Translations under genes and position numbers: made by a program | The notes under the pieces: generated by a model | Databases searched by the model: none | What the model saw: the letters and a program-made list of their open reading frames with translations, nothing else | What the model was told of the DNA's origin: nothing | Assembly (NCBI RefSeq): GCF_027107535.1 | Contig: NZ_CP114283.1 | Location: 4,588,001 to 4,652,000 of the forward strand | Direction of reading: 5' to 3' | DNA: 64,000 nt | Source: Streptomyces aurantiacus | Lineage (GTDB): Bacteria; Actinomycetota; Actinomycetes; Streptomycetales; Streptomycetaceae | Shown: positions 1 to 64,000 of the stretch, piece after piece | Position numbering within the stretch: the first letter of the stretch is position 1 | Layout: the number at the start of each line of letters is the position of its first letter

Positions 1-162
1 GTTCAGCGCAACGAAGTCCTTGTCGGAGATGTCCTGCAGACCGCGGAACTCGGACCAGAACCTCGACTCGAACTCCAGTGCGTCGATCCGTTCGGACACG
101 AGGAGCTCAGCCATGGCCACATAGGGCGCGAGCGGCCTCCGCGGCTCGGTGGCGTTCTCCAT
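1..162 (-). CDS. Partial hypothetical protein, possibly colicin-immunity-like
   Basis: The first 54 codons of a minus-strand gene; the rest lies beyond the left edge. It starts with ATG at 162 with a GAGGGA ribosome site nine bases upstream. The N-terminus (ENATEPRRPLAPYVAMAELL) resembles the short acidic actinomycete proteins annotated as colicin/pyocin immunity-like, which begin with a similar APYLxLAExLV segment and a later EFE..F pattern. That assignment is from memory of the family and is weak. No neighbour in the window clarifies its role. Confidence 0.45.
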   Translation of the reverse strand, partial: MENATEPRRPLAPYVAMAELLVSERIDALEFESRFWSEFRGLQDISDKDFVALN

Positions 163-255
163 CACGGACTCCCTCGCTCGATGACCTTCACGGCCTGCTT
201 CGGGTTCAGCTTCCGCCCGCTCGTGAAGTTGTCGCTGCGATCGGTCATGACGTTC

Positions 256-339
256 AGTGGGCTTGATCCGCTTTGATGGACATCCTCCCGGTGCGGAATC
301 CCTGCTCTCGGATGTCCGTCAAAGCGGATCAAGCCCACT
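256..339. repeat. 29-bp inverted repeat (84-bp palindromic element)
   Basis: Arms at 256-284 and 311-339 match at 28 of 29 positions around a 26-base centre. It lies in the 296-bp gap between the partial gene and recQ, where I see no ORF. It could be a small non-autonomous mobile element (MITE-like), a transcription terminator for recQ, or a structured transcript. The lack of a following T-run and the length of the arms favour a mobile or structural element. Confidence 0.6.
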
Positions 340-458
340 GTTCAGCATGTTCTCTCTTGTCGTGCCGGGTACGGGCCCTTCGGCGATTACCCGGTCACCG
401 CCAGCCTCTGCGGGAACGGGATGCCCGAAGCCCTTCGCGGCATGGACCGGGCCTCCGT

Positions 459-2276
459 CTAGGAAGCGGCTGTGAGCAGGTTCTTCTCCAGGATCACCGG
501 CAGTGACAGGGTTCGGTAGCCGACTGAGGCGAACAGGACGGTGATCCGGTTCTCCTCCTCGGTGAGGACCTCGCCGTCACCCCACTGCGGGTGGTGGACC
601 GCGGTGCCGGGCGGAAACGGGTGGTCGTGGCGCGTGGGTGAGGCGGTGCGGGGGCGGGACGGGCCGGGGACGGCGCTGGCGGCGGTGCCGGTGGGCCGCT
701 GTTCGCATCGGTCGCAGTTGCCGCAGGGGGAGTTGAGGCGCTCGCCGAAGTAGCCGAGCAGGAAACGCCGTCGGCAGCCGGTGGTCTCGGCCAGGCCGCG
801 CATCATGTCGACCCGGGAGCGCTCCATGCTCTCGTGCGCGTTGCTCAACTCCACGGCCCGCGTGGCGGTTTCCTCCGCATCGGCCCCGTGGACCGGGGCC
901 ACCTTTCCGCGTTCCGTGGTGAGGGCTCCGGCACTCTCCAGGAGGTTGAGGACGGCGGTCAGCCGGCTGGCGGACAGGCCGGTCTCTTCCTGGAGTTCCG
1001 TCGGTGTCACGGGGGTCGCACGGTCCCGTACGAGGCGGGCGACGTCGGCGATGGTGTCCGCGTCTGGGCGGCCGGTGGAGAAGAACTTCTGCAGGCCCAG
1101 GTCCTCGACGCGGTAGTGCAGGATGGCTCGGGACGGCTCGCCGTCCCGGCCTGCCCGGCCTATCTCCTGGTAGTAGGCGTCGAGGGACCCGGGCACCGCG
1201 GCGTGCAGTACGAACCGTACGTCGGGCTTGTCGATGCCCATGCCGAATGCCGAGGTGGCCACCACCACGTCCAACTCGCCGCCGAGAAAGCGGTCGTGGA
1301 CCGCGCTGCGGTCGGCCGACCGGTTGCCCGCGTGGTAGGCGGCGGCGCTCAGGCCGAGTTCGCCGAGCTCGGCGGCGTACGCCTCGGCGTCCTTGCGGGT
1401 GGAGACGTAGACGATGCCCGGCTTGGGCTCGGCCGCAGCTCGCTCCACCACGGCGCGCCGCTTGGCCGCGTTGTCCAGGAAGTGAGTGACCTCCAGGCGG
1501 ATGTTGGGCCGGTCGAACCCGGCCACCACCTCGTGGGCCTTGCGCATGCCGAGCTGCTCGACGATGTCGGCTCGCACCGGTGCGGCGGCGCTGGCGGTGA
1601 GGGCGAGGATGGGAGGGCGCCCGATGCTCTCGGCGGCCTGGCGGAGCCTGAGGTAGTCCGGCCGGAAGTCGTGGCCCCAGGAGGACACGCACTGCGCCTC
1701 GTCCACGACGAAGAGGGACGGTCTCAGCGCGGCCAGCCGCTCCAGCACGTCCTGCTTGGCGAGCTGTTCCGGGGCGAGGAAGAGAAACCGGGCCGTTCCG
1801 TCGCTCGCGCTCTCCCATGCCTGCTCGTTCTGGGCCCTGGACATCGACGAGTTGACGGCGACGGCGGTCTGGCCGCTGTTCCGCAGCAGTCCGGCGATCT
1901 GGTCCCGCTGGAGAGCGATCAACGGTGACACGACGAGCGTCGGACCGGGGAGCAGCATGCCCGGCACCTGGTACACCGCCGACTTGCCCGAGCCGGTCGG
2001 CATCACCACCATGGCGTCCCTGCGGCGCATGACCGCTTTCATCGCGGTGAGCTGGCCGGGACGCAACTCGTCCCATCCGAAGGCCACCCGTGCGGCTCTG
2101 CGGAGACGGCGGGCGACGAACAGGCTGATCGGCAAAGGGACTCCCGAAGCGGTTGCGCGCGACCGGGGCGGAACCGGACGGGCGGTGGTGGGTCTAGTGC
2201 CCGCCCCGGCTCGAAGCAGTCCGATCGCCAGGCTCGGACTGCGACGGCACGGTCGCGGCAGGCCCGCGAGCGTCAC
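459..2276 (-). CDS. recQ: RecQ family ATP-dependent DNA helicase
   Basis: A superfamily 2 helicase that unwinds DNA 3' to 5' during repair and recombination. Visible motifs: Walker A MPTGSGKS near residues 92-99, DEAQCVSSWGHDFRPDY from about 192, ALTASA near 225, AFGMGIDKPDVRFVLHA near 343, and motif VI QEIGRAGRDG near 370-379. A Cys cluster (GCRRRF...CGNCDRC) near 500-525 is the RecQ zinc-binding site. A C-terminal tail holds a small basic, Pro-rich linker and a short domain starting at HHPQWGDGEVL that is seen in many actinomycete RecQ proteins. About 605 residues is normal for the family. The first 45 residues look non-conserved; a TTG start near 2135, after GGGAG, is an alternative. It is transcribed alone. 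Confidence 0.93.
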   Translation of the reverse strand: MTLAGLPRPCRRSPSLAIGLLRAGAGTRPTTARPVPPRSRATASGVPLPISLFVARRLRRAARVAFGWDELRPGQLTAMKAVMRRRDAMVVMPTGSGKSAVYQVPGMLLPGPTLVVSPLIALQRDQIAGLLRNSGQTAVAVNSSMSRAQNEQAWESASDGTARFLFLAPEQLAKQDVLERLAALRPSLFVVDEAQCVSSWGHDFRPDYLRLRQAAESIGRPPILALTASAAAPVRADIVEQLGMRKAHEVVAGFDRPNIRLEVTHFLDNAAKRRAVVERAAAEPKPGIVYVSTRKDAEAYAAELGELGLSAAAYHAGNRSADRSAVHDRFLGGELDVVVATSAFGMGIDKPDVRFVLHAAVPGSLDAYYQEIGRAGRDGEPSRAILHYRVEDLGLQKFFSTGRPDADTIADVARLVRDRATPVTPTELQEETGLSASRLTAVLNLLESAGALTTERGKVAPVHGADAEETATRAVELSNAHESMERSRVDMMRGLAETTGCRRRFLLGYFGERLNSPCGNCDRCEQRPTGTAASAVPGPSRPRTASPTRHDHPFPPGTAVHHPQWGDGEVLTEEENRITVLFASVGYRTLSLPVILEKNLLTAAS

Positions 2277-2552
2277 GACTGCCTTGAGGGGCTTTCGTGC
2301 GATCGAGTGAGCGATGCGTGATGACCAACGAGGCTCAGCAGGACCTCCCCCACTCCCCTCTGGTATTGCGGGCCATCACGAAGGCGCACGACATGCGGTT
2401 GGATGGGCTTGCCACGGTCGTGTCGCCAGGACAGGTGCGCGCCGGAGACCCCCTTGTTCTGCTCTAAGGTCCATCGGAAGTGGATCTCGTCGAGATGATC
2501 TTGGTCAGCGTGTTGCCGTGGCATCATCATCCGGCCCTCTCCTCGGGGCGGA

Positions 2553-2895
2553 TCACGCGCTGCGTTTCGGCTTCGCCGCCGACTTCTGCGCCGCACTCTT
2601 CCTCGCGGTGGTCTTCTTGACGGTTGCCTTCTTCGCTGTCTTCTTGGCCGTGGTCTTCTTCTTCGCGGGCAGTTCGTGGACGTCGGCGTCGCCGTCTTTG
2701 CCGCGGGAGGCCCGCGCCTTCTGCACGGTCGCCTCCAGTGCGGACATGAGGTCGACGACCTGCCCGGCCGGCGCCTCAACTTCCGCAGCCGCGGGAAGTG
2801 CGTGCCCTTCCCGCTTGGCTTTGATGACCTCCGCGAGCGCGTCCGTGTAGTGGTCCACGAACTCGCTGCCCTCCAGGCTGTCGCGGGTCAGGTGG
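2553..2895 (-). pseudogene. C-terminal fragment of a bacterial Ku protein
   Basis: Ku forms the DNA-end-binding bridge of bacterial non-homologous end joining. Only the C-terminal segment remains: a DSLEGSEFVDHYTDALAEVI stretch, the conserved QVVDLMSALEATV helix, then a Lys/Ala-rich tail with repeated KKTA-type blocks that in streptomycete Ku binds DNA. The core beta-barrel (roughly the first 250 residues) is missing, and homology stops near 2895, where the divergent PaaX-like gene begins. A start is possible at 2858, but the fragment cannot be a working Ku. It marks a deletion or rearrangement breakpoint. Confidence 0.75.
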
Positions 2896-2899
2896 CCGG

Positions 2900-3735
2900 G
2901 TGACCACGGTGACCACTGACGAGGCGCTGCGACCCCAGTCCCTCATGCTGTCGTTCCTGGGCGACCGGGTGCTCGGCCGTGACGTCTGCGTGTACTCCGG
3001 AAGCGTCATCGACGTCTTCGGGCGCGCGGGCGTCGGCGAACACGCGCCCCGCTCGACGCTGACCCGCATGGTGGGCCGCGGCCTGCTGCGACGGCAGCGC
3101 GAGGGCCGGCGCATGTCCTTCGGGCTGACCGAGCGCTTGGAGGCCGTGCTGCGGGACGGCGAGCAGCGGATCTGGGAGGCAGGGCGGTCAACCGCCACTG
3201 GGACGGCACCTGGACGCTGCTCGGCTTCTCACTGCCCGAGTCCTGGCAGCGCCAACGGCACGACCTGCGCGCGCAGTTGACCTGGACCGGCTTCGGCCCG
3301 CTGTTCGGCGGACTGTGGATCGCGCTCGGCGAGGTCGACGTGTCCACGCTGGTGGCCGAGCTCGCTCTGTCCGCCCATGTGAAGGTCTTCCGGGCCCACG
3401 CGGACGCGGGCATGGACATCGGTGCGATGATCGAGGAGACCTGGGAACTCGGCGAACTGGCCGCGCGCTACGAGGCGTTCGTGCGCGGCTGGCAGCACTG
3501 GGAGACGACGACACCCGAGCCCGACGAGGCCCTCGCGCTGCGCCTGTGCCTGTCGACCCAGTGGCTCCAGGTCATCCGCCAGGACCCCCGGCTACCGGTC
3601 AAGCACCTGCCCGACGACTGGCCCGCCGAACAGGCCGAGAAGACGTTCCGAACGGTCTACGACCGCCTGACCCCGCTCGCGCGGGAGTCGGCGGAACGAC
3701 TTCTCGACCTGGTGCCCGTGCGGCCGGGCTCCTAG
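2900..3735 (+). pseudogene. PaaX family transcriptional regulator, frameshifted
   Basis: PaaX-type repressors have an N-terminal winged helix and control phenylacetate and related catabolism. The first frame (GTG 2900) gives PQSLMLSFLGDRVLGRDVCV and a wHTH segment with PRSTLTRMVGRGLL, up to RIWEAG near 3180. The family continuation (VNRHWDGTWTLLGFSLPES and on to PVRPGS) lies in another frame from 3187 to 3735, so a one-base indel lies at about 3175-3187. Together the two parts make a full-length PaaX-like protein of about 275 residues. The indel is either inactivating or a sequencing error. The stop codon sits at the left end of the adjacent insertion sequence. Confidence 0.7.
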
Positions 3736-4831
3736 GGCCTGTGTGAGGTCGTGATCATTCTCGGGTTCTGGTCCCGTGCGGGGACGGGACCTGGTAGGAC
3801 GCTGGGTGTGACACGTACGCAACTCACCGACGAGCAGTGGGAGTTCATCGAGCCGTATCTGCCGATAGGCGAGTACGGTCCGTACCCCGAGCGGCTGCGG
3901 GAGCAGTTCGAGGGGGTGATCTGGCGGTTTCGGTCCAGCGCCCAGTGGCGCGAGATGCCCTCCGAGTTCGGACCGTGGCCGACGGTCTACGGGCGCTTTC
4001 GCGTCTGGCGGGACGCCGGAGTCTTCTCCGCTCTTCTGGAAGGCATGATCGCGGAGGCTGCTCGCCGGGGACAGACGGACTTGTCCCTGGTCAGCGTGGA
4101 CTCCACTACGGCCCGCGCCCACCACGACGCAGCCGGGATGCACCTCGGCAAGGACGTCATGGATGCCCTTGAGGAAGCCGCCGCCGAACAGGAGCGGACC
4201 CGGCAAAAAAGGGCGACCCGCCGGGACAGAACGGGCAGGACGGCGGGGACGGCCCCGAGCAGGAAGAGCGACGGCGCATCAGGCGACGGCGCAAGTTCCG
4301 GCTGAACCAGGCCCTGCTCGGCAGATCCCGTGGCGGACTGACGAGCAAGATTCATCTCGCCGCGGACCGCAGGTGCCGTCCGCTGTCCCTCGTGCTGACC
4401 GCAGGACAGGCCGGTGACAGCCCGCAGTTCGTCCCGTGTTGCAGAGGATTCGGGTCCGTCTGCCTGTCGGCCGGCCTCGAACCCGGCCCGGCGCTGTCGC
4501 CGCGGACAAGGCCTACTCGTCCCGCGCCAACCGCTCTTACCTCAGGAAACGCGGCATCAAGGCAGTCATTCCGGAGAAGAAGGACCAGGCCGCCAACCGG
4601 AAGAAGAAGGGGCGCCGAGGCGGCCGCCCCACGTGCCACGACAGTGATCTTTACCAGGAGCGGAACACGGTCGAGCGGCTCATCAACAAGCTGAAGGCCT
4701 GGCGGGGCATCGCCACTCGATACGACAAGTCGCCCGAGAGCTACCTCGCCGGCCTCCACCTCCGTGCCTCAATGATCTGGATCAACGACCTGCTGGAGGC
4801 AACTGGCTGATCACAACGTCACACAGGCCCT
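3734..4831 (+). mobile_element. IS5-like insertion sequence (about 1.1 kb)
   Basis: Imperfect 24-bp terminal inverted repeats at 3734-3757 (starting agggcctgtgtga) and 4808-4831, with a TA dinucleotide at each outer edge that could be a 2-bp target duplication. The element inserted exactly at the end of the PaaX-like gene. It encodes a two-frame DDE transposase of the IS5/IS427 type. Confidence 0.85.
3808..4810 (+). pseudogene. IS5-family transposase (orfA/orfB) with an extra frameshift
   Basis: OrfA starts at GTG 3808 (TRTQLTDEQWEFIEPYLP...) and includes the first catalytic Asp in SLVSVDSTTARAH. A slippery run of six A residues followed by G (about 4204-4210) allows the usual programmed -1 shift into the frame giving RRRKFRLNQALLGRSRGGL and DSPQFVP. 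A second shift is then needed near 4435 to reach LQRIRVRLP...AADKAYSSR...ERNTVERLINKLK, which holds the second Asp and the Glu. The programmed site explains the first frame change. The second is probably an inactivating one-base deletion. Confidence 0.75.
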
Positions 4832-4965
4832 AGCACTGCAACAGTCACGTCGAAAACCGTTGCGGTACTAGGATGCCGACCGCGTCCCGGCCTGGGGACA
4901 ACACCGGACCCCTGGGACGTCGTCGGGACGACAACCAGGGTGCTCTCATATCAGGGGGGATCATC

Positions 4966-6189
4966 ATGGTGCGATACGGAGATGCCGAGCGGTTCGCCTC
5001 TCGGCTGCGCGCTTTGCGGGAGAGGGCCGACTACAGCTACGAGGCCCTCGCGCAGAAGACCGGTATCAGCCGCTCCAGCCTTCACCGCTACTGCACGGGC
5101 TCATCGGTCCCACAGAACTACGGCACCGCGCACCGCATCGCCACCGTCTGCGGGGCGATGCCCGCCGAACTGCGTGAACTGCACCGGCTCTGGGCCCTGG
5201 CCGACACGGAGCGGGGGGACCGAGCCGTACCGGCGGAGGCGGGGAAGGCGGCGGAAGCGACGGAGGCCACCTCGGAGCTTCAGGAGGCTCCCGAGCCCGG
5301 GGGAGCCCCGCCGGTGGTGGAGACCCGAGAAACCCTGGCGGGCCCGATGGCGCCCTCATTAGTCGTGGAGGCCACGGAGGCCACGGAGGCCACGGAGGCC
5401 ACGGAGGCCACGGAGACGCCGTCGTCCTCGCAGGCGGGACGACGGCCGTCGCTGAGCCGCCGCGGGAGGCGTACCGCCGTCACCGCCGTGGTCACCGCCG
5501 TCGTGCTCGCCCTCACGGCCTGGGGAGTGTCCGCGATCTCCTCGCGCACCGAATCCCCCAGCGGGACGGCGGGCGCGCGGCAGGACGGGCGGCTGCTGTT
5601 CGCGACGGGCTGCAAGCCCGTCGTGAGCATGGGCCAACAGGACAAGTGCGTACGCGAGGTGCAGCGGCAACTCGAGCGCCGCGGCGCCGAGATCGGTGTG
5701 GACAGCTCCTTCGGCCCCGAGACACTGCGCCGGGTGACGGCGTTCCAGGTGTTCGCGGACATCACCCCGAACGGGGTCGTCGGCACCCCGACGAAGAAGG
5801 CCCTGTACGAGTCGCGGGTACGCATGGACACCTGGTCGCCGGAGAAGGTCCGCGAGCGCATCCGGCAGGTGTTCACCGAGGCACCGGACGACGCCGTCTC
5901 CATCGCCGACTGCCAGTCGTTCCTGGACCCCCTGCACATCCTGCCGAACACGGACGGTTCACGGAACTGGGGGCTGTTCCAGATCTCCGACAAGCGGCTG
6001 CGTGAACTAGGCGGTACACCGCGCAAGGCGCTGGATCCCGAATGGAACATCCGGGCCGCCAAGCGTCTGTGGAGCCAGAAGCGCGGCTTCCACGACTGGC
6101 CGCACTGCGCGCGGTCCCTGCGTCCGACTCCCTCGGCGGTCCCTTCGACGACCGCACCTTCGACGACCGCCTCTGCCACGGAGCGCTGA
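4966..6189 (+). CDS. XRE regulator fused to membrane anchor, peptidoglycan-binding and lysozyme-like domains
   Basis: A 407-residue chimera starting at ATG 4966 (GGGGGGA ribosome site). Residues 8-62 form an XRE helix-turn-helix (LAQKTGISRSSLHRYCTGSS). Residues 95-155 are an acidic linker containing an (ATE)n run. Residues 171-190 are one membrane helix. Residues about 215-285 form a PG_binding_1 repeat (VQRQLERRGAEIGVDSSFGP), and residues 295-385 resemble transglycosylase/lysozyme-like domains (DCQSFLDPLHILPNTDG, NWGLFQIS). A plausible role is a sensor of cell-wall fragments with a cytoplasmic DNA-binding head, but no target is known. A TTA codon at 5359-5361 would make translation bldA-dependent in Streptomyces. 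Its 3' end overlaps the antisense tail of the next gene. Confidence 0.8.
   Translation: MVRYGDAERFASRLRALRERADYSYEALAQKTGISRSSLHRYCTGSSVPQNYGTAHRIATVCGAMPAELRELHRLWALADTERGDRAVPAEAGKAAEATEATSELQEAPEPGGAPPVVETRETLAGPMAPSLVVEATEATEATEATEATETPSSSQAGRRPSLSRRGRRTAVTAVVTAVVLALTAWGVSAISSRTESPSGTAGARQDGRLLFATGCKPVVSMGQQDKCVREVQRQLERRGAEIGVDSSFGPETLRRVTAFQVFADITPNGVVGTPTKKALYESRVRMDTWSPEKVRERIRQVFTEAPDDAVSIADCQSFLDPLHILPNTDGSRNWGLFQISDKRLRELGGTPRKALDPEWNIRAAKRLWSQKRGFHDWPHCARSLRPTPSAVPSTTAPSTTASATER
5362..5415 (+). repeat. 9-bp in-frame microsatellite (Ala-Thr-Glu repeats)
   Basis: About six tandem copies of gaggccacg inside the XRE-fusion gene, encoding the ATE run that separates the helix-turn-helix from the membrane helix. 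Copy number could vary by slippage without changing the frame, which would alter linker length only. Confidence 0.85.
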
Positions 6190-6655
6190 CGGGATGCCGA
6201 CCGGCGTGGCCGTCGGCCATCCGCTTGAACGCGGCCCTGGTCCCGTCTCCGGCGATTCCGTCGATCGAGCCCGTGTAGTCCCAGTAGTACTGCAGCAGGC
6301 GCTGCAGCGCCTTGATCGTGTTGGCGCCAGGGTCTCCGTCGATCGTGTCCTTGTACTTCCAGTGCTTCTCCAGGCAGCGCTGGAACGCCTTCCAGCTGTT
6401 GGTGCCCAGCTCCCCGTCGATTCTGTCGTTGTAGTTCCAGCTGTCCGCCAGCCAGCGCTGGATGTTCTTGGCCTGCGCGGCACTCAGGCCAAAGTTGTTC
6501 ACCGCGAGCACGGAGACGGCCTCGGAACTCACCGCCGCCTTCGAGGCCGGCGCGGGCGCCGCGAAGCTCGTGCCCGCGCCGGCCAGGGTCCCGGCCGCCA
6601 GGCCTATGACGGCGGTGACGCTGACGATCGACCTCTTGAGGACGTTCGGTCGCAT
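5873..6655 (-). CDS. Secreted peptidoglycan-binding-type protein with a run-on C-terminus
   Basis: Starts at ATG 6655 with a Sec signal peptide (MRPNVLKRSIVSVTAVIGLA...AAPAPA, residues 1 to about 35). Two PG-binding-like helical repeats follow (IQRWLADSWNYNDRIDGELG; LQRLLQYYWDYTGSIDGIAG). The paralogue at 7205-7657 ends right after the second repeat (FKRFANDMAS). Here FKRMADGHAG is followed by about 110 extra residues that read antisense through the 3' end of the XRE-fusion gene and look non-coding. The conserved protein is therefore 6205-6655, and the stop has been lost. It is probably exported and wall-associated; whether it binds peptidoglycan or is a small secreted lytic co-factor is unknown. 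Confidence 0.7.
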   Translation of the reverse strand: MRPNVLKRSIVSVTAVIGLAAGTLAGAGTSFAAPAPASKAAVSSEAVSVLAVNNFGLSAAQAKNIQRWLADSWNYNDRIDGELGTNSWKAFQRCLEKHWKYKDTIDGDPGANTIKALQRLLQYYWDYTGSIDGIAGDGTRAAFKRMADGHAGRHPVSAPWQRRSSKVRSSKGPPRESDAGTARSAASRGSRASGSTDAWRPGCSIRDPAPCAVYRLVHAAACRRSGTAPSSVNRPCSAGCAGGPGTTGSRRWRRRRPVPR

Positions 6656-6903
6656 TCACTTTCCCCTTCGTTCGGTGGAACTGCTGGTGTCGAACGGGCT
6701 CGACGCTGGCAGGACACACCGATGACCAGCAAGGAAACGACTCGTCGTGGGACGACGGGACGGCCTCGACGGCTTGAGCTGGGGCTCGGCCTCCGTGCTG
6801 GGACGGGGATGGGACGGACGTTCGACGACTGGGCTCAGGCGTAGAAGCGGGACAGGCTCTAGCCATCCTGGACGTCGGCTCGGATGATGCGACTGCTCCC
6901 CAG

Positions 6904-7146
6904 ATGCAGCGAGACCCGCAGTTGGCGGCCTATCGGACGCGGCGAAGGAGTACACCCCGCACAAGCTGGCGGGGCGTACCTGTACCAGGTGCGTCGCTGT
7001 GCACGTCCTTCTACGACAAGTGCCCGATCCTGAAGGCCGAGACGCCCGAGCAGGTGGACAACCGCCTGTTCCTGCGCGATGTCGCGGCCTGCACGCTGCA
7101 CCAGGGGATGGCCCTGCTGGGCATCAGAACGCCCGAGCGCCTCTGA
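6904..7146 (+). pseudogene. Gene fragment, C-terminal part of an unrecognised protein
   Basis: The open frame ending [20 protein letters not shown] and then [20 protein letters not shown] reads like genuine protein: varied residues, normal codon use, and a terminator hairpin just after the stop. The first 40 codons ([20 protein letters not shown]) look less natural, and no good start or ribosome site is present. I therefore take it as the surviving C-terminus of a larger enzyme. I do not recognise the family. Confidence 0.35.
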
Positions 7147-7159
7147 GATCCAACGCAAC

Positions 7160-7197
7160 CGCGGCCCGTCCTCTCCCACGGGAAGGACGGGCCGCGG
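7160..7197. terminator. Strong GC hairpin, probable bidirectional terminator
   Basis: Arms ccgcggcccgtcc and ggacgggccgcgg surround a short loop between the fragment ending at 7146 (plus strand) and the peptidoglycan-binding gene ending at 7205 (minus strand). The position between convergent 3' ends fits a shared terminator. Confidence 0.8.
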
Positions 7198-7204
7198 TGT
7201 GTTC

Positions 7205-7657
7205 CTAGGAGGCCATGTCGTTGGCGAACCGCTTGAACGCGGCCTTGGTCCCCGATCCGGCGATTCCGTCAATCTCGCCGGTGTAGCGATAGTGCTGCTT
7301 CAGCATGCTCTGCAACGCCGTGATCGTGTTGGGTCCGACCTTTCCGTCGATCTCGTTCGACGGGTAGCCGAACAGCACGAGGTAGCGCTGCATCGCCTTC
7401 CAGCTCCCGGTGCCGAGCAGCCCGTCGATCTCGCCGGTGTAGCGCCAGTCCCTCTTCAGAATGCGCTGGAGGTTCTTGGCCTGTTCCTTGCTCAGGCCGA
7501 GGTTGACCACCGCGAGCGGTGCGACGGTCTCGGCGCTCGTCGTCTGCTGCTGGGTCGGCGCGGGAGCCGCCATGGCCGTGCCCGCGGTGGCCAGGCCGCC
7601 GACGGCGATCCCGACGGCGGTGGTGACACTGACGAGTGCCTTCGTGAGAGCTCGCAT
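7205..7657 (-). CDS. Secreted protein with two peptidoglycan-binding-type repeats
   Basis: 150 residues from ATG 7657. A signal peptide (MRALTKALVSVTTAVGIAVG ... AMAAPAP) gives a mature protein of about 115 residues with two repeats of the form LQRILKRDWRYTGEIDGLLG and LQSMLKQHYRYTGEIDGIAG, joined by SWKAMQRYLVLFGYPSNEID. The aromatic YTGxIDG motif is repeated in the 6655 paralogue, so the two are duplicates. It is transcribed toward the terminator at 7160-7197. It is likely exported and cell-wall associated; no catalytic residues are evident. Confidence 0.75.
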   Translation of the reverse strand: MRALTKALVSVTTAVGIAVGGLATAGTAMAAPAPTQQQTTSAETVAPLAVVNLGLSKEQAKNLQRILKRDWRYTGEIDGLLGTGSWKAMQRYLVLFGYPSNEIDGKVGPNTITALQSMLKQHYRYTGEIDGIAGSGTKAAFKRFANDMAS

Positions 7658-7839
7658 GCTGTTCCCCTCCGTTGACGTGCGATGAACGGAACCGACCGCA
7701 CAGGCCGGCTCCGCAACGAGACTGCGGCTTCGGCGCGATGTCCGGCCGCAGCTGACGCAGAAGTGGCGTCATCCCGGGAGGTCCCAGACGCTGACCTGCT
7801 GAATCGACCCCTCGGGCTACTTGAGAGGTTCGCGGCCTG

Positions 7840-8280
7840 CTATCGGCGCGAACCGCAGCCAGCGATCTCCCCGTTTATCACGAGCTGGTGCTTGAGGTGC
7901 ATGGCGCTCTGCTCCCCGTACAGGCCGTCTGCCGTGATGCCCTCCTTCTTCTGCGCGGCTATCAGCGCAGTGCGGGTGTCCCTGCCGAAGACCTCGTCGA
8001 CTTTGATCTTGGCCCCGTAGCATTGCTGGAGGTCACGCTGCAGCGCCCACACGCCCCCGCCCGTGCTGCCGTAGTCCATCCAGCACAGGACGCTCCCCTT
8101 CCAATGGGTGGCGGGCATAACCATGTACCCGCCGGGCCAACTGGGGGTAGCAGTGCTGTTGCAGTGTCCCTGCACGGCGGCGTTCGCGGCGGGGGCCGTA
8201 GCGACGGCGCCGCCGAGCACGCTCGCGGCGAGGCTTCCCGCCACGGCGAGCGTCTTGATCTTCTTACTGAACTTCCTCAC
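7840..8280 (-). CDS. Secreted peptidoglycan-binding-like small protein
   Basis: Starts at GTG 8280, four bases after GGGGG. The N-terminus RKFSKKIKTLAVAGSLAASV followed by ...PAANAAVQG is a signal peptide cleaved near residue 34. The mature part has four Cys (HCNSTATP, VLCWMDYG, LQQCYGAK, AGCGSRR) that could form two disulfides. It also has a PG-binding-like segment, VWALQRDLQQCYGAKIKVDE followed by VFGRDTRTALIAAQKKEGIT and DGLYGE. Third secreted protein of this small group, and more diverged than the other two. Confidence 0.65.
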   Translation of the reverse strand: MRKFSKKIKTLAVAGSLAASVLGGAVATAPAANAAVQGHCNSTATPSWPGGYMVMPATHWKGSVLCWMDYGSTGGGVWALQRDLQQCYGAKIKVDEVFGRDTRTALIAAQKKEGITADGLYGEQSAMHLKHQLVINGEIAGCGSRR

Positions 8281-9297
8281 GAATCCCCCATAACTGCACA
8301 GAAGTGGACGATTTGAGATCTTGCCTGTACATGCGACCAAAGGCTCACGCAGCGGTCGGCAGGCCCCTGGCGGCGGACGAGGGAACCGGCGGCGACGGCA
8401 AAAACGAGAGCGTCGCGACGGTCATCCAAGTAGCCGTAAGTAGAACCTGCAGCCCGCGCGAAATGGCGCGCATGTGCCTCCCTTTCCCTGGCCTCGCCCA
8501 TGGACTTTAGGGTCATCGTGCGCTTCGGCCTTTGTCGTCCATGCAGGGAACTTTGTCAGTCGTGCACTGTCTAAAGTTGACGCCGCGTCAGGCGAGGGTC
8601 GCCCTGCACGTGAGGTCATGCGCGGCCGCCATGGCCGGTGTCAGCCACGTACGACGGGCACAGTAGCCCGGCCCGGTCGCGGAGTGTGCCGGTCGTTTGA
8701 CCCACAAGGAACGGCCGCCGCACACACCGGAATACAGGCAAGGCGACGGTCGAGACCACCTCTGGTTTACAGCCGCGACCTGTTGAGCTCGACTGCCGCT
8801 ACCGCTGGGACCACGAGAAGCGCCCTACGGGTCCGTCAGATCCGTGGCTCCAGGTCCGGTGATCCGCAAGACTCGACAACGGCCTGGCTGGGGAGAAGCA
8901 GAGCGGGCTGCACGGTGGGAATCGTGACAGGAGTGAAGGCGAGAGTGTCTTCTCTCCTCTCACCTGCAGGGCCGGCAATCCCAGAGGTCTCCTGCTGGTT
9001 GCAGCTCACCTGCAGGTCACCGACGCCCCAGACCGTCAGGGCAGAAGCCGTGACGGGCCCTGAGGTTGCGACAGCATCCGGGAAGTGGTCGGGCTGCGTG
9101 GTACCAGGGGCCTTCGCCGGCCAATGCAGCTGCCTTAACCACGAGGAGTGAGAAGTCGCCTCAACCGGCCCGCGCACGGTGCTGGCGGCCGCTACGGCGA
9201 TGATGGAGCGGGTAGTACGGGACAACTTGCAGTCCAGCGGCTTGTACCTGCCGCTCCGGTACAGCCTCAGGACATTCTCGACGCTGCAGGGGGGAAC
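8281..9297. other. Gene-poor stretch
   Basis: About 1 kb with no ORF that I can support. Frames of up to 225 codons are open here only because of high GC; they lack start signals, sensible composition or recognisable motifs. No RNA gene, hairpin or repeat stands out. Confidence 0.5.
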
Positions 9298-9768
9298 ATG
9301 AACCGAAGGCTCGGCAGCCTTGTGGGGGCACTGACTCTGGCCGCTATCTCGACCACGACAGGGTGCTTCGCCAGATACTCACCTTGCCCAGGGGAGGGCC
9401 AACAGCCGGACGGAATGGCCAGTCGGGATCTGGTCGGCACCTATCGAGATGCAGCAGACCGTTCCGTGACCCTCAAGGGTGATGGAACGTTCACGACGAC
9501 GGGGTGGTCGACGGACCTTGAGGGTGCCGAGGGCCCACCAGAGCTGAGAGACGGCAACGGGACGTGGGAACTGACCAACACTGACAGCGTCGATTACCCC
9601 ATCTCGCTGACGTTCCACAGGATCAGTGACTACTGGAACAGTTCGGAGGAGGGTGGTTACTACGGCACGGGGCTGTATGTCGACGGAAGCCGGCAGGTCC
9701 CTCGCCTCTATGAGTACCGGGGTGATCCAGACGTCTGCGACCTCAACAGGTTCAAGCGCGGCAATTGA
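9298..9768 (+). CDS. Putative lipoprotein of unknown function
   Basis: 156 residues from ATG 9298 (AGGGGGG ribosome site). The N-terminus MNRRLGSLVGALTLAAISTT leads to a lipobox-like TTGC, so the protein is probably lipid-anchored outside the membrane. The mature part includes DLVGTYRDAADRSVTLKGDG and FTTTGW, then NGTWEL, a pattern of small beta-rich lipocalin-like or META-like Streptomyces lipoproteins that report surface polarity. There are Cys residues near both ends. It stands alone; function unknown. Confidence 0.7.
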   Translation: MNRRLGSLVGALTLAAISTTTGCFARYSPCPGEGQQPDGMASRDLVGTYRDAADRSVTLKGDGTFTTTGWSTDLEGAEGPPELRDGNGTWELTNTDSVDYPISLTFHRISDYWNSSEEGGYYGTGLYVDGSRQVPRLYEYRGDPDVCDLNRFKRGN

Positions 9769-9818
9769 ACTGAGGCGTCTACGGGAGTCAGGCAGGCCGA
9801 TGGCAGCGGTGGCAAGGC

Positions 9819-10115
9819 TTACGTTTCCTTGAACGCCGGTCGTCCCGCCCGGCGGCTGCTCTTCGGCATCGAGGTCGGGTTGTGGGCCCAGCGGCCGGGC
9901 TGCACCATGTTGCGTCTGGCACGGGTCCTGAGCACCGGCCATCGATTCGGCTTCTTGATCGCACGCGGGCAGTTCCGGCCGCGGCGGGCCGGAAGGAGGC
10001 GGCTGCGTGCCTCCCGTCCGGCCTCCCTGTAGGAGCGGGTGAGCCTGGCGGTGGTCACTCCGAGCTGGGACGGGATGCTGCGGCGGATGATGCGAACGCA
10101 CTCCAGTAACCAAAG
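9819..10115 (-). pseudogene. Probable C-terminal remnant of an IS4-like transposase
   Basis: The minus strand reads VIRRSIPSQLGVTTARLTRS and YREAGREARSRLLPARRGRN, then PRAIKKPNRW, which resembles the C-terminal tail of Streptomyces IS4-type transposases (a TSYRxALRxAR region, then a P-R-x-I-K-K-P segment). No catalytic core or inverted repeats remain. The rest of the 9769-10304 gap shows nothing else. Confidence 0.4.
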
Positions 10116-10304
10116 TCTCTACGGAACCAGGGGATTGACAGATGCTGTTGCTGCCGCGGAAGGTGCCGGTGCGGCAGGCGTGAGGCCACGGCCGCGCGGG
10201 CCTGCCGCACAATCTCCGGGCCCGAGGCTCGAAAAAAATCCTCCGCGCGGCGGTGCAACGAAATCCGATCCTCATGGACTCCTTCAACCATCTAGGAGGT
10301 GACC

Positions 10305-10844
10305 ATGTTGGATCGGAAAGAGGCTCGGGACGCGGAGTTCCAGAGCTTCGTCGTCGGCCGCTGGCCACGGTTGCTGCGCACGGCTTTCCTGCTCACGGGG
10401 GAGCAGCATGCCGCGGAGGACCTGGTCCAGTCGACGCTCGAACGGGCCTATGCGGCCTGGCGCAGGGTCGGCGTGGCCGACGATCCCGACGCGTACGTAC
10501 GGCGCGTGATGATCAACGCGCACGCCCGCAGGCACCGCAGACGCCTCAAGGAGTTCCTGGCGCCGAAGGACTACTCGGGCCTCACCCACGAGCTGCCCGA
10601 CGCCGACGACCGCATCGCGCGGGCGGACGACCGCGGCGCGCTGCTGACGGTGCTCGCCGCACTGCCCGCGCGACAGCGGGAGGCGGTGGTCCTGCGGTAC
10701 TGGGAGGACCTGAGCGAGGCGCAGGCGGCGGAGGCCATGGGATGCAGCGTTGGCACGGTGAAAAGCAACACGGCGCGGGGGATCGCGAAACTCCGCGCCC
10801 TGCCTGGACTGGCCGAGGCACTCACGAACGGAGGGCGGAAGTGA
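10305..10844 (+). CDS. SigE-family RNA polymerase sigma factor
   Basis: 179 residues from ATG 10305, with a perfect AGGAGG five bases upstream. Sigma region 2 is visible in FQSFVVGRWPRLLRTAFLLT, GEQHAAEDLVQSTLERAYAA and YVRRVMINAHARRHRRR. Region 4 is visible in LAALPARQREAVVLRYWEDL and AAEAMGCSVGTVKSNTARGI. This is the small actinobacterial extracytoplasmic-type group. It is translationally coupled to the downstream membrane protein (TGATG overlap), which is probably its regulator. Confidence 0.9.
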   Translation: MLDRKEARDAEFQSFVVGRWPRLLRTAFLLTGEQHAAEDLVQSTLERAYAAWRRVGVADDPDAYVRRVMINAHARRHRRRLKEFLAPKDYSGLTHELPDADDRIARADDRGALLTVLAALPARQREAVVLRYWEDLSEAQAAEAMGCSVGTVKSNTARGIAKLRALPGLAEALTNGGRK

Positions 10845-11668
10845 TGAGCGGGGACAGGGAGGCGAACCACGACATGACGTACGACGAGGCGCACACGGAC
10901 ATCGCCCTCCTGCTGGCGGACGCGGCGGACGAGGTCGAGGTCGGCTCGGCCCCCTATCAGGCGGTGCTACGGGGAGGGAGGCGCCGCAAGACGCGCCGCT
11001 GGGCGGTGGCCGCCGCGGCCGCGGCGGTGATCGCGGGGTCCACGGGGACGACACTGGCGCTGGCGGGAGGCACGGGCGGCGGGCACGAGGCGGGGCAGGT
11101 GGCCGCGCGGCCCTCGGCGGGGACGGCGAAGCAGAGTCCCGAACGGCGGGTGACGACTCTGGCCAGGGGCACGGACCACGGCAGGAAGTGGAAGGTCGAC
11201 GCCGCCGTCTGGACCGCGCCGAAGACCACGGCGAAGGCACGCGCCCAGCTCGCCGAGATGGCCCTGTACGGGGAGGAGCCGGTCAAGGTGGAGAAGGCCT
11301 CGGACCTGGTGGGCGAGAGCTGGTTCTTCGTGCACCTGACCGTGGAGGGCAAGTCGTCGACGGTGATCCTGAGACTATTCAGCAAGGACGGCCTGGTCTC
11401 GGACAAGAATCTCGAGGTGTACTCGAGGCCGTTGGACACCGACCGGGTCGACGCCCCGCAGCGCCTGGTGATCGGTCAGGTCGCCCGGACCGTCCAGGAG
11501 GTCACCTGCACCTGGGGCGACGGCGCGAAGACCCGGGTGGAACGGGCCGCTGCGGGGGCCGGCGACTTCAAGAACCTGATCCGCGAGGTGGACGGCTCCC
11601 AGAAGGACTGGTTCGTGTGCCTGGGACCGGACGGAGTGAACTACGAGAAGGCGGAGGTCACGGGGTGA
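10844..11668 (+). CDS. Membrane-anchored partner of the sigma factor (putative anti-sigma)
   Basis: 274 residues; its ATG overlaps the sigma-factor stop. The cytoplasmic N-terminus (about 50 residues, DIALLLADAADEVEVGSAPY) is followed by a basic RGGRRRKTRRW stop-transfer and one membrane helix (AVAAAAAAVIAGSTGTTLAL). An extracytoplasmic domain of about 190 residues has two Cys (VTCTW, FVCLG). This architecture is standard for the regulator paired with SigE-family sigma factors in Streptomyces. No zinc-binding HxxxCxxC motif is present, so anti-sigma action is inferred from context. Confidence 0.75.
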   Translation: MSGDREANHDMTYDEAHTDIALLLADAADEVEVGSAPYQAVLRGGRRRKTRRWAVAAAAAAVIAGSTGTTLALAGGTGGGHEAGQVAARPSAGTAKQSPERRVTTLARGTDHGRKWKVDAAVWTAPKTTAKARAQLAEMALYGEEPVKVEKASDLVGESWFFVHLTVEGKSSTVILRLFSKDGLVSDKNLEVYSRPLDTDRVDAPQRLVIGQVARTVQEVTCTWGDGAKTRVERAAAGAGDFKNLIREVDGSQKDWFVCLGPDGVNYEKAEVTG

Positions 11669-11699
11669 GGTGAGCGATGCGGGCAGGGCGGCGGCAGGG

Positions 11700-11753
11700 G
11701 TCACAACCCCCGCCGCGGCAGCAGGGTCACAACCACCCCTGCTGCCGCGCCTC
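11700..11753. terminator. GC hairpin after the sigma/anti-sigma operon
   Basis: Complementary segments gcggcagcaggg and ccctgctgccgc surround a short spacer, about 50-80 bases after the stop of the anti-sigma gene. The remaining sequence to 11940 shows nothing I can name. Confidence 0.6.
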
Positions 11754-11940
11754 CCGCATTGCCTCTACCTGAAAGGCGGAGGATGGGCGTGGTCTGTCAC
11801 TGCTGGTCAGGATGGTGGCCTGCTGGTCAGTGAAGTGGTCGGTTCTTCGGCATTGGTGAACATCCCTCTGGATTGGCGGTGGTTGCGGCGCAGGGTGGGG
11901 GGATGAGCGCTGAGGGGCAGGCGGGCGGGGTCCGGTAGGT

Positions 11941-12650
11941 GGACGAGTTCGTGCTGGCGTTGGGCGGCCGCGGTGCGACGGACCGGTGGGTGGCCCAGCA
12001 GCGTGCCTGGGTGCACGAGCTGCTGGCGTTCGCGCAGGGCCCGGTGTGGGCGGTCACGCCCGCGGACGTGGACGGCTGGCTGGCGGCGGCCCGGGCCCGC
12101 GGTGCCAGAACGCAGACCCGCGCTCAGATGGCGCACACCGTTGCCCGCTTCTACGGGTTCCTGCAGGTGCGCCACGCACACGACGTCGAGGAGATCACCG
12201 GCCGGCCGCTGGTCCAGCCGGTCGACGAGTTCAACCAGCCCCGCCTGCTGGCCCGGGTGCACGTGCGGGTCCCGCCGTCGGCCGGGGAGGTCGAGGCCCT
12301 GTTCACCGGCTGGCGCTCCGGCCTGCCCGGTCTGCGGGGAACAGCGTTCCTGACCGGGGCCCGGGACTACGTGGCGGCGTCGTTGTGGCGGCGCGTGGGC
12401 CTGCGCATCAACGAGACCGTCCGCCTGCAGGTGGGGGACTGGTATCCCCAGGCCGGCCCCTGCGGCGTCCTGCATGTGCGGTGAGGCAAGGGCGCCAAGG
12501 GAAGCGGGCCCGCGCCGGACGCCGGGCCCGAGCAGACGATCATGGACGCGGCCACCGTGGTGACGCTCGAACCGGGACAAGCAGGCCGACCGACGCACCC
12601 AGCGCGGCATCCCGATGCGGTGGGCGGCCCCTGCTTGAACCGCCGCGAGC
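11941..12650 (+). pseudogene. Tyrosine recombinase/integrase remnant
   Basis: The first 181 codons (FVLALGGRGATDRWVAQQRA ... NQPRLLARVHV) form the N-terminal SAM-like DNA-binding domain of a phage-type integrase. They continue into the catalytic domain as far as RRVGLRINETVRLQVGDWYP, which holds the first catalytic Arg. An in-frame TGA at 12482 follows HVR; the family continues with GKGAKGSG, and that motif is present just after the stop. Downstream homology fades and the box II HxxR and Tyr are absent. It is an inactive relic and may mark an old integration site. Confidence 0.65.
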
Positions 12651-12714
12651 AGTCGTCACCAGCCGCGCGCAGGACCGTCCCTGAAGCACGCTTCCTCGCT
12701 TCGTCTGCCTGGAC

Positions 12715-14397
12715 TCAGCGCATCCCGGGCAGGCGACGTAACTCGTTGACCTTCATCAGCCGGGCGAGAAGGAGGTACCCCAAGGCTGTCGCCAGCGCCC
12801 CGGTAGCCAGTGCGACGGCCGTAGGCCACGTTCCACTTCCGAGGACCGCACACGCACGCGCTGCAGTCCAGCCCAGCCCTGCAGCCGGGCCCGCGGCGCA
12901 GAACAGTTTTGCGTAGGTGCGGCGCAGGTCGCCGTCGTCGATGCGGCTCCCAAGCCTCTTGCGCAGCAGATGCGCGGTGAGTGCGAGGCCGGCAACGTAG
13001 GAGAGGGTGTAGGCGCCGGCCATGCCGACGGCCGCCCAGCGGGCGGGCAGCAGCAAATGACACGCGGTGGCCAGGGCGATGTTCACGCCCGCGATCCAAG
13101 CCGCCATGAAGAACGGCGTGCGCGTGTCTTCGAAGGCGTAGAAGCCGCGCAACAGCATGTACTGGGCGGAGAACGGGATGAGCCCGAGTCCGAATGCCTG
13201 CAGCATGTACCCCAGCGGGCGGGCCGAGGCGGCGTCCGCCGCCCCGTGGGCAAATAGCAGCGACGAGATCTGCGGCCCCAGAGCGAGGAAGAGGAACGCG
13301 GCGGGCACGATGACCACGCCGCTGATCCGCAGCACCCGGGACAGGTCCGCGCGCAGATCCGGGTTGCGCCCCTCGGCGACGGCCCGGCTCATGCGCGGCA
13401 GTAGGGCCGTGACCAGGGACACCGTCACGATCGACTGCGGCAGCATCCAGATGGTCTGCGCGTAGGTGTAGGCCGAATAGCCCGCGCCGGCCTGCGGCAG
13501 CTCCTGGTCGGCGGCATTGGCGTAATTCGTGACCACCGTCAGGGCAACCTGGTTGGCCAGGACGAACAAGAGCGTCCACTTCGCCGCGTGGACGCTCTTG
13601 CCCAGGCCGGTACCCCGCCAGTCGAACCGCGGGCGGAAGCGGAAACCGGCCGCCCGCGCGAAAGGGATCAGCGCCAGGGCCTGCACGGCGATTCCTGCCG
13701 TCGTCCCGATCCCCAGCAATTGCACCTGGTCGGCGGTGATGTCCTCCACCCGGTCGGGCACCGCCATCAGCCCCAGATAGGCGGCGAACATGCCGACCAG
13801 CACCACGTTGTTCAGCACAGGGGTCCACATCATCGCCCCGAACTTCTCGCGAGCGTTCAACACCTGCCCGTAGATGCTGAACAGCCCATAGAAGAAGATC
13901 TGCGGCAACAGGAACCGCGCGAACGTCACCGTCAGCTCGAACGCCTCGTGACTGTCCGGGGTGTCCCGCATGTACAGGCCCACGATCTGCGGCGCCGCCC
14001 ACACCGCCAGCGCCGTGCCCACACCCAGTACACAGACCACGAGCGTGACCAAGCGCTGCTCGTAAGCGCGTCCGCCATCGGGCTGTGTTGTCCTGGCCCG
14101 GACCAGCTGCGGCACCAGCACGGCGTTGAGCGCGCCGCCGATCAGCAGCGTGTACAGGCTCGTTGGGACGGTGTTCGCCGTGTTGTAGGTACTGGCCAGC
14201 AAGCCCGTTCCCAGCGCTGCGGCCTGCAGCACTTGGCGGATCAGTCCCGTCGCCCGTGACACCACCGTGCCAACTGCCATCAGCAAGGACGAACGAGCCA
14301 GTCCGCCCTTGTCCTTCTTCCGCCGGGCGGCATGCCGCCCCCTTGTCTGCTGCTCCTGCGGCATGGTCTGCGCCGCGGAGTTCGCCCCCTCCACCAT
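12715..14397 (-). CDS. murJ: MurJ-like lipid II flippase (MviN family)
   Basis: 560 residues with about 14 hydrophobic helices after a basic N-terminal tail (RGRHAARRKKDKGGL). Family signatures include SSLLMAVGTVVSRATGLIRQ, TSLYTLLIGGALNAVLVPQL and ARFLLPQIFFYGLFSIYGQV. MurJ moves lipid-linked peptidoglycan precursor across the membrane. Streptomyces usually has a housekeeping copy elsewhere, so a copy here among IS elements is probably an extra paralogue. The ATG at 14397 is accepted because the hydrophilic tail is typical. It has no operon partner. Confidence 0.88.
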   Translation of the reverse strand: MVEGANSAAQTMPQEQQTRGRHAARRKKDKGGLARSSLLMAVGTVVSRATGLIRQVLQAAALGTGLLASTYNTANTVPTSLYTLLIGGALNAVLVPQLVRARTTQPDGGRAYEQRLVTLVVCVLGVGTALAVWAAPQIVGLYMRDTPDSHEAFELTVTFARFLLPQIFFYGLFSIYGQVLNAREKFGAMMWTPVLNNVVLVGMFAAYLGLMAVPDRVEDITADQVQLLGIGTTAGIAVQALALIPFARAAGFRFRPRFDWRGTGLGKSVHAAKWTLLFVLANQVALTVVTNYANAADQELPQAGAGYSAYTYAQTIWMLPQSIVTVSLVTALLPRMSRAVAEGRNPDLRADLSRVLRISGVVIVPAAFLFLALGPQISSLLFAHGAADAASARPLGYMLQAFGLGLIPFSAQYMLLRGFYAFEDTRTPFFMAAWIAGVNIALATACHLLLPARWAAVGMAGAYTLSYVAGLALTAHLLRKRLGSRIDDGDLRRTYAKLFCAAGPAAGLGWTAARACAVLGSGTWPTAVALATGALATALGYLLLARLMKVNELRRLPGMR

Positions 14398-14516
14398 TCC
14401 GTCAACCTATGCCCCAAGGTTCCCCGGCCCCAATTCGTCTGTCTCGCCGCAGAGTTCAGCGAACGTCCCCCGACCGTGACCGTGGCCACAGGAATACGAC
14501 AGCCACGGAACAAGTG

Positions 14517-14640
14517 CTCTGCGCCGGTACCGCTGCGCACCCTCGGCACCTGCCTGGAATGTCACGACGGAATCCCGGCCACCCCCGGCACCTACACCGT
14601 CCCGGCCCGCCGCCCCGCCCGCCGCCTCGCCGCCTACTGA
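14517..14640 (+). pseudogene. Small gene fragment truncated by IS630
   Basis: The frame CSAPVPLRTLGTCLECHDGI followed by PATPGTYTVPARRPARRLAA ends at a stop codon that comes from the inverted repeat of the IS630 element. A homologous piece (CSAPVPTSIGICLECHDGTP) lies at 27372-27486, next to another insertion sequence. The shared CSAPVP..CLECHDG pattern shows a real, unrecognised small protein family with a possible CxxC metal site. Confidence 0.4.
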
Positions 14641-15723
14641 CCTTTCCGTTCAGTTGTCGTGTTGAGTGAAAGGCCGGTTTCGGCGAGGCAACCCTCGATG
14701 AGGTCGGCACGTCGTTGGATGCGGCGCAGGCCGCTGCGGACGGCTCGGACGAGGTGGTCGCGGTCGCGGAAGACGACGTTGGCGGTAGTGCTGCGCCGGA
14801 GCAACGACCAGATGCCCTCGACGGGATTGAGGTCGGGTGCATAGCTGGGCAGCTGAACGATGGTGAGCCAGTCATGGTCTGCCGCGTATTCACGTAATCG
14901 ACTGCAGCGATGAACATTCAAGTTGTCCCAGATCACCACGACGGGACCGCCGAGCTGAAGGTGCGCCCGCACGAGAAGATCACGGTAGTCCTGCCAGGTG
15001 AAGCCTCGATGAGCGCCTCGGTGATGGCCTTGGATGCGGGGACGGTAGATCAAGCGGCTGCGTTCGCCGGACTTGAAGCACACCAGCGCAGCCATCGAGA
15101 TGCGACCACGGGAGGCGCCGTTGAACCGGACCACGGGTGTGCTGCCTTTCGGCGCCCAGGTGCGGGAGCGGTGCGACGTCATCGAGACGGCGGCTTCGTC
15201 CTCGAAGACCAGCCATGCCCTGAGCGCCGCCGCGGTGGCTTTGCCCGGGGCCAGGTCTCCTTCACCCATCCGGCCACCGCCGCTTCGTCCCGCTCGATCG
15301 CCCGGCGCGCAGGCTGCTGACACGACCAGCCGTGCCGCCGCAGCAACTCCCACACTCCGCGGATCGACAACGACACCCCCAGGTGATCCGCAATCAGCAG
15401 TTGCACCCGTGACAGCGTCCACCGCTCATCCGTCCAGCCCTGAGCCATCGCGCCTGTCAGTAACAGCGGCTCGAGCACGGCGAAGTCACTGTCGCCGATC
15501 TTCGGCCGTTTTGCCGGCCCCGAAGGACGCAGGGCCTCCGCCCTCCCTCGCGCCAGGAGCGGCGCCACCGCTCCACCGACCGGATGCTGACCCTCAGTTC
15601 GTTCGCGATCACCGTGTTCTTCTCGCCCCGCGCAAAGCCATCGACGGCCAGCATGCGCACCCGTTCCCTCGCGGCCTGACCCCGCGCGGTGAGACCACCG
15701 CCTTGCGCATATCTCATGGCCAC
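14634..15723 (-). pseudogene. IS630 transposase, three reading frames
   Basis: Starts near ATG 15717 (MRYAQGGGLTARGQAARERV) with a helix-turn-helix (NTVIANELRVSIRSVERWRR), switches frame near 15560 to KIGDSDFAVLEPLLLTGAMA, and switches again near 15240 to the DDE core. The core shows AWLVFEDEAAVSM, VVIWDNLNVHRC and SYAPDLNPVEGIWSLLRRS, so all three catalytic acids are present. IS630 elements often use one programmed frameshift; two changes here suggest decay or a sequencing error. Confidence 0.75.
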
Positions 15724-15778
15724 GGCGTACCGCAGGGATCTAGCAATGTCAGCCCCGACAACTGAACGGAAAGGTCAG
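14637..15778 (-). mobile_element. IS630-family insertion sequence
   Basis: Identical 23-bp terminal inverted repeats (ctgacctttccgttcag...) at 14637-14659 and 15756-15778, flanked on both sides by TA (14635-14636 and 15779-15780), the target duplication expected of IS630/Tc1 elements. Length is 1,142 bp. Confidence 0.92.
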
Positions 15779-16062
15779 TAACAACTTACGGAGAGCCGCT
15801 ATGGCACTGCCCGCTGTGACCATCCCCTCGCTTCCAGCGCCCACACGGATCACAACCTGGATGTGGCCTGCGCCGCGGTCGGCAGCGAGATCGCCCGCAC
15901 CGACGGCAAGTCCAGCCTGTTCTCCGAACCAAGCATCGAGTCTGTGAGCTCGTAACAAGATCATGTTGCTAACACGGGCTCGGCGCGATCCGAGGACCAG
16001 ATCCAGCTGAAAGAACCGGCTTGCACCGGGCGTTGTCAGGGGCATCAGGCACACTGCGCCGT

Positions 16063-16905
16063 ATGAACTTGGTGACCGCGCACGACTACGCCTGGATCCG
16101 CACCTCGCCGCTCTTCCGCCACGCGATGGAGAGCGGATACACCCTGACACTGATACGGGCGCGGACCCCGCGCGAGGTGCTGCGCGTGATGGGGGCGGAA
16201 CCGCGCGGCACCGGGGAGGGAACGGCCGTGCTGATCGAGGCGGACGAGGCCCACCGCGCCGAGGTGGACTACGACTACTGGGACGAGTCCTACGTCGCGG
16301 GCGCCTTCAGCACTCCGGGTGAGAACGGCGCCTGGACACTCGTCCTCGGTTTCGACGGTGGCCTGGGAATCGCGGGCGCGTGCGTGGAGACGCTGTCGAA
16401 GGGCGGCCGGGTAGTGGCCCACTCGACCAACGGCGGCAAGCCCATCCACCTCTTCCACTGGTTCGAGGACGGTGAGCTCCGTACGACGTTCGAGGGTCCC
16501 TCGTCGCGCGACGGCAACACGCCCGATGAACTGGTCCCCCTGCTGCGGGAAGTCGGCTTCCCTCTGACTCCCGAGGGAGAGCACGACGAGAGCGCCCCGG
16601 ACGTCGACGTGAAGGCGGCGGTCCTCGCTCTGGCCGAGAGACTCACCGGCATACGCGTCACCGAATCCCTCCTCCAAGACGCTACGTACGAACTGGGACT
16701 CGTCCCCGAACAGCCCGCCGAGGAATGGACCGGCGTTGTCATCGACATCACCGATGCCCAGGGGGAGCGCCTGCACAGGGAATGGGCCTACGAGGAGATC
16801 GCGACGGCGTCGGACCGCGCACGGGCGGAGGCAAACGCGCCGGTCGTGATCACCTACAACGAGCCGTCGGCCATGGATCGTTCGGAGTACGAGACGGGTG
16901 AGTAG
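16063..16905 (+). CDS. Conserved hypothetical protein (DUF6461-like)
   Basis: 280 residues from ATG 16063. Features I can see: an N-terminal HDYAWIRTSPLFRHAMESGY segment, then GAWTLVLGFDGGLGIAGACV, GGRVVAHSTNGGKPIHLFHW and FEDGELRTTFEGP, and later an LAERLTGIRVTESLLQDATY helix. This pattern matches the actinobacterial DUF6461 proteins, which have no known activity and are often found near polymorphic-toxin or recombination loci. There is no signal peptide or membrane segment. Its upstream gap (15781-16062) holds nothing notable. Confidence 0.7.
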   Translation: MNLVTAHDYAWIRTSPLFRHAMESGYTLTLIRARTPREVLRVMGAEPRGTGEGTAVLIEADEAHRAEVDYDYWDESYVAGAFSTPGENGAWTLVLGFDGGLGIAGACVETLSKGGRVVAHSTNGGKPIHLFHWFEDGELRTTFEGPSSRDGNTPDELVPLLREVGFPLTPEGEHDESAPDVDVKAAVLALAERLTGIRVTESLLQDATYELGLVPEQPAEEWTGVVIDITDAQGERLHREWAYEEIATASDRARAEANAPVVITYNEPSAMDRSEYETGE

Positions 16906-17114
16906 CGAGCGGGCGCGTGGAGGATGCGCCGGTGCACTTGCCGCCCCTGGAACCTGATCCTGACCGCCCTGGCCCTGCTGCTCCTGGCCGCGCTCGGCGC
17001 ACTGGTCTGACGGCCCCGTGTCCCACCCTGCACCCCGCCTCCGGTGGCCGGTGCGGGACGGGGCGCAGGACCGGACAGCCCGGCCCGGCACGCCCTTCTG
17101 GGAGGGAGCTCCAC

Positions 17115-17200
17115 ATGCCCGACACCCTGACCGCACGCCGTTACGCGGCGGACTCCCCGCTGGCGCACCCTGGACGCCATGAACCACGCCCGCTCCACGT
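17115..17200 (+). pseudogene. N-terminal fragment of a small repeated gene family (MPDTLT...)
   Basis: ATG 17115 after a GGGAGGGAGCT ribosome site starts MPDTLTARRYAADSPLAHPG and soon loses homology. Its 70-bp leader and first codons match the minus-strand fragment starting at 27242 (MPDTLTPTAPPL). Both appear to be broken copies of one small gene whose middle part survives at 18541-18960. The rest of 16906-17268 shows only this fragment. Confidence 0.35.
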
Positions 17201-17268
17201 TGTGTGGGTCGACGGCGGACGGGATGGGAGCGGGGTTGAGTGGTGAGTTGAGGAGGGATGATGCCGCC

Positions 17269-17562
17269 ATGGCAGATGAGTCGAGGCGTCCCCTCAGCGA
17301 GCTTCGTCAGGGCGACGTCGTCCAAGCAACGATCACCGGTCACGAGCCATGGGGCCTCATGGCTCAACTCGACGACTACGAACCCGTGGGCGCCTCAATG
17401 GACCTGATTCGCCGTAAGTGCGAGCCTGGAGTGAAGCGACTCGCCCAGGAGCTGCCGCCTGTGGGGATGGCCATTGACCTCGTCATAGGCGAAGTGCGTA
17501 CGTGGCACCACGAGCCGTGGATATGGGTGGATCTCACGGCATCCGGCCACGGCGAAAGCTGA
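17269..17562 (+). CDS. Small S1/OB-fold-like protein
   Basis: 97 residues from ATG 17269; an AGGAGG motif lies 12 bases upstream, rather far. The sequence ELRQGDVVQATITGHEPWGL, then SMDLIRRKCEPG...VGMAIDLVIGEV and PWIWVDLTA follows the pattern of an S1-like RNA-binding OB fold (G-D-V-V, internal G, I-D). Such stand-alone S1-like proteins are common in Streptomyces and uncharacterised. Confidence 0.6.
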   Translation: MADESRRPLSELRQGDVVQATITGHEPWGLMAQLDDYEPVGASMDLIRRKCEPGVKRLAQELPPVGMAIDLVIGEVRTWHHEPWIWVDLTASGHGES

Positions 17563-17704
17563 CTGGGTCGATCTGTCGAGAGGTGCCACAACACCTGACA
17601 CCAACGGCTGACACCAACAAACGCGGACATCAGCGGTCAGCCGCGGCTCCAGGCGGACGATCATTCGAGGCTGCAAGCGAGTTGATAGAGGCCGTCAGCT
17701 ACCC

Positions 17705-17809
17705 GTGATCGACCTGATAAGGATGAGGTCAGACCTCAAAGCCTGGATTGGGCACCGGGTGACGTTGTCGGGTGTAGAACTCGTGATCACCCACGCGTGG
17801 GCGCCATAG
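17705..17809 (+). CDS. Very small hypothetical ORF
   Basis: 34 codons from GTG 17705 (IDLIRMRSDLKAWIGHRVTL...ELVITHAWAP). The composition looks protein-like, but there is no clear ribosome site, so it may be a gene fragment. Nothing else is visible between 17563 and 17958. Confidence 0.25.
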   Translation: MIDLIRMRSDLKAWIGHRVTLSGVELVITHAWAP

Positions 17810-17958
17810 AGTCGCAGTCTGCGCCCGGGTGGTACGGCAACCAGGGGCAGAATCTACCGCCACGAGGCGACTGGACGTTCTTCGCTCGCGCCCTGGTTGC
17901 CGCCCGGATCTACGAGTGAGGCCGTGCCCCCGACGTGCCCGATTTCAGCCGAGCTCAC

Positions 17959-18366
17959 TCATTGATCGCAGGAAATCTCAGTCAACCATTCAGGGGTGTA
18001 GCACTCAGCAAACGACCACTTCTGGTCCGAGTAGCGGTCATCCGTGCTGTCGGTGTAGACCTCAAGTCTGCTCTGCGGCGTCAGGCGGTAGTACTCGCGA
18101 ATCGGGTCACCCTCCACGGTGGGATACGTGATCTTCAGTTCTGCGCTCTCGCCATTCTTGAGGGCTCGTCGGAGGCAGACGATTTCCCGCATCGCCTGCT
18201 TCTGTATCTCCTCACCCTGAGCCAAGCTCACCGCGCCACAACTTGAAAACTCGGTTCTAGCCTCCCAGCGGTCCTTGACCGGATCGTCCAGCATGCCGCA
18301 GCCTGCAGCCAGCACGGATGTGGCCGCTACTGCGATGATCCGTGCGCGGACCGAAACAACCGCCAC
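17959..18366 (-). CDS. Putative lipoprotein of unknown function
   Basis: About 135 residues from GTG 18366. The N-terminus AVVSVRARIIAVAATSVLAA ends in a lipobox LAAGC, so it is probably a lipid-anchored extracytoplasmic protein. The mature part includes CGAVSLAQGEEIQKQAMREI and ...YYRLTPQSRLEVYTDSTDDR, with four Cys after the lipidated one. It is isolated between gene fragments and an insertion sequence. I do not recognise the family. Confidence 0.6.
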   Translation of the reverse strand: MAVVSVRARIIAVAATSVLAAGCGMLDDPVKDRWEARTEFSSCGAVSLAQGEEIQKQAMREIVCLRRALKNGESAELKITYPTVEGDPIREYYRLTPQSRLEVYTDSTDDRYSDQKWSFAECYTPEWLTEISCDQ

Positions 18367-18540
18367 GAAGCGACGGTGGACCCTGCTCTGGCCAGTCGTC
18401 CGTGCCAGGTGCGCTGGCCGCACCCGCTGCAACTGGTCCGGCACGTCGTTTTCGGCGTACACGAGCAGACCCGTCTTTGCTCTCAAAGCCCCTCCCCAAA
18501 CTCAATGCTTGATCGCAGCCGGACCATACCCGCCGGCACC

Positions 18541-18960
18541 GACTGCTCGACATGGCGCTGCTCGTCGGCGCACCCGACGCCGACGAGCAGCGCGAGGACG
18601 CCGTCACCACCGCCGCGCACCACGTACCCGGACACCCTCGCCGCGGTGGTCGACGCGCTGGACTGGCAGGGCCACCCCGCCCTGCAGAACACCGGCACCG
18701 GCGCCGGCTCGTTCGAGCCGAGCGCGGTGGCGTGGCTGCACCACACGCTGCGCACCACGGAGGCCGACGGCGCGAGTGACGTGCTGACGCTGATCGTGCC
18801 GTGCACCTGCGGGCACGGCTACACCGACATCGTCCTCGACACGGAAGAGGTCCTGCTGGAGGTCCTCGCGGAGCTCCGGCCCACCCACGGCCTGTCCCTG
18901 ACACGACGACCGTACGCCGGACTGCATCAGCGTTCCGGCGGTTGCCCCGCTGGGCTGCTG
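18541..18960 (+). pseudogene. Broken small gene, frameshifted
   Basis: One frame gives MALLVGAPDADEQREDAVTT and AAHHV (18552-18630). The next gives YPDTLAAVVDALDWQGHPAL, SAVAWLHHTLRTTEADGASD and VLTLIVPCTCGHGYTDIVLD, then TEEVLLEVLAELR. Together they read as one protein split by a one-base shift near 18620. The same DExxxDxVTxAAHHV motif appears in the minus-strand fragment at 27054-27242. The CTCGHGYTDI segment suggests a small metal-binding protein, but I do not recognise it. Confidence 0.4.
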
Positions 18961-19106
18961 ATCAGTCGTCGTCATCCCAGCCGTCATCCGTACCCGGGCC
19001 GTCGTTGCGGTCCGCCGCCGCATTAGCCCGCTCATCGAACCCTGACATGGCGGTCGGGCTTTCCGGATCCTGCTCCGCAGCATCGGCGATGCGGTCGGCC
19101 GACTCA

Positions 19107-20228
19107 GAGGTCGTTTTCTTCCAGTGTTTTATCCCGGAATCAGATGTTTGGTCTGCGGTGTCGGGTCGCGCCAGGAGATGGTGTTCTCGCCGGTGAGGCG
19201 GCGGGCCATCAGGTCGGTCATGGCGAGATGGATCATGGCTTCGGAGCGGGCGGGAAGGGTTTCGTAGTCGCGGGCCAGGCGGCGGTGGAGCATGAGCCAT
19301 CCGTAGGTCCGCTCGACCGCCCACCGCTTCGGGATCGGGGTGAAACCCCTGGTCCCGGGTGTGCGGGCGGTGATTTCCATGTCGATGCCGAGGGTGGCGG
19401 CGTGCTCGACGAGGTGCTGGCGGTAGCCGCCGTCGACCCACACCTTGCGGATGCCGGGATGGCCGGCGGCAACCTGGTCGAGGAGCTGAGTGCCGGCCAC
19501 GGAGTCCTGGACACTGGCCGCGGTGACCAGCACCGCCAGCAGCAGGCCGAGCGTGTCGGTCACGATGCTCCGCTTTCGGCCCACGATCTTCTTGCCGGCG
19601 TCGATGCCCTGGCTGGAGGCGTGAACGCTGGAGGAGGTCTTGACGCTCTGAGCGTCGATCACACAGGCCGACGGCTCGGACTCCCGTCCTTCCTTCTGTC
19701 GCGACAGCTGCCTGAGCAGACCGTTGAGCTGGGCGAACACACCTTCCTGCTGCCACTTCGTGAAGTAGCCGTAGACCGTGTTCCAGTGCGGGAAGTCGTG
19801 CGGGAGGCAGCGCCACTGAACCCCGGTCCGGTCCACATACAAGATCGCGTCCATGATGTCGCGCAGATCATGCTCGGGCGGCCGGCCGAAGTCCAGGGCC
19901 CTGCCGCGGCGCTCGAAGCGCCAGGCGGACAACACCGGCTCGACCAACCCCCAGCGGGCATCGGACAGATCACTCGGATACGGACGTCGCGCAGACATGC
20001 TTCCGGCATACCGCTCCGGACCAAGTGCGCCCAGGCGCACATCGGTGACGGCGGAAGCACGCAGAAGAACCGGGCGTCCTGGGATGAGACAGGAACAAGC
20101 CTCATCCCGCACCGCCCGTCACCCCATCCGATTCACAGGCCCCAATCACTCCCGCTGCCCCTTCCGCACCACAGTCCCACGCCCTGGGAACCGGTTTATA
20201 TATGAGCAGTACGGATGAAAACGACCTC
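19107..20228 (-). mobile_element. IS5-like element, copy A
   Basis: 1,122 bp with 13-bp terminal repeats (gaggtcgttttc...) and a TCA target duplication at 19104-19106 and 20229-20231. It is nearly identical (three base differences seen) to copy B at 27487-28608. Its right-hand TCA is shared with the adjoining element at 20232-21353. Confidence 0.92.
19129..19998 (-). CDS. IS5-family transposase, intact (copy A)
   Basis: 289 residues from ATG 19998. It carries the IS5 DUF4096-type N-terminus (RRPYPSDLSDARWGLVEPVL) and the DDE triad in CVIDAQSVKTS, KVWVDGGYRQHL and KRWAVERTYGWLMLHRRLAR. The single open frame is complete, so the element may still be active. Upstream frames that extend past 19998 fall in the terminal leader and are not needed. 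Confidence 0.9.
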   Translation of the reverse strand: MSARRPYPSDLSDARWGLVEPVLSAWRFERRGRALDFGRPPEHDLRDIMDAILYVDRTGVQWRCLPHDFPHWNTVYGYFTKWQQEGVFAQLNGLLRQLSRQKEGRESEPSACVIDAQSVKTSSSVHASSQGIDAGKKIVGRKRSIVTDTLGLLLAVLVTAASVQDSVAGTQLLDQVAAGHPGIRKVWVDGGYRQHLVEHAATLGIDMEITARTPGTRGFTPIPKRWAVERTYGWLMLHRRLARDYETLPARSEAMIHLAMTDLMARRLTGENTISWRDPTPQTKHLIPG

Positions 20229-20231
20229 TCA

Positions 20232-21353
20232 GAGGTTGTTTTCATCTTGAGTGCGGCGCTCCAGGCAGGTTTGTTCTGCCTCTTGGTGTGCTGCTGGTGA
20301 GTCCGTGGTGGCGGTTCCTTTTGGTGAGGCTGGTGGTGTGACGGACGGGGTGGCGGTCTGCGCGTGCCTGTCTCATTCCAGGACGCCCAGGTCTGTCCCG
20401 TGCTTCGACGCGGCAGGATGCACGCCTGGGCGCACGCCCCCGGGCGGCGGTATGCCCAGGTCATGACGGAACGTCGTACGTATCCAAGTGATCTGTCCGA
20501 TGCCCGCTGGGAGTTGATCGAGCCGGTGCTGTCCGCCTGGCGCCTCGAACGCCGCGGCCGGGCCCTGGACTTCGGCCGGCCGCCAAGGCATGACCTGCGC
20601 GAGATCATGAACGCGATCCCGTACGTGGACCGCACCGGCGTGCAGTGGGCCTACCTCCCGCACGACTTCCCGCCCCATCAGAGCGTCTACGGCTACTTCG
20701 CCAGGTGGCAAAAGGACGGTGTCTTCGTCCAGCTCAACGGCCTCTTGAGGGAGTTGGTCCGCCGGCAGGAAGGCCGCCAAGCCACCCCGTCCGCCGGCGT
20801 GATCGACGCACAGAGCGTCAAGACCACCACCAGTGCCCCCTCGCGCAGTCAGGGTATCGACGCGGGCAAAAAGATCGCAGGCCGCAAGCGCAGCATCATC
20901 ACCGACACCCTCGGCCTGCTGCTGGCGGTCTGGTCACCGCGGCCGGCGTCCAGGACTCCACGGCCGGCCGCACCCTCCTGGAACAAGCTGCCGCCGACCA
21001 CCCCGGCCTGCACAAGGTCTGGGTTGACGGCGGCTATCGCAAGCACTTCGTCGAGCACGCAGCTACCCTCGGCATCGACCTCGAAATCGTCCAACGCGCC
21101 CCAGGGGTCAAGGGATTCACTCCCATCCCGAAACGGTGGGCAGTGGAGCGGACCTACGGCTGGCTGATGCTCCACCGCCGCCTGGCCCGCGACTACGAAA
21201 CCCACCCACACCGCTCCGAAGCCATGATCCACCTCGCGATGACCGACCTGATGGCCCGCCGCCTCACCGGCGAGAACACCATCTCCTGGCGAGACCCGAC
21301 ACCAGCGCATCAAAGCCGCATCCAGGGATGAAACAACAGGATGAAACGACCTC
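20232..21353 (+). mobile_element. IS5-like element, related but distinct
   Basis: 1,122 bp in the opposite orientation to copy A, with ends gaggttgttttcatc and ggatgaaacgacctc. It is flanked by TCA at 20229-20231 (shared with copy A) and 21354-21356. Confidence 0.88.
20463..21331 (+). pseudogene. IS5-family transposase, one-base frameshift
   Basis: Starts ATG 20463 (TERRTYPSDLSDARWELIEP) and runs to LGLLLAVW near 20930. There a C appears to be missing compared with LGLLLAVLVTAAS in the copy A protein. The other frame continues LVTAAGVQDSTAGRTLLEQA and VWVDGGYRKHF, AVERTYGWLMLHRR to 21331. The DDE residues are intact, but the enzyme is split. Confidence 0.88.
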
Positions 21354-21476
21354 TCAGATCTGGAGCACCCGGCCCACCGACGGCAGGGACGACCGTCGGG
21401 CCGAACCGGTACTTTCTCGGTGTGGTCGGCGTCGTCGCCGTGGAACACACAGGCCGCGCACGCCCGGGATCTGCCT

Positions 21477-22502
21477 TCAGGGGGGCGGGGCGGACGTTCC
21501 CCGGACGACGAGACGGGGGGTGATGACTTGTTCCCCGGCGGGGATCTCCGCACCCTCCAGGCGTGCGACGGCCCGGCTTACGGCGAGCCCGGCGAGGCGT
21601 GCGATGTCCTGTCCGACGGTGGTGAGGTCGATGTGGGCCAGGCGGGCCAGATGGCTGTCGTCGAACCCGACGACGGAGATGTCGCCGGGGACCGCGACGC
21701 CGGAGCGGAGGAAGAGGTCGAGTACGCCGGTCGCGCAGCGGTCGTTGAAGGCCAGTACGGCGGTGGGGCGCGGACGGGTGGCCGACAGGGTTCGGGCGGC
21801 CTCGGCGCCTTCCTCCTCAGTGAGACCGCCGGGGAGAATGCGGATGAGTTCGCCCAGGCCGTGGCGGTTCATGGCGGTGCGGTAGCCGCGGCGCCGGTCG
21901 GCTGCGCCCGGTGCCCGGCCGCCGTCGATGTGGGCGATGTCGCGGTGGCCCAGAGCGACGAGGTGGTCCACCGCCTGGCCGGCTCCCTCGTCGTCGGCGG
22001 TCCGTACGACCTCCAGGCCCGGGACGGACGGCCGCAGCCGGCGGGCCACGGAGACGACCGGCAGTTGCCCGGCGAGTTCCGCCAGCCGCGCGGCGGGGGC
22101 CTGCGGGCCGAGCAGGATCAGCGCCTCGCAGCGGTCGTCGAGCAGTGTCTCGACGGCGCGCTGCTCGCCGCGTCCGGCGGCCACGGCACTCAGCGCGATC
22201 TGGTACCCGGCCGGTTCGGCCGCCGCGTAGATGCCCTCCACCAGGTCGGAGTGGAACGGATGCTGGAGGCCGAACTGCACCCCGAGCAGATGGGAGCGGT
22301 GGCTGCGGAGCAGCCGGGCCCGGGCGTCGGGTCGGTAACCGATCTCCCGCGCGGCCTGAAGGACGCGCTCGCGGGTGGCCTGGCCGGCCCCTTTCGCGCC
22401 GCGCATCACGATGGAGACCAGCGCTGTGGACACCCCTGCCCGCGACGCCACGTCGGCGAGCGTCGGTCGCTTTCCGTTGGGGACCGCTGGGGTCGCCGGC
22501 AA
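21477..22502 (-). CDS. LacI family transcriptional repressor
   Basis: 341 residues from TTG 22502 (AGGGAGG five bases upstream). The N-terminal LacI helix-turn-helix is clear (PTLADVASRAGVSTALVSIV, then the hinge helix region RVLQAAREIGYRPD). It is followed by a periplasmic-binding-like ligand domain (LGVQFGLQHPFHSDLVEGIY, AVLAFNDRCATGVLDLFLRS, ISVVGFDDSHLARLAHIDLT). It is divergent from the isomerase/dehydrogenase pair, with three operator-like palindromes between them. It most likely represses that operon until a sugar or inositol-type ligand binds. Confidence 0.92.
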   Translation of the reverse strand: MPATPAVPNGKRPTLADVASRAGVSTALVSIVMRGAKGAGQATRERVLQAAREIGYRPDARARLLRSHRSHLLGVQFGLQHPFHSDLVEGIYAAAEPAGYQIALSAVAAGRGEQRAVETLLDDRCEALILLGPQAPAARLAELAGQLPVVSVARRLRPSVPGLEVVRTADDEGAGQAVDHLVALGHRDIAHIDGGRAPGAADRRRGYRTAMNRHGLGELIRILPGGLTEEEGAEAARTLSATRPRPTAVLAFNDRCATGVLDLFLRSGVAVPGDISVVGFDDSHLARLAHIDLTTVGQDIARLAGLAVSRAVARLEGAEIPAGEQVITPRLVVRGTSAPPP

Positions 22503-22544
22503 CCTGTCCTCCCTGGTCGGGGTCGTCTCCTGCAGAGTCGACTA

Positions 22545-22654
22545 TAGAACGTTCTAGCTTTCGCACGCCACCGGAGCCTTGACAGGGGAGGGCAGCAGCT
22601 GGCGTACTGCTGCTCCACGGAGTTCTAGAACGTTCTAGTTCCTTGAACGTTCTA
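22545..22654. promoter_or_regulatory. Three LacI-type operators
   Basis: Perfect palindromes tagaacgttcta at 22545-22556 and ctagaacgttctag at 22625-22638, and an imperfect third copy ttgaacgttcta at 22643-22654. The first is close to the lacI-type gene start and the other two lie just upstream of the isomerase gene. The layout suggests autoregulation and repression of the divergent operon, possibly with looping between sites about 80-100 bp apart. Confidence 0.85.
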
Positions 22655-22684
22655 GCCCGAAGTCGCGGAGAGAGGTACGTGGCG

Positions 22685-23467
22685 ATGTACACACTGGCGG
22701 CCTGCGCCGAGATGGTCTTCCTGGAACTGCCGATCGACGAGCGGGCACGGCGCATCCACGATGCCGGTTTCCAGGTCGAGATCTGGGACTGGACCCGGCA
22801 CGACCTTGCCGCTCTGGCCCGGACCCCGGCCAACTTCTCCTCCATGACCGGTTACATCCGCGGCAGTCTGACCGACGAGGAGGGTGCGGCCGAACTCCTG
22901 AGCACCGCCGAGGAGTCACTCAAGGCGGCCGAGCAACTGGGCTGCCCTCGCCTGAACCTGCACGGCACCGGACTGGATGGCCAGGGCCTGCCGGTGGTGC
23001 CGGTGAGCGGTGAGGTCACCGGTGAGATGTGGATCGCCGCCCACCGCACGCTCACCCGCCTCGCCGAGCTGGGCGAGAGCGCCGGGGTCGTCTTCACCCT
23101 GGAGAACCTCAACACCGCCGTCGACCACCCCGGGGTGCCGTTCGCGACGGCCGCCGACACCCTGGCCCTGGTCGCGGCCGTGGACCGGCCCGGGCTGCGG
23201 ATGAATCTGGACCTCTACCACGCCCAGATCGGCGAGGGGAATCTGATCGAGCTGGTCCGCAGGGCCCATGCCCTGGGCCTGATCGGCGAGATCCAGGTGG
23301 CCGACGTCCCCGGCCGCCGCGAACCCGGAACCGGGGAGATCAACTACCCCGCCGTCGCCCGCGCCCTGGTGGGCCTCGGCTACGAGGGCACGGTGGCGAT
23401 GGAGGCGTGGGCCTCCGGCGACAGCGAGCTCGCTTTGGAGCGCTTCCGCTCCGCCTTCACCGTCTGA
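22685..23467 (+). CDS. Hydroxypyruvate isomerase-like TIM-barrel enzyme
   Basis: 260 residues from ATG 22685 (GAGAGG site). The xylose-isomerase-like TIM barrel shows the metal-ligand Glu in FTLENLNTAVDHPGVPF, the NLDLYHAQIGEGNLIELVRR strand with Asp and His, and IQVADVPGRREPGTGEINYP. This is the signature of hydroxypyruvate isomerases and 2-keto-myo-inositol isomerase relatives. With the inositol-dehydrogenase-like neighbour it probably converts a keto-sugar or keto-acid in sugar or inositol catabolism. The exact substrate cannot be read from the sequence. Confidence 0.85.
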   Translation: MYTLAACAEMVFLELPIDERARRIHDAGFQVEIWDWTRHDLAALARTPANFSSMTGYIRGSLTDEEGAAELLSTAEESLKAAEQLGCPRLNLHGTGLDGQGLPVVPVSGEVTGEMWIAAHRTLTRLAELGESAGVVFTLENLNTAVDHPGVPFATAADTLALVAAVDRPGLRMNLDLYHAQIGEGNLIELVRRAHALGLIGEIQVADVPGRREPGTGEINYPAVARALVGLGYEGTVAMEAWASGDSELALERFRSAFTV

Positions 23468-23517
23468 CTGTTTCCACTGCCTGTACCTACCCTGACGACG
23501 ACGTACGGAGCACCCGC

Positions 23518-24543
23518 ATGACCACCCAGCAGCCTCTCGCCGTCGGCCTCCTCGGCGCCGGACGGATGGGTTCGTTCCACGCCGAGACCCTCGCCCACCG
23601 CCTCCCGGGCGTCCGGCTCGTCGCCATCGCCGACCCCACCCCGGGCGCCGCGCGGAGCCTGGGCGACCGGCTCGGCTGCTCCACCGCCTACACGGACATC
23701 GGTGAACTGCTCGCCGACCCGCACATCGACGCGGTGGTGATCGCCACCCCGGCCCGTACCCACGCCGACCTGGTCGAGGCGGCCGCCAAAGCGGGCAAGG
23801 CGGTCTACTGCGAGAAGCCGATGGCGGTCACCCTCGCCGAGGCCGACCGCGCCATCGCGGCCGCCGCGGATGCGGGCGTGCTCCTCCAGGTGGGCTTCAA
23901 CCGCCGCTACGACGCGGGCTTCAGGGCCGCCCACGAGAAGATCGCCGCCGGCGCCATCGGCACACCGCAGCTGTTGCGCTCGCTCACCCGCGACCCCGCT
24001 CTGGCCGACCCGGCCCGCATACCGCCGTGGACGATCTTCCTGGAGACCCTCATCCATGACTTCGACGTCCTGCGCCACCTCAATCCCGGTGCCGAACCCG
24101 TCGAGGTCTTCGCCATGGCGGACGCCCTGATCCGCCCCGACTTCAAGGACCGCGGCCTGCTCGACACCGCCGTCGTCACCGTCCGCTTCGACAACGGCGC
24201 CCTCGCCACCGCGGAGGCCAGCTTCCAGGCCGTCTACGGCTACGACGTACGCGCCGAGGTCCTCGGCGCGGCCGGGATGCTCACCATGGGCGACGTCCGC
24301 CGCACCCACCTGACCGCATACGGCCCGGACGGCGTCGCCGCCGAGTGCGTCACCTACGACCAGCACCTCTTCCACGACGCCTATGTGGCCGAACTCGCCG
24401 ACTTCACCGACAGCGTCCGCACCGAGCGCACCCCCTCCGCCACCGGCGAGGACGCACGCGCTGCCCTGGCCATCGCCCTCGCCGCCGTCCAGTCCGTCAC
24501 CACCGGCGGTCCCGTCCGCGTCGACAAGCTCCAAGACCTGTGA
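23518..24543 (+). CDS. Gfo/Idh/MocA oxidoreductase, inositol 2-dehydrogenase-like
   Basis: 341 residues from ATG 23518. NAD(P)-binding Rossmann motif VGLLGAGRMGSFHAETLAHR at residues 8-27, then the family signature VYCEKPMAVTLAEADRAIAA with catalytic Lys. The C-terminal sheet domain includes LQVGFNRRYDAGFRAAHEKI and FLETLIHDFDVLRHLNPGAE with the conserved HDFD. It is most like myo-inositol 2-dehydrogenase (IolG). It forms a two-gene operon with the isomerase and ends before the hairpin at 24623-24656. Confidence 0.88.
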   Translation: MTTQQPLAVGLLGAGRMGSFHAETLAHRLPGVRLVAIADPTPGAARSLGDRLGCSTAYTDIGELLADPHIDAVVIATPARTHADLVEAAAKAGKAVYCEKPMAVTLAEADRAIAAAADAGVLLQVGFNRRYDAGFRAAHEKIAAGAIGTPQLLRSLTRDPALADPARIPPWTIFLETLIHDFDVLRHLNPGAEPVEVFAMADALIRPDFKDRGLLDTAVVTVRFDNGALATAEASFQAVYGYDVRAEVLGAAGMLTMGDVRRTHLTAYGPDGVAAECVTYDQHLFHDAYVAELADFTDSVRTERTPSATGEDARAALAIALAAVQSVTTGGPVRVDKLQDL

Positions 24544-24622
24544 AGCACGGGTCTTCGGCCGCAGCGCGGACCCCAGCGCCGTGTGACAAGTACGGGGTGA
24601 CGGCCAGGTCAGTCCAACATGC

Positions 24623-24656
24623 GACACCCCCGCTGCTCGAGTGCGGCGGGGGTGTC
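24623..24656 (+). terminator. Terminator hairpin
   Basis: Arms gacacccccgc and gcgggggtgtc (with one bulged base) around tgctcgagt, 80 bases after the dehydrogenase stop. It is a strong GC stem without a long T-run, as is usual in Streptomyces. Confidence 0.85.
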
Positions 24657-25260
24657 GGTGACTAGTAGACGTCTGAAGAGGGATGAGCCGACGGACAGGG
24701 CAACGACGGAGGCGATCAGTCCACCGACACCGACGGGTGCGGCGATCGGTGCGAGTGGGCCAGCCGCCCTTCATGGTCCTGACATGGCCATGAACAACGG
24801 ACAATGACAAACCCTGTCCGTAACTTCGGCTCCGCGGCCGGCCGCGGCGGCAGAGCAGGGCTGCGCACTGTTTCGGTGAGCATCGGCTCCGGCAAGGTCC
24901 ACATCACAGTCGATGCCTTCCACCCGGGCCGTGCGCCATCCGAGTGAGCGTGTACGCCACCCTGTTGCCGATGGGCCGCTACCCCGACCATGACCTCGAC
25001 CACAGCCCCGACCACGGCAGACAACTCACGGCGCCAAACCGTCAAGCGGCGACGGCCAGCGTGGTGGGGAAGGCGGTGTGTTCGTCGAACAGGCGGTGGT
25101 TCTTGAGAGGGTGGTGGAGCTGGCCAAGCATGCGGTTGCTCGTCGGTGGAAAGGTCGGCGTGGCCGCAGATTTGCTGAAGGCATCCAAAACGATGAGCCG
25201 AGGCGTCAACCTCTCTTGCTGGGGAATGGGCGTCGGGGCAGGTTTCGTCATGTAGGGAGA
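24657..25260. other. Gene-poor stretch
   Basis: No supported gene. The frames here lack starts and sensible composition. It is likely debris from rearrangement, since broken genes follow immediately. Confidence 0.45.
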
Positions 25261-25264
25261 AGTG

Positions 25265-25700
25265 ATGGTTTCGCTCAGCGAGCCATCACCATCGAACTCG
25301 ACTTGCGCGGAGCCCAGTTCGCGCAATGCAGCAACCTGCACCCGACCGACCTGCGTGCCCTGATCTGCCTGCTGGATGCCGCTCGGGCGCACACGCCCGC
25401 GACGCCCGGCTGGCTCGGGCGGTAGCTCGGCCTGAACTCCGCGGGCACCACGGCCCTTGTCGACCGGCTCGAGAGGCTCGGCCACGTGCAGCGCACACGC
25501 GACAGCCGTGACCGACGCCGTGTGCTGCTCGAGGTTGATGAACGGGCAGTCACCCTCGGACAGTCGTTCTTCGGACCACTGATCACGGAGGTCGTTGCTG
25601 CCACGCGGACCCACTCCGACGTGGAGCTGGCAACAATCCAGCGCTTTCTGCTGAACGTGCACGAGCCGTTGCCGCACAGCGAGGCCCTTCGAGCACCCGA
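25265..25700 (+). pseudogene. MarR family regulator, interrupted by a stop
   Basis: One frame reads FAQCSNLHPTDLRALICLLD ... TPGWLGR, then TAG at 25423, then LGLNSAGTTALVDRLERLGH, VQRTRDSRDRRRVLLEVDER and AVTLGQSFF. These are the MarR helix-turn-helix (TTALVDRLERLGHV) and its wing (RDSRDRRR). The premature stop and the lack of a credible start mark it as inactive. Confidence 0.6.
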
Positions 25701-25736
25701 AGTCCCGTGCCGCAGAAGAAGCGAGGACCTCAATGA

Positions 25737-25850
25737 TCTGTCGGTGACGGCAGACCTCGAGACCCTCTTGACCGCACTGTATGTGGAGCCCGACGACGAG
25801 ATCGGAGGGATCCCATGGATGGGGCGACCACCTAGAGGGGCAGGTCCTCG
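25737..25850 (+). pseudogene. N-terminal remnant of an IS982-like transposase
   Basis: The frame SVTADLETLLTALYVEPDDE then GGIPWMGRPPR resembles the start of Streptomyces IS982-type transposases (T-x-L-x-T-L-L-T-A-L-Y-V, then GRPPxLSD). No catalytic part follows. Confidence 0.45.
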
Positions 25851-26086
25851 CGCAGGCCTTCATGCAGGACGGTGCGGTAGAGCCCCGTGCGCTGGCGCGG
25901 CTTGTCGAGGTCGTAGGCGGTCATACCCGACCACGCCACATGCACGGGCAGCTCGATCATGCCGGTCAGCGGCCCGTGCAGGTCTTCCAGGGTGGTGGGC
26001 AGACGCCGCCGGACCTTTTCCTGGTGGAGCGCAAGATCCTCCGCCACGTCCGACCCGGGCAAAGAGGACTGCCGACTGACTGCCAT
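25832..26086 (-). pseudogene. Truncated hypothetical protein
   Basis: 84 codons from the start at 26086: SLPGSDVAEDLALHQEKVRR, RLPTTLEDLHGPLTGMIELP and VHVAWSGMTAYDLDKPRQRT, then GLYRTVLHEGLREDLPL. It reads as genuine protein of a conserved actinomycete hypothetical family that normally runs to about 110-120 residues. The C-terminus is cut where the IS982-like remnant begins. Confidence 0.5.
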
Positions 26087-26249
26087 GCCTCATTGTGGCC
26101 GCCCGCGCAGGGTGGGGGCGGTGGTTGTCCGGGGCTGTTTGGAGAGTGTGACGTCGGCGGGGGAGAGGTCGGGGTGCCGCCAGGACTGCCGGCGCGGCAG
26201 GTAGGTCCCCGTCCGTCCGTTCGCTAGTCGCTGATACCGCTGGCTAGCT

Positions 26250-26262
26250 ATAGTGGTGGGTA
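26250..26262 (+). promoter_or_regulatory. Promoter -10 element at the toxin-antitoxin start
   Basis: TATAGT at 26250-26255 lies only seven bases before the antitoxin ATG (26262), so the transcript may be leaderless. An overlapping gctagctatag partial palindrome could be the autoregulatory operator of the ribbon-helix-helix antitoxin. Confidence 0.5.
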
Positions 26263-26525
26263 TGGCGAAGCAGACGAACATCAGGCTGGACGACGCTGTC
26301 AAGGCGGCTGCCGAGGACCGGGCCAAGCGCCGGGGTCTGAGCCTGCAGGGATACGTTGCCGACTTGATCAAGGCCGATGTGGACCAGACACGTGCCGCCT
26401 TCATGGCCGGCGCTACGACGTTCCTGGCCGGGTACGCGGACGCGTTCGAGGCGGAGGTCGGTGAGGACCGGTACCCCGGTCTTCCGGAGGGACTGACGGA
26501 GAGCGCGCCGAGGGACGCCGCGTGA
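26262..26525 (+). CDS. Ribbon-helix-helix antitoxin-like protein
   Basis: 87 residues from ATG 26262. The N-terminus KQTNIRLDDAVKAAAEDRAK followed by RRGLSLQGYVADLIKADVDQ is a ribbon-helix-helix (Arc/MetJ-type) DNA-binding fold. A C-terminal tail of about 35 acidic residues would wrap the toxin. The last bases overlap the toxin start (GTGA), which indicates a translationally coupled toxin-antitoxin operon. The antitoxin probably represses its own promoter. Confidence 0.75.
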   Translation: MAKQTNIRLDDAVKAAAEDRAKRRGLSLQGYVADLIKADVDQTRAAFMAGATTFLAGYADAFEAEVGEDRYPGLPEGLTESAPRDAA

Positions 26526-26887
26526 ATCTCCGTGTCGATCTCGCCTGGATCCTGGCGGTGGCGCAGCAGATCCCGGGCGATCCCCAGGTCGTCGACTACG
26601 GCGTACCGGTGGCAGCGGAAGCGCGTCATCGCGCGGAGGTCCTGGACCGTGAGGTTTATCCCGAACCACATCACAAGGCCGCGGCGCTGTTGTGCGAGCT
26701 TGCGAGGAACCCCAGCCTGGAGGTGAGGAATCTGCTGTTCGCCGCCACAGTGGCTGCGGCCTACCTCTCGGCGTGCGGCCTCGCGGTGAGCCCCGGTTTG
26801 GACACTGTTCTTCCCTTGGCGCGCGCGGCCCGGGACGGGCTCCCGGTGCGGGAGGTCGCCGCTCAGATCAAGACCTGGACGAGCTGA
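26522..26887 (+). CDS. Fic/Doc-family toxin-like component
   Basis: 121 residues from GTG 26522. It follows the pattern of Streptomyces proteins annotated as the toxin of a Fic/Doc pair: NLRVDLAWILAVAQQIPGDP at the start, an AEARHRAEVLDREVYPEPHH middle, and an AALLCELARNPSLEVRNLLF helix then AATVAAAYLSACGL. The true Fic motif HPFxxGNGR is not intact: the ..RNLLFAATVAAAYL stretch replaces it. AMP or phosphate transfer is therefore doubtful and the activity is unproven. Confidence 0.65.
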   Translation: MNLRVDLAWILAVAQQIPGDPQVVDYGVPVAAEARHRAEVLDREVYPEPHHKAAALLCELARNPSLEVRNLLFAATVAAAYLSACGLAVSPGLDTVLPLARAARDGLPVREVAAQIKTWTS

Positions 26888-27053
26888 TCCAGCAGGCCCT
26901 TCCCACCGTGCCGTGCCGTGTCAGGATTCCGGGTCGTCAGCGAGCGGCGGTCGGTCCAGTCGGAACAGTGAGGTGTTCTGCCAGGCCCAGCAGGCTCAGC
27001 AGGGCCGTCATGGCCGGCGGCGGTCTGCGGAGCCGGGCAGCCGTGCCAGTCCG

Positions 27054-27242
27054 TCACTTCCAGAACCGTGCCGAACGTGTCCGGTTAGGCGGTGTGCACG
27101 TGGTGCGCGGCGGCTGTGACAGTGTCCTGGGCCTGTTGGTCGGCGGTGGGTACGCCGACCGGTCTGCGCCCTGTCGAGCAGCTGCGCCAGCGGGGAGTCC
27201 GCCCCATAGGGGCGGTGCGGTCGGGGTCAGGGTGTCGGGCAT
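27054..27242 (-). pseudogene. Fragment of the MPDTLT small gene family
   Basis: Starts at ATG 27242 with GGAAGGAGCT upstream (MPDTLTPTAPPL), then must change frame to reach TADQQAQDTVTAAAHHVHTA near 27110. That part matches DEQREDAVTTAAHHV of the fragment at 18541. It is a broken copy of the same small gene; the leader is shared with 17115. The rest of 26888-27371 shows nothing else. Confidence 0.4.
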
Positions 27243-27371
27243 GTGGAGCTCCTTCCAGGGGTGTGCGGGGCCGGGCTGTCCGGTCCGCCGCTCCTGCTTC
27301 GGGCGCCGTGCTGTAGCGCGTGCCGGGGTCCGGAGCAGGACGGGGAATTGCCAGAGGCTGGGCATGGTGGT

Positions 27372-27486
27372 TCACGCCGTCAGGTCGTGGCGTGACTCGT
27401 GCACGTAGGAGCTCAGGTGGTCCGGGGTGCCGTCGTGGCACTCCAGGCAGATACCGATCGAGGTAGGTACTGGCGCAGAGCACTTA
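27372..27486 (-). pseudogene. Fragment of the CSAPVP/CLECHDG small gene
   Basis: Reads CSAPVPTSIGICLECHDGTP then DHLSSYVHESRHDLTA and stops at 27372. Its 5' part is removed by the insertion of IS copy B at 27487. It is homologous to the fragment at 14517-14640. Confidence 0.4.
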
Positions 27487-28608
27487 GAGGTCGTTTTCTT
27501 CCAGTGTTTTATCCCGGAATCAGATGTTTGGTCTGCGGTGTCGGGTCGCGCCAGGAGATGGTGTTCTCGCCGGTGAGGCGGCGGGCCATCAGGTCGGTCA
27601 TGGCGAGATGGATCATGGCTTCGGAGCGGGCGGGAAGGGTTTCGTAGTCGCGGGCCAGGCGGCGGTGGAGCATGAGCCATCCGTAGGTCCGCTCGACCGC
27701 CCACCGCTTCGGGATCGGGGTGAAACCCCTGGTCCCGGGTGTGCGGGCGGTGATTTCCATGTCGATGCCGAGGGTGGCGGCGTGCTCGACGAGGTGCTGG
27801 CGGTAGCCGCCGTCGACCCACACCTTGCGGATGCCGGGATGGCCGGCGGCAACCTGGTCGAGGAGCTGAGTGCCGGCCACGGAGTCCTGGACACTGGCCG
27901 CGGTGACCAGCACCGCCAGCAGCAGGCCGAGCGTGTCGGTCACGATGCTCCGCTTTCGGCCCACGATCTTCTTGCCGGCGTCGATGCCCTGGCTGGAGGC
28001 GTGAACGCTGGAGGAGGTCTTGACGCTCTGAGCGTCGATCACACAGGCCGACGGCTCGGACTCCCGTCCTTCCTTCTGTCGCAACAGCTGCCTGAGCAGA
28101 CCGTTGAGCTGGGCGAACACACCTTCCTGCTGCCACTTCGTGAAGTAGCCGTAGACCGTGTTCCAGTGCGGGAAGTCGTGCGGGAGGCAGCGCCACTGAA
28201 CCCCGGTCCGGTCCACATACAAGATCGCGTCCATGATGTCGCGCAGATCATGCTCGGGCGGCCGGCCGAAGTCCAGGGCCCTGCCGCGGCGCTCGAAGCG
28301 CCAGGCGGACAACACCGGCTCGACCAACCCCCAGCGGGCATCGGACAGATCACTCGGATACGGACGTCGCGCAGACATGCTTCCGGCATACCGCTCCGGA
28401 CCAAGTGCGCCCAGGCGCACATCGGTGACGGCAGAAGCACGCAGAAGAACCGGGCGTCCTGGGATGAGACAGGAACAAGCCTCATCCCGCACCGCCCGTC
28501 ACCCCATCCGATTCACAGGCCCCAATCACTCCCGCTGCCCCTTCCGCACCACAGTCCCACGCCCTGGGAACCGGTTTATATATAAGCAGTACGGATGAAA
28601 ACGACCTC
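27487..28608 (-). mobile_element. IS5-like element, copy B
   Basis: 1,122 bp, differing from copy A at three positions I can see (two in coding or leader sequence, one near the right end). TTA target duplications lie at 27484-27486 and 28609-28611; the right-hand TTA is shared with the adjoining element at 28612-29702. Confidence 0.93.
27509..28378 (-). CDS. IS5-family transposase, intact (copy B)
   Basis: 289 residues from ATG 28378, identical to the copy A protein except LLRQ in place of LSRQ near residue 100. The DDE residues are all present (CVIDAQSVK, VWVDGGY, AVERTYGW). The high identity of the two copies implies recent transposition or gene conversion. Confidence 0.9.
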   Translation of the reverse strand: MSARRPYPSDLSDARWGLVEPVLSAWRFERRGRALDFGRPPEHDLRDIMDAILYVDRTGVQWRCLPHDFPHWNTVYGYFTKWQQEGVFAQLNGLLRQLLRQKEGRESEPSACVIDAQSVKTSSSVHASSQGIDAGKKIVGRKRSIVTDTLGLLLAVLVTAASVQDSVAGTQLLDQVAAGHPGIRKVWVDGGYRQHLVEHAATLGIDMEITARTPGTRGFTPIPKRWAVERTYGWLMLHRRLARDYETLPARSEAMIHLAMTDLMARRLTGENTISWRDPTPQTKHLIPG

Positions 28609-28611
28609 TTA

Positions 28612-29702
28612 AAGAGTGTTTCGTCCTGGGGGAGTGTTTGGTTCGACGTCAGGTGTCGCGTCAGTTCAGGGTGGATTCGCGGGTCAGTCGTCTGCTTATG
28701 GGGTCGATCATCGCGAGGCGGATTATGGCTTCGGAGCGGTGCGGGTGGGTCTCGTAGTCGCGGGCGAGGCGGCGGTGGTGCATGAGCCAGCCGAAGGTCG
28801 GCTCGGCGACCCAGCGCCTCGGGATCACCTTGAAACCCTTTGCGGCAGGATCTCGGCGGACGACTTCGGCGTCGATGCCCGGGCGGGCGCCGTGGTCGAT
28901 GGCCTTGGTGTGGTAGCCGGAGTCGGTCCAGGCCTTTGTGACCTGCGGGTTCGCGGTGGCGATCCGGGACAGCAGGTGGATGCCGCCGGCGTTGTCCGAG
29001 ACGCTGGCGGCGGTGGCCCGGACGGCCAGGAGCAGGCCGAGAGTGCCGACGCCGATGTGGCGTTTGCGGCCTGCGATCTTCTTCCCTGCGTCGATGCCCT
29101 GACCGGTGGCCGGCGCGTTCGGGGAGGTCTTGACCCTCTGGGTGTCGAGCACGCAGGCGCTGGGCTCGGCGTCCCGGCCTTCGGCCTGTGGCACCAACTG
29201 GCGCAGGACGCCGTTGAGCTGGTCGAAGAGGCCGTCCTTCTGCCATGCGGCGAGGTACCCGTAGACGGTCTCCCACGGCGCGAAGTCGTGCGGCAGATAG
29301 CGCCATGGGATCCCGGTCCGGTCGGCATACGGGATGGCGTCCATGATCCGGCGCAGGTCATGCTGGGGCGGGTGCCCGATGTCCGGGCCCTTGCCCCTGC
29401 GCTCGGCTCGCCGGGCTGTCAGGGCGGGCCCGGTCAACTCCCAGCGGGCATCGGACAGATCGCTGGGATACGGGCGCTGTCGCGTCATGTTGCGTTGGTA
29501 CCGTCGCGAGCAGCCTGTCCCCAGGGCGCAAACGGCGTCATGCGGGGGAGCTTTGGGATCAGACAGGAGCGAACTGCCTGAAACGGCCCGCCCGATGACA
29601 CCCTTCGCCACATACACCCCATGATGCGCCAGGGCTCCAGCAGTCCCAGACCGACGCACCACTGAAGTATCACCAAACACACCCACCGGGACAAACACTC
29701 TT
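28612..29702 (-). mobile_element. IS5-like element, third type
   Basis: 1,091 bp with ends aagagtgtttcgtcc and gggacaaacactctt, flanked by TTA at 28609-28611 (shared with copy B) and 29703-29705. It lies in the same orientation as copy B. Confidence 0.87.
28661..29488 (-). CDS. IS5-family transposase, diverged
   Basis: 275 residues from ATG 29488 (TRQRPYPSDLSDARWELTGP). The open frame is complete, but the motifs are altered from the family norm: CVLDTQRVKTS for VIDAQSVK, TDSGYHTKAI for VDGGY, and VAEPTFGWLMHHRRLARDYE for VVERTFGWL. The catalytic acids survive, but the loss of the conserved Arg after Glu suggests reduced activity. Confidence 0.85.
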   Translation of the reverse strand: MTRQRPYPSDLSDARWELTGPALTARRAERRGKGPDIGHPPQHDLRRIMDAIPYADRTGIPWRYLPHDFAPWETVYGYLAAWQKDGLFDQLNGVLRQLVPQAEGRDAEPSACVLDTQRVKTSPNAPATGQGIDAGKKIAGRKRHIGVGTLGLLLAVRATAASVSDNAGGIHLLSRIATANPQVTKAWTDSGYHTKAIDHGARPGIDAEVVRRDPAAKGFKVIPRRWVAEPTFGWLMHHRRLARDYETHPHRSEAIIRLAMIDPISRRLTRESTLN

Positions 29703-29704
29703 TT

Positions 29705-30592
29705 ACTGATCATTTCAGAATGAGTCGAGCTGCGGGTCGTGTGCCCGACGATCTTGGTGGGCATGGTGTCGGGGATGCGTGCCGATCTTGTTCCTGACGA
29801 CCTGTGGGAGCGGGTGGCCCCGCTGCTGCCGCCTGCTCCCGAGCGCCGCCGTCGGCATCCGGGACGGTTGCGCGTTCCCGACCGAGTGGCACTCGCCGGC
29901 GTGATGTACGTGCTGCGGACGGGTGTCGCATGGCGTGATGTCCCCGCGGAGAGGGTGGGCTGCTCCGGGGTGACGGCCTGGCGCCGGCTGCGGGACTGGA
30001 CCGAGGCGGGTGTGTGGCCGCGTTTGCACGCTGTCCTGCTGACCGAGCTTCGCCGCGCCGGCCTGCTGGACCTGGATGACTGCTCCGTCGACGGGTCGCA
30101 CGTCCGGGCCCTCAAAGGGGGGATCACACCGGCCCTTCACCCGTCGACCGTGCCCGCCCCGGCTCGAAGCACCACCTGGTCGTCGACCGTCACGGAACCC
30201 CGCTCGCCGCCACGCTCACCGGCGGCAACCGGCACGACGTCACCCAGCTCCTGCCCCTGCTGGACGCCATCCCACCGGTTCAGGGACTTCGGGGACGCCC
30301 CGCCGCAAACCCCGGCGTCTGTACGCCGACCGGGGCTATGACTTCGACAAGTACCGCCGCCTGCTGCGCCAGCGCGGCATCAAACCCCTGATCGCCCGGC
30401 GCGGCGTCGTCCACGGCTCCGGACTGGGCAAGGTGCGCTGGGTGGTCGAGCGCGCCTTCGCCTGGCTGCACCAGTTCAAACGACTCCGCACCCGCTACGA
30501 GCGACGCGCCGATCTCCACCAGGGCCTGCTCGAACTGGCCTGCAGCCTCATATGTCTCCGCCGCCTACGAACCTCATCCTGAAACGATCAGT
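29705..30592 (+). mobile_element. Short IS5-like element
   Basis: About 0.89 kb with imperfect ends actgatcatttcag and ctgaaacgatcagt. The left end lies directly against the TTA of the previous element. The right flank is TTG, so no clean duplication is visible. The right end supplies the stop codon of the truncated gene at 30588-30911. Confidence 0.8.
29774..30582 (+). pseudogene. IS5-family transposase, three frames
   Basis: OrfA (near 29774, MRADLVPDDLWERVAPLLPP) runs to CSVDGSHVRALKGG, where AAAGGGGGG at about 30114-30122 is a plausible programmed -1 site. The next frame gives SKHHLVVDRHGTPLAATLTG and RHDVTQLLPLLDAI. A further shift near 30290 is needed for RRLYADRGYDFDKYRRLLRQ and RWVVERAFAWLHQFKRLRTR. 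The second shift is probably inactivating. Confidence 0.8.
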
Positions 30593-30911
30593 TGGCTACG
30601 CTGTACCACCCCGGCCGCACCTCGGTCAGAAGCGGTTGCAGCGACTGCACTGCGGACCGCAGGTCCTGATCCGTGACGTCAAGAGGCTCCGGCAGGCTCA
30701 GCCCGTACCCGCGCAGCCGCCAGAGGTCGAAGACCTCACTCCCGTCGGCTGCGAAGTCCAAATCGACCTCAGTGCCGTTGTCGCCGACGAAGAGGCACCC
30801 TGCCCCGTGGACCTTGTAGAAGTAGGTGCCGATGTGATCACTCCGGCTGATCCGGCGCGAACGGGCCAGGCCAACGACGTCCACCAGCCGCTCAAGCGAG
30901 GGGATCGCCAC
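30588..30911 (-). pseudogene. Hypothetical protein truncated by an IS (DUF6896-like)
   Basis: 107 codons: MAIPSLERLVDVVGLARSRR, HIGTYFYKVHGAGCLFVGDN and GTEVDLDFAADGSEVFDLWR, then LRGYGLSLPEPLDV. It matches the general pattern of DUF6896-type small proteins (a GxGC.V motif followed by EVDxD). The stop codon lies inside the inverted repeat of the IS element, so the natural C-terminus was replaced by insertion, but most of the domain remains. Confidence 0.55.
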
Positions 30912-31062
30912 CCTCGGGTCCGAAGGCTGTATGGGGACGGGGGGTTGCGTGCGGGTGTGTGCGGCTGCCGGGGCTGTGCCTTAGGGGTTCCTCGGTCGCA
31001 CGGCTTTGCTGGGTTCTCCTGGGTGTATTGCGGACCGGTTCCAGGTATATGCCGGAGCCGGG

Positions 31063-31167
31063 GTGACCGTCCTCTTGGCCATGGTCTTCCCGGAACATGT
31101 CGAAGAGGGTATTGCGACCCTGCGCTCTCTGGCGGAGGCCATGGACAGGGCCGGGGTGGGGGACTGA
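31063..31167 (+). CDS. Very small hypothetical ORF or gene tail
   Basis: 34 codons from GTG 31063 (TVLLAMVFPEHVEEGIATLR, SLAEAMDRAGVGD). It looks protein-like and may be the C-terminal tail of a lost regulator. The rest of 30912-31302 contains only the terminator at 31208. Confidence 0.25.
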   Translation: MTVLLAMVFPEHVEEGIATLRSLAEAMDRAGVGD

Positions 31168-31207
31168 GGTGCGGTTGCGCCGCTGTACCGCGACATCCGC
31201 GGCTGAA

Positions 31208-31232
31208 GAGGCCCGCCCCGGAGCGGGCCTCG
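31208..31232 (-). terminator. Terminator hairpin at the left cluster edge
   Basis: Arms gaggcccgc and gcgggcctc around ccccgga, 70 bases downstream of the multicopper oxidase stop on the minus strand. Confidence 0.75.
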
Positions 31233-31302
31233 TCTTGACGGCATCGCTCAGGGTTTCCTGGGCTTGTCTGGGTGTGTGTGGGGGTGGTGGGGGTGGGTGG
31301 GG

Positions 31303-32886
31303 TTAGTGGGTGGTGAAGTCGGCCATCATGGCCATGTCTTCGTGTTCGAGGTTGTGGCAGTGGATCATGTAGGTGCCGGGGTAGTGGGTGAAGTGGGTGG
31401 TTATTTCGACGGCTTCGGCGGGGTGGAGGTTGATGGTGTCTTTCCAGCCGTGGTCGAAGGTTCCGGGGGTGTGGTTGTTGCGGGTCAGGACCTGGAAGTG
31501 GTTGAGGTGGAGGTGGATGGGGTGGTGGAAGTTGGTGGTGAACCGCCAGATTTCTATTTGGCCGAGTTGGGGGCGGGCCAGTGTGTGTCCTGGTTTGTAT
31601 TCTTTGCCGTTGATGGTCCAGCCTGTGGTGGAGCCGCGGAAGTGGAAGTCGCGGGTGATGGTGGCCCGGCTTGGGTCGAGGCGGGGTATGTCGCTGAGTC
31701 GGTGGGGGACTCTGGTGTCGTCGTGGGGGGAGCCGGAGCCGGTGTCGAAGCGCATGATCTGGGCTGTGGGGCCGTCTGCGTTGCGGTTGAGGAGGCGTAC
31801 TTGGGTGCCGGGGCGGTAGCGGGAGAAGTCGATGATGATGTCGAAGCGTTCGCCGGGGGCGATGTCCAGGGTGTCGTGGGGGCGGGGGGTGTTGAGGAGT
31901 CCGCCGTCGCTGCCGATCTGGAGGAGGCCGCCGCCGCCTGGGGGCTGGGGGTCGAGTTGCAGTGTGTACAGGCGGGCGTTGGAGGCGTTGAGGAGGCGTA
32001 GCCGGTAGCGCAGCCGTTGGGTGTGGTGCACGGGCCAGGGGGCGCCGTTGACGAGGATGACGTCGCCCAGGACGCCGTTCATGTAGGTGTCGGTGACGCC
32101 TGGGGTGTGCAGCTGGGGGTCCAGGGCGGGGTAGCGGAATGATCCGTCGGCGGCGAACGAGCGGTCTGTGATCATGAGGGGGATGTCCCGGTCGCCGCGG
32201 GGCAGTTCCAGTTGTTCTTCTTCGTCGTCGTGGATGAGGTGGAATCCGGCGAGTCCCATCCAGACGGCGGTGCCGGTGTAGCTCATGCGGTGGTCGTGGT
32301 ACCAGAGGGTCGCGGCGCGCTGGTCGAGGGGGTAGGTGTAGGTGCGGGTTCCTTCGGTGAGGTCCATGGGGTGGTGGCCCATGGATGAGCCGTGGGGTCC
32401 GCCGTTCATGTCCTGGTGGACGCGGTGGGCGTCGTAGGAGCCGTCGGCGGGCAGGATCAGGGAGGTGGGGTAGCCGTCGCTGGCTGCCGGGGTGTGGCCG
32501 CCGTGCAGGTGGACCACGGCGGGGCGGTCGAGTTCGTTGCGGTGGCGTACGACGGTGCGGCGTCCCGAGCGGGAGACGATGGTCGGTCCGGGGAAGGTGC
32601 CTGCGTAGGTCCATGCCGGGGTGCGCAGTCCGGGCAGGATCTCCAGTTCGGTGTGTTGCTGGGTGATGTCGTAGTGGTCTGTGGTGCCGCTGGTCGATGT
32701 GGGGGCCAGCACGCGGGGGATCGGCAGGGGGGTGCGGAAGGGGGCCGGCAGTTCGGTCTGGCTGGGGAGCACGGTGCCGGGGCGGCCCTCGCGTGCGTAG
32801 CGGCTCAGTGCCGGCCAGCCGGCCGCGGTCAGGGCGCCGGCGCCGAGCATCGCCCCGCCGGCGCCCAGCAGGGTGCGCCGCCTCAT
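31303..32886 (-). CDS. Multicopper oxidase (laccase/phenoxazinone synthase-like)
   Basis: 527 residues from ATG 32886, which overlaps the upstream stop (ATGA). The N-terminus MRRRTLLGAGGAMLGAGALT is a Tat-like signal (RRRTLL), so the folded copper enzyme is probably exported. All four copper-binding segments are present: HLHGGHT, WYHDHRMSY, HPIHLHLNHFQ and MIHCHNLEHEDMAMM, giving the type 1 and trinuclear copper sites. It resembles bacterial CotA-type and phenoxazinone-synthase-type oxidases. In the cluster it could oxidise or couple a phenolic naphthalene product using O2. It is in an operon with the small membrane protein and preceded by a SARP-like heptamer array. Confidence 0.92.
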   Translation of the reverse strand: MRRRTLLGAGGAMLGAGALTAAGWPALSRYAREGRPGTVLPSQTELPAPFRTPLPIPRVLAPTSTSGTTDHYDITQQHTELEILPGLRTPAWTYAGTFPGPTIVSRSGRRTVVRHRNELDRPAVVHLHGGHTPAASDGYPTSLILPADGSYDAHRVHQDMNGGPHGSSMGHHPMDLTEGTRTYTYPLDQRAATLWYHDHRMSYTGTAVWMGLAGFHLIHDDEEEQLELPRGDRDIPLMITDRSFAADGSFRYPALDPQLHTPGVTDTYMNGVLGDVILVNGAPWPVHHTQRLRYRLRLLNASNARLYTLQLDPQPPGGGGLLQIGSDGGLLNTPRPHDTLDIAPGERFDIIIDFSRYRPGTQVRLLNRNADGPTAQIMRFDTGSGSPHDDTRVPHRLSDIPRLDPSRATITRDFHFRGSTTGWTINGKEYKPGHTLARPQLGQIEIWRFTTNFHHPIHLHLNHFQVLTRNNHTPGTFDHGWKDTINLHPAEAVEITTHFTHYPGTYMIHCHNLEHEDMAMMADFTTH

Positions 32887-33311
32887 GTGGCCGGCTCCGG
32901 CTGGGGGGTCTGGTCCGGGGTGCGGACGGCGGCCGGGGCCCGGGCGGGCAGGGGGGTGGTCATCACGCGGTGGGAGAGCACCGCGACGGCGGAGACGAGG
33001 ATGACGCCGAGCAGGACGTGCAGGGCGACGCTGCGGGCGAGTCCGAGGGCGATCTGGGCCACGAGTGCCAGCAGCACGACGACCGAGGCGGGGAACACCG
33101 CGGCGGGTCCGCCGCGGCGGCGCACGAAGAACGCGGCGACGGCCATCAGGAGGGCGGCCACTGTGATGACACGGCCGAGTGTTCCGTGCATCGCCAGCAT
33201 GTCGAAATGGCCGCCGAGAAAGCCTCCGGCCAGGGCGACCTGAACGAGCATCAGAATCGACTGGAATGCCGCGGTGATGCGCAAGGACAGCAGAGCGGGG
33301 CGCAAGGACAT
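32883..33311 (-). CDS. Small four-helix membrane protein (DUF6220-like)
   Basis: 142 residues from ATG 33311. Four hydrophobic stretches: ITAAFQSILMLVQVALAGGF, VITVAALLMAVAAFF, AVFPASVVVLLALVAQIALG and VALHVLLGVILVSAVAVLSH. A His-rich loop (GGHFDMLAMHGTLGR) could bind haem or metal. It precedes and overlaps the multicopper oxidase, so it may serve in copper delivery or electron transfer for it. That role is an inference from the operon only. Confidence 0.7.
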   Translation of the reverse strand: MSLRPALLSLRITAAFQSILMLVQVALAGGFLGGHFDMLAMHGTLGRVITVAALLMAVAAFFVRRRGGPAAVFPASVVVLLALVAQIALGLARSVALHVLLGVILVSAVAVLSHRVMTTPLPARAPAAVRTPDQTPQPEPAT

Positions 33312-33362
33312 ACCGCTGATCCAACCCGGATGCCCGGCGGCCTGCAACCCGGATCCGGCCTT

Positions 33363-33402
33363 TTGGCAGGGCAGTTGAGCGATCCTCAAGTGACCCTCGA
33401 AC
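33363..33402 (-). promoter_or_regulatory. SARP-like heptamer array upstream of the oxidase operon
   Basis: On the plus strand, ttggc (33363), gttga (33374), ctcaa (33385) and ctcga (33396) lie exactly 11 bp apart; on the minus strand these are TCGAG/TTGAG/TCAAC-type boxes. The array is 52-92 bp upstream of the small membrane gene. Confidence 0.6.
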
Positions 33403-33439
33403 GGGCAGGGACGATAAAGCCATCGGGTGGGGTGGAGAT

Positions 33440-34387
33440 CGAGCCACAGGTTCTCTTCGGGCTGTGTGGTGTGCTGTCCGCCCGGTGCGGGACGCGTCTC
33501 ATGCCCGCCGGCCCCGCCCTCCCTTTTTTCTTCTTTTTTGGGGGGAGGTGTTGCGCGGGCGGTGTTCATCTTTGACGCAGTTGGTCGGCCGGGAAGGTCC
33601 GCCGTCGCTGACGGCTGCGGATTGCGGCCGGCATGTTTCCCGTTCACCGGAAAACGGGCCGGCTGTTTCCCCCCGTTGGCGAAAAGGGGCCTTTCCCGCC
33701 CGCCCGGCCGGTAGGGCACGGCCGGGCGGGCGGCGTCGATGGCTCCGCATGGTGTCCTGCCGTCGCTGACACGGGCGCACCGCAGGGCACGGGTACGGGT
33801 GCTGACGCACCGGCGGGTACGGGCGCGGGTGCGGCGGATGCGGGCGCACCGCCGGGCACGGGTACGGGTGCTGACGCACCGGCGGGTGCTGACGCACCGG
33901 CGGGTGCGGGCGCACCGGCGGGCGGGTGCTGACGCACCGTCGGGTGCGGGTGCGGGTGCGGGTGCGGGTGTCCTGGTGTGGCCGTGCCGGGAGGGCCGTG
34001 CCCGGGCTTGAGCGCCGCGTTGCCCGGGTGCTCTGCGGGAGGGTCCTCACGCGCCGGCCGGGCGCCCGGGAGTGGGGTTCCCGCAGGCAGGGGCGCCGCG
34101 GGGGTGGGGTTCTCGCCGGCAGGGGGTCCGGGTGCATCAGGGGAGGGCGGCGGTGGCGGGGGCGCAGGAGCGTTTCGAGAGGGCGCCGGTGCCACCGTCT
34201 CGGAAAGGGCGCCGTCGCTGTCGCTGTGGGGGTGTGGGGGAGCGCGGTGGTGGTGGCGGGGTTCGCGGCGGCCGGTGACGGCGGCACCCGCGGCACCCGC
34301 GGCGGCGGCGGGCTGGGCGGTGGCCGGGTTGCTGTGGCGGGTTGGGCGGTGGTGGTGGGTTGGGTGGTCTGGTTCTTCGGGGGGTGG
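33440..34387. other. Non-coding stretch with GC-rich short repeats
   Basis: About 0.95 kb without a gene I can support. From about 33773 to 33990 it is a minisatellite of gggtgctgacgcaccggc-type units and gggtgc hexamers. Open frames through it would encode only Gly/Ala/Pro/Arg low-complexity sequence. It separates the oxidase operon from the methyltransferase/type III PKS operon. Confidence 0.6.
33773..33990. repeat. Minisatellite of GC-rich degenerate repeats
   Basis: Repeated gctgacgcaccggcgggt and gggtgc units with irregular length. There are no fixed spacers, so it is not a CRISPR array. It is probably unstable by slippage. Confidence 0.75.
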
Positions 34388-35386
34388 TCAGCGGGCGATG
34401 ACGAGTGTGGCGGGGGAGGGGGTGGGGTGGAAGGAGATGGTTTCGAAGCCGGCTTCGGTCAGCCAGGCGGTGTAGTCGGCGCGGCGCCATGTTCCGCCGT
34501 TGTTGCTTTTGAGGAGCATTTCCGAGGCGAACAGGAGGGGGAAGGCGGGGCCGCTGCGGTCGTCCTCGACGATGTAGTCGCATACGACGAGGGTGCCGCC
34601 GGGGGTGAGGGCGTTGCGGAGTTTGGTGAAGACGGCTGTGTTGTCTTGGGGTCCTTCCTGGTGGGCGACGTGGGAGTAGACGGCCACGTCGTAGGCGGCG
34701 GTGTCGAGCGGGACGGTGTGGAAGTCACCGTCCAGGCTCGTGAACCGGTCGGTGAGGCCGTGCTGGGCGAGCAGGCGGCGGGCGATGGCGTTGATGGGCT
34801 GCCAGTCGAGCTGTGTGGCGCGGGCGGCGGGGTTGAGGCGCAGCCACAGGGAGGAGAAGATGCCTGATCCGCCGCCCACGTCGAGGATCGAGAGGTGGGT
34901 GCGTCCGGCCAGGTCCAGGAGGCCGGCGGCGGTGTGTGCGGCGGTGACCGACAGGCCGGCGATGGCGGTGACGACGTTTTCCCAGTGGGGGTTGTCGGCG
35001 ACCTCCACCATCGGGGCGGTCTGCGGGCCTCCGGCGGCGAACACGCCGAGGCGGCCTGCGAGTTTGTCCATTTCGGCGAGTTTGAGCTGGGCGAAGCCGC
35101 TGATGTCGGTGGGCTGTCCGTGGACCAGGTACAGCGCGGCTTCGGGGGTGTTGCGGTAGGTGCCGTCGCTTGTGGTGAGCAGTCCCAGGCCGACGAGCCC
35201 GTCGAGGAGGGTCTGCATGCCGCGTTCGGCCAGGCCGGTCTTCTCGGCCAGCGGGCCGGCACGGTCCAGGCCGCCGTGGATGAGGGTGAACAGCGCGTGC
35301 CCGGTGGCCACGCCGAGGAGGCCGGTGGCCCAGTAGCCGCTGGCGATCTCCAGGATCCGGTGGGGGGAAGGCAGGGTGCCCGTCAT
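34388..35386 (-). CDS. SAM-dependent O-methyltransferase (small-molecule, COMT-like)
   Basis: 332 residues from ATG 35386 (AGGAG site). An N-terminal dimerisation/winged-helix domain (ILEIASGYWATGLLGVATGH, ERGMQTLLDGLVGLGLLTTS) is followed by the SAM-binding fold LSILDVGGGSGIFSSLWLRL near residue 175. A later segment, TLVVCDYIVEDDRSGPAFPL, follows the catalytic-His region. It belongs to the O-methyltransferase family 2 found in polyketide clusters. It lies 14 bp downstream of the type III PKS and so probably methylates a hydroxynaphthalene product. Confidence 0.88.
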   Translation of the reverse strand: MTGTLPSPHRILEIASGYWATGLLGVATGHALFTLIHGGLDRAGPLAEKTGLAERGMQTLLDGLVGLGLLTTSDGTYRNTPEAALYLVHGQPTDISGFAQLKLAEMDKLAGRLGVFAAGGPQTAPMVEVADNPHWENVVTAIAGLSVTAAHTAAGLLDLAGRTHLSILDVGGGSGIFSSLWLRLNPAARATQLDWQPINAIARRLLAQHGLTDRFTSLDGDFHTVPLDTAAYDVAVYSHVAHQEGPQDNTAVFTKLRNALTPGGTLVVCDYIVEDDRSGPAFPLLFASEMLLKSNNGGTWRRADYTAWLTEAGFETISFHPTPSPATLVIAR

Positions 35387-35399
35387 CGTGTTCTTCTCC

Positions 35400-36500
35400 T
35401 CACAGGGTTGCCGGCACGGCCTGCCGGCGCAGGTCCGCGGTGATCGCGGGCGCTTCGGTGCGCCAGCTGCCGACGGCCATCTCGGCGGTGATGCCGGGGC
35501 CGAAACCCGCGATCACTCCGGTGGCGTGCTCGGTCATCGTGTCTTCCTCGAACTGCCTGCGCAGCGCGTCGAAGACGACGGCGCTGGCGATGTTCCCGTA
35601 TTCGGTGAGCGTCGCCCAGCTGTGCCGGAACATGTGGAGGTCGACGCCCAGGAAGGTGCTCAGGTCGGCGAGGATGCGCGGGCCGCCGGCGTGGATGATG
35701 TAGAAGTCCAGGGCGCCGATGTCCCAGCCGTGGCTCATCGCGAGGTCCCGCAGGACCGGTGCGAGCGGCTCCATGGTGCCGGGCACCCGGCGGTCCAGCT
35801 GGAAGTGGAAGCCGGTGGACCGCACGGCGTAGGAGATCCAGTCCTCGGTGTGGGGGATGATGTACGAGGCGTTGCGCTCCAGCCGCACGCCGGTGCCGCC
35901 GCTGCCGCGCACCACGGCGGCCGCGACCGCGTCGCCGAACAGCCCGTCGGACAGCAGGGAGCCGATGTTGTCGTCGCCGGGCTGGTAGCACAGTGAGCAC
36001 AGTTCGCAGGAGACGATCAGCACGTTGCTCTGCGGGTAGGCGGTGCAGAAGTCGTGGGCCCGGTTGACCGCGGCGCCGCCGGCGGCGCAGCCCAGCTGGG
36101 CGATGGGTATCTGCCGGGTGTCGGTGCGGAACCCCATGTTGTTGATCAGCCATGCCGTCATCGACGGCATCAGGAACCCGGTGCAGGACACGAAGATGAT
36201 CGCGTCGATGTCCCGGGCGGTCAGCCGGGCGTTCGCCAGGGCCCGTTCGATGACTGGCGGGCATCTCTTCTTGGATTCGGCCTCGAATATCCGGTTGCGT
36301 TCCTCGAGGCCGGGATGGCGGAGCGTCTTCTCGATCGGCTGGACGATGTGCCGTTTCTTCACACCGGTGTTCTGGATCAGCCTGAGTGCCAGCGGCAGCT
36401 GCGGCTTCCCGGCGTGGGTTTTCTCGGCGAACTTCAGGGTTTCTTCAAGGGTGATGACGTATTCCGGCACATCCACCGCCGGTTTGCATAGCGTTGGCAT
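35400..36500 (-). CDS. rppA: Type III polyketide synthase, 1,3,6,8-tetrahydroxynaphthalene synthase
   Basis: 366 residues when started at ATG 36500 (MPTLCKPAVDVPEYVITLEE). From this start the key residues fall exactly where RppA has them: Cys106 in VSCTGF, catalytic Cys138 in QLGCAAGG, His270 in YIIHAGG and Asn303 in EYGNIAS. The enzyme condenses five malonyl-CoA into tetrahydroxynaphthalene, which oxidises to flaviolin. A longer frame open to GTG 36563 is unlikely because it would read through the SARP-like boxes. It is part of the operon with the O-methyltransferase, and a MarR gene lies just upstream. It supplies the naphthalene core of the cluster product. Confidence 0.93.
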   Translation of the reverse strand: MPTLCKPAVDVPEYVITLEETLKFAEKTHAGKPQLPLALRLIQNTGVKKRHIVQPIEKTLRHPGLEERNRIFEAESKKRCPPVIERALANARLTARDIDAIIFVSCTGFLMPSMTAWLINNMGFRTDTRQIPIAQLGCAAGGAAVNRAHDFCTAYPQSNVLIVSCELCSLCYQPGDDNIGSLLSDGLFGDAVAAAVVRGSGGTGVRLERNASYIIPHTEDWISYAVRSTGFHFQLDRRVPGTMEPLAPVLRDLAMSHGWDIGALDFYIIHAGGPRILADLSTFLGVDLHMFRHSWATLTEYGNIASAVVFDALRRQFEEDTMTEHATGVIAGFGPGITAEMAVGSWRTEAPAITADLRRQAVPATL

Positions 36501-36543
36501 ATCCGTGAAGTCCACCTTCTGAGGAGTCGGCTGGGAGTTCGAC

Positions 36544-36594
36544 ACCTCGATACTCTGACGCACCGCGCTTGAGGGGCACTTGGAGCGGACTCGG
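36544..36594 (-). promoter_or_regulatory. SARP-like heptamer array upstream of the type III PKS
   Basis: Plus-strand ctcga (36546), cttga (36568), cttgg (36579) and ctcgg (36590) are spaced 22, 11 and 11 bp; read on the minus strand they are TCGAG/TCAAG/CCAAG/CCGAG boxes. A weak -10 lies at about 36552-36557. Confidence 0.65.
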
Positions 36595-36635
36595 GTTCCT
36601 TTGGTGCCGGAGAGGGAAGTGTCATGTGCGGGTGG

Positions 36636-37088
36636 CTATTCGTCCTGGCGCGCGATAATCTCTTCCAATGCCCGCCGCAGCAGGGCGATCTGGTCCTGTC
36701 CGAGGTAATGGGCCCACATCCGTTCGATGTCCCCGAGAATCCGGGCGCCGGCCAGCTGGCCCTGCGCTCCCCGTTCCGTCAGCCGGATGATCTTCGCCCG
36801 GCGGTCGCCCGGGTCCGCTGTCCGCTCGACATAGCCCAGCCGCTCGAGTTCGTCGACCACTTCACCGATCGCCTGCTTGCTGAACCCGGAGCGTTCGGCG
36901 AGCGCGGTCAGCCGTGAGCCCTCGGGGCCCACGAACCGGAAGACGGAGCCGTGCCGGAACCTGATCCCTTCGAACCCCTCCTCGTCGAGGCGCCGGTGGA
37001 GCTGCTCGACGGTGAGGTCCTTGGCCTGCGTGAGCAGGGTGGGCAGCGGAACCCGGCGCTCGCCCGGCTCCCCGGATGGTGTGGTCAT
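36636..37088 (-). CDS. MarR family transcriptional regulator
   Basis: 150 residues from ATG 37088 (AGGTGG seven bases before). The winged helix is clear: LTALAERSGFSKQAIGEVVD, ELERLGYVERTADPGDRRAK and IIRLTERGAQGQLAGARILG. It is divergent from the FAD oxidoreductase, and an 11-bp direct repeat lies between them. It probably represses its own promoter and that gene, and may respond to a phenolic product. Its direction allows read-through into the PKS. Confidence 0.9.
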   Translation of the reverse strand: MTTPSGEPGERRVPLPTLLTQAKDLTVEQLHRRLDEEGFEGIRFRHGSVFRFVGPEGSRLTALAERSGFSKQAIGEVVDELERLGYVERTADPGDRRAKIIRLTERGAQGQLAGARILGDIERMWAHYLGQDQIALLRRALEEIIARQDE

Positions 37089-37126
37089 CTCGGGCCACCT
37101 TTCTGGCACAGCCAATGTCGTCAGGG

Positions 37127-37161
37127 TGCTTGACTAAAAAGTAGTACGGTTGCTTGACTAA
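37127..37161. promoter_or_regulatory. Direct-repeat operator/promoter between MarR and FAD oxidoreductase
   Basis: Two perfect copies of tgcttgactaa at 37127-37137 and 37151-37161, 24 bp apart. Each contains TTGACT, a good -35 hexamer. The region is AT-rich compared with its surroundings, which fits overlapping divergent promoters with a MarR operator. Confidence 0.65.
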
Positions 37162-37225
37162 CTCTAGCGGGGCCGGCGACCCGGCCGCGAGACACGATGC
37201 GACACCGGTCAGGAAGGGAACAGTC

Positions 37226-38695
37226 ATGAGCAGTTCGGGCCAGGAGAACACCCAGGTCACCCGCAACACCCAGACCGCGCAGGACGCGCAGGGCGCGCAG
37301 GATGCGGGTTTCGGCGCCGAGGCGCTCGAAGCCTTAGGCCGGCGGGTGCGGGGGCCGGTGCTGACGCCCCGGGACGAGAGGTACGACGCGGAACGGGCCG
37401 GGGCGCAGACCGCGCGCTCGCACCGGCCCTCGCTGCTGGTGGGTGCGACCGGTCCCGCCGATGTGCAGGCGGCGGTGGAGTTCGCCGGCCGGCACGGCCT
37501 CGCGGTGGCGGTCCAGGGCACCGGCCATGCGCTGGGGGCCGTCGCCGGCGAGGGCGGCGTGCTCATCAACACCTCCCGGATGACCGGCGTGCGGGTGGAC
37601 GCCGGGGCGGGCACCGCGTGGGTCGCCGCCGGGGTGAGCTGGGACCGGGTGATCCACGAGGCGGCGCCGGCCGGGCTGGCCCCGCTGGCGGGCTCGGCCC
37701 CGTCGGTCGGCGTGGTGTCGTACACCCTGGGCGGCGGCCTGGGACTGCTGTCGAGGCGCTACGGGTACGCCGCCGACCGGGTGCGGAGCATCGATGTCGT
37801 CACGGCGGACGGCCGGCTGCGGCACGTCACCGCGACGTCGGAGCCCGACCTGTTCTGGGCGCTGCGCGGCGGCCGGGACAACTTCGGCGTGGTCACCGGC
37901 CTCGAGATCGACCTCATGCCGGTTCCGGCGCTCTACGGCGGGGGACTGTTCTTCGACTTCGCGTCGGCCCGCGAGGTCCTCGAGAGGTATGTGCAGTGGT
38001 CGGCCGGCATGCCGGACGAGATGACCTCCTCCGTCGCGGTGATCTCCTTCCCCGACCTGCCGGTGCTGCCGCCGCCGCTGCGCGGCCGGCACGTCCTGCA
38101 CGTGCGCATCGCCTACGCGGCGGACGACCTCGGCGCCGGCAAGGATCTGGTGGCGCCGCTGCGGGCGCTGAACCCCTTCAACGACACCGTCCGTGAACTG
38201 TCCTGCGCCGAGGTCGGCACCGTCCACAACGACCCGACCGCGGCGGGCACCTTCGAGTCCGGCACCGCCATGCTGGGCGCACTCGACGCCGGCGCGGTGG
38301 GGGCCCTGCTGGACCACATGGGACCGCACACGCCGGTGCCCCACGTCGTCGAACTGCGGCACCTGGGCGGACGGCTCGCGCGCCCGGCCGACGTCCCGAA
38401 CGCGGTCGGCAACCGCGACGCGCACTACCTGCTGAGCGTGGTCTCGCGGCTGGAGCGCGCCCCCATCACCGACATCCGGCCCGCGCACGAGCGTCTTCTC
38501 ACGGCCATCGGGCCCTGGAGCACCGGAGGCCGGGCCCTGACCTTCCTCAACGGCGAGCGGGACGCCCAGCACGTGCGCTCCGCGTACGAGCCCGAGGACT
38601 ACCGGCGCCTCACCGAGATCAAGGCCGCCTACGACCCGCAGAACCTCTTCCGGCTCAACCACAACATCCCGCCGGCCGCCCCCGGGCAAGGCTAG
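37226..38695 (+). CDS. FAD-binding oxidoreductase (berberine bridge/VAO type)
   Basis: 489 residues from ATG 37226 (AGGAAGGGA). A Gln/Ala-rich N-terminal tail (QVTRNTQTAQDAQGAQDAG) precedes the PCMH FAD domain: VQAAVEFAGRHGLAVAVQGT followed by GHAL, where the His is the expected covalent FAD ligand, then SYTLGGGLGLLSRRYGYAAD. The second covalent ligand (Cys) of bicovalent flavoproteins is absent. The C-terminal BBE segment is AYDPQNLFRLNHNIPP. Such enzymes oxidise phenols, alcohols or amines with O2. A TTA codon at 37334-37336 (residue 37) makes translation bldA-dependent. Confidence 0.88.
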   Translation: MSSSGQENTQVTRNTQTAQDAQGAQDAGFGAEALEALGRRVRGPVLTPRDERYDAERAGAQTARSHRPSLLVGATGPADVQAAVEFAGRHGLAVAVQGTGHALGAVAGEGGVLINTSRMTGVRVDAGAGTAWVAAGVSWDRVIHEAAPAGLAPLAGSAPSVGVVSYTLGGGLGLLSRRYGYAADRVRSIDVVTADGRLRHVTATSEPDLFWALRGGRDNFGVVTGLEIDLMPVPALYGGGLFFDFASAREVLERYVQWSAGMPDEMTSSVAVISFPDLPVLPPPLRGRHVLHVRIAYAADDLGAGKDLVAPLRALNPFNDTVRELSCAEVGTVHNDPTAAGTFESGTAMLGALDAGAVGALLDHMGPHTPVPHVVELRHLGGRLARPADVPNAVGNRDAHYLLSVVSRLERAPITDIRPAHERLLTAIGPWSTGGRALTFLNGERDAQHVRSAYEPEDYRRLTEIKAAYDPQNLFRLNHNIPPAAPGQG

Positions 38696-38699
38696 GACA

Positions 38700-38727
38700 G
38701 GCCCCGCCCCGCCCGGGGGGAGGGGCG
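38700..38727. terminator. GC hairpin between convergent genes
   Basis: gccccgccccgcccgg and ggggaggggc can pair between the FAD oxidoreductase stop (38695) and the P450 stop (38728). Confidence 0.6.
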
Positions 38728-39984
38728 TCAGCGCTTCTGGGGGCCCAGGTGCACGGGCAGGCCGGTGACGGAGTTGGAGAACAGGGAGGGGACCGGGGAC
38801 AGCTCCAAGGGGTCCACGGCGAGCCGCAGTTCGGGATAGCGGGCGAACAGCGCAGGCAGCGCGGCCATCGCCTCGGCCCGGGCCAGGCCCGGGCCGATGC
38901 ACACGTGCGGTCCGGTGCCGAACGCCAGATGCCGCTTGACCGGCCGCGTGATGTCGAACCGGCCGGCGCTCTCGCCGTACTGCTTGGGATCACGGTTGAC
39001 ACCGCTCCACGGAGCGAGGATGGCGTCCCCCCGGGGAATGGTGACGCCGGCCACCGTGATGTCCTCGGTCGGGAAACGGGCCGGGAAGTTGCCCACGGGG
39101 GAGTCCCAGCGCAGGGTCTCCTCGATGACCTGGCTCCAGAGGGCGGGGCCGCCCTCGCGGACCATCGCCAGCTGCTCGGGGTGGGTCAGCAGCGCCCGGG
39201 TGGCGTTGACGATCAGACTGATCGAGGTCTCATGGCCCGCGCCGATCAGTGTCCACAGGGTGTCCTCGAGTTCCTCGCTGGTGAAGGCGTCGTCGGCATC
39301 CTCGTTGAGGGCGAGCAGCGCGCTGGTCAGGTCGTCGGCGGGCTCGGCGCGGCGCATGGCGAACAGCCGCTGGAACAGTTCGTGCCGCTCCTGCCCGGTG
39401 GCGCGGAACTGCTCGGCGGTCGTGTCGGCGCGGATGACGGTGCTGATGAGCTCACGCAAGCGTGACCACCACGCCTCGGGTATGCCGATGAGCTCGCAGA
39501 TCACCTGCATGGGGAACGGGTAGGCGTAGTGCCGCCGCAGATCGACCGTGCCGTCCGCCGCGGCCCGGCGCGGCAGGTCGTCCAGCATGGCGGCCACGAT
39601 CCGGTCGATCCGCGGCCCCATGCTCTCGACCCGGCTCCGGGTGAAGGTGCGGGTCAGCGGGCGGCGCAGCCGCCGGTGCTCCGCACCGTCGCGGGCCATC
39701 ATGTTGTTCAGGCGGATCATGCCGAGCAGCGGCCAGTCGTCGGGGATCTCCCCGCGGCGCAGCGCCTCCCAGTTGCGCCAGTCCCGCCCCACCCTCGGGT
39801 CGGCGGCCAGCTCGGCGAGCAGCGCGTAATCGGTGACCACCCACATCCGCACACCACCGGGCAGCACGGCACGGACCACCGGACCCAGGGCGCGCATCCG
39901 CGCTGCCTCCCCATGGCGGTCGGTGCCCGACGGGTCGATGGAAAAGAGCGCGGAAGAATTCTGGCTGAGCGTCGTCAGGGTCAT
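38728..39984 (-). CDS. Cytochrome P450
   Basis: 418 residues from ATG 39984. The I-helix oxygen-binding motif GAGHETSISLIVNATRALL has the conserved Thr, the ExxR pair is EETLRWDSPV, and the haem loop is HLAFGTGPHVCIGPGLARAE with the Cys ligand. It is a soluble class I bacterial P450 that needs separate ferredoxin and reductase, none of which are in the window. In RppA clusters P450s often couple or hydroxylate flaviolin-type substrates; here the substrate is unknown. It is divergent from the acyltransferase gene across a repeat-rich promoter region. Confidence 0.93.
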   Translation of the reverse strand: MTLTTLSQNSSALFSIDPSGTDRHGEAARMRALGPVVRAVLPGGVRMWVVTDYALLAELAADPRVGRDWRNWEALRRGEIPDDWPLLGMIRLNNMMARDGAEHRRLRRPLTRTFTRSRVESMGPRIDRIVAAMLDDLPRRAAADGTVDLRRHYAYPFPMQVICELIGIPEAWWSRLRELISTVIRADTTAEQFRATGQERHELFQRLFAMRRAEPADDLTSALLALNEDADDAFTSEELEDTLWTLIGAGHETSISLIVNATRALLTHPEQLAMVREGGPALWSQVIEETLRWDSPVGNFPARFPTEDITVAGVTIPRGDAILAPWSGVNRDPKQYGESAGRFDITRPVKRHLAFGTGPHVCIGPGLARAEAMAALPALFARYPELRLAVDPLELSPVPSLFSNSVTGLPVHLGPQKR

Positions 39985-40003
39985 GGTGACATTCCTTCAG
40001 GCT

Positions 40004-40102
40004 GACTTGAGTCCGGCTCGAGAATGGCAGCACGATCCTCTTGAGAACGACTGAGAACTGACCACACAGCCCACTTGGGAACGACTGGGAACGGACCATA
40101 AT
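40004..40102. promoter_or_regulatory. Divergent promoter with three 34-bp repeats (SARP-like)
   Basis: Three pairs of boxes (cttga/ctcga at 40006/40017, cttga/ctgag at 40040/40051, cttgg/ctggg at 40074/40085) each have 11-bp internal spacing and recur every 34 bp. The second and third units share cttg.gaacgactg.gaac. A plus-strand -10 CATAAT at 40097-40102 directly follows, pointing to the acyltransferase gene; the minus-strand reading serves the P450. A further ctcga pair (40143, 40154) lies downstream. Confidence 0.75.
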
Positions 40103-40231
40103 GCGCAGGTCAATTACCTGCACGAGGTAGGGCACGGAAATACTCGACCGGCACTCGATCACGCATTGCTAGCCTCCCTCGACCATCCGGTACGGCACCG
40201 GACCCGCGAATGGCGATGGGGAGTGTCCGCT

Positions 40232-41707
40232 ATGAACGCATCGAGCGCCCTGACGGAGAACGGCACCGGCGGGCGCGCCGCCACGTCGCGCGCCCTGAGC
40301 CCGGGGGAGCGCTGGTACTGGATCATCGACCAGCTCTCCACGCTCAACGTCTGCGCCCGCGTACGCATCGAGGGGGAGCTCTCGGCACCGGTGCTGCGCA
40401 CCGCACTGGGCGCGCTGCAGGACCGCCATCCGCTCCTGCGCACGGCCATAGCGCAAAACCCGCCGCGCACACCCGGCGGCGGGCCCCGGTTCGTGCCGGT
40501 GGACCTGCCGATCCCGCTGCGCGAGGTACGCGTGGCCGGCGCCGGCGACGCGCACTGGACGCGCGAGGTGGACGGCCGGGAACTGACGGACCCCATCGAC
40601 TGGCGGTCGGGACCGCTGGCCCGCGCCGTCCTCATCAGCGCACCGGACCAGACCCACGACCTCATCCTCACCGTCCCGCACTGCATCGCGGACGGGACGA
40701 CCGCACTCTCCCTGCTGCGCCAGTGGGTGCGGCTCGCGGCCGCGCCGCCCCCGTCAGGCCGCAGAGCCGCGCCGCACGGCCCCCTGCCGCAGCCGTTCGA
40801 GGCCCTCTTCCCGGAGCGCTTCCGCCCGGGGGCGAATGCGCCGGCCGGCCCGCAGACGGCCGACGGGGCGAACCCCGGGGCGAACCCGGGGGCGGACTCC
40901 GGGGCGGGCTCCGGGGCGAACCCGGGGGCGGCCGGCGGGGTGGGCTCCGGGGCGGCCGGCGGGGCAGAGCCCCCGGCGGCCGCGGACGCGGACGCGGTGG
41001 GCCGGCTCGAGCCGGAGCGCTTCGTGCCCTTCGCCCAGCGCCGGACCCGGATGCTGCACCGGTCCCTCGGCAGCGACGTCCTGGAAGGTCTCGCGCTCGC
41101 CTGCAAACGGGAAGGAGCCACCCTGCACGGTGTGCTGGCCGCGGCGCTGGCCTGTGCCGTGGCCCGCGACGCCGAAGCCCGGCCCTTGGCGCGCTTCGCG
41201 GTCGGCTCCCCGGTCGCCCTGCGGGACGAGCTGCGGCGCCCGGTGTCCGAGGACGAAGCCGGCTGCTTCGTATCGGCGCTGCACTGCGAGGTGCGCTATC
41301 AGCCCGAGGACCTGTGGTCGATGGCCCGCTTCATCAACGACGACCTGGCCGCCCGCAAGGAACTCGGCGAGCAGTACGGGGTGTTCAGCCTGCTCGCCGC
41401 CCAGGGGCCGGCCGCTGTCGCCGACAGCGAGCCCTTCATCCGGTACATCGAGGAGCACGGGCCCTTCAACTTCTTCGTGTCCAACATCGGACGCTTCGAG
41501 TTCCCGGCCGGACTCGGCACCTGGCAGCTGTCCGGGGCGCAGTTCGTGGGAGGGATCTCCGTGGTCGGCTACTTCGGCTCCTCGGTGAGCACCAGCCACG
41601 GCCGGCTGTCGTGGAACTTCACCCATATCGACGGCGCGGTGTCCCGGGAGCGCGCCCAGCGCATCGTCGACGACAGCATCACGACGGTGCTCGCCGCGTC
41701 GCAGTAG
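40232..41707 (+). CDS. Condensation-domain/PapA-like acyltransferase
   Basis: 491 residues from ATG 40232 (GGGGAG nine bases upstream). The fold of NRPS condensation domains and PapA acyltransferases is seen in SPGERWYWIIDQLSTLNVCA, LGALQDRHPLLRTAIAQNPP and the active-site TVPHCIADGTTALSLLRQWV (HxxxDG with catalytic His). About 65 residues of Gly/Ala/Pro repeats (GANPGADSGAGSGANPGAAG) interrupt the two halves near residues 205-270. The C-terminal half contains ERFVPFAQRRTRMLHRSLGS, GPFNFFVSNIGRFEFPAG and GRLSWNFTHID. It probably moves an acyl group from a carrier, perhaps the ACP at 50958-51203, to a hydroxyl or amine of the naphthalene branch; that pairing is inferred. Confidence 0.82.
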   Translation: MNASSALTENGTGGRAATSRALSPGERWYWIIDQLSTLNVCARVRIEGELSAPVLRTALGALQDRHPLLRTAIAQNPPRTPGGGPRFVPVDLPIPLREVRVAGAGDAHWTREVDGRELTDPIDWRSGPLARAVLISAPDQTHDLILTVPHCIADGTTALSLLRQWVRLAAAPPPSGRRAAPHGPLPQPFEALFPERFRPGANAPAGPQTADGANPGANPGADSGAGSGANPGAAGGVGSGAAGGAEPPAAADADAVGRLEPERFVPFAQRRTRMLHRSLGSDVLEGLALACKREGATLHGVLAAALACAVARDAEARPLARFAVGSPVALRDELRRPVSEDEAGCFVSALHCEVRYQPEDLWSMARFINDDLAARKELGEQYGVFSLLAAQGPAAVADSEPFIRYIEEHGPFNFFVSNIGRFEFPAGLGTWQLSGAQFVGGISVVGYFGSSVSTSHGRLSWNFTHIDGAVSRERAQRIVDDSITTVLAASQ

Positions 41708-41727
41708 CACGAGCACGGCACGGGAGT

Positions 41728-41774
41728 GAGCCGGCCGCGGCCACCCGGGGAAATCCGGTGGCCGCGGCCGGCTC
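41728..41774. terminator. Bidirectional terminator, 18-bp stem
   Basis: gagccggccgcggccacc pairs perfectly with ggtggccgcggccggctc around an 11-base loop, between the convergent acyltransferase and methyltransferase genes. Confidence 0.9.
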
Positions 41775-41816
41775 GCTCTCCTCTCGTGCCTGCCCGCCGC
41801 GTCGGACCTGCGCGGA

Positions 41817-42497
41817 TCAGCCGGTCTTGAGGGCGATCTGCACTCCCTGGTGGACGGGGACAGTGACGGAGAGATACCCGTTGGCCGGGTCGCCGATGTA
41901 GTCGCGGAACTCCTCGTAGACGCCGCGGCCGATGTCGAGGTCGACGTCGTCGATCACCACCAGCGCGCCCGGCCGCAGGCGGGGCTCCACGACCCGCAGG
42001 ACCGGCAGCCGCAGGTCGAGCCACCCGTCGAGGAGCAGCAGGTCGACCTGCCCGGGCAGGTCCCGCAGCGTCTGGCGCGCGTCACCGACCCGCAGGTCGA
42101 CGAGATCGCCGAGCCCGGCGGCGGCGAAGTTCTTCGTCGCCTCGCGTGCCTTGTCCTGCTGCAGCTCGGTCGTGATCACCTGACGGCCGCCGTTGTCGCG
42201 CACCGCGGCGGCCAGATACAGAGTCGAGATCCCGAAGGAGGTGCCGAACTCGACGACGGTCTGTGCCTTGATCGCCCGGGTGAGGAGGTAGAGCAGTTCC
42301 CCGCCCTTCCTGGACACGGACATGATGATGTCCTTGGTGCGTTCCGCCATGTCGGCGGCGCTCATCCGGGCAGGGAACTCACCGGTCAGATCTATGCCGG
42401 CCGCGGCCCATTCGGCCGCCAGGTCCTGCTTGTCCTCGGCTGCCAGCAGCCGGTTCAGGGTTGCTGCGACAGCGTCCGATTCCAACGTCGAAGACAT
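41817..42497 (-). CDS. Class I O-methyltransferase (catechol/caffeoyl-CoA type)
   Basis: 226 residues from ATG 42497; GTG 42503 is an alternative start because AAGGAG is 10 bases from the ATG and 4 from the GTG. The SAM fold shows AQTVVEFGTSFGISTLYLAA and the metal-binding PGQVDLLLLDGWLDLRLPVL. The C-terminal stretch is RPGALVVIDDVDLDIGRGVY. These features match the divalent-metal-dependent OMT family 3 that methylates catechols. It is a second candidate for methylation of a dihydroxynaphthalene or quinol intermediate. It is co-directional with the quinone oxidoreductase gene 50 bp upstream. Confidence 0.87.
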   Translation of the reverse strand: MSSTLESDAVAATLNRLLAAEDKQDLAAEWAAAGIDLTGEFPARMSAADMAERTKDIIMSVSRKGGELLYLLTRAIKAQTVVEFGTSFGISTLYLAAAVRDNGGRQVITTELQQDKAREATKNFAAAGLGDLVDLRVGDARQTLRDLPGQVDLLLLDGWLDLRLPVLRVVEPRLRPGALVVIDDVDLDIGRGVYEEFRDYIGDPANGYLSVTVPVHQGVQIALKTG

Positions 42498-42547
42498 GGG
42501 CACAATGCTCCTTGTTTGTGGCTGCGGCGCTTGGCCGAGCCGCCGGG

Positions 42548-43480
42548 TCAGGGGATCAGGACGGTCTTGCCGGTCAGCTTCCCGGCGAGGAACTCCTCCT
42601 GCACAGCGCGCAGTTCCGCCAGCGGCCGGCGCTGCGCCACATGGATCTTCAGCTCACCGGCGTCCACCCGGGCGACCAGCTCGGCGAGTTGGCCGGCGTC
42701 GCTGCGCCCGAAGACCTGCAGGTTCCGTACCCCGCGCCCGGTCTGCGTCAGGCCCGGGGGAATGGTGTTGGCGAAGGCGCCGCCGTCGACGACCAGGTCC
42801 ACCAGCCGCGCGAGCTCCTGCGGGCCGAGGAACACCAGGTTGAGCACCAGGTCGAACTGCTCACCGGCCACCGCCTCCTGGAGCGGGGTGGCGGTGTAGT
42901 CGATGATCCGCTGGGCGCCGTAGGACCGGATGCGGTCAGCGCTGCCGGCGCCGGCGGTCGCGGTCACCGTCGCTCCGGCCTGAGCCGCGAGCTGCACGGC
43001 GTATCCGCCCACCGCGCCGCCCGCGCCGTTGACGAGAACGCTCTGGCCCGCCTGCAGGCCGGCGTGCTCGAACAGGGCCTGCCAGGCGGTCAGTGCGACG
43101 GACGGCAGCGCCGCGGCGTCGGCCAGTTCCACCGTGCGCGGAGCGGCCGTCAGCGTCTCGGCGGGTGCCACCGCGTACTCGGCGGCAGCGCCGGGCCCGG
43201 CGATCGGCAGCCAGGCCACCACCGCGTCGCCCACGCTCCAGTCGCTCACCCCCTCGCCGGCCTCGGTGATGACCCCGGCGACGTCGTAGCACGGCACGTG
43301 CGGCAGAGCCAGCGCGAACACCTCCCGGACATAGCCCGCACGGATCGAGGAGTCGACCGGGTTCGACGCCGCGCCGGCGACCTGCAGCACGACCTGGCCC
43401 GCACCGGCCCGGGGGCGGTCCGCGTCTTCGTGGACCAGGACGTCGGGGTCGCCGTAGGAGTGGAAACGTACTGCCTTCAT
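42548..43480 (-). CDS. NADP-dependent quinone oxidoreductase-like (zinc-free MDR)
   Basis: 310 residues from ATG 43480. The medium-chain dehydrogenase fold starts MKAVRFHSYGDPDVLVHEDA, with AASNPVDSSIRAGYVREVFA, and has the NADP-binding GQSVLVNGAGGAVGGYAVQL near residue 140. The zinc-ligand Cys/His set is absent, as in quinone oxidoreductases. The C-terminus ends ...EEFLAGKLTGKTVLIP as in the QOR/Qor2 group. It probably reduces a quinone or enone of the pathway. It is divergent from the SARP gene. Confidence 0.88.
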   Translation of the reverse strand: MKAVRFHSYGDPDVLVHEDADRPRAGAGQVVLQVAGAASNPVDSSIRAGYVREVFALALPHVPCYDVAGVITEAGEGVSDWSVGDAVVAWLPIAGPGAAAEYAVAPAETLTAAPRTVELADAAALPSVALTAWQALFEHAGLQAGQSVLVNGAGGAVGGYAVQLAAQAGATVTATAGAGSADRIRSYGAQRIIDYTATPLQEAVAGEQFDLVLNLVFLGPQELARLVDLVVDGGAFANTIPPGLTQTGRGVRNLQVFGRSDAGQLAELVARVDAGELKIHVAQRRPLAELRAVQEEFLAGKLTGKTVLIP

Positions 43481-43652
43481 GATCAGCCTCTCTTCGTCAT
43501 CACTTCGGACGCGAGCAACTCGCCGGCAGGGCAAAGGGCGCCGGCCGGCCGGAAGATGCGGCGGCGCAATCCGTGCGCCCGCTGCGGCGCTGAGCACTCC
43601 TCCGTCAGTAGAGCATTTGAATCACGGCGCGGACCAGATCCGTTAGCGGAAT

Positions 43653-43706
43653 TCGAGCCCAATTCCACGGCCGCTCAAGGGAGTTTTGAACCGGCATCCC
43701 TAACGT
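43653..43706 (+). promoter_or_regulatory. SARP-like heptamer array and -10 upstream of the regulator
   Basis: Heptamers tcgagcc (43653), tccacgg (43664), tcaaggg (43675) and ttgaacc (43686) are exactly 11 bp apart. The last is followed by an 8-bp spacer and TAACGT (43701-43706) as the -10, the classical geometry of SARP-activated promoters. It suggests autoregulation. Confidence 0.8.
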
Positions 43707-43735
43707 CGGTATTCGGCTATCCGGAAGGGCTCGTC

Positions 43736-45895
43736 ATGGCGGACACAATGGTGGTCGAAACCGATCGCCGCACCATGACGGAATTCCATGCCCTCGGCCC
43801 GGTGGAAGCCATCGTCTGCGGGCGGCCGGTGGATGTGGGGGCGCCCAAACAGCGCACCCTCCTGGCCCTGCTGGTGAGCCAGGCCGGCCGGCCGGTGACG
43901 ACCGACGTCATCGTGGAGGCACTGTGGCAGGGGAGCCCGCCCCCCTCGGCGATGACCTCGCTGCAGGCGTACGTGGCCAAACTGCGCAAGGTCCTGGAGC
44001 CGGGCCGGGCGCCGAGAACACCGGCGAGAATCCTGCGGACCTGCGCCCAGGGCTACCTGCTGGACGCCGGCACCGCCGAGGTCGATGCGCACACCTTCGT
44101 CGCCCACGCCGAGGCGGGACGGCAGGCGCGGGACCGTGACGACCCGCACCGGGCGCTGCACGCGTTCGACGCGGGGCTGACGCTGTGGCGAGGACAGGCC
44201 TACACGGAGGCGGGCCACGTCCCGTGCGTCGTGCCGGAGGTGGCGCGGCTCGAGGAACTGCGGCTGTCCGTCGTCGAGATGCGGTGCGCGGCGCTGCTGG
44301 CCCTGGGCGCCCACGAAGTGGCCGGCGCCGAACTGAGCGCCTTCCTCACGGCCCACCCCTTGCGCGAGTACGGCTGCGAACTGCTGAGCCTGTCCTTGTA
44401 CCGGGCAGGCCGGCAGGCCGACGCCCTGGAAGTGCTGCGGAGCATCCAGCGGCGTCTGTCCGAGGAACTGGGGGTCGACCCCTCACCGCGGTTGCGGCAC
44501 ATGAGGCAGCAGATCCTGCACCAGGACCCGGCTCTGGGCTGGCAGCCGGCACCCGCCCCCGCGGCGCAGCCGGCACCGGCCCCTGCGGCGCGGCCCGAGC
44601 CGGTTCCTGCGGCGCGGCCGGCAGCGGCCTGCCGGACACAGCCCGCAGCCGCCGCGGCCGCGCCTTTGCTCCCGCTCCGGTCGGCCGCCACGACAGCGCC
44701 GGCGGCCGGAGGCGCCGGGGAGGTCTTCGTCGGCCGTGAAGCCGCGATCCGGCAGCTGACCGAGGCCCTGGCCGCCGCGGAGGCCGGCCGGGGACAGGTG
44801 GTGACGGTGTCCGGGGAGCCGGGGGCCGGAAAGACCAGCCTGCTGCGGCGGTTCGCCGAGCGCTCCGGTGTGCCGGTCCTTCGGGGCACCTGCCCCGAGG
44901 ACCTCGCCGTACTGCCGCTCTCGCTGTGGGAGCCGGTACTGCGGGCGGCCGATGCCGCCTTCCCCCACCGCCCCCCGCCGCGCCCGGTGACCGAACTGCT
45001 GAACGCAGCCGCCCGGCGGCCGGCGAACGGCCCGCAGCCGCCGGCCGGCCCCCGGCTCATCGACGCGATCGCCCGCCACCTGACCGGCCTGTCCAGGAGC
45101 GGAGCGCTGGTGGTGATGCTCGACCACCTGCACCGCGCCGACCCGGCCTCCCTGCGGATGCTGGCCCGCCTGACCCGGTCCATGGCCTCCAGCCGGCTCC
45201 TTGTGATCGCCTCCCACCGCCCGGACGGGGCACCGGCCCTGGCACCGGCCCTGACGGCGCCGGGCGTGCACCCGACGCGGATGGAGCTGGCGGGGCTCAC
45301 CCCCCGGGACACCCGGGCCCTGGCCGGCGCCCTCACCGGACGCGACGTCAGCAGCCGGGCAGCCGAAGAACTGTGCGCCCGCTCCCAGGGCAACCCGCTC
45401 CTCCTGCGCGAGATGATCAGAGTGCTGGCGTGCGGGCAGCGCCCGGACACTTCCCCCACGGTGCCGGCCCCGGTCCGCGAGGTGGTCCTGCGCCGCGTCG
45501 AACGGCTGCGCCGGCCCGCCGCCGAGCTGCTGGCCGTGGCCGCCGCCGCCGGCCGGCACTTCGATGCCGAGGTCGTCGCCGATGCGGCGTCGATCGGGCT
45601 CGACACGGCGCTCGCGGCCCTCGACCACGCCATCGCGGCAGGCCTGATCACCGAGGACGAGCAACGACTGGGCTGGTTCTGCTTCACCGACGCCCTCGTG
45701 GCGGACGCACTGTACGCGGCCACGGGACGCATGCGCCGGGACCGTCTGCGTCTGCAGATCGCAGCGGCGGCCGGCCGTGCCTGGGTACCGGGCCGGCCCG
45801 CCGGCCAGCCCCCACCACGTCCCCTGGCCGGCGCTGCCGGACCGCAGCCGCGACAGGGCGCCGACACTGCACGACTCGAAGGGATTGCTCCATGA
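43736..45895 (+). CDS. SARP-family activator with an NTPase domain (AfsR-like)
   Basis: 719 residues from ATG 43736 (GGAAGGG). Residues about 15-110 are an OmpR-type winged helix (PKQRTLLALLVSQAGRPVTT, SLQAYVAKLRKVLEPGRAPR). Residues 115-265 are the bacterial transcriptional activation domain (HAFDAGLTLWRGQAYTEAGH, LLSLSLYRAGRQADALEVLR). A Pro/Ala/Gln linker (about 268-320) leads to a P-loop ATPase with GEPGAGKTSLLRRFAERSG and VVMLDHLHRADPASLRMLAR. No TPR tail remains, so it is shorter than AfsR. Its stop overlaps the next methyltransferase start. It is the likely pathway activator, acting on the 11-bp arrays listed here. Confidence 0.92.
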   Translation: MADTMVVETDRRTMTEFHALGPVEAIVCGRPVDVGAPKQRTLLALLVSQAGRPVTTDVIVEALWQGSPPPSAMTSLQAYVAKLRKVLEPGRAPRTPARILRTCAQGYLLDAGTAEVDAHTFVAHAEAGRQARDRDDPHRALHAFDAGLTLWRGQAYTEAGHVPCVVPEVARLEELRLSVVEMRCAALLALGAHEVAGAELSAFLTAHPLREYGCELLSLSLYRAGRQADALEVLRSIQRRLSEELGVDPSPRLRHMRQQILHQDPALGWQPAPAPAAQPAPAPAARPEPVPAARPAAACRTQPAAAAAAPLLPLRSAATTAPAAGGAGEVFVGREAAIRQLTEALAAAEAGRGQVVTVSGEPGAGKTSLLRRFAERSGVPVLRGTCPEDLAVLPLSLWEPVLRAADAAFPHRPPPRPVTELLNAAARRPANGPQPPAGPRLIDAIARHLTGLSRSGALVVMLDHLHRADPASLRMLARLTRSMASSRLLVIASHRPDGAPALAPALTAPGVHPTRMELAGLTPRDTRALAGALTGRDVSSRAAEELCARSQGNPLLLREMIRVLACGQRPDTSPTVPAPVREVVLRRVERLRRPAAELLAVAAAAGRHFDAEVVADAASIGLDTALAALDHAIAAGLITEDEQRLGWFCFTDALVADALYAATGRMRRDRLRLQIAAAAGRAWVPGRPAGQPPPRPLAGAAGPQPRQGADTARLEGIAP

Positions 45896-46956
45896 CCGCA
45901 CAAGCCACGCTCGCCCGATTCCGCGAGTACATGGTGGGACCCGCACGGTTCATGAACCTGCTGTCCTGCTTCGAACTCGGCATCATCGACGCGCTCCGCG
46001 AGAAACCCGGCCTGACCGCGGCCGAGCTCGGCGACGTGGTCGGTGCCAGGCCGGACGCCGTGCAACAGCTCCTGTATCTGCCGCTCAAGGAGGGCTTCGT
46101 CGCCCACGAGGAGACCTCCGGCGGGTACCGCCTCGACGCACTGGCCGACGTGGCCGACACCGACCTCGACCGGGTCCTGGCCTTCATGGGCAAGATCAAG
46201 GCCACCACCCTGCGGCAGCTCTACTACCTCACCGACAGCGTGCGCACCGGCACCCCCGTGGGACTGAAGGAACTCTACGGATTCGACGGCGACCTGTACG
46301 GCGCGATGGCCCTGCACGCGGACCTGCGCGAACCCTGGTCGAAGCTGATGGACTCGGTCACCGACCGGATCGACCCCTGGTTCTTCGACCACATCGACAT
46401 CCCGGCCGGCTCGCAGGTGCTCGACCTGGCGGGCCACACCGGCCTCGGCGCGATCCACACCCACAAGTTCAAGGACTCGCCCGGACTGCGGGTGACCACC
46501 TTCGATCTGCCGGACAAGCGGGAGGAATGCCTGCGCAACTTCCGGGAGAACGGCGTGGACGACAAGTCCGCGTTCATCGGCGGAGACGTGTTCCAGGGCG
46601 TCCCCGAGGGGTTCGACGTCGTACTGATCAAACATTTCCTGAACATGTTCGACAAGGAGGATGTGCTCAGGATCCTGGGCCGCGTCCACACGTCGCTGAA
46701 GGCGGGCGGGCAGGTGCATCTCCTGGTGCCGATCTACGCCGAGAACATCAAGGACTCCTGGAGCGTCGACTACTACCCGTCCTTCTTCCTCGGCTGCGCC
46801 ACCGGCCAGGGCGGACCCCAGAAGATGTCGACGTTCCGGAGCTGGCTGGAAGAGGCGGGGTTCACCGTCACCAGGCAGACAGCCCAGGACCCGGCCCAGC
46901 TGCCGCCGGACGCACTCCCGCTGCAGGGCATCCTGAGCGCCACGAAGCACGGCTGA
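45892..46956 (+). CDS. O-methyltransferase family 2
   Basis: 354 residues; the ATG overlaps the SARP stop (ATGA). Features: FMNLLSCFELGIIDALREKP, VVGARPDAVQQLLYLPLKEG and the SAM site SQVLDLAGHTGLGAIHTHKF (in place of the usual DVGGGxG), with VVLIKHFLNMFDKEDVLRIL carrying the catalytic-His region. It is a third methyltransferase of the cluster, and its unusual LAGHTG motif makes SAM binding less certain. It may act on the same phenolic scaffold. Confidence 0.82.
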   Translation: MTAQATLARFREYMVGPARFMNLLSCFELGIIDALREKPGLTAAELGDVVGARPDAVQQLLYLPLKEGFVAHEETSGGYRLDALADVADTDLDRVLAFMGKIKATTLRQLYYLTDSVRTGTPVGLKELYGFDGDLYGAMALHADLREPWSKLMDSVTDRIDPWFFDHIDIPAGSQVLDLAGHTGLGAIHTHKFKDSPGLRVTTFDLPDKREECLRNFRENGVDDKSAFIGGDVFQGVPEGFDVVLIKHFLNMFDKEDVLRILGRVHTSLKAGGQVHLLVPIYAENIKDSWSVDYYPSFFLGCATGQGGPQKMSTFRSWLEEAGFTVTRQTAQDPAQLPPDALPLQGILSATKHG

Positions 46957-47157
46957 GGGACATGTCCCGCCGCCCGTTCACCCCGCAATCCGTGACCGGG
47001 GCGCACCCCGGCAAGATCGCCGGCCAGATCAGTGACACCCTCCCCGACGCGCTGCTGCGCCAGGATCCCGCCTCCCGCGTCTGCCCACGCGGACCCGCGG
47101 TCCACCGGCCCCGGTCCGCACCCGAGCCGTCCCACGTGAACGATCCGGAGGATCACG

Positions 47158-48285
47158 ATGACGTCGCAGCAGGCGGAACGAGTGCTGATCATCGGTGCCG
47201 GGATCGCCGGCATGGCGGCCGCCATCACCCTGCGGCGCACCGGGGCCGCGGTCGACCTGATCGACATCGAACCCCGCTGGACGGTGACCGGCGCGGGTCT
47301 GACGATCACCGGCCCGACGCTGCGGGCGCTGCGGCAGCTCGGGGTGTACGACGAGGTCGCCGCGCGCGGCTACGTCGGCGAGGGCATCCGGGTGTGCGCG
47401 GTCGACGGCACCCACCTGCGGGACATCCCCACACCGATGCCGGCCCAGGCCCAGGTGGGCGGCTCCGGCGGGATAGGCCGGCCGGAGCTCTACACGATCC
47501 TCTCCGCGCAGGTCCTCGCCGGCGGTGTCCGCCCGCGCTTCGGCCTGTCCGTCGCACAGTTCACCCAGGACGCCACCGGCGTCGACGTCACCTTCAGCGA
47601 CACCACCACGGGCCGCTACACCCTGGTGGTCGGAGCGGACGGAATCTACTCGCGCACCCGCCGTCAGCTCCTGCCCGACGCACCGCAACCGCAGTACACG
47701 GGCCAGAGCGTGTGGCGCATGTTCGTACCGCGGCCGCCGGACGTCGAGCGCCGGCACTACTTCCTGGGCGGGCCGGTCAAGGTCGGCTGGACACCGGTCT
47801 CGGCGACGACGATGTACCTGTTCGCGGTGGAGCGCACGCCGCGCAGGCTCCGTACGCCGCACGAGCTGCCGGGCGCCCTGGCCGCCCTGCTGAAGCCCTA
47901 CGGCGGACACCTGCGCACCTTCCGGGAGTCGATACGCGCGGACACCGAGATCGCGTTCCGCCCGCTGGAGTCGTTCAGGCTGCCCGGACCGTGGCACCGC
48001 GGGCGCGTCATCCTGATCGGTGACGCCGCCCACCCCACGACGCCCCAGCTGGCCTCCGGCGCCGGGATCGCGGTCGAGGACGCCCTGGTGCTGGCCGAGG
48101 AACTCACCCGGCACGGCACGGTGCCCGCGGCGTTCGGGGCCTTCAGCGCACGGCATGAGCAGCGGTGCCGGTTCGTGGTCGACAGCTCCATCGAGATCGG
48201 CAGGCTCGAACAGGAGCAGGCGCCGCCGCAGATGCAGACAGCCGTCGTGGAGCGCGCACTGGCCCGGCTCATGGAGCCGGTCTGA
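47158..48285 (+). CDS. FAD-dependent aromatic monooxygenase (PHBH fold)
   Basis: 375 residues from ATG 47158 (GGAGGATC site). The FAD motif is RVLIIGAGIAGMAAAITLRR at residues 8-27. The DG motif is LVVGADGIYSRTRRQLLPD and the second FAD motif is RVILIGDAAHPTTPQLASGA. It belongs to the UbiH/PHBH-type single-component hydroxylases that place an OH on an activated aromatic ring. It is in a likely read-through unit after the SARP and methyltransferase genes. It could hydroxylate the naphthalene or a quinone intermediate. Confidence 0.88.
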   Translation: MTSQQAERVLIIGAGIAGMAAAITLRRTGAAVDLIDIEPRWTVTGAGLTITGPTLRALRQLGVYDEVAARGYVGEGIRVCAVDGTHLRDIPTPMPAQAQVGGSGGIGRPELYTILSAQVLAGGVRPRFGLSVAQFTQDATGVDVTFSDTTTGRYTLVVGADGIYSRTRRQLLPDAPQPQYTGQSVWRMFVPRPPDVERRHYFLGGPVKVGWTPVSATTMYLFAVERTPRRLRTPHELPGALAALLKPYGGHLRTFRESIRADTEIAFRPLESFRLPGPWHRGRVILIGDAAHPTTPQLASGAGIAVEDALVLAEELTRHGTVPAAFGAFSARHEQRCRFVVDSSIEIGRLEQEQAPPQMQTAVVERALARLMEPV

Positions 48286-48332
48286 CCGGGGGCTCCGGGC
48301 CGGCCGGCCCGGAGCCCCCGGTCAGACCGGCT
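48275..48332. terminator. Perfect 58-bp palindrome between convergent genes
   Basis: agccggtctgaccgggggct... forms a 29-bp perfect inverted repeat without a loop; it includes the monooxygenase stop codon. The position between the convergent monooxygenase and prephenate dehydratase fits a very strong bidirectional terminator. Confidence 0.9.
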
Positions 48333-48372
48333 GAGGAACACCGCCGAACCGGCCTGCGCACACACCGCGGAT

Positions 48373-49221
48373 CTACGTCGACAGTGCCAGCCGGCTGAGA
48401 TCGGCACGGGGGTAGCTGCCCAGGACGTGGACGGCGTGGCGCCGGGCGAGGGTGGCGACGACGAGGCCGACCTCGGGGTCGTCCACGTGCCCCTCGCATT
48501 CGAGGAGGAAGAAGTAGGTGCCCAGGCGGGAGCCGCCGGGCCGGGACAGCACCGCTGTCAGCGGCACGCAGGCGCGGGTGAACTCCTCCAGTACGGCGTG
48601 CAGCTGCTGCATCTTGTCGGCCAGCGGCACGACCATGCTGGTGCGGTCGGCGCCGGTGGGCAGGGAACCGACGGTGGGCGGGGCGACCTTGACGAAGCGG
48701 GTCACCGCGTCCTGCCGGTCGCCGATGTCGCAGGCGACGATCTTGAGGCCGTAGCGCTCGAGGGTGTTGGGGGCGGCGATGGCGGCGAGACCGGGTGCGC
48801 CGGTGGTGCCGACCTCCCGGGCGGCGTGTGCGGTGGAGGACGTGGTGACCACATCGGCCCGCGGCAGGTGGTCGTCGAGCCAGGTGCGGCACTGGGCGTG
48901 CGCGATGGGATGCGTCAGGACCTGCCGGATGGAGCCGAGGGTGCCGGCCGGGGGAACGGCGAGCGCGAACTCCACACGCAGCAGCGTCTCGCCGACGATG
49001 GACAGGTTGCGTCCGGCGACGAGCGCGTCGACGGACTCCGTGACGGCACCCTCGACCGAGTTCTCCCAGGGGATGACAGCGGCGGTGGTCTCCGCGCGGC
49101 GCACCGCGTCGAGGGCCTGGCGGACCGTGGGATAGGGCACCGCGTTGTGGTGCGGGATGTAGAGCCCGTGCAGAGCTGCTTCGGTGAACGAGCCGGGCGG
49201 GCCCAAATAGGCGATGGACAT
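48373..49221 (-). CDS. pheA: Prephenate dehydratase (ACT domain altered)
   Basis: 282 residues from ATG 49221 (GTG 49224 is also possible). The catalytic domain shows MSIAYLGPPGSFTEAALHGL, AAVIPWENSVEGAVTESVDA and the TRF motif in RQDAVTRFVKV. It makes phenylpyruvate, the last step before phenylalanine transamination. The C-terminal ACT domain lacks the usual GAL and ESRP allosteric signatures (here VPLADKMQQLHAVLEEF and LSRPGGSRLGTYFFLLEC), so it may be insensitive to Phe feedback, as expected for a dedicated pathway copy. It is the last gene of the minus-strand operon. Confidence 0.9.
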   Translation of the reverse strand: MSIAYLGPPGSFTEAALHGLYIPHHNAVPYPTVRQALDAVRRAETTAAVIPWENSVEGAVTESVDALVAGRNLSIVGETLLRVEFALAVPPAGTLGSIRQVLTHPIAHAQCRTWLDDHLPRADVVTTSSTAHAAREVGTTGAPGLAAIAAPNTLERYGLKIVACDIGDRQDAVTRFVKVAPPTVGSLPTGADRTSMVVPLADKMQQLHAVLEEFTRACVPLTAVLSRPGGSRLGTYFFLLECEGHVDDPEVGLVVATLARRHAVHVLGSYPRADLSRLALST

Positions 49222-49248
49222 CACAAGTTACCTTCCGGGCTCGACCGG

Positions 49249-50469
49249 TCAGACGGCGCTCCAGGCGCCGGCCACGGCGATGGCCTGTCGGGGGTTGAGC
49301 CGCGGGTCGCACAGCGTGGTGTAGTGCCGGCCGACGTCGGCGGACTGGGACGTGCTCCAGACGCATTCCGTGACGTCGTCCGGCGTGGTCTCGAGGTGGA
49401 GGCCGGACGCGACGCCGCCGGCTTTGGCGACGGCCTGCTGGAAGGCCACGATCTCTTCGATGACGGTGTGCACCGACCGGGTCTTGAGGCCGGTGGCGGT
49501 CTTGGTCGTGTTGCCGTGCATCGGGTCGCACAGCCAGGACACCGGATGCCCGGCCTCGCGGACGGCCGTGACCAGCGCCGGCAGGCGCGCGGCGACCTGG
49601 GCGACGCCCATCCGGGCGATCAGTGTGAGACGGCCGGGCTCCCTGTTCGGATCGAGCCGGGCGCACAGCACGGTCAGCTCCGCGGGTGTCATGGTGGGGC
49701 CGACCTTGCAGGCCACGGGGTTGGCGACCGTGGCGAGCAGCCCGACGTGGGAGCCCTGCGGATGGCGGGTCCGTTCCCCGATCCAGGGCAGGTGGGTGGA
49801 GGACAGGTAGCTCTGGCCGCCCATCGCGCGGCGCAGCAGCGGCCGTTCGTAGTCCAGGACCAGCGCCTCATGGCTGGTCCACACGGGCGCTCCGGTCGGC
49901 GGCATCCAGGCACCGGTGCGCTGACGCAGCAAGGTGGTGGCCCGGTCCGCGGCCGCGTAGCAGGCGAGCATGCGGTCGGGGTCGGCGCGGCGCTCCTCCA
50001 GGGTGGCGGCGGGGCCGTTGACCAGATGGCCGCGGTAGACGGGCAGTTCGCGCCCGTCGACGACCTCGGTGGGGGAGCTGCGGGGCTTGGCGAACTGGCC
50101 GGCGATGCGGCCGATCCGGATGACCGGCCGGCCGGTGTTGATCTTCATGACGCCCGCCAGCGCGTCGATCAGGCCGATCTTGCGGTTCACCGCCTGCCCT
50201 CCGCACTCGGCGGGGTCCTCCGCGCAGTCCCCGGCCTGGATGATCTGGTAGGTGCCGCCGGCCGCCTCGGCCATCAGCATGCGCAGCATCTGCACCTCCT
50301 CCCAGCCCACCAGGCCCGGCCGGGCCGCGAGTTCGGCCCGCACGGCGGACGCGCGCTGCGGGTCGGCCCACACGGGTTGCTGTTCCTCAGCGACGAGCCG
50401 GCCCGGGCCGACGCCGAGGGCTGCCGGCGGCCGCAGATCGCGGTCACGAACGGATGATGCCGCGGACAT
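49249..50469 (-). CDS. Class II 3-deoxy-7-phosphoheptulonate (DAHP) synthase
   Basis: 406 residues from ATG 50469 (AAGGAG seven bases away). It shows class II (plant-type) signatures: GGTYQIIQAGDCAEDPAECG, VIRIGRIAGQFAKPRSSPTE, LPWIGERTRHPQGSHVGLLA and VSWLCDPMHGNTTKTATGLK, with HLETTPDDVTECV near the C-terminus. It condenses phosphoenolpyruvate and erythrose-4-phosphate, the entry step of aromatic biosynthesis. Duplicate class II genes in antibiotic clusters (for example for phenazines) boost precursor flow. It lies 2 bp after the chorismate mutase gene. Confidence 0.92.
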   Translation of the reverse strand: MSAASSVRDRDLRPPAALGVGPGRLVAEEQQPVWADPQRASAVRAELAARPGLVGWEEVQMLRMLMAEAAGGTYQIIQAGDCAEDPAECGGQAVNRKIGLIDALAGVMKINTGRPVIRIGRIAGQFAKPRSSPTEVVDGRELPVYRGHLVNGPAATLEERRADPDRMLACYAAADRATTLLRQRTGAWMPPTGAPVWTSHEALVLDYERPLLRRAMGGQSYLSSTHLPWIGERTRHPQGSHVGLLATVANPVACKVGPTMTPAELTVLCARLDPNREPGRLTLIARMGVAQVAARLPALVTAVREAGHPVSWLCDPMHGNTTKTATGLKTRSVHTVIEEIVAFQQAVAKAGGVASGLHLETTPDDVTECVWSTSQSADVGRHYTTLCDPRLNPRQAIAVAGAWSAV

Positions 50470-50471
50470 GA

Positions 50472-50912
50472 TCAGGCTCCTTGGGGCAGAGGGAAGTCGG
50501 TTCCCGGGGTCGGGGCACTCAGGTCGGGGCGCAGCGCCGCCGCCCCGCCGAGATAGACGTGGTGCATGGCGTCGCGGGGCCGCCTGCTGTGCACATGCGC
50601 CAGAATCCGGATGACGCGGTGCAGGGAGCCCGGGACCGCGATCTCGGCGGTGCACAACAGCGGTACATCGGTCAGGCCCAGCTTCCTGGCCGCGGCCGCC
50701 GGGAAGGCGGAGCGCAGGTCGTGGGTGGTGGTGAAGACGATGCTGATCAGGTCCGCATCGCCCAGGCCGTTGCGCCGCAGGATCTCGCCGAGGAGTTCAC
50801 TGGTGGCCTGTTCGATGAGGGCGGGGTCGTCGGAGGCGACCTGGGCGGCACCGCGCACGGCACGCACGGTGAGCGCGCCGGGTCCGCTCGCCTGGCTGGT
50901 CGGGGTCGTCAC
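50472..50912 (-). CDS. aroH: AroH-type chorismate mutase
   Basis: 146 residues from GTG 50912 (AGGAG). It aligns with the trimeric Bacillus AroH: VRAVRGAAQV (Arg7 equivalent), LISIVFTTTHDLRSAFPAAA, and LLCTAEIAVPGSLHRVIRIL holding the Cys75, Glu78 and Arg90 equivalents. It converts chorismate to prephenate for the adjoining prephenate dehydratase. It is a pathway-specific copy; the housekeeping streptomycete enzyme is usually of the AroQ type. Confidence 0.9.
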   Translation of the reverse strand: MTTPTSQASGPGALTVRAVRGAAQVASDDPALIEQATSELLGEILRRNGLGDADLISIVFTTTHDLRSAFPAAAARKLGLTDVPLLCTAEIAVPGSLHRVIRILAHVHSRRPRDAMHHVYLGGAAALRPDLSAPTPGTDFPLPQGA

Positions 50913-50957
50913 TGGCTGGCTCCTGGGTCTGCGAAAGGGCCGGGTGCGGCCAGGTGA

Positions 50958-51203
50958 TCAGGCCCTCTGCCCGGTCAGCAGGCCGCACAGGGCGGAGATG
51001 GAGCGCGCCTGCGGCAGCCCGTCCAGGGGCAGTACCACCTGGAACTGCTTCTCCACCCGCGCGACGATCTCGATGAGGTTGAGCGAGTCGGCCAGGTAGT
51101 GGTCGAAGAGGTCCGCGCTGTCGTCGATCTCGTGCGGACCCAGTGCCAGGATCTCCGCGACGATCGCGCGGACCGTTGAGATCGGGTGGTCGGTGTCGTT
51201 CAT
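50958..51203 (-). CDS. Free-standing acyl/peptidyl carrier protein
   Basis: 81 residues from ATG 51203. Phosphopantetheine site DSL within LADSLNLIEIVARVEKQFQV. Helix 1 is ISTVRAIVAEILALGPHEID. Its start overlaps the stop of the first dehydratase-like gene. Between an adenylating enzyme and two hotdog proteins, it most likely carries the phenylpropanoid-type acyl or aminoacyl group. No ketosynthase is present, so it probably hands over the group without chain extension. Confidence 0.9.
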   Translation of the reverse strand: MNDTDHPISTVRAIVAEILALGPHEIDDSADLFDHYLADSLNLIEIVARVEKQFQVVLPLDGLPQARSISALCGLLTGQRA

Positions 51204-51697
51204 CTGCCGTCCTTCACTGGATGCGGTGCCGGTGGGGTGGGGAGCAGGCTTGCGGAAGGGCGCGAGACGACGAGGATCGAGCCCACGGTGAGGACCGTCC
51301 GGCCGGCTGCCTGCGTCTGTCCGGTGAACTCACCGACCGCGCCGGAATGGTGGCTGAGCTGTACATGGTGTTCCAGGACATCGCCGGGCACGGCCGGCGC
51401 GGCGTAGTGCAGGTCGCGGATGCCGACCATCAGCGGGACCTCGTCCGGCGGGCCGAGCCCGGCGAGCGACCACAGCAGGGAGACGGCCTGGCCGAACGAT
51501 TCGAGCAGGAGCACCGACGGATAGGCGAAACCGCCGATGCCGGTTCCGTCCGCCAGGTGCCGGTAGCAGTCCTCCCCACCGGTGATCGCCTTGGTGGCGA
51601 CGAGCGAGTGGGGCGGTGAGAACGTGCGCACCGTGTCGAGCAGGAGCATGGGAGGGCGCTGGCGGAGCCGATCGCGCACCTGGCTGTGGTCAAGCAC
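51200..51697 (-). CDS. FabZ-like hotdog protein lacking the catalytic His
   Basis: 165 residues from GTG 51697. Hotdog dehydratase features: RPPMLLLDTVRTFSPPHSLV, a central helix YPSVLLLESFGQAVSLLWSL with Glu, and the strand MVGIRDLHYAAPAVPGDVLE. The family GHFPG motif is GGFAYP here, so the catalytic His is missing. It probably acts as a partner of the second hotdog protein or binds a substrate without dehydrating it. Overlaps with both neighbours show tight coupling. Confidence 0.78.
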   Translation of the reverse strand: MLDHSQVRDRLRQRPPMLLLDTVRTFSPPHSLVATKAITGGEDCYRHLADGTGIGGFAYPSVLLLESFGQAVSLLWSLAGLGPPDEVPLMVGIRDLHYAAPAVPGDVLEHHVQLSHHSGAVGEFTGQTQAAGRTVLTVGSILVVSRPSASLLPTPPAPHPVKDGR

Positions 51698-52097
51698 CGG
51701 CCACCACCGCTTCGAGCGTGAGGGACAGCTCCGCCGCCATCAGGCCATCGGCACGTGTCCCCCGGGCGCGGACCGTGACCCGGCTGTCCGGTTCGGACGT
51801 CACCAGCAGGGACAGCTCCAGTTCGTCGCCCGCAAACAACGGGCGGGCGAAACGCGCACGGTCGATACGGCACAGCCGAAGCTCGCCGCCGAGGGCACAA
51901 CCGGCTGCCTGGCGCACCCCCTCGATCAAAAGGACCCCCGGCAGGATCGGGAAGCCCGGATAGTGGCCGGCCATCTGCGCGGCGGCCCGCTCCACGGGCA
52001 GCCGCACCGTGACGCGAAGGCCCTCGGGGGTCCGCACGCTCTGCGGCGGTCGGTGCAGCGCGTCGAACACCGTCGCGGTCCGGGACGAGGCAGGCAC
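51690..52097 (-). CDS. FabZ/FabA-like hotdog dehydratase
   Basis: 135 residues from GTG 52097 (GAGGAG). It retains the active-site segment MAGHYPGFPILPGVLLIEGV with catalytic His and Glu, and the second strand CRIDRARFARPLFAGDELEL. It would dehydrate 3-hydroxyacyl-ACP. With the His-less neighbour it may form a heterodimer, as in some polyene and cinnamoyl pathways. Its true substrate is unclear because no ketosynthase or ketoreductase is in the window. Confidence 0.82.
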   Translation of the reverse strand: MPASSRTATVFDALHRPPQSVRTPEGLRVTVRLPVERAAAQMAGHYPGFPILPGVLLIEGVRQAAGCALGGELRLCRIDRARFARPLFAGDELELSLLVTSEPDSRVTVRARGTRADGLMAAELSLTLEAVVAGA

Positions 52098-52105
52098 GGC
52101 GCTCC

Positions 52106-53659
52106 TCAGCCCAGGCCCGGCTCGGCGAGCAGGCGCTGCGCGAGCGTTTCCACGTAATCGGTGATCGTCACGTCGTGGTCGAGGTAGGGGACCAGCTCAC
52201 GCGTCTGCTCGTAGAGCCGCCGGGTCGCCGGCGACAGACCGTCCGTGCCCCGGATGTCGACGGCCTGGCAGGCACACAGCAGCTCGAAGGCGACCACGTA
52301 CGCGACGTTGTCCAGCACCTCCCTGGCGCGCCGGGCCGCGACGAAACCGAAGGAGACGATGTCCTGGAAGTCGCCGGTCGAACTCAGCGACTGGATGGAG
52401 ATGGGCATGGACTTCGCCCTGGTCTCCGCGGTCAGTGAGGCGGTCATGAACTGGCCGCCCATCAGACCCAGCCGCAGGCCCGGGTTCTCCTGGCACAAAA
52501 ACGCCGGAAGCCCCTCGCTGTTGCTCTTGTCGAGATACCGGTCGATGCGGCGGTTGGACAGGTTCATCAGCGTCGTCAGCGCGATCGCCAGATGGTCCAT
52601 CGCCATGGCCACGTACTGCCCGTGGAAATGCCCGTTGTGGAACACCTCGGCCTCGTCGGGGTCGATCAGCGGGTTGTCGTTGGACGAGTTGAGCTCGTCC
52701 TCGACGACCTGCTCGATCGAGGCGAGACTGTCCACGACCGGCCCCAGGATCTGCGGGGTGCACCGGATCGAGTAGGCGTCCTCGATGGACTGCGATCCCG
52801 CCTTCGCGGTGTCCCCCATCTCACCCGACAGAAGGTGCTCGGTGTCGAGCTCGTCGACCGCCAGAGTGGAGTCGGCCAGCGTCTCCCACAAGAACTCGGC
52901 GACCGCCTGCTGGCCCTTGTGCGGCTTGAGCGCGTGGACCCGCGGGTCGAACGGCTTGGTCTTGCCGGCCAGGCCTTCCACCGACAGCGCCGAGACCAGC
53001 AGGTACGACTGCAGCAGCCGTCGGGCCCGCGTGATGGTGAGACTGCCCAGACCCACCATGCCGGAGGTGCCGTTGATCAGCGCCAGGCCCTCCTTGAAAC
53101 TGAGCTCCATCGGCTCGATGCCGGCCCGGCGCAGCGCCTCGGCACCCGCAAGGACCTCACCGTCCAGCCGCGCCTTCCCCTGGCCTATGCACACCAGGGC
53201 GATCGCGGCCAGCGGCCCGAGGTCGCCGCTGGTGCCCAGCGACCCCTTCTCCGGCACGCACGGCACGACACCCGAGTTGCGTACCGCGATCAGCTTGTCC
53301 AGGTTGGTCAGGGAGATCGCCGAGTTGCCGCGGGACAGGGACACGATGCGGGACGTCATGATCGCGCGGACCGTGGTGTCGTCGAGATGCTCACCCACGT
53401 TGGTCGCCACGGCGTTGAGCAGGTTCTCCTGGAGCTGGCGGGCCATGGTCACCGGCACCAGATAGTTGACGAAGCCGCCCATGCTGGTGTTGACGCCGTA
53501 GATGACCCGTTCCTCCGCGACGAATTTCTCCAGTGTCTGCCGGGAGGCCTGTACGCGGGCGCGGACGGTGTCGTCGATGGCCACGGAGTCGGCACAGACC
53601 GCGGTCGACGCGACGTCGGCCAGCCGCACCCGCCGGCCGATGGACAAGGTGTAAGTCAC
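52106..53659 (-). CDS. MIO enzyme: phenylalanine ammonia-lyase/aminomutase (EncP-like)
   Basis: 517 residues from GTG 53659 (AGGAG). The MIO-forming triad is TSG at residues 143-145 in EKGSLGTSGDLGPLAAIALV, with RVIYGVNTSMGGFVNYLVPV holding the catalytic Tyr. ELNSSNDNPLIDPDEAEVFH and GHFHGQYVAMAMDHLAIALT complete the pocket. From memory it is strikingly like EncP of the enterocin pathway and AdmH of the andrimid pathway over its full length, so the product is cinnamate or beta-phenylalanine. The neighbouring Phe-supply genes fit this substrate. Confidence 0.93.
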   Translation of the reverse strand: MTYTLSIGRRVRLADVASTAVCADSVAIDDTVRARVQASRQTLEKFVAEERVIYGVNTSMGGFVNYLVPVTMARQLQENLLNAVATNVGEHLDDTTVRAIMTSRIVSLSRGNSAISLTNLDKLIAVRNSGVVPCVPEKGSLGTSGDLGPLAAIALVCIGQGKARLDGEVLAGAEALRRAGIEPMELSFKEGLALINGTSGMVGLGSLTITRARRLLQSYLLVSALSVEGLAGKTKPFDPRVHALKPHKGQQAVAEFLWETLADSTLAVDELDTEHLLSGEMGDTAKAGSQSIEDAYSIRCTPQILGPVVDSLASIEQVVEDELNSSNDNPLIDPDEAEVFHNGHFHGQYVAMAMDHLAIALTTLMNLSNRRIDRYLDKSNSEGLPAFLCQENPGLRLGLMGGQFMTASLTAETRAKSMPISIQSLSSTGDFQDIVSFGFVAARRAREVLDNVAYVVAFELLCACQAVDIRGTDGLSPATRRLYEQTRELVPYLDHDVTITDYVETLAQRLLAEPGLG

Positions 53660-53668
53660 GTGTGGCTC

Positions 53669-55273
53669 CTAAGCGTTCGTAGCGTGTCGTACATCCGATG
53701 TCCCCCGGGGGGAGGCCAGCTTCTGCGTGAGCAAGGCGCGGTCGACCTTGCCGTTCTCGGTCAGGTCAAGCTCCGGCACGGCGCGGATCGACCGGGGCAC
53801 CATGTAGGCGGGCAGCTCCCGCGCGCAGAACGCGAGGGCCGCACCGACGTCGAGATCCGCTCCGGCGCCGTCCAGGACGACGGCCGCCATCAGCACGTGG
53901 TCCCCCGCACGCGGCACCAGGGCGGCCGCGGCCGCCGTCACGCCGGGCAGCCGGGTCAAGGTGCCCTCGATCTCGCCCAGCTCCACCCGGTTCCCGTGGA
54001 TCTGCACCTGGTAGTCGGAGCGGCCCACGAAGCACAGATCACCCTCCGGGCCCAGACGGGCCAGGTCGCCGGTGCGCAGCACCTTGTGCCCGTGCCGCGG
54101 CTCGACCGGGTCGGGCACCAGCACCGCGGCCGTGGCCTCGGGGTCGTTCCAGTAGCCGGTGAACAGCGCCGGGCTGCGCAGGTAGATCTCCCCGACCAGG
54201 CCCGGCCGGGTGACCACGTCGCCCCGCTCGTCCACGAGGGTCATCTCCGCGCCGGCGTGGGCGTGACCGATCGACAGCCGCTCCTGCCCGGCCGGCAGCG
54301 GACGGGGCACGTCGGTGAACGAGGCGGCCATCGACTCCGTCGCCCCGTAGCCGTTGACGACACGGGCGCCGGGAAGCATCTCCTGCAGCCGGCGAAGCTC
54401 GGGGAGGGGGAACTCCTCTCCCGCGAAGACGACCGAGCGCAGCCGCTCCAACTCCTTGAGCAGGTCCGCGTCGTGACGCAGGACCGGACGCCACAGCGAC
54501 GGAACGCCGTGCACCTGGGTGACCCCGGCATCGCGCAGGAAACCGATCATGCGCCGCGGCGAGGAGAGATCCTCCCGCCGGACCGGGACGAGGGTGGCGC
54601 CGCTGCTGAGGGCCACACCGATCCCGAACAGCGCGAAGTCGAACTGCAGCGGTGAGGTGCTGGCCACCCGGTCGTCGGGTCCGGCCAGAGCGTCCTGCAG
54701 CATCGCGCGCAGGAACGTCACGATCGCCCGGTGGCTCATCACCACACCCTTGGGACGGCCCGTCGACCCGGAGGTGAACACGATGTACGCGGTGTCGGTG
54801 GCGAGCACGCTCCGCCGCCGCCGCACCCGGCGCGCCGGCGGGCGCTCCACCACCAGGCCGCCCGGCCCGAAGCGCGCGCTGCCCTGCGCCTCCACCAGCT
54901 CCCTGCGCGCCAGGCCCTCGGCCCGCGCATGGAGCGCGGGTTCGACCGAACGCACGATCGACAGCAGGCGGGTGTCCGGAGTCTGCGGGCTCACCGTCAC
55001 GAACGGCAGGCCCAGCAGGGAGCAGGCGAGCAGCATGGCCACCGACGCCGCCGAGGTGTCCGCCTCGATCACCACGCGGTCACCCACATCGAGACCGAGG
55101 CCGTCCAGGACGGCCGCGTACTCCTGGGCCAGTTGGTCCAGGCGGCGGTAGGAGATCTCCTGGAGAACCCCCTCCGCGTCCGCCTCCACCACCGCGGGCT
55201 TGTCCGGCGAGACGGCCGCGGGCCCCATGAGCAGCCGATAGAGGTTGTCCCCCGAAGGATGCGGGCGTTCCAT
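53669..55273 (-). CDS. Free-standing adenylation enzyme (NRPS A-domain-like)
   Basis: 534 residues from ATG 55273. Motifs: A3 IVFTSGSTGRPKGVVMSH, A5 RVVNGYGATESMA, A7 KVLRTGDLARLG, A8 YQVQIHGNRVELGEIEG and A10 ENGKVDRALL with catalytic Lys. The A4 segment is LQFDFALFGIG; it keeps the Asp (FD) that in NRPS A domains binds the substrate amino group, which points to an amino acid such as beta-phenylalanine more than to cinnamate. It loads the ACP of the same operon. It is the first gene of the eight-gene minus-strand unit, under the promoter element at 55337-55457. Confidence 0.86.
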   Translation of the reverse strand: MERPHPSGDNLYRLLMGPAAVSPDKPAVVEADAEGVLQEISYRRLDQLAQEYAAVLDGLGLDVGDRVVIEADTSAASVAMLLACSLLGLPFVTVSPQTPDTRLLSIVRSVEPALHARAEGLARRELVEAQGSARFGPGGLVVERPPARRVRRRRSVLATDTAYIVFTSGSTGRPKGVVMSHRAIVTFLRAMLQDALAGPDDRVASTSPLQFDFALFGIGVALSSGATLVPVRREDLSSPRRMIGFLRDAGVTQVHGVPSLWRPVLRHDADLLKELERLRSVVFAGEEFPLPELRRLQEMLPGARVVNGYGATESMAASFTDVPRPLPAGQERLSIGHAHAGAEMTLVDERGDVVTRPGLVGEIYLRSPALFTGYWNDPEATAAVLVPDPVEPRHGHKVLRTGDLARLGPEGDLCFVGRSDYQVQIHGNRVELGEIEGTLTRLPGVTAAAAALVPRAGDHVLMAAVVLDGAGADLDVGAALAFCARELPAYMVPRSIRAVPELDLTENGKVDRALLTQKLASPRGTSDVRHATNA

Positions 55274-55336
55274 AGCGTCTCCCTTGTCCGTTGAGTGCGG
55301 CGGCGAGCGGATCCGCCGGCAGTGCCGTGTCGCCTT

Positions 55337-55457
55337 GGGGGCCTTGGCACCCACCGTGGGACACCGGGATGGGCGTGAGACTGGAGCGGGTCTTGACCGG
55401 CGGTGTACCGGCAGGTCGGCGCCCTTGAACGGACCGCTGCACGAGGGGAACGGAGCC
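55337..55457 (-). promoter_or_regulatory. Promoter element, copy 1 of an inverted duplicated region
   Basis: About 115 bp, closely matching the reverse complement of 57827-57940. Read toward the adenylation gene, tcaag boxes at 32-bp spacing are followed by tccag 11 bp further on. It lies 64-184 bp upstream of the adenylation start, so copy 1 should drive the eight-gene operon. Confidence 0.75.
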
Positions 55458-55497
55458 TTGGTGCCCCCGGGCCGGCCGGCCGCCCGGCGGTGCGCGC

Positions 55498-55540
55498 TCC
55501 AGCGGGCTGCGAGGGACAGGCGAGGAAAGCGGCCTAGCGT
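55498..55540 (+). promoter_or_regulatory. SARP-like boxes and -10 for the SnoaL-like gene
   Basis: tccagcg (55498), gcgaggg (55509) and gcgagga (55520) repeat every 11 bp, and TAGCGT at 55535-55540 follows the last box after 8 bp. The geometry equals that of the regulator promoter at 43653-43706, though the boxes are more degenerate. Confidence 0.55.
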
Positions 55541-55580
55541 CACCTTGCGAACCGACCAGCCGATGTCTCAAGGAGCCTGC

Positions 55581-56051
55581 ATGTCCACCGATGAGCACGA
55601 GTTCAAGCTGCCTGGCGCGGATCTTCCCCAGCCCGACGCCGAACTGCGCAAGAAGCGCGAGGCGGTCGTCGCGGAACACACCATCGCCGAGTCCGCCTGG
55701 GACATCGACGGGGTCCTCGCCACGTTCCCGCGCGGCGGCGTCTACCGCGTCATGGCCTACGAGGAGAGCCCCTTCATCGGTGAACAGGCCATCAAGCAGG
55801 GCTACTTCGCCGAACTGCAGAAGGCCTTCCCCCACCCCGAGCACGACCTGTTCCACGTCCACCACACGCCGACAGCGGTCATCCTGGAGGCGCAGATGCG
55901 CGCCAAGCAGGAGGCGGACTGGCGCGGCATACCCAACCGCGGCAAGACCGTCGAGGCCCCCGTGGCCGTCTTCTTCCACTTCGACGGCGATGTCCTGATC
56001 GACGAGACCCTCTACTTCGACATGGCCACCTTCGCCCGTCAGCTCGCCTGA
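55581..56051 (+). CDS. SnoaL/NTF2-like protein
   Basis: 156 residues from ATG 55581 (AAGGAG). The alpha+beta-barrel pattern is seen in WDIDGVLATFPRGGVYRVMA, IGEQAIKQGYFAELQKAFPH and KTVEAPVAVFFHFDGDVLID, then YFDMATFARQL. Such small proteins act as polyketide cyclases, hydroxylase partners or isomerases, or bind small ligands. The His cluster FHVHHTPTAV could be catalytic. It is upstream of the hydrolase gene in a likely operon; the substrate is unknown. Confidence 0.8.
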   Translation: MSTDEHEFKLPGADLPQPDAELRKKREAVVAEHTIAESAWDIDGVLATFPRGGVYRVMAYEESPFIGEQAIKQGYFAELQKAFPHPEHDLFHVHHTPTAVILEAQMRAKQEADWRGIPNRGKTVEAPVAVFFHFDGDVLIDETLYFDMATFARQLA

Positions 56052-56132
56052 GCCCGCAGTGCCGGGGCGCACGGATCCCGGGCACCCCGGCAGCCGGCTC
56101 AGCCCACCGCCGACCGACAAGGACCACCACCC

Positions 56133-57077
56133 ATGAGCGTGCCCAGGCCGGAGCGCACAGCACCGCCGTCCACCCACTCGGCCGGGGTGCGCCCGCTCCT
56201 CCTCGACGTCGCGGGCCTGACCCTGTCCGGCCTGCTGGCCGAGCCGCCCGACCGGCCGCCCCGGGCGACCGTCGTCGCCGTGCACGGCGGCGGCATGCGG
56301 GCCGGCTACTTCGACGGCCAGGCCCACGCCGACCTGTCCCTGCTCACGCTGGGCGCCCAACTCGGTTTCACGGTGCTGGCCCTGGACCGGCCCGGCTACG
56401 GCCACTCCGCCGCACAGGCGCCCGCCGGCCTGACCCTCGACGAGCAGTCCGCCGTCCTGGCCGGGGCGCTCGACGCCTTCGCCGAACGGCACACCGTCGG
56501 GCAGGGGTTCCTGCTGCTGGCACACTCCTACGGCGGCAAACTCGCCCTGACCACCGCCGCGCACACCCCCGGCCTGCTCGCCCTGGACGCCTCCGGCGTC
56601 GGCCACCGCTACGGCCTCGAACCCGCCGAGCACCGGCGCCTGCGCCGCCACCTGGAGTGGGAGCGCAACTGGGGCCCGCTGGGGCTCTACCCGTCAGGCA
56701 CCTTCCGCGCGGCCGAGGCCCTGGTCGCCCCCATCCCCGCCCGCGAGGCCGCCGAGGTGGCCCTGTGGCCGCAGATGTTCGACGCCCTGGCACCACGGAT
56801 CAGCATCCCGCTGCGCCTGACGTTCGCCGAGCACGAGGCCTGGTGGCTGCACCAGGAGCCGGACATCGCCGACCTGACCTCCCGGCTGAGTACAGCACCC
56901 CTCGTCCGGGTCGAGCGCCAGCCCGGCTCGGGCCACAACATCAGCCTCGGCCGGGCCGCCCGCTCCTACCACCTGCGCGCACTCGCCTTCTTCGAGGAGT
57001 GCCTGCAATCCGCCGAGGACGACCCGGCCGGCGTGCCTGCCCGCAGCCGGAACACGACCAGCACAGCGGCACGCTGA
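56133..57077 (+). CDS. Alpha/beta hydrolase
   Basis: 314 residues from ATG 56133. Oxyanion motif VVAVHGGGMRAGYFDGQAHA. The nucleophile elbow LLAHSYGGKLALTTAAH fits GxSxG loosely (H-S-Y-G). The Asp is probably in FAEHEAW and the late His in RQPGSGHNISLG. It could hydrolyse a thioester or ester in the cluster, for example to release a product from the ACP. The stop codon overlaps a decayed deacetylase start, a sign of an ancestral operon hydrolase-deacetylase. Confidence 0.82.
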   Translation: MSVPRPERTAPPSTHSAGVRPLLLDVAGLTLSGLLAEPPDRPPRATVVAVHGGGMRAGYFDGQAHADLSLLTLGAQLGFTVLALDRPGYGHSAAQAPAGLTLDEQSAVLAGALDAFAERHTVGQGFLLLAHSYGGKLALTTAAHTPGLLALDASGVGHRYGLEPAEHRRLRRHLEWERNWGPLGLYPSGTFRAAEALVAPIPAREAAEVALWPQMFDALAPRISIPLRLTFAEHEAWWLHQEPDIADLTSRLSTAPLVRVERQPGSGHNISLGRAARSYHLRALAFFEECLQSAEDDPAGVPARSRNTTSTAAR

Positions 57078-57205
57078 CCCAGCCCGCCCACCGATGCCGG
57101 ACCACCGGCAGCGCGCTGTGCGTCGTCGTGCATCCCGGCGACCTGGAGTACGGGCCCGCCTGCGCGGCCGCCGAACACACCGCACAGGACAAGGCCGGCC
57201 GGCCA
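57078..57205 (+). pseudogene. Decayed 5' fragment of a PIG-L deacetylase copy
   Basis: About 120 bp closely matching the first 130 bp of the intact deacetylase gene at 58064: ALCVVVHPGDLEYGPACAAA versus ALCVVAHPDDLEYGPACAVA. The ATG has become CTG and the metal-binding HPDD is HPGD. Homology stops near 57205. It shows a duplication followed by decay. Confidence 0.75.
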
Positions 57206-57826
57206 GCGGTGGCCCCATGCCCCGCAGGACAGCCGTCCGGCCGGACCCGGGCAGGCGGTGCAGGGCCGCGCTGCTGGCGTTGGCCCGGTGCCGGGGCGCT
57301 GACGTGCGGCGCGGCCTGCCGGCGTACACACCTGACGTCGCGGCAGAGGGCGCCGCCGCCCTGAACCCCGGAGCCCGCAGCCGACCGCATCCCCGATATC
57401 TGACGCCCGTGCCGGCGATCCCGCCGGCACGGGCGGCCGCGCAGGGAAACACCGACGGCATCATCGGCGCCCCCTGAGGCCCGCCCGCGATTCACCCCGT
57501 GGCCGCCTCCGGCGCGCCCGATCCCGGCTCTCGGCCCGCCCGCAGATCGTGACCGATGCCGGCACGCGCCCGGTGGCGGCGACCGGCCTGCCGCCGCCCG
57601 GCAGCCGCAACCACAGCCGGGCGCGCACGGAGCCCGGCGCCCACCGGGCCTGCCGCGGCGCACCGGCCCTCACGGCGGCTCCAGAGCACCGGCGGTGTGC
57701 ACCCCGCACCCGCACACGACGAGCCCTCGATGCACTTCAGCCGGCGCCAGGAGCGGACAACGCCCTCCACCGCCGGACGCGAACACATGGCACCCGCCCG
57801 GCGGCGGACGCAAAGGCTTAGCCCCC
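57206..57826. other. Non-coding stretch between deacetylase remnant and copy
   Basis: About 0.6 kb of very high GC without a supported gene. It is probably sequence left from the duplication of the deacetylase region. Confidence 0.5.
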
Positions 57827-57940
57827 TTCGTGCAGCCCTCCGTGCAAGGGCGCCGACCTGCCGGTACACCGCCGCTCAAGACATGCTCCAGTCCCACGCC
57901 CATCCCGGTGCTTCACGGTGGGTCCCAAGGACCCGAAGCG
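57827..57940 (+). promoter_or_regulatory. Promoter element, copy 2 of an inverted duplicated region
   Basis: Reverse-complement copy of 55337-55457, lying 124 bp upstream of the deacetylase start. The gcaag and tcaag boxes at 57844 and 57876 are 32 bp apart, tacac sits 11 bp before the second and tccag 11 bp after it. Its orientation toward the deacetylase equals the orientation of copy 1 toward the adenylation gene. Confidence 0.7.
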
Positions 57941-58063
57941 GCGCGGCGGCCGGTGTGCCCGGCGGCAGCGGAGCAGGACAGCCGGGCCAGGGCGAGGTGC
58001 AAAGTGCCCGCAATTCGCCGCGCAGACCACGACTCGGCCGACGTGCACCCCGGGAGAGGCAAC

Positions 58064-58795
58064 ATGACCAAGCCGTACGAACCGATGCCGGACGACTGGC
58101 AGCGAGCGCTGTGCGTCGTCGCGCACCCCGACGACCTGGAGTACGGGCCCGCCTGCGCGGTCGCCGAATGGACCGCGCAGGGCAAGTTCGTCGCCTACGC
58201 CATCGCCAGCCGCGGCGAAGCCGGGATCGCCACCATGGACCCGGACACCACCGGTGAGCTGCGCGCCGAGGAGCAGGTGCGGGCCGCGGCCGCGGTCGGG
58301 GTGCGGGACGTGGACTTCCTCGGCCACCCCGACGGCATCATCGAGTACGGCTTGCCGCTGCGCCGTGACATCGCGCGGTCGATCCGCAAGCACCGCCCGG
58401 ACATCCTGGTCACCATCAACTTCTACGACCGGTGGCGCAGCGGAGACTGGAACACCCCCGACCACCGCAACGTCGGCGTCGCCCTGCTCGACGCGGCAAG
58501 CGACGCCGGCAACCCCTGGATCTTCCCCGAACTCCTCGACGAGGGCTTCCCGCCGTGGTCCGGCGTGCGCTGTCTTGCGGTCGGCGGTTCCCCGGACTCC
58601 GGGCACGCCGTCGACTGCACCGACGGCATCGCCGCCGGCATCGAGGCGCTCGCCGCGCACGCCGGCTATCTGGAGTCGCTGCCGCCGGACAACCCGATGT
58701 CCGACTCGGCCGGCTACCTCACCACCAAGCTCACGCGCTTCGGGGAGCGCTTCCACAACGTGCCGACCATGCCGTTCGAGATCATCGGCGTCTGA
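58064..58795 (+). CDS. PIG-L/LmbE family deacetylase
   Basis: 243 residues from ATG 58064 (GGGAGAGG). The zinc motif AHPDDLEYGPACAVAEWTAQ has His-Asp-Asp near residue 20, and the second ligand segment is GDWNTPDHRNVGVALLDAAS. The FLGHPDGIIEYGLPLRRDIA and VTINFYDRWRSGDW segments are typical of this group. These enzymes hydrolyse N-acetyl groups from sugar amines or related amides. The substrate here is unknown; a truncated duplicate lies 1 kb upstream. A terminator follows at 58979. Confidence 0.87.
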   Translation: MTKPYEPMPDDWQRALCVVAHPDDLEYGPACAVAEWTAQGKFVAYAIASRGEAGIATMDPDTTGELRAEEQVRAAAAVGVRDVDFLGHPDGIIEYGLPLRRDIARSIRKHRPDILVTINFYDRWRSGDWNTPDHRNVGVALLDAASDAGNPWIFPELLDEGFPPWSGVRCLAVGGSPDSGHAVDCTDGIAAGIEALAAHAGYLESLPPDNPMSDSAGYLTTKLTRFGERFHNVPTMPFEIIGV

Positions 58796-58978
58796 CCCGG
58801 CCCCGCCGGCGACCCGGCCGGTGCGCCGCTTGCGCACCTGACAGGCGACCCGGACGCCCCGGCCCGCGAGGCCCGGGGTGCCCTGTGTGTCCGCCGTCGG
58901 GCCTGAGCGCTCCGGGACCGCCTCGGACCCTCAAGGCGTGCGGCCGGCCGCCTTCTTCACCGATCGACCGAGTGATGT

Positions 58979-59011
58979 CGGGGCCGGGCGCGCGGCCCCC
59001 CTTCTTTTTCA
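58979..59011 (+). terminator. Terminator with T-rich tail after the deacetylase
   Basis: ggggcc-gggcgcgc-ggcccc stem followed by cttcttttt; an unusually good rho-independent pattern for Streptomyces, directly before the AraC gene. Confidence 0.7.
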
Positions 59012-59033
59012 TTCGGCTGTTCAGGAGATGCGT

Positions 59034-59801
59034 GTGCAGCATGCTGTGGAACAGGCCGTACGGATCATCCGGGAGCGATACGCGGAACCGCTCAGCCTCG
59101 ACGACATCTCCTGCGCGGTCCTGGTGAGCAAATTCCATCTCCTGCGCGTGTTCAGACAGGTTACCGGAGTGACCCCGGGGCGCTTTCTCAGCGCGGTGCG
59201 CATCAGTGAAGCGAAGCGCCTCCTGCAGAATTCCGATCTCGCTGTGGCCGCCATATCCTCCATGGTCGGATACGACAGCACCGGAAGCTTCACCAGCCGC
59301 TTCACCGAATCGGTGGGAATCCCGCCCACTCAGTACCGGCAGCTGAGCCGGGGCGAGGGCGAGTTCACCGCGCGCTCCTCGGCCCAGGGGCCGGCCGGCC
59401 GGACGCGCTGCCGGCTGCGCGGTGTGGTCCGGGCCGGGGCGAAACCCCTCTCCCCGATCTACATCGGTTCCTTCGGCGGCCCCATACTCCAGGGGCGTCC
59501 CTCCAGCTGGACCACGGTGGAGGACCTCGGCCCCTTCGCGCTGCAGCAGGTGCCGCGGGGGATCTGCTACCTGCACGCGACGATGCTCGCGGCGCGGGAA
59601 CAGCCGCTGGGGACCATTCTGCTGACGGCCACGCTGGGACCCCTGCACATCGACCCGTACATCAGCTCCGAGGTGGAACTGGTGCTGTGTCCGCAGGTCT
59701 GGTCCACCCCGCCCGTCCTGTTCGCGCCTCCCGGTTTCGAGATGCTCACCGAGAGGGCTCCTCAGCCCGGATTCAAGCGGTTGTCGAGCGGGTTCAAGTA
59801 G
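59034..59801 (+). CDS. AraC family transcriptional regulator
   Basis: 255 residues when started at GTG 59034 (AGGAG six bases upstream; ATG 59028 is too close to that site). The AraC double helix-turn-helix is at the N-terminus (LSLDDISCAVLVSKFHLLRV, ISEAKRLLQNSDLAVAAISS, VGYDSTGSFTSRFTESVGIP). A C-terminal domain of about 150 residues (IYIGSFGGPILQGRPSSWTT, VPRGICYLHATMLA) probably senses a ligand. It lies directly upstream of the repeat-peptide operon, and its last codons overlap the SARP-like array. It may be a second, local regulator. Confidence 0.87.
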   Translation: MQHAVEQAVRIIRERYAEPLSLDDISCAVLVSKFHLLRVFRQVTGVTPGRFLSAVRISEAKRLLQNSDLAVAAISSMVGYDSTGSFTSRFTESVGIPPTQYRQLSRGEGEFTARSSAQGPAGRTRCRLRGVVRAGAKPLSPIYIGSFGGPILQGRPSSWTTVEDLGPFALQQVPRGICYLHATMLAAREQPLGTILLTATLGPLHIDPYISSEVELVLCPQVWSTPPVLFAPPGFEMLTERAPQPGFKRLSSGFK

Positions 59802-59866
59802 TTTTCTCGCGGCTTCAACCGGATTTCAAGGACGGGTTCTCCACACTCCTTGGGAAGGTTAGCAAT
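59773..59866 (+). promoter_or_regulatory. SARP-like box array upstream of the repeat-peptide operon
   Basis: tcaag (59773), tcgag (59784), tcaag (59794), tctcg (59805), tcaac (59815), tcaag (59826), ttctc (59837) and tcctt (59847) recur every 10-11 bp, about one helical turn. The array begins inside the AraC 3' end. A -10 (TAGCAAT at 59860-59866) follows. Confidence 0.8.
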
Positions 59867-59980
59867 TAGGGAGAAGACAGGTCGTGACTCAGGCTGCAAC
59901 GCTCTTTGCTGAGCGCGGTGAGGGCCGCGTCTCGGCGGTCCGACGGATCGCCTTCTGTGAACCTTCCGAAGGGATATCGC

Positions 59981-60307
59981 ATGCGCGAAGTCAGGGCAAT
60001 CCGAGTGGAGTCGGCCGACGAGTCCGGCAAGGACCTGTCCGTGTGGGACCGCGCCGGGGACAACCTCTCTGTGTGGGACCGGGCCGGCGAGGACCTGTCG
60101 GTGTGGGACCGCGCCGGGGAGAACCTGTCGGTGTGGGACCGCGCCGGGGAGAACCTGTCCGTGTGGGACCGGGCCGGCGAGGACCTGTCCGTGTGGGACC
60201 AGGCCGGGGACAACCTGTCGGTGTGGGACCGGGCCGGGGAGAACCTCTCCGTGTGGGACCAGGCGGCACCGGTCTGGGACCGAGTGAGGGAACGGCAGGC
60301 GGCCTGA
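59981..60307 (+). CDS. Tandem-repeat Trp peptide, putative multicore RiPP precursor
   Basis: 108 residues from ATG 59981 (GAAGGG seven bases upstream). A 17-residue leader (MREVRAIRVESADESGK) is followed by eight ten-residue repeats, consensus [D/N]LSVWD[R/Q]AG[E/D], with Trp at residues 22, 32, 42, 52, 62, 72, 82 and 92, and a degenerate ninth unit APVWDRVRERQAA. The only differences are R/Q, D/E and N/D exchanges. There are no Cys or Thr, so lanthipeptide, thiazole or thioether chemistry is unlikely. The neighbours (GNAT, haemoglobin and VioD-like monooxygenase) suggest oxidation or acylation of the repeated Trp. I know no family with this repeat. A purely structural repeat protein is the alternative. 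Confidence 0.85.
   Translation: MREVRAIRVESADESGKDLSVWDRAGDNLSVWDRAGEDLSVWDRAGENLSVWDRAGENLSVWDRAGEDLSVWDQAGDNLSVWDRAGENLSVWDQAAPVWDRVRERQAA
60033..60272 (+). repeat. Eight direct 30-bp repeats encoding the peptide units
   Basis: Unit gacctgtccgtgtgggaccg plus a ten-base remainder, repeated without spacers and in frame; copies differ mainly at the third base and at the D/E and N/D codons. Copy number may change by recombination. Confidence 0.95.
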
Positions 60308-60392
60308 CGATCGTCCGACAGCCCCTTCGGCCCGGTAGCCGCGTGCACTGCCGGGCCGGACGGGCTTCGTTCATGTCCCCAAGGGAGTTGCC

Positions 60393-61484
60393 GTGACGAC
60401 ATACCGCCCCGCACCAGCGCTGGACACCGCCGGGCTGCTGGTGCGCACCGACATCCCCCAGAGCTGGGACAGCTGGGCCGGCAGGGCACCGGTCACCCTG
60501 CGCCGGCGCTGGATCTCGCTCGCCGAGGGCAGAATCCCCGGCGGCGTCCGCACCTTCGCTCTGCCGGGCCCCCAGGGAGAACAAGTGGCCCTGGTCGGCG
60601 GCGTGATGCAGGCCCCCACCGGACATGTGCGCTTCGACCCGCAGCGGGTGCTGTCGGGCGGCTCGGCCGCGGACGGCGTGGCCGCCGACGGACCGCACCC
60701 GTGGAAGGGCCGCTCCACCGGCACACTGTTCCCGACCTGTCTTCTGATGGGACCCAACTACGAGTCGGCGCCGGTCGGCCCGGGCGCCCGCGACCCGCGG
60801 CTGCTGGGGGAGTACCTGGACACCCTGCTCGACTGGTGCCGTGAGCAGGGGATACGCAGTGTCTCGGCACTGTTCCTGCGCCCCGACCACCCCGAGTTCC
60901 TGGACGTGCTGCGCACCGCGGGCTTCGACGTGGTGCCCATGGTGGACCGCAGCGACATGGACGTCACCTGGGACGACCTGGACGGCTACATCGCCGGACT
61001 GCGGCGCAACCAGCGCTTCACCGTGCGGCGCGAGCTGCGCGAGATCGCAGCCCGCGGAATCACGGTCAGCGAACGCCCGATCCGCGACGAGGAACCCGAA
61101 CTGCTCCCGCTGCGGGCCCAGCTGATGACCAAGTACGGCGCCGTCCCCGACGCACAGCGCGAGGCGGCCTCGTTCCGGCACCTGCGCGAGCACTTCGGTC
61201 CCGAGAACGTCTGGATCGTCGAGGCCCGCCGGCAAGGCGCCCTGCTCTCCTTCACGATGCTGGTGCGCGACGGCGACCAGTGGACCGCGCTGATGAGCGG
61301 CACCGACTACGAGCACCCCGACGCCTCGTTCACGTACTTCGCCACGATGTTCTACCGCCCTGCCGAACTGGCCCCCGGCCAGGGGATCACCACGATCTCC
61401 TACGGGCTGGGGACCGTGCAGGCCAAGCGGCTGCGCGGCTGCACCGTCAGCACCCTGGCCGCCGCGGGCCTGGTGCTCGGCTGA
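60393..61484 (+). CDS. FemAB/GNAT-like transferase
   Basis: 363 residues from GTG 60393 (AAGGGA). It has a two-lobed GNAT/FemAB pattern: TLFPTCLLMGPNYESAPVGP, VSALFLRPDHPEFLDVLRTA, MDVTWDDLDGYIAGLRRNQR and FTVRRELREIAARGITVSER, and ITTISYGLGTVQAKRLRGCT near the C-terminus. Proteins of this group (FemAB-like) use acyl-CoA or aminoacyl-tRNA donors to acylate amines, including peptides. It is the first gene after the repeat peptide, so it may acylate or aminoacylate the peptide or its fragments; that is inference. Confidence 0.75.
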   Translation: MTTYRPAPALDTAGLLVRTDIPQSWDSWAGRAPVTLRRRWISLAEGRIPGGVRTFALPGPQGEQVALVGGVMQAPTGHVRFDPQRVLSGGSAADGVAADGPHPWKGRSTGTLFPTCLLMGPNYESAPVGPGARDPRLLGEYLDTLLDWCREQGIRSVSALFLRPDHPEFLDVLRTAGFDVVPMVDRSDMDVTWDDLDGYIAGLRRNQRFTVRRELREIAARGITVSERPIRDEEPELLPLRAQLMTKYGAVPDAQREAASFRHLREHFGPENVWIVEARRQGALLSFTMLVRDGDQWTALMSGTDYEHPDASFTYFATMFYRPAELAPGQGITTISYGLGTVQAKRLRGCTVSTLAAAGLVLG

Positions 61485-61523
61485 TCCGACAGAACCCGAC
61501 CGACCGGCTCAAGGAGCATGCCC

Positions 61524-62057
61524 ATGTCGCGCGACTCGACCACCCCGGCCCCCCGGCACGACGGGAAGGTACTCCTTGTCGCCGACCAGGGCCTGCAGTC
61601 CGGCGAGCGGATGAGCGCCGCCCAAGTCGACCGGAAGGTCTCCGACTTCTGGACCGGCATCGGCGGCGCCGCGTTCTTCCAGGCGCTCACCACCGGCTTC
61701 TACGAGCTCGTCGCGCAGGACGAGCTGCTGTCCCCCCTCTTCGCCGTCCCCGACTGGAGCCGTCACGCCGCACGGCTGAACGAACACTTCTGCCGGATCT
61801 ACGGCGAGAACGACCTGAGCGCGGCCTGGGACCCGAAAATGCACCAGGCGCACGCGCACTTCCTCATCTCCCGCGAGCAACGGCTGCGCTGGCTCGCGCT
61901 GATGAAGGAGGCGGGCACCCGACTCGACGCACCCGAACCGCACTTCACCGAGTTCCTCACCATCATGAAGATAGCCAGCGGTGAGATGACCGCGGTGTCC
62001 CGGGGCGCCGCACTGGCCCGCGGTGAGCGGTTCCACTGGGACGGGACCCCGGCATGA
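61524..62057 (+). CDS. Truncated haemoglobin
   Basis: 177 residues; ATG 61524 is chosen because AAGGAG lies seven bases upstream, whereas the ATG at 61518 is too close. The truncated globin pattern shows DFWTGIGGAAFFQALTTGFY (helices A/B with Phe-Tyr B9/B10), HAARLNEHFCRIYG, and the proximal His110 in MHQAHAHFLISREQR, then LRWLALMKEAG with the conserved Trp. It has about 40 extra N-terminal residues compared with usual group II/III proteins. It could bind O2, NO or H2O2 and take part in oxidation of the Trp peptide. Its stop overlaps the next start (ATGA). Confidence 0.85.
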   Translation: MSRDSTTPAPRHDGKVLLVADQGLQSGERMSAAQVDRKVSDFWTGIGGAAFFQALTTGFYELVAQDELLSPLFAVPDWSRHAARLNEHFCRIYGENDLSAAWDPKMHQAHAHFLISREQRLRWLALMKEAGTRLDAPEPHFTEFLTIMKIASGEMTAVSRGAALARGERFHWDGTPA

Positions 62058-63538
62058 GCGGCCCTCCCGTCCGCTCGGTGGCCGTGGTGGGCGCAGGCCC
62101 CGCCGGAGCCTTCTGCGCACTGGAGCTGGCCCGGCTGCTGCCCGATACGGCCATCGACCTCTACGACCGCAACGACCGGGGACCGGGGGCCGGCATCGTG
62201 CTGAGCGACGAGTTCGCCGGGCGCCTGCGGGCCGACCACCCCGACACACTGAAACTGCCGGAGTCCGCCTACGCCGCATGGGACAAGACGGTCACGGTGA
62301 TCGACGGCGAACGCATCGAGTCCGGCGCCTTCGGCATGTCGGGGATCTCCCGGCAGGTCTTCCACGCGCAGGTCCGCGAACTGGCCGCGCGCACCGCCCA
62401 GGTCCGGCTGATCGAAGGCACCGTCACGGACCTGCCGCAGCAGGCGGACCTGGTGGTGCTGGCCGACGGTGCGGGCAGCGAACTGCGCCGCCGGCGGGCC
62501 GGCCGGTTCGCCACCTCCGTCTCCGCGGGCCGCACCCGCTACCTGTGGATGAGCACCCCCTCCGTCCTCGAACCGTGTTTCCTCCTCAAGGACCTGGGAC
62601 CGGGCCCCCTGGTGGTGCACGCCTATCCGCATGCGGCCGACGAGAGCACCTTCATCATCGAGGCCGACCCGGACACCCTGTCCGCCCTGGGCCTGCTCGA
62701 CCTGCCGGCCGCCGAGGCGGAACTGAAGCTCGCCGCACTGTTCTCCAGCGAGCTGCGCGGCGCACCCCTCAAAGCCCGCACCGCCCGCTGGCAGCCGTTT
62801 CGTACCGTCGTCAACCGCCACTGGGCCGACGGGCGGACGGTGCTGGCCGGGGACGCCGCCCACACGGTTCACTTCTCCACCGGCTCGGGCACCGCCCTGG
62901 CCATCGACGACGCCCTGTGTCTCGCCCGATGTATCGCCGCACACGACGATCCGCTCCAGGCGGTGGCCGCGTACGAGAGCATCCGCCGGCCGGTCGCCGA
63001 GCAGGCACAGACGGAAGCGGCGGAGAGCACCGCCTGGTTCGAGCAGCTGTGCCGCGGCGGGCGGCTGGAAGGACACCAGACGGTGTTCGCGCTGCGCAGC
63101 CGCCGGGCGCTGAACACCTACAGCCGGCTGCGGGAGAGGGACCCGGAGTTCGTCGCACGCACCGTGGCGCGGCTGGCCGGCCATCCCACCGACGCGGAAC
63201 CCCTCGACGTGCCGCTGACCGTGGGCCGGGTGCGCCTGGACCACCGGCAGGTCAAGGTCGAGCGCAGCGACGGCCGGTGTGTGCTGCACGGCGCGGACGG
63301 CACCCGGGCGGTGGGACTGCTCGTCGACCGGGCCCCCGACCGGGCGCTGCCGGGGATCGACTTCCTCGCGGTGCGGGCCCGGCCGGAGGGCGGCCGGGTG
63401 ACCAGGTGCGCGGCCGCCGCGCGGATCCGCAGCGCGACGGCGCTCCCGGTCGCGCTGCTGGTCGACGAGGAACTGCCCCGCGACGAGGCCAACACCCTGA
63501 TCGCCTCCGCGCGTACGGACCTGGTGGCCGTGCCATGA
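62054..63538 (+). CDS. FAD-dependent monooxygenase, VioD/aryl-CoA hydroxylase-like
   Basis: 494 residues; its ATG overlaps the globin stop. FAD motif VAVVGAGPAGAFCALELARL at residues 9-28. The segments SGISRQVFHAQVRELAART, LVVLADGAGSELRR (DG motif) and TVLAGDAAHTVHFSTGSGTA (GD motif) follow VioD, the tryptophan-derived-substrate hydroxylase of violacein synthesis, and the N-terminal half of salicylyl-CoA 5-hydroxylase. A C-terminal domain of about 100 residues is extra. A Trp or indole ring in the repeat peptide is an attractive substrate, but an aromatic acid cannot be excluded. Confidence 0.86.
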   Translation: MSGPPVRSVAVVGAGPAGAFCALELARLLPDTAIDLYDRNDRGPGAGIVLSDEFAGRLRADHPDTLKLPESAYAAWDKTVTVIDGERIESGAFGMSGISRQVFHAQVRELAARTAQVRLIEGTVTDLPQQADLVVLADGAGSELRRRRAGRFATSVSAGRTRYLWMSTPSVLEPCFLLKDLGPGPLVVHAYPHAADESTFIIEADPDTLSALGLLDLPAAEAELKLAALFSSELRGAPLKARTARWQPFRTVVNRHWADGRTVLAGDAAHTVHFSTGSGTALAIDDALCLARCIAAHDDPLQAVAAYESIRRPVAEQAQTEAAESTAWFEQLCRGGRLEGHQTVFALRSRRALNTYSRLRERDPEFVARTVARLAGHPTDAEPLDVPLTVGRVRLDHRQVKVERSDGRCVLHGADGTRAVGLLVDRAPDRALPGIDFLAVRARPEGGRVTRCAAAARIRSATALPVALLVDEELPRDEANTLIASARTDLVAVP

Positions 63539-63558
63539 GCCGCGGCCGCCCGGCCGGC

Positions 63559-64000
63559 TCAGAAGTAGGCGCGCATCAGCTCACTGGACCAGGCCGGACC
63601 CCGCACCTCACCGCGCGGGGCGAACTCGGGCAGATACGGCTTGACGTCGAGCACCGGCGTACCGTCGACGGCATCGAGGCCGTGCACGGTGAGCGTCAGC
63701 CCCTCGACGGCCGCCAGAGTGCACACGGACACCCCGAGATGGTTGGGCCGGTTGGGGGCGCGCTGCGCCAGGATGCCGCGCAGCGGCCAGTCGGTGTTGC
63801 CCCGGGGATGCTGGGCCCCCGTGCAGGTCCGTGTCGCCAGATGGAACGCGAAGATCACCTCGATGTGGGAGTAGTCCTCGAGACCACAGGTCGCCGACGC
63901 CTCGAACACGGCCGCATCCAGTTCGATCCGCGAGACCACCGCCCCCCACGCGTCCTCGTGCACCTGCCGGCGCCCGCCGCGTACCACCCCGATCGGGCTG
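63559..64000 (-). CDS. TrmO/TsaA-like SAM-dependent methyltransferase, 5' end outside the window
   Basis: The open frame continues past base 64000, reading QPIGVVRGGRRQVHEDAWGA at the edge, so the start is beyond the right end. Motifs: GAQHPRGNTDWPLRGILAQR, APNRPNHLGVSVCTLAAVEG and LDAVDGTPVLDVKPYLPEFA, which are the TsaA/TrmO signature. TrmO N6-methylates the threonylcarbamoyl adenosine of tRNA; relatives exist with other targets. It is convergent with the flavin monooxygenase. Either a housekeeping gene at the cluster border or a tailoring enzyme. Confidence 0.85.
   Translation of the reverse strand, partial: SPIGVVRGGRRQVHEDAWGAVVSRIELDAAVFEASATCGLEDYSHIEVIFAFHLATRTCTGAQHPRGNTDWPLRGILAQRAPNRPNHLGVSVCTLAAVEGLTLTVHGLDAVDGTPVLDVKPYLPEFAPRGEVRGPAWSSELMRAYF

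What the first reader, a model, noticed from the sequence alone, without database searches (positions are those of the whole stretch)
59981..63538. Multicore Trp-repeat peptide operon: candidate new RiPP class
A 108-residue peptide with eight LSVWDxAG repeats is followed by a FemAB/GNAT-like transferase, a truncated haemoglobin and a VioD-like flavin monooxygenase, the last two with overlapping codons. Each repeat places one Trp in an identical setting, and there is no Cys or Thr for known RiPP chemistry. A VioD-like enzyme plus a haem protein suggests oxidation of the indole, and the GNAT suggests acylation. I know no described class with this gene set. The repeat could instead be a scaffold or storage protein.
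Basis: partly seen in the sequence, partly recalled or inferred. Interest (0 to 1): 0.95.

Follow-up and report, generated by a model that had tools for sequence, protein, structure and literature searches.

The report
Tandem Val-Trp-Asp peptide gene cluster
A short bacterial protein built of repeated Val-Trp-Asp motifs is encoded, in eleven related gene clusters, beside the same flavin enzyme, haem protein and transferase, and is likely the raw material from which those enzymes would make a new kind of tryptophan-derived natural product.

Summary
Window 59981-60307 encodes a 108-aa peptide with nine V-W-D motifs, followed by a FemAB/GNAT gene, a truncated globin and a VioD-like monooxygenase; the last two overlap by ATGA. 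The set is conserved: 11 distinct loci (Streptomyces, Paractinoplanes, Microbispora, one Streptomyces plasmid) carry a VWD peptide with FemAB, globin, monooxygenase, MFS pump and PIG-L amidohydrolase; a TrmO-like gene is in 10 of 11. In 12 precursors (11 complete) all 116 Trp lie in V-W-D, with no Tyr, while spacers vary in sequence and length. Among 392 same-genus genomes, only the two with this precursor have the specialised globin. The FemAB model matches aminoacyl-tRNA-dependent transferases best, so aminoacylation from charged tRNA is likelier than acetylation. Best reading: a multicore RiPP-type pathway in which the Trp of each VWD is oxidised and tRNA-dependent aminoacylation follows. 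It works like the pearlin pathways, but the Trp here is gene-encoded and internal. No modification, release protease or product is shown. Seven literature searches listed no description. Accessory modules differ (beta-Phe; PigD-like/aminotransferase/FabF), so the VWD-derived unit may be a building block for hybrid molecules.

The parts
59968..59974 (+). Shine-Dalgarno-like GAAGGGA before the peptide's ATG
   Evidence: sequence; a comparable purine-rich stretch precedes the ATG in all 11 complete precursors (by eye)
59981..60307 (+). VWD-repeat precursor peptide, 108 aa, nine V-W-D motifs
   Evidence: relatives upstream of FemAB (or, in L040, of the globin) in 10 other loci
60041..60280 (+). 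span of the nine VWD motifs (spacing 10,10,10,10,10,10,10,7 residues)
60393..61484 (+). FemX-fold transferase (FemAB/GNAT), predicted aminoacyl-tRNA-dependent
61518..62057 (+). truncated globin, group II-like, with N- and C-terminal extensions conserved in the family
62054..63538 (+). VioD / salicylyl-CoA-5-hydroxylase-like class A flavin monooxygenase, 494 aa
   Evidence: 4-base overlap with the globin gene in 11 of 11 loci
63559..64000 (-). TrmO-like methyltransferase, predicted; runs on beyond the window to about 64065
   Evidence: in 10 of 11 loci
58064..58795 (+). PIG-L/LmbE-type metal amidohydrolase, closest solved relative LnmX; HPDD and distal His kept in all 11
59028..59801 (+). AraC-family regulator; similar ORFs read by eye in L033 and L034, annotated as such in L105
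56133..57077 (+). alpha/beta hydrolase, present in 4 of 11 loci; possible release hydrolase
52106..53659 (-). phenylalanine aminomutase (D-beta-Phe forming), accessory module
   Evidence: 887 bits, cut-off 800
53669..55312 (-). AMP-binding amino-acid ligase, accessory module
50958..52097 (-). carrier protein and two FabA-like proteins, accessory module
48373..50655 (-). prephenate dehydratase and class II DAHP synthase (Phe supply), accessory module

Best explanation
The 108-residue peptide, whose nine tryptophans all lie in Val-Trp-Asp motifs and whose relatives sit beside the same enzymes in ten other loci, is likely the multicore precursor of a RiPP-type natural product in which the flavin monooxygenase, probably with its co-translated globin, would oxidise each VWD tryptophan. 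Shown: the peptide family, the invariance of VWD, the conserved gene set (precursor, FemAB, globin, monooxygenase, MFS, PIG-L) and the globin-monooxygenase overlap. Inferred from families and folds: (1) the VioD-like enzyme hydroxylates the indole while it is still in the peptide; (2) the globin takes part in the same step or a second oxidation; (3) the FemX-fold protein adds an amino acid from charged tRNA, either to a nucleophile made by the oxidation or to the freed N-terminus after release; (4) PIG-L hydrolyses an amide in the product; (5) the MFS pump exports it. The varied accessory modules suggest that the VWD-derived unit is joined to other acids or amines.
Against: No modification, product or expression is shown. 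No protease gene was recognised in all clusters; the alpha/beta hydrolase is in only 4 of 11. No conventional leader: seven residues precede the first VWD in L035 and L039. V-W-D offers no free side-chain amine, so FemAB's acceptor is unexplained. L041 keeps FemAB and PIG-L without VWD or globin and with only a weak 59-residue match to the monooxygenase, so those two need not act on the peptide. The monooxygenase model was poor (pLDDT 66.4) and was not used. PF04339 scored just under its cut-off (26.8 against 27). Ten of the 11 loci came from FemAB searches (9 genome contigs and the plasmid), so co-occurrence with FemAB is partly by selection.
Confidence: 0.6

Rival explanations
1. The VWD peptide is a reusable scaffold or docking protein: its repeats bind several copies of the enzymes or of a hydrophobic intermediate, and the peptide itself is not consumed or modified.
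For: Repeats with mostly regular 6- or 10-residue spacing, high Trp and acid content, no recognised protease in all clusters, and varied accessory chemistry around a constant core.
Against: Only V-W-D is invariant, spacing changes from 5 to 12 and copy number from 5 to 16, which is loose for a structural array; the neighbouring enzyme's closest solved relatives act on a Trp-derived indole (match; VioD's role recalled).
Confidence: 0.15
2. A multicore RiPP, but the chemistry is ring cleavage: the globin acts as a haem dioxygenase giving N-formylkynurenine, PIG-L removes the formyl group, the monooxygenase hydroxylates the ring and FemAB aminoacylates the new aromatic amine.
For: It gives each core enzyme a job and supplies the amine that FemAB would need; weak matches of the monooxygenase to kynurenine 3-monooxygenase; PIG-L active-site residues kept.
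Against: Known Trp dioxygenases are not globins (recalled); L041 keeps PIG-L and FemAB without the globin; VioD scores much better than kynurenine monooxygenase.
Confidence: 0.15
3. The ORF is a regulatory leader peptide whose Trp codons sense charged tRNA-Trp, with no fate of its own.
For: Upstream of the enzyme genes and rich in Trp codons.
Against: Val and Asp are as invariant as Trp in the motif; 46-133 residues; in L040 it lies before the globin with FemAB downstream of the monooxygenase. No terminator/antiterminator was sought.
Confidence: 0.04
4. A secreted signalling peptide, as the DPVWD repeats of two other genomes of the genus appear to be.
For: Same V-W-D core in a peptide with a signal-like N-terminus in G393 and G762.
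Against: By eye none of the cluster's peptides starts with a signal-like hydrophobic stretch; the secreted-looking ones have no FemAB, globin or monooxygenase within the 19.5 kb read.
Confidence: 0.05

Closest known systems
Pearlin pathways (ammosamide; bha) with PEARLs and BhaC1/AmmC1
   Same: Works like it in outline: a ribosomal peptide carries a Trp whose indole is oxidised by a flavoenzyme, with aminoacyl-tRNA-dependent additions (PMC12424672 abstract and introduction, PMC10979984 abstract and one section).
   Different: There Trp is added to the C-terminus by a LanB-like PEARL; here many internal Trp are gene-encoded. The transferase has the FemX fold, the flavoenzyme is of the VioD type, and a globin is present.
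QhpG, peptidyl-Trp dihydroxylase of CTQ biogenesis
   Same: A flavoprotein monooxygenase acting on a Trp inside a peptide (PMC7876137, abstract).
   Different: QhpG works on a radical-SAM-crosslinked subunit and makes a protein-derived cofactor; no row of that name is among the 27 solved matches of this monooxygenase.
VioD of violacein biosynthesis
   Same: Closest solved sequence relative.
   Different: Score 124.7 against an equivalog cut-off of 620; 494 aa against a model of 372, with an extra C-terminal part; no peptide substrate in violacein (recalled).
FemX/FemA, Sbb17/Sba18, VlmA, DhpH, PacB (GNAT-fold aminoacyl-tRNA transferases)
   Same: Whole-length fold match to FemX, FemA and Sbb17/Sba18; such enzymes are used in antibiotic pathways (PMC12945691, passages). 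VlmA, DhpH and PacB were not compared here.
   Different: None of the examples in the passages read acts on a ribosomal precursor; specificity here is unknown.
LnmX (leinamycin cluster PIG-L protein; cluster recalled)
   Same: Best solved relative of the PIG-L protein, E 8.9e-73.
   Different: One search for LnmX (listing only) showed no paper on its function.
Multicore RiPPs in general
   Same: Tandem near-identical units with variable spacers in one precursor.
   Different: Named classes with tandem cores use other enzymes (recalled).

Membership tests
RiPP | small gene-encoded precursor next to modification enzymes, conserved as a set | tested here: met
   11 of 11 loci with globin and monooxygenase
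RiPP | conserved core against variable surrounding residues | tested here: met
   116 of 116 Trp in VWD; flanking positions variable
RiPP | leader or recognition sequence | tested here: inconclusive
   no conventional leader; N-terminus is short in the hexad type
RiPP | post-translational modification of the peptide | not testable with these tools
   needs mass spectrometry
RiPP | proteolytic release by a cluster protease | tested here: inconclusive
   among the genes scanned, not all of each locus, no protease common to the loci; the alpha/beta hydrolase, which also hits the S33-peptidase-named model PF12146, is in 4 of 11
Pearlin | LanB-like PEARL (PF04738) | tested here: inconclusive
   no match in the own genome, but the 14 control genomes gave none either
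Pearlin | modified residue added to the peptide C-terminus | tested here: not met
   Trp residues are encoded and internal
FemABX-type aminoacyl-tRNA transferase | double GNAT fold closest to aminoacyl-tRNA-dependent members | tested here: met
FemABX-type aminoacyl-tRNA transferase | catalytic Lys of FemX (Lys305) / DhpH-C (Lys329) | not tested
   Lys345 is invariant in 39 sequences but was not superposed on FemX
FemABX-type aminoacyl-tRNA transferase | uses charged tRNA | not testable with these tools
   needs an assay
Truncated haemoglobin, group II | Pfam Bac_globin; proximal His and Trp G8 (position names recalled) | tested here: met
   46 bits against 21; His112 and Trp125 align with the His and Trp of the T. 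fusca globin and are invariant in the 10 aligned
VioD (violacein) | NCBIfam equivalog cut-off | tested here: not met
   124.7 against 620 bits
PIG-L/LmbE amidohydrolase | HXDD plus distal His metal site (motif from PMC4101496, passages) | tested here: met
   AHPDD and DHR invariant in 11 loci

The most novel reading that the evidence does not exclude
A new RiPP class: near-leaderless peptides of tandem Val-Trp-Asp units serve as a ribosomal supply of a Trp-derived building block that a haem globin-flavin monooxygenase pair oxidises and a FemX-type transferase aminoacylates from charged tRNA, before it is joined to beta-phenylalanine-type or PigD-type partners in hybrid antibiotics.
Probability: 0.4. 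Interest if true: 0.92.

Novelty: new variant of a known kind. Interest (0 to 1): 0.74.

Why it matters
If true, it adds a peptide class with enzymes not met in the RiPP papers listed here: a globin as tailoring partner and a FemX-fold transferase on a ribosomal precursor. It would link ribosomal peptides to hybrid biosynthesis (aminomutase or PigD-like modules) and give a simple genome-mining rule: VWD repeats beside a globin-monooxygenase gene pair with a 4-base overlap. A compact gene set makes the claim directly testable by co-expression.

Tried and rejected
Literature: searches for precursor peptide + tryptophan + truncated hemoglobin + BGC (0 papers), PigD/FemAB/Streptomyces/precursor peptide/hemoglobin/Val-Trp-Asp (26), RiPP/multicore/tryptophan/monooxygenase/Streptomyces/GNAT (30), hemoglobin-like/RiPP/tryptophan hydroxylation and others (38), phenylalanine aminomutase/precursor peptide/GNAT/hemoglobin and others (77), globin + RiPP + heme and others (78, 0 papers) and RiPP/FemX/aminoacyl-tRNA/core peptide/GNAT (82) listed nothing that describes this cluster, judged from the listings; the two largest lists were cut (one search showed 12 of 25). 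Most subscription journals are not held.

Sequence searches: the precursor as a query found one relative only (P0039, partial). A PDB sequence search with the FemAB profile gave nothing at 0.001 and only a ribosomal protein at E 0.44. The monooxygenase structure was too poor to use. PF04738 in the own genome: no match, control silent. One homologous-protein search (of 3) was left unused, so globins free of FemAB were not sought beyond the 392 genomes.

VWD repeats elsewhere: the pattern matched 18 of 392 same-genus genomes and 9 of 394 genomes of the class (G000 in both). The 50 short loci L048-L097 were read; places that got no locus, such as the second contig of G014, were not. 14 genomes hold some ORF with three or more VWD. 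Two have the cluster (G000, G126), two a secreted-looking DPVWD peptide (G393, G762), ten are ORFs in short DNA tandem repeats. Wider stretches were read for seven of those twelve (one is a 3.8-kb contig): none has FemAB, globin or monooxygenase; L101 has one weak adenylation-domain match. Five (G036, G048, G084, G380, G716) were read only in about 3 kb; the first four are in the genus draw of the globin scan (presumably the same 392 genomes), G716 is not.

Loci without the set: of the six FemAB loci lacking it, L045 ends inside FemAB, so its downstream side was not seen.

Mistakes found: the AraC query was translated out of frame; those AraC rows are not used. AraC presence rests. My gene picker mis-called some ORFs, e.g. 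fused frames in L033 and L038; counts rest on tblastn, annotation and direct reading, except that MFS presence in L033-L042 rests's clusters (Pfam-tested only in L002).
Full report
Observation. Window 59981-60307 encodes a 108-residue peptide followed by a FemAB/GNAT gene, a truncated globin and a flavin monooxygenase. The peptide holds nine V-W-D motifs: seven LSVWDxAG, one LSVWDQAA, one PVWDRV. It has no Cys, Thr or Tyr, but ten Ser. Globin and monooxygenase share ATGA. The window lies in a 9.9-Mb genome in two contigs.

A conserved family. Thirty-eight FemAB relatives were found; their alignment A1 recovered 15 loci from the 84,980-species collection. Nine of the 15 (L033-L040, L042) carry the globin, the monooxygenase and a VWD peptide; six (L041, L043-L047) carry neither VWD peptide nor globin, L041 showing only a weak 59-residue match to the monooxygenase; L045 ends inside FemAB. 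A tenth relative lies on a linear Streptomyces plasmid, NZ_CP108708.1 (L105). With the window that makes 11 distinct loci; L004 repeats L035 and is counted once. All 11 have the MFS gene and PIG-L. TrmO-like is missing only in Microbispora L040. DUF6879 was matched in 8 of the 11 (L033, L035-L040, L042) and in L041 (for the window only its right-hand 19 kb, L002, was searched).

The core is V-W-D. In 11 complete and one partial precursor, 116 of 116 Trp are in V-W-D; distance between motifs is 5, 6, 7, 10 or 12 residues, copy number 5 to 16, and flanking positions vary. Decad spacing (LSVWDRAGED) prevails in window, L034 and P0039, is mixed with 5-7 in L033 and L105; hexad spacing (VWDELK) prevails in L035-L040 and L042. 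Val codons are mixed. L036 and L037, whose enzymes are 86-97% identical, have 8 and 16 copies, so copy number changes while VWD does not. This pattern fits selection on VWD itself, as expected of a processed core.

Independence check. Because most loci were found through FemAB, two scans were made without it. The VWD DNA pattern hit 18 of 392 same-genus genomes and 9 of 394 of the class; on reading, only G000 and G126 have the precursor type described here (limits under Tried and rejected). The globin profile hit three of 392 same-genus genomes at E at or below 1e-15: G000 and G126 below 1e-100, and G140 at 5.5e-16 (the best nine candidates of each genome were scored). So precursor and specialised globin coincide, in 2 of 392 genomes. 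Enzyme divergence is correlated among loci, most for globin and monooxygenase (r = 0.951; others 0.72 to 0.86).

Accessory modules. Window, L033 and L105 add a D-beta-Phe aminomutase, AMP ligase and two FabA-like proteins, with shikimate-pathway genes; the carrier protein was seen in the window and L105. The group L035-L039 and L042 adds a FabF-type synthase and a class III aminotransferase in 6 of 6 and a PigD-like protein in 5 of 6 (L036's contig begins inside the aminotransferase gene). The PigD-like one scores 797.5 bits, under the PigD equivalog cut-off of 950; calling the aminotransferase PigE-like is recalled from its place beside PigD. L034 shows neither module in the 16.8 kb read; its contig ends just after PIG-L and its other side was read for 10 kb only.

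Mechanism. I commit to peptidyl Trp oxidation by the monooxygenase-globin pair, then tRNA-dependent aminoacylation, amide trimming by PIG-L, and export. The parallel is the pearlin route, where a peptide-borne Trp is oxidised to a hydroxyquinone and receives amino groups from charged tRNAs (PMC10979984 abstract and one section, PMC12424672 abstract and introduction). It is not a pearlin: the Trp is encoded and internal. QhpG (PMC7876137, abstract) shows that a flavoprotein monooxygenase can hydroxylate a Trp inside a polypeptide. Untested: every chemical step, the acceptor of FemAB, the release step and the product.

Against. L041 has FemAB and PIG-L without the peptide, so these two may act on the small-molecule side. 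No protease is common to the clusters among the genes scanned. The VWD motif also occurs in an unrelated-looking secreted peptide (G393, G762). A scaffold role cannot be excluded.

Verdict. The gene set is real and conserved, and the searched literature listed no description of it; the RiPP reading is the best one but unproven. Filed as a new variant of a known kind, since RiPPs and peptide-borne Trp chemistry exist; a new class is the novel case.

Noticed in passing
L098 9595-9957 (G393) and L099 (G762): Secreted-looking peptide with a signal-like N-terminus and 4-5 DPVWD repeats, upstream of a ClpB/ClpC-like AAA gene in L098, without FemAB, globin or monooxygenase in the 19.5 kb read; possibly a signalling peptide.
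   Followed up: partly
L002 12524-14815 and 14812-15072 (window coordinates about 68524-71072), also L105 28282-30818: A YcaO gene (annotated TOMM leader-binding in L105) with a small ORF beside it, close downstream of the VWD cluster in both genomes.
   Followed up: partly
L041 7808-19994: Actinoallomurus MAG cluster with DUF6879, FemAB and PIG-L but no VWD, next to a Trp-halogenase-like gene, a ring hydroxylase, sugar genes and a Lant_dehydr_C/nitroreductase fusion.
   Followed up: partly
window about 57113-57214; L105 17371-17499 and 36255-37648: A fragment of the PIG-L gene before the full copy; the plasmid also has fragments and a second hydrolase plus PIG-L copy, suggesting local duplication.
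   Followed up: no
window 19129-20112 and 27509-28492: Two ORFs of the same length (327 aa) and the same first 25 residues, perhaps copies of an insertion element.
   Followed up: no
L035-L039 and L042, upstream of the peptide: PigD-like (5 of 6), class III aminotransferase and FabF-like genes (prodigiosin-type module) in actinobacterial clusters.
   Followed up: partly
window 34388-36563: A chalcone-synthase-like (type III PKS) gene beside an O-methyltransferase, upstream of the cluster.
   Followed up: no
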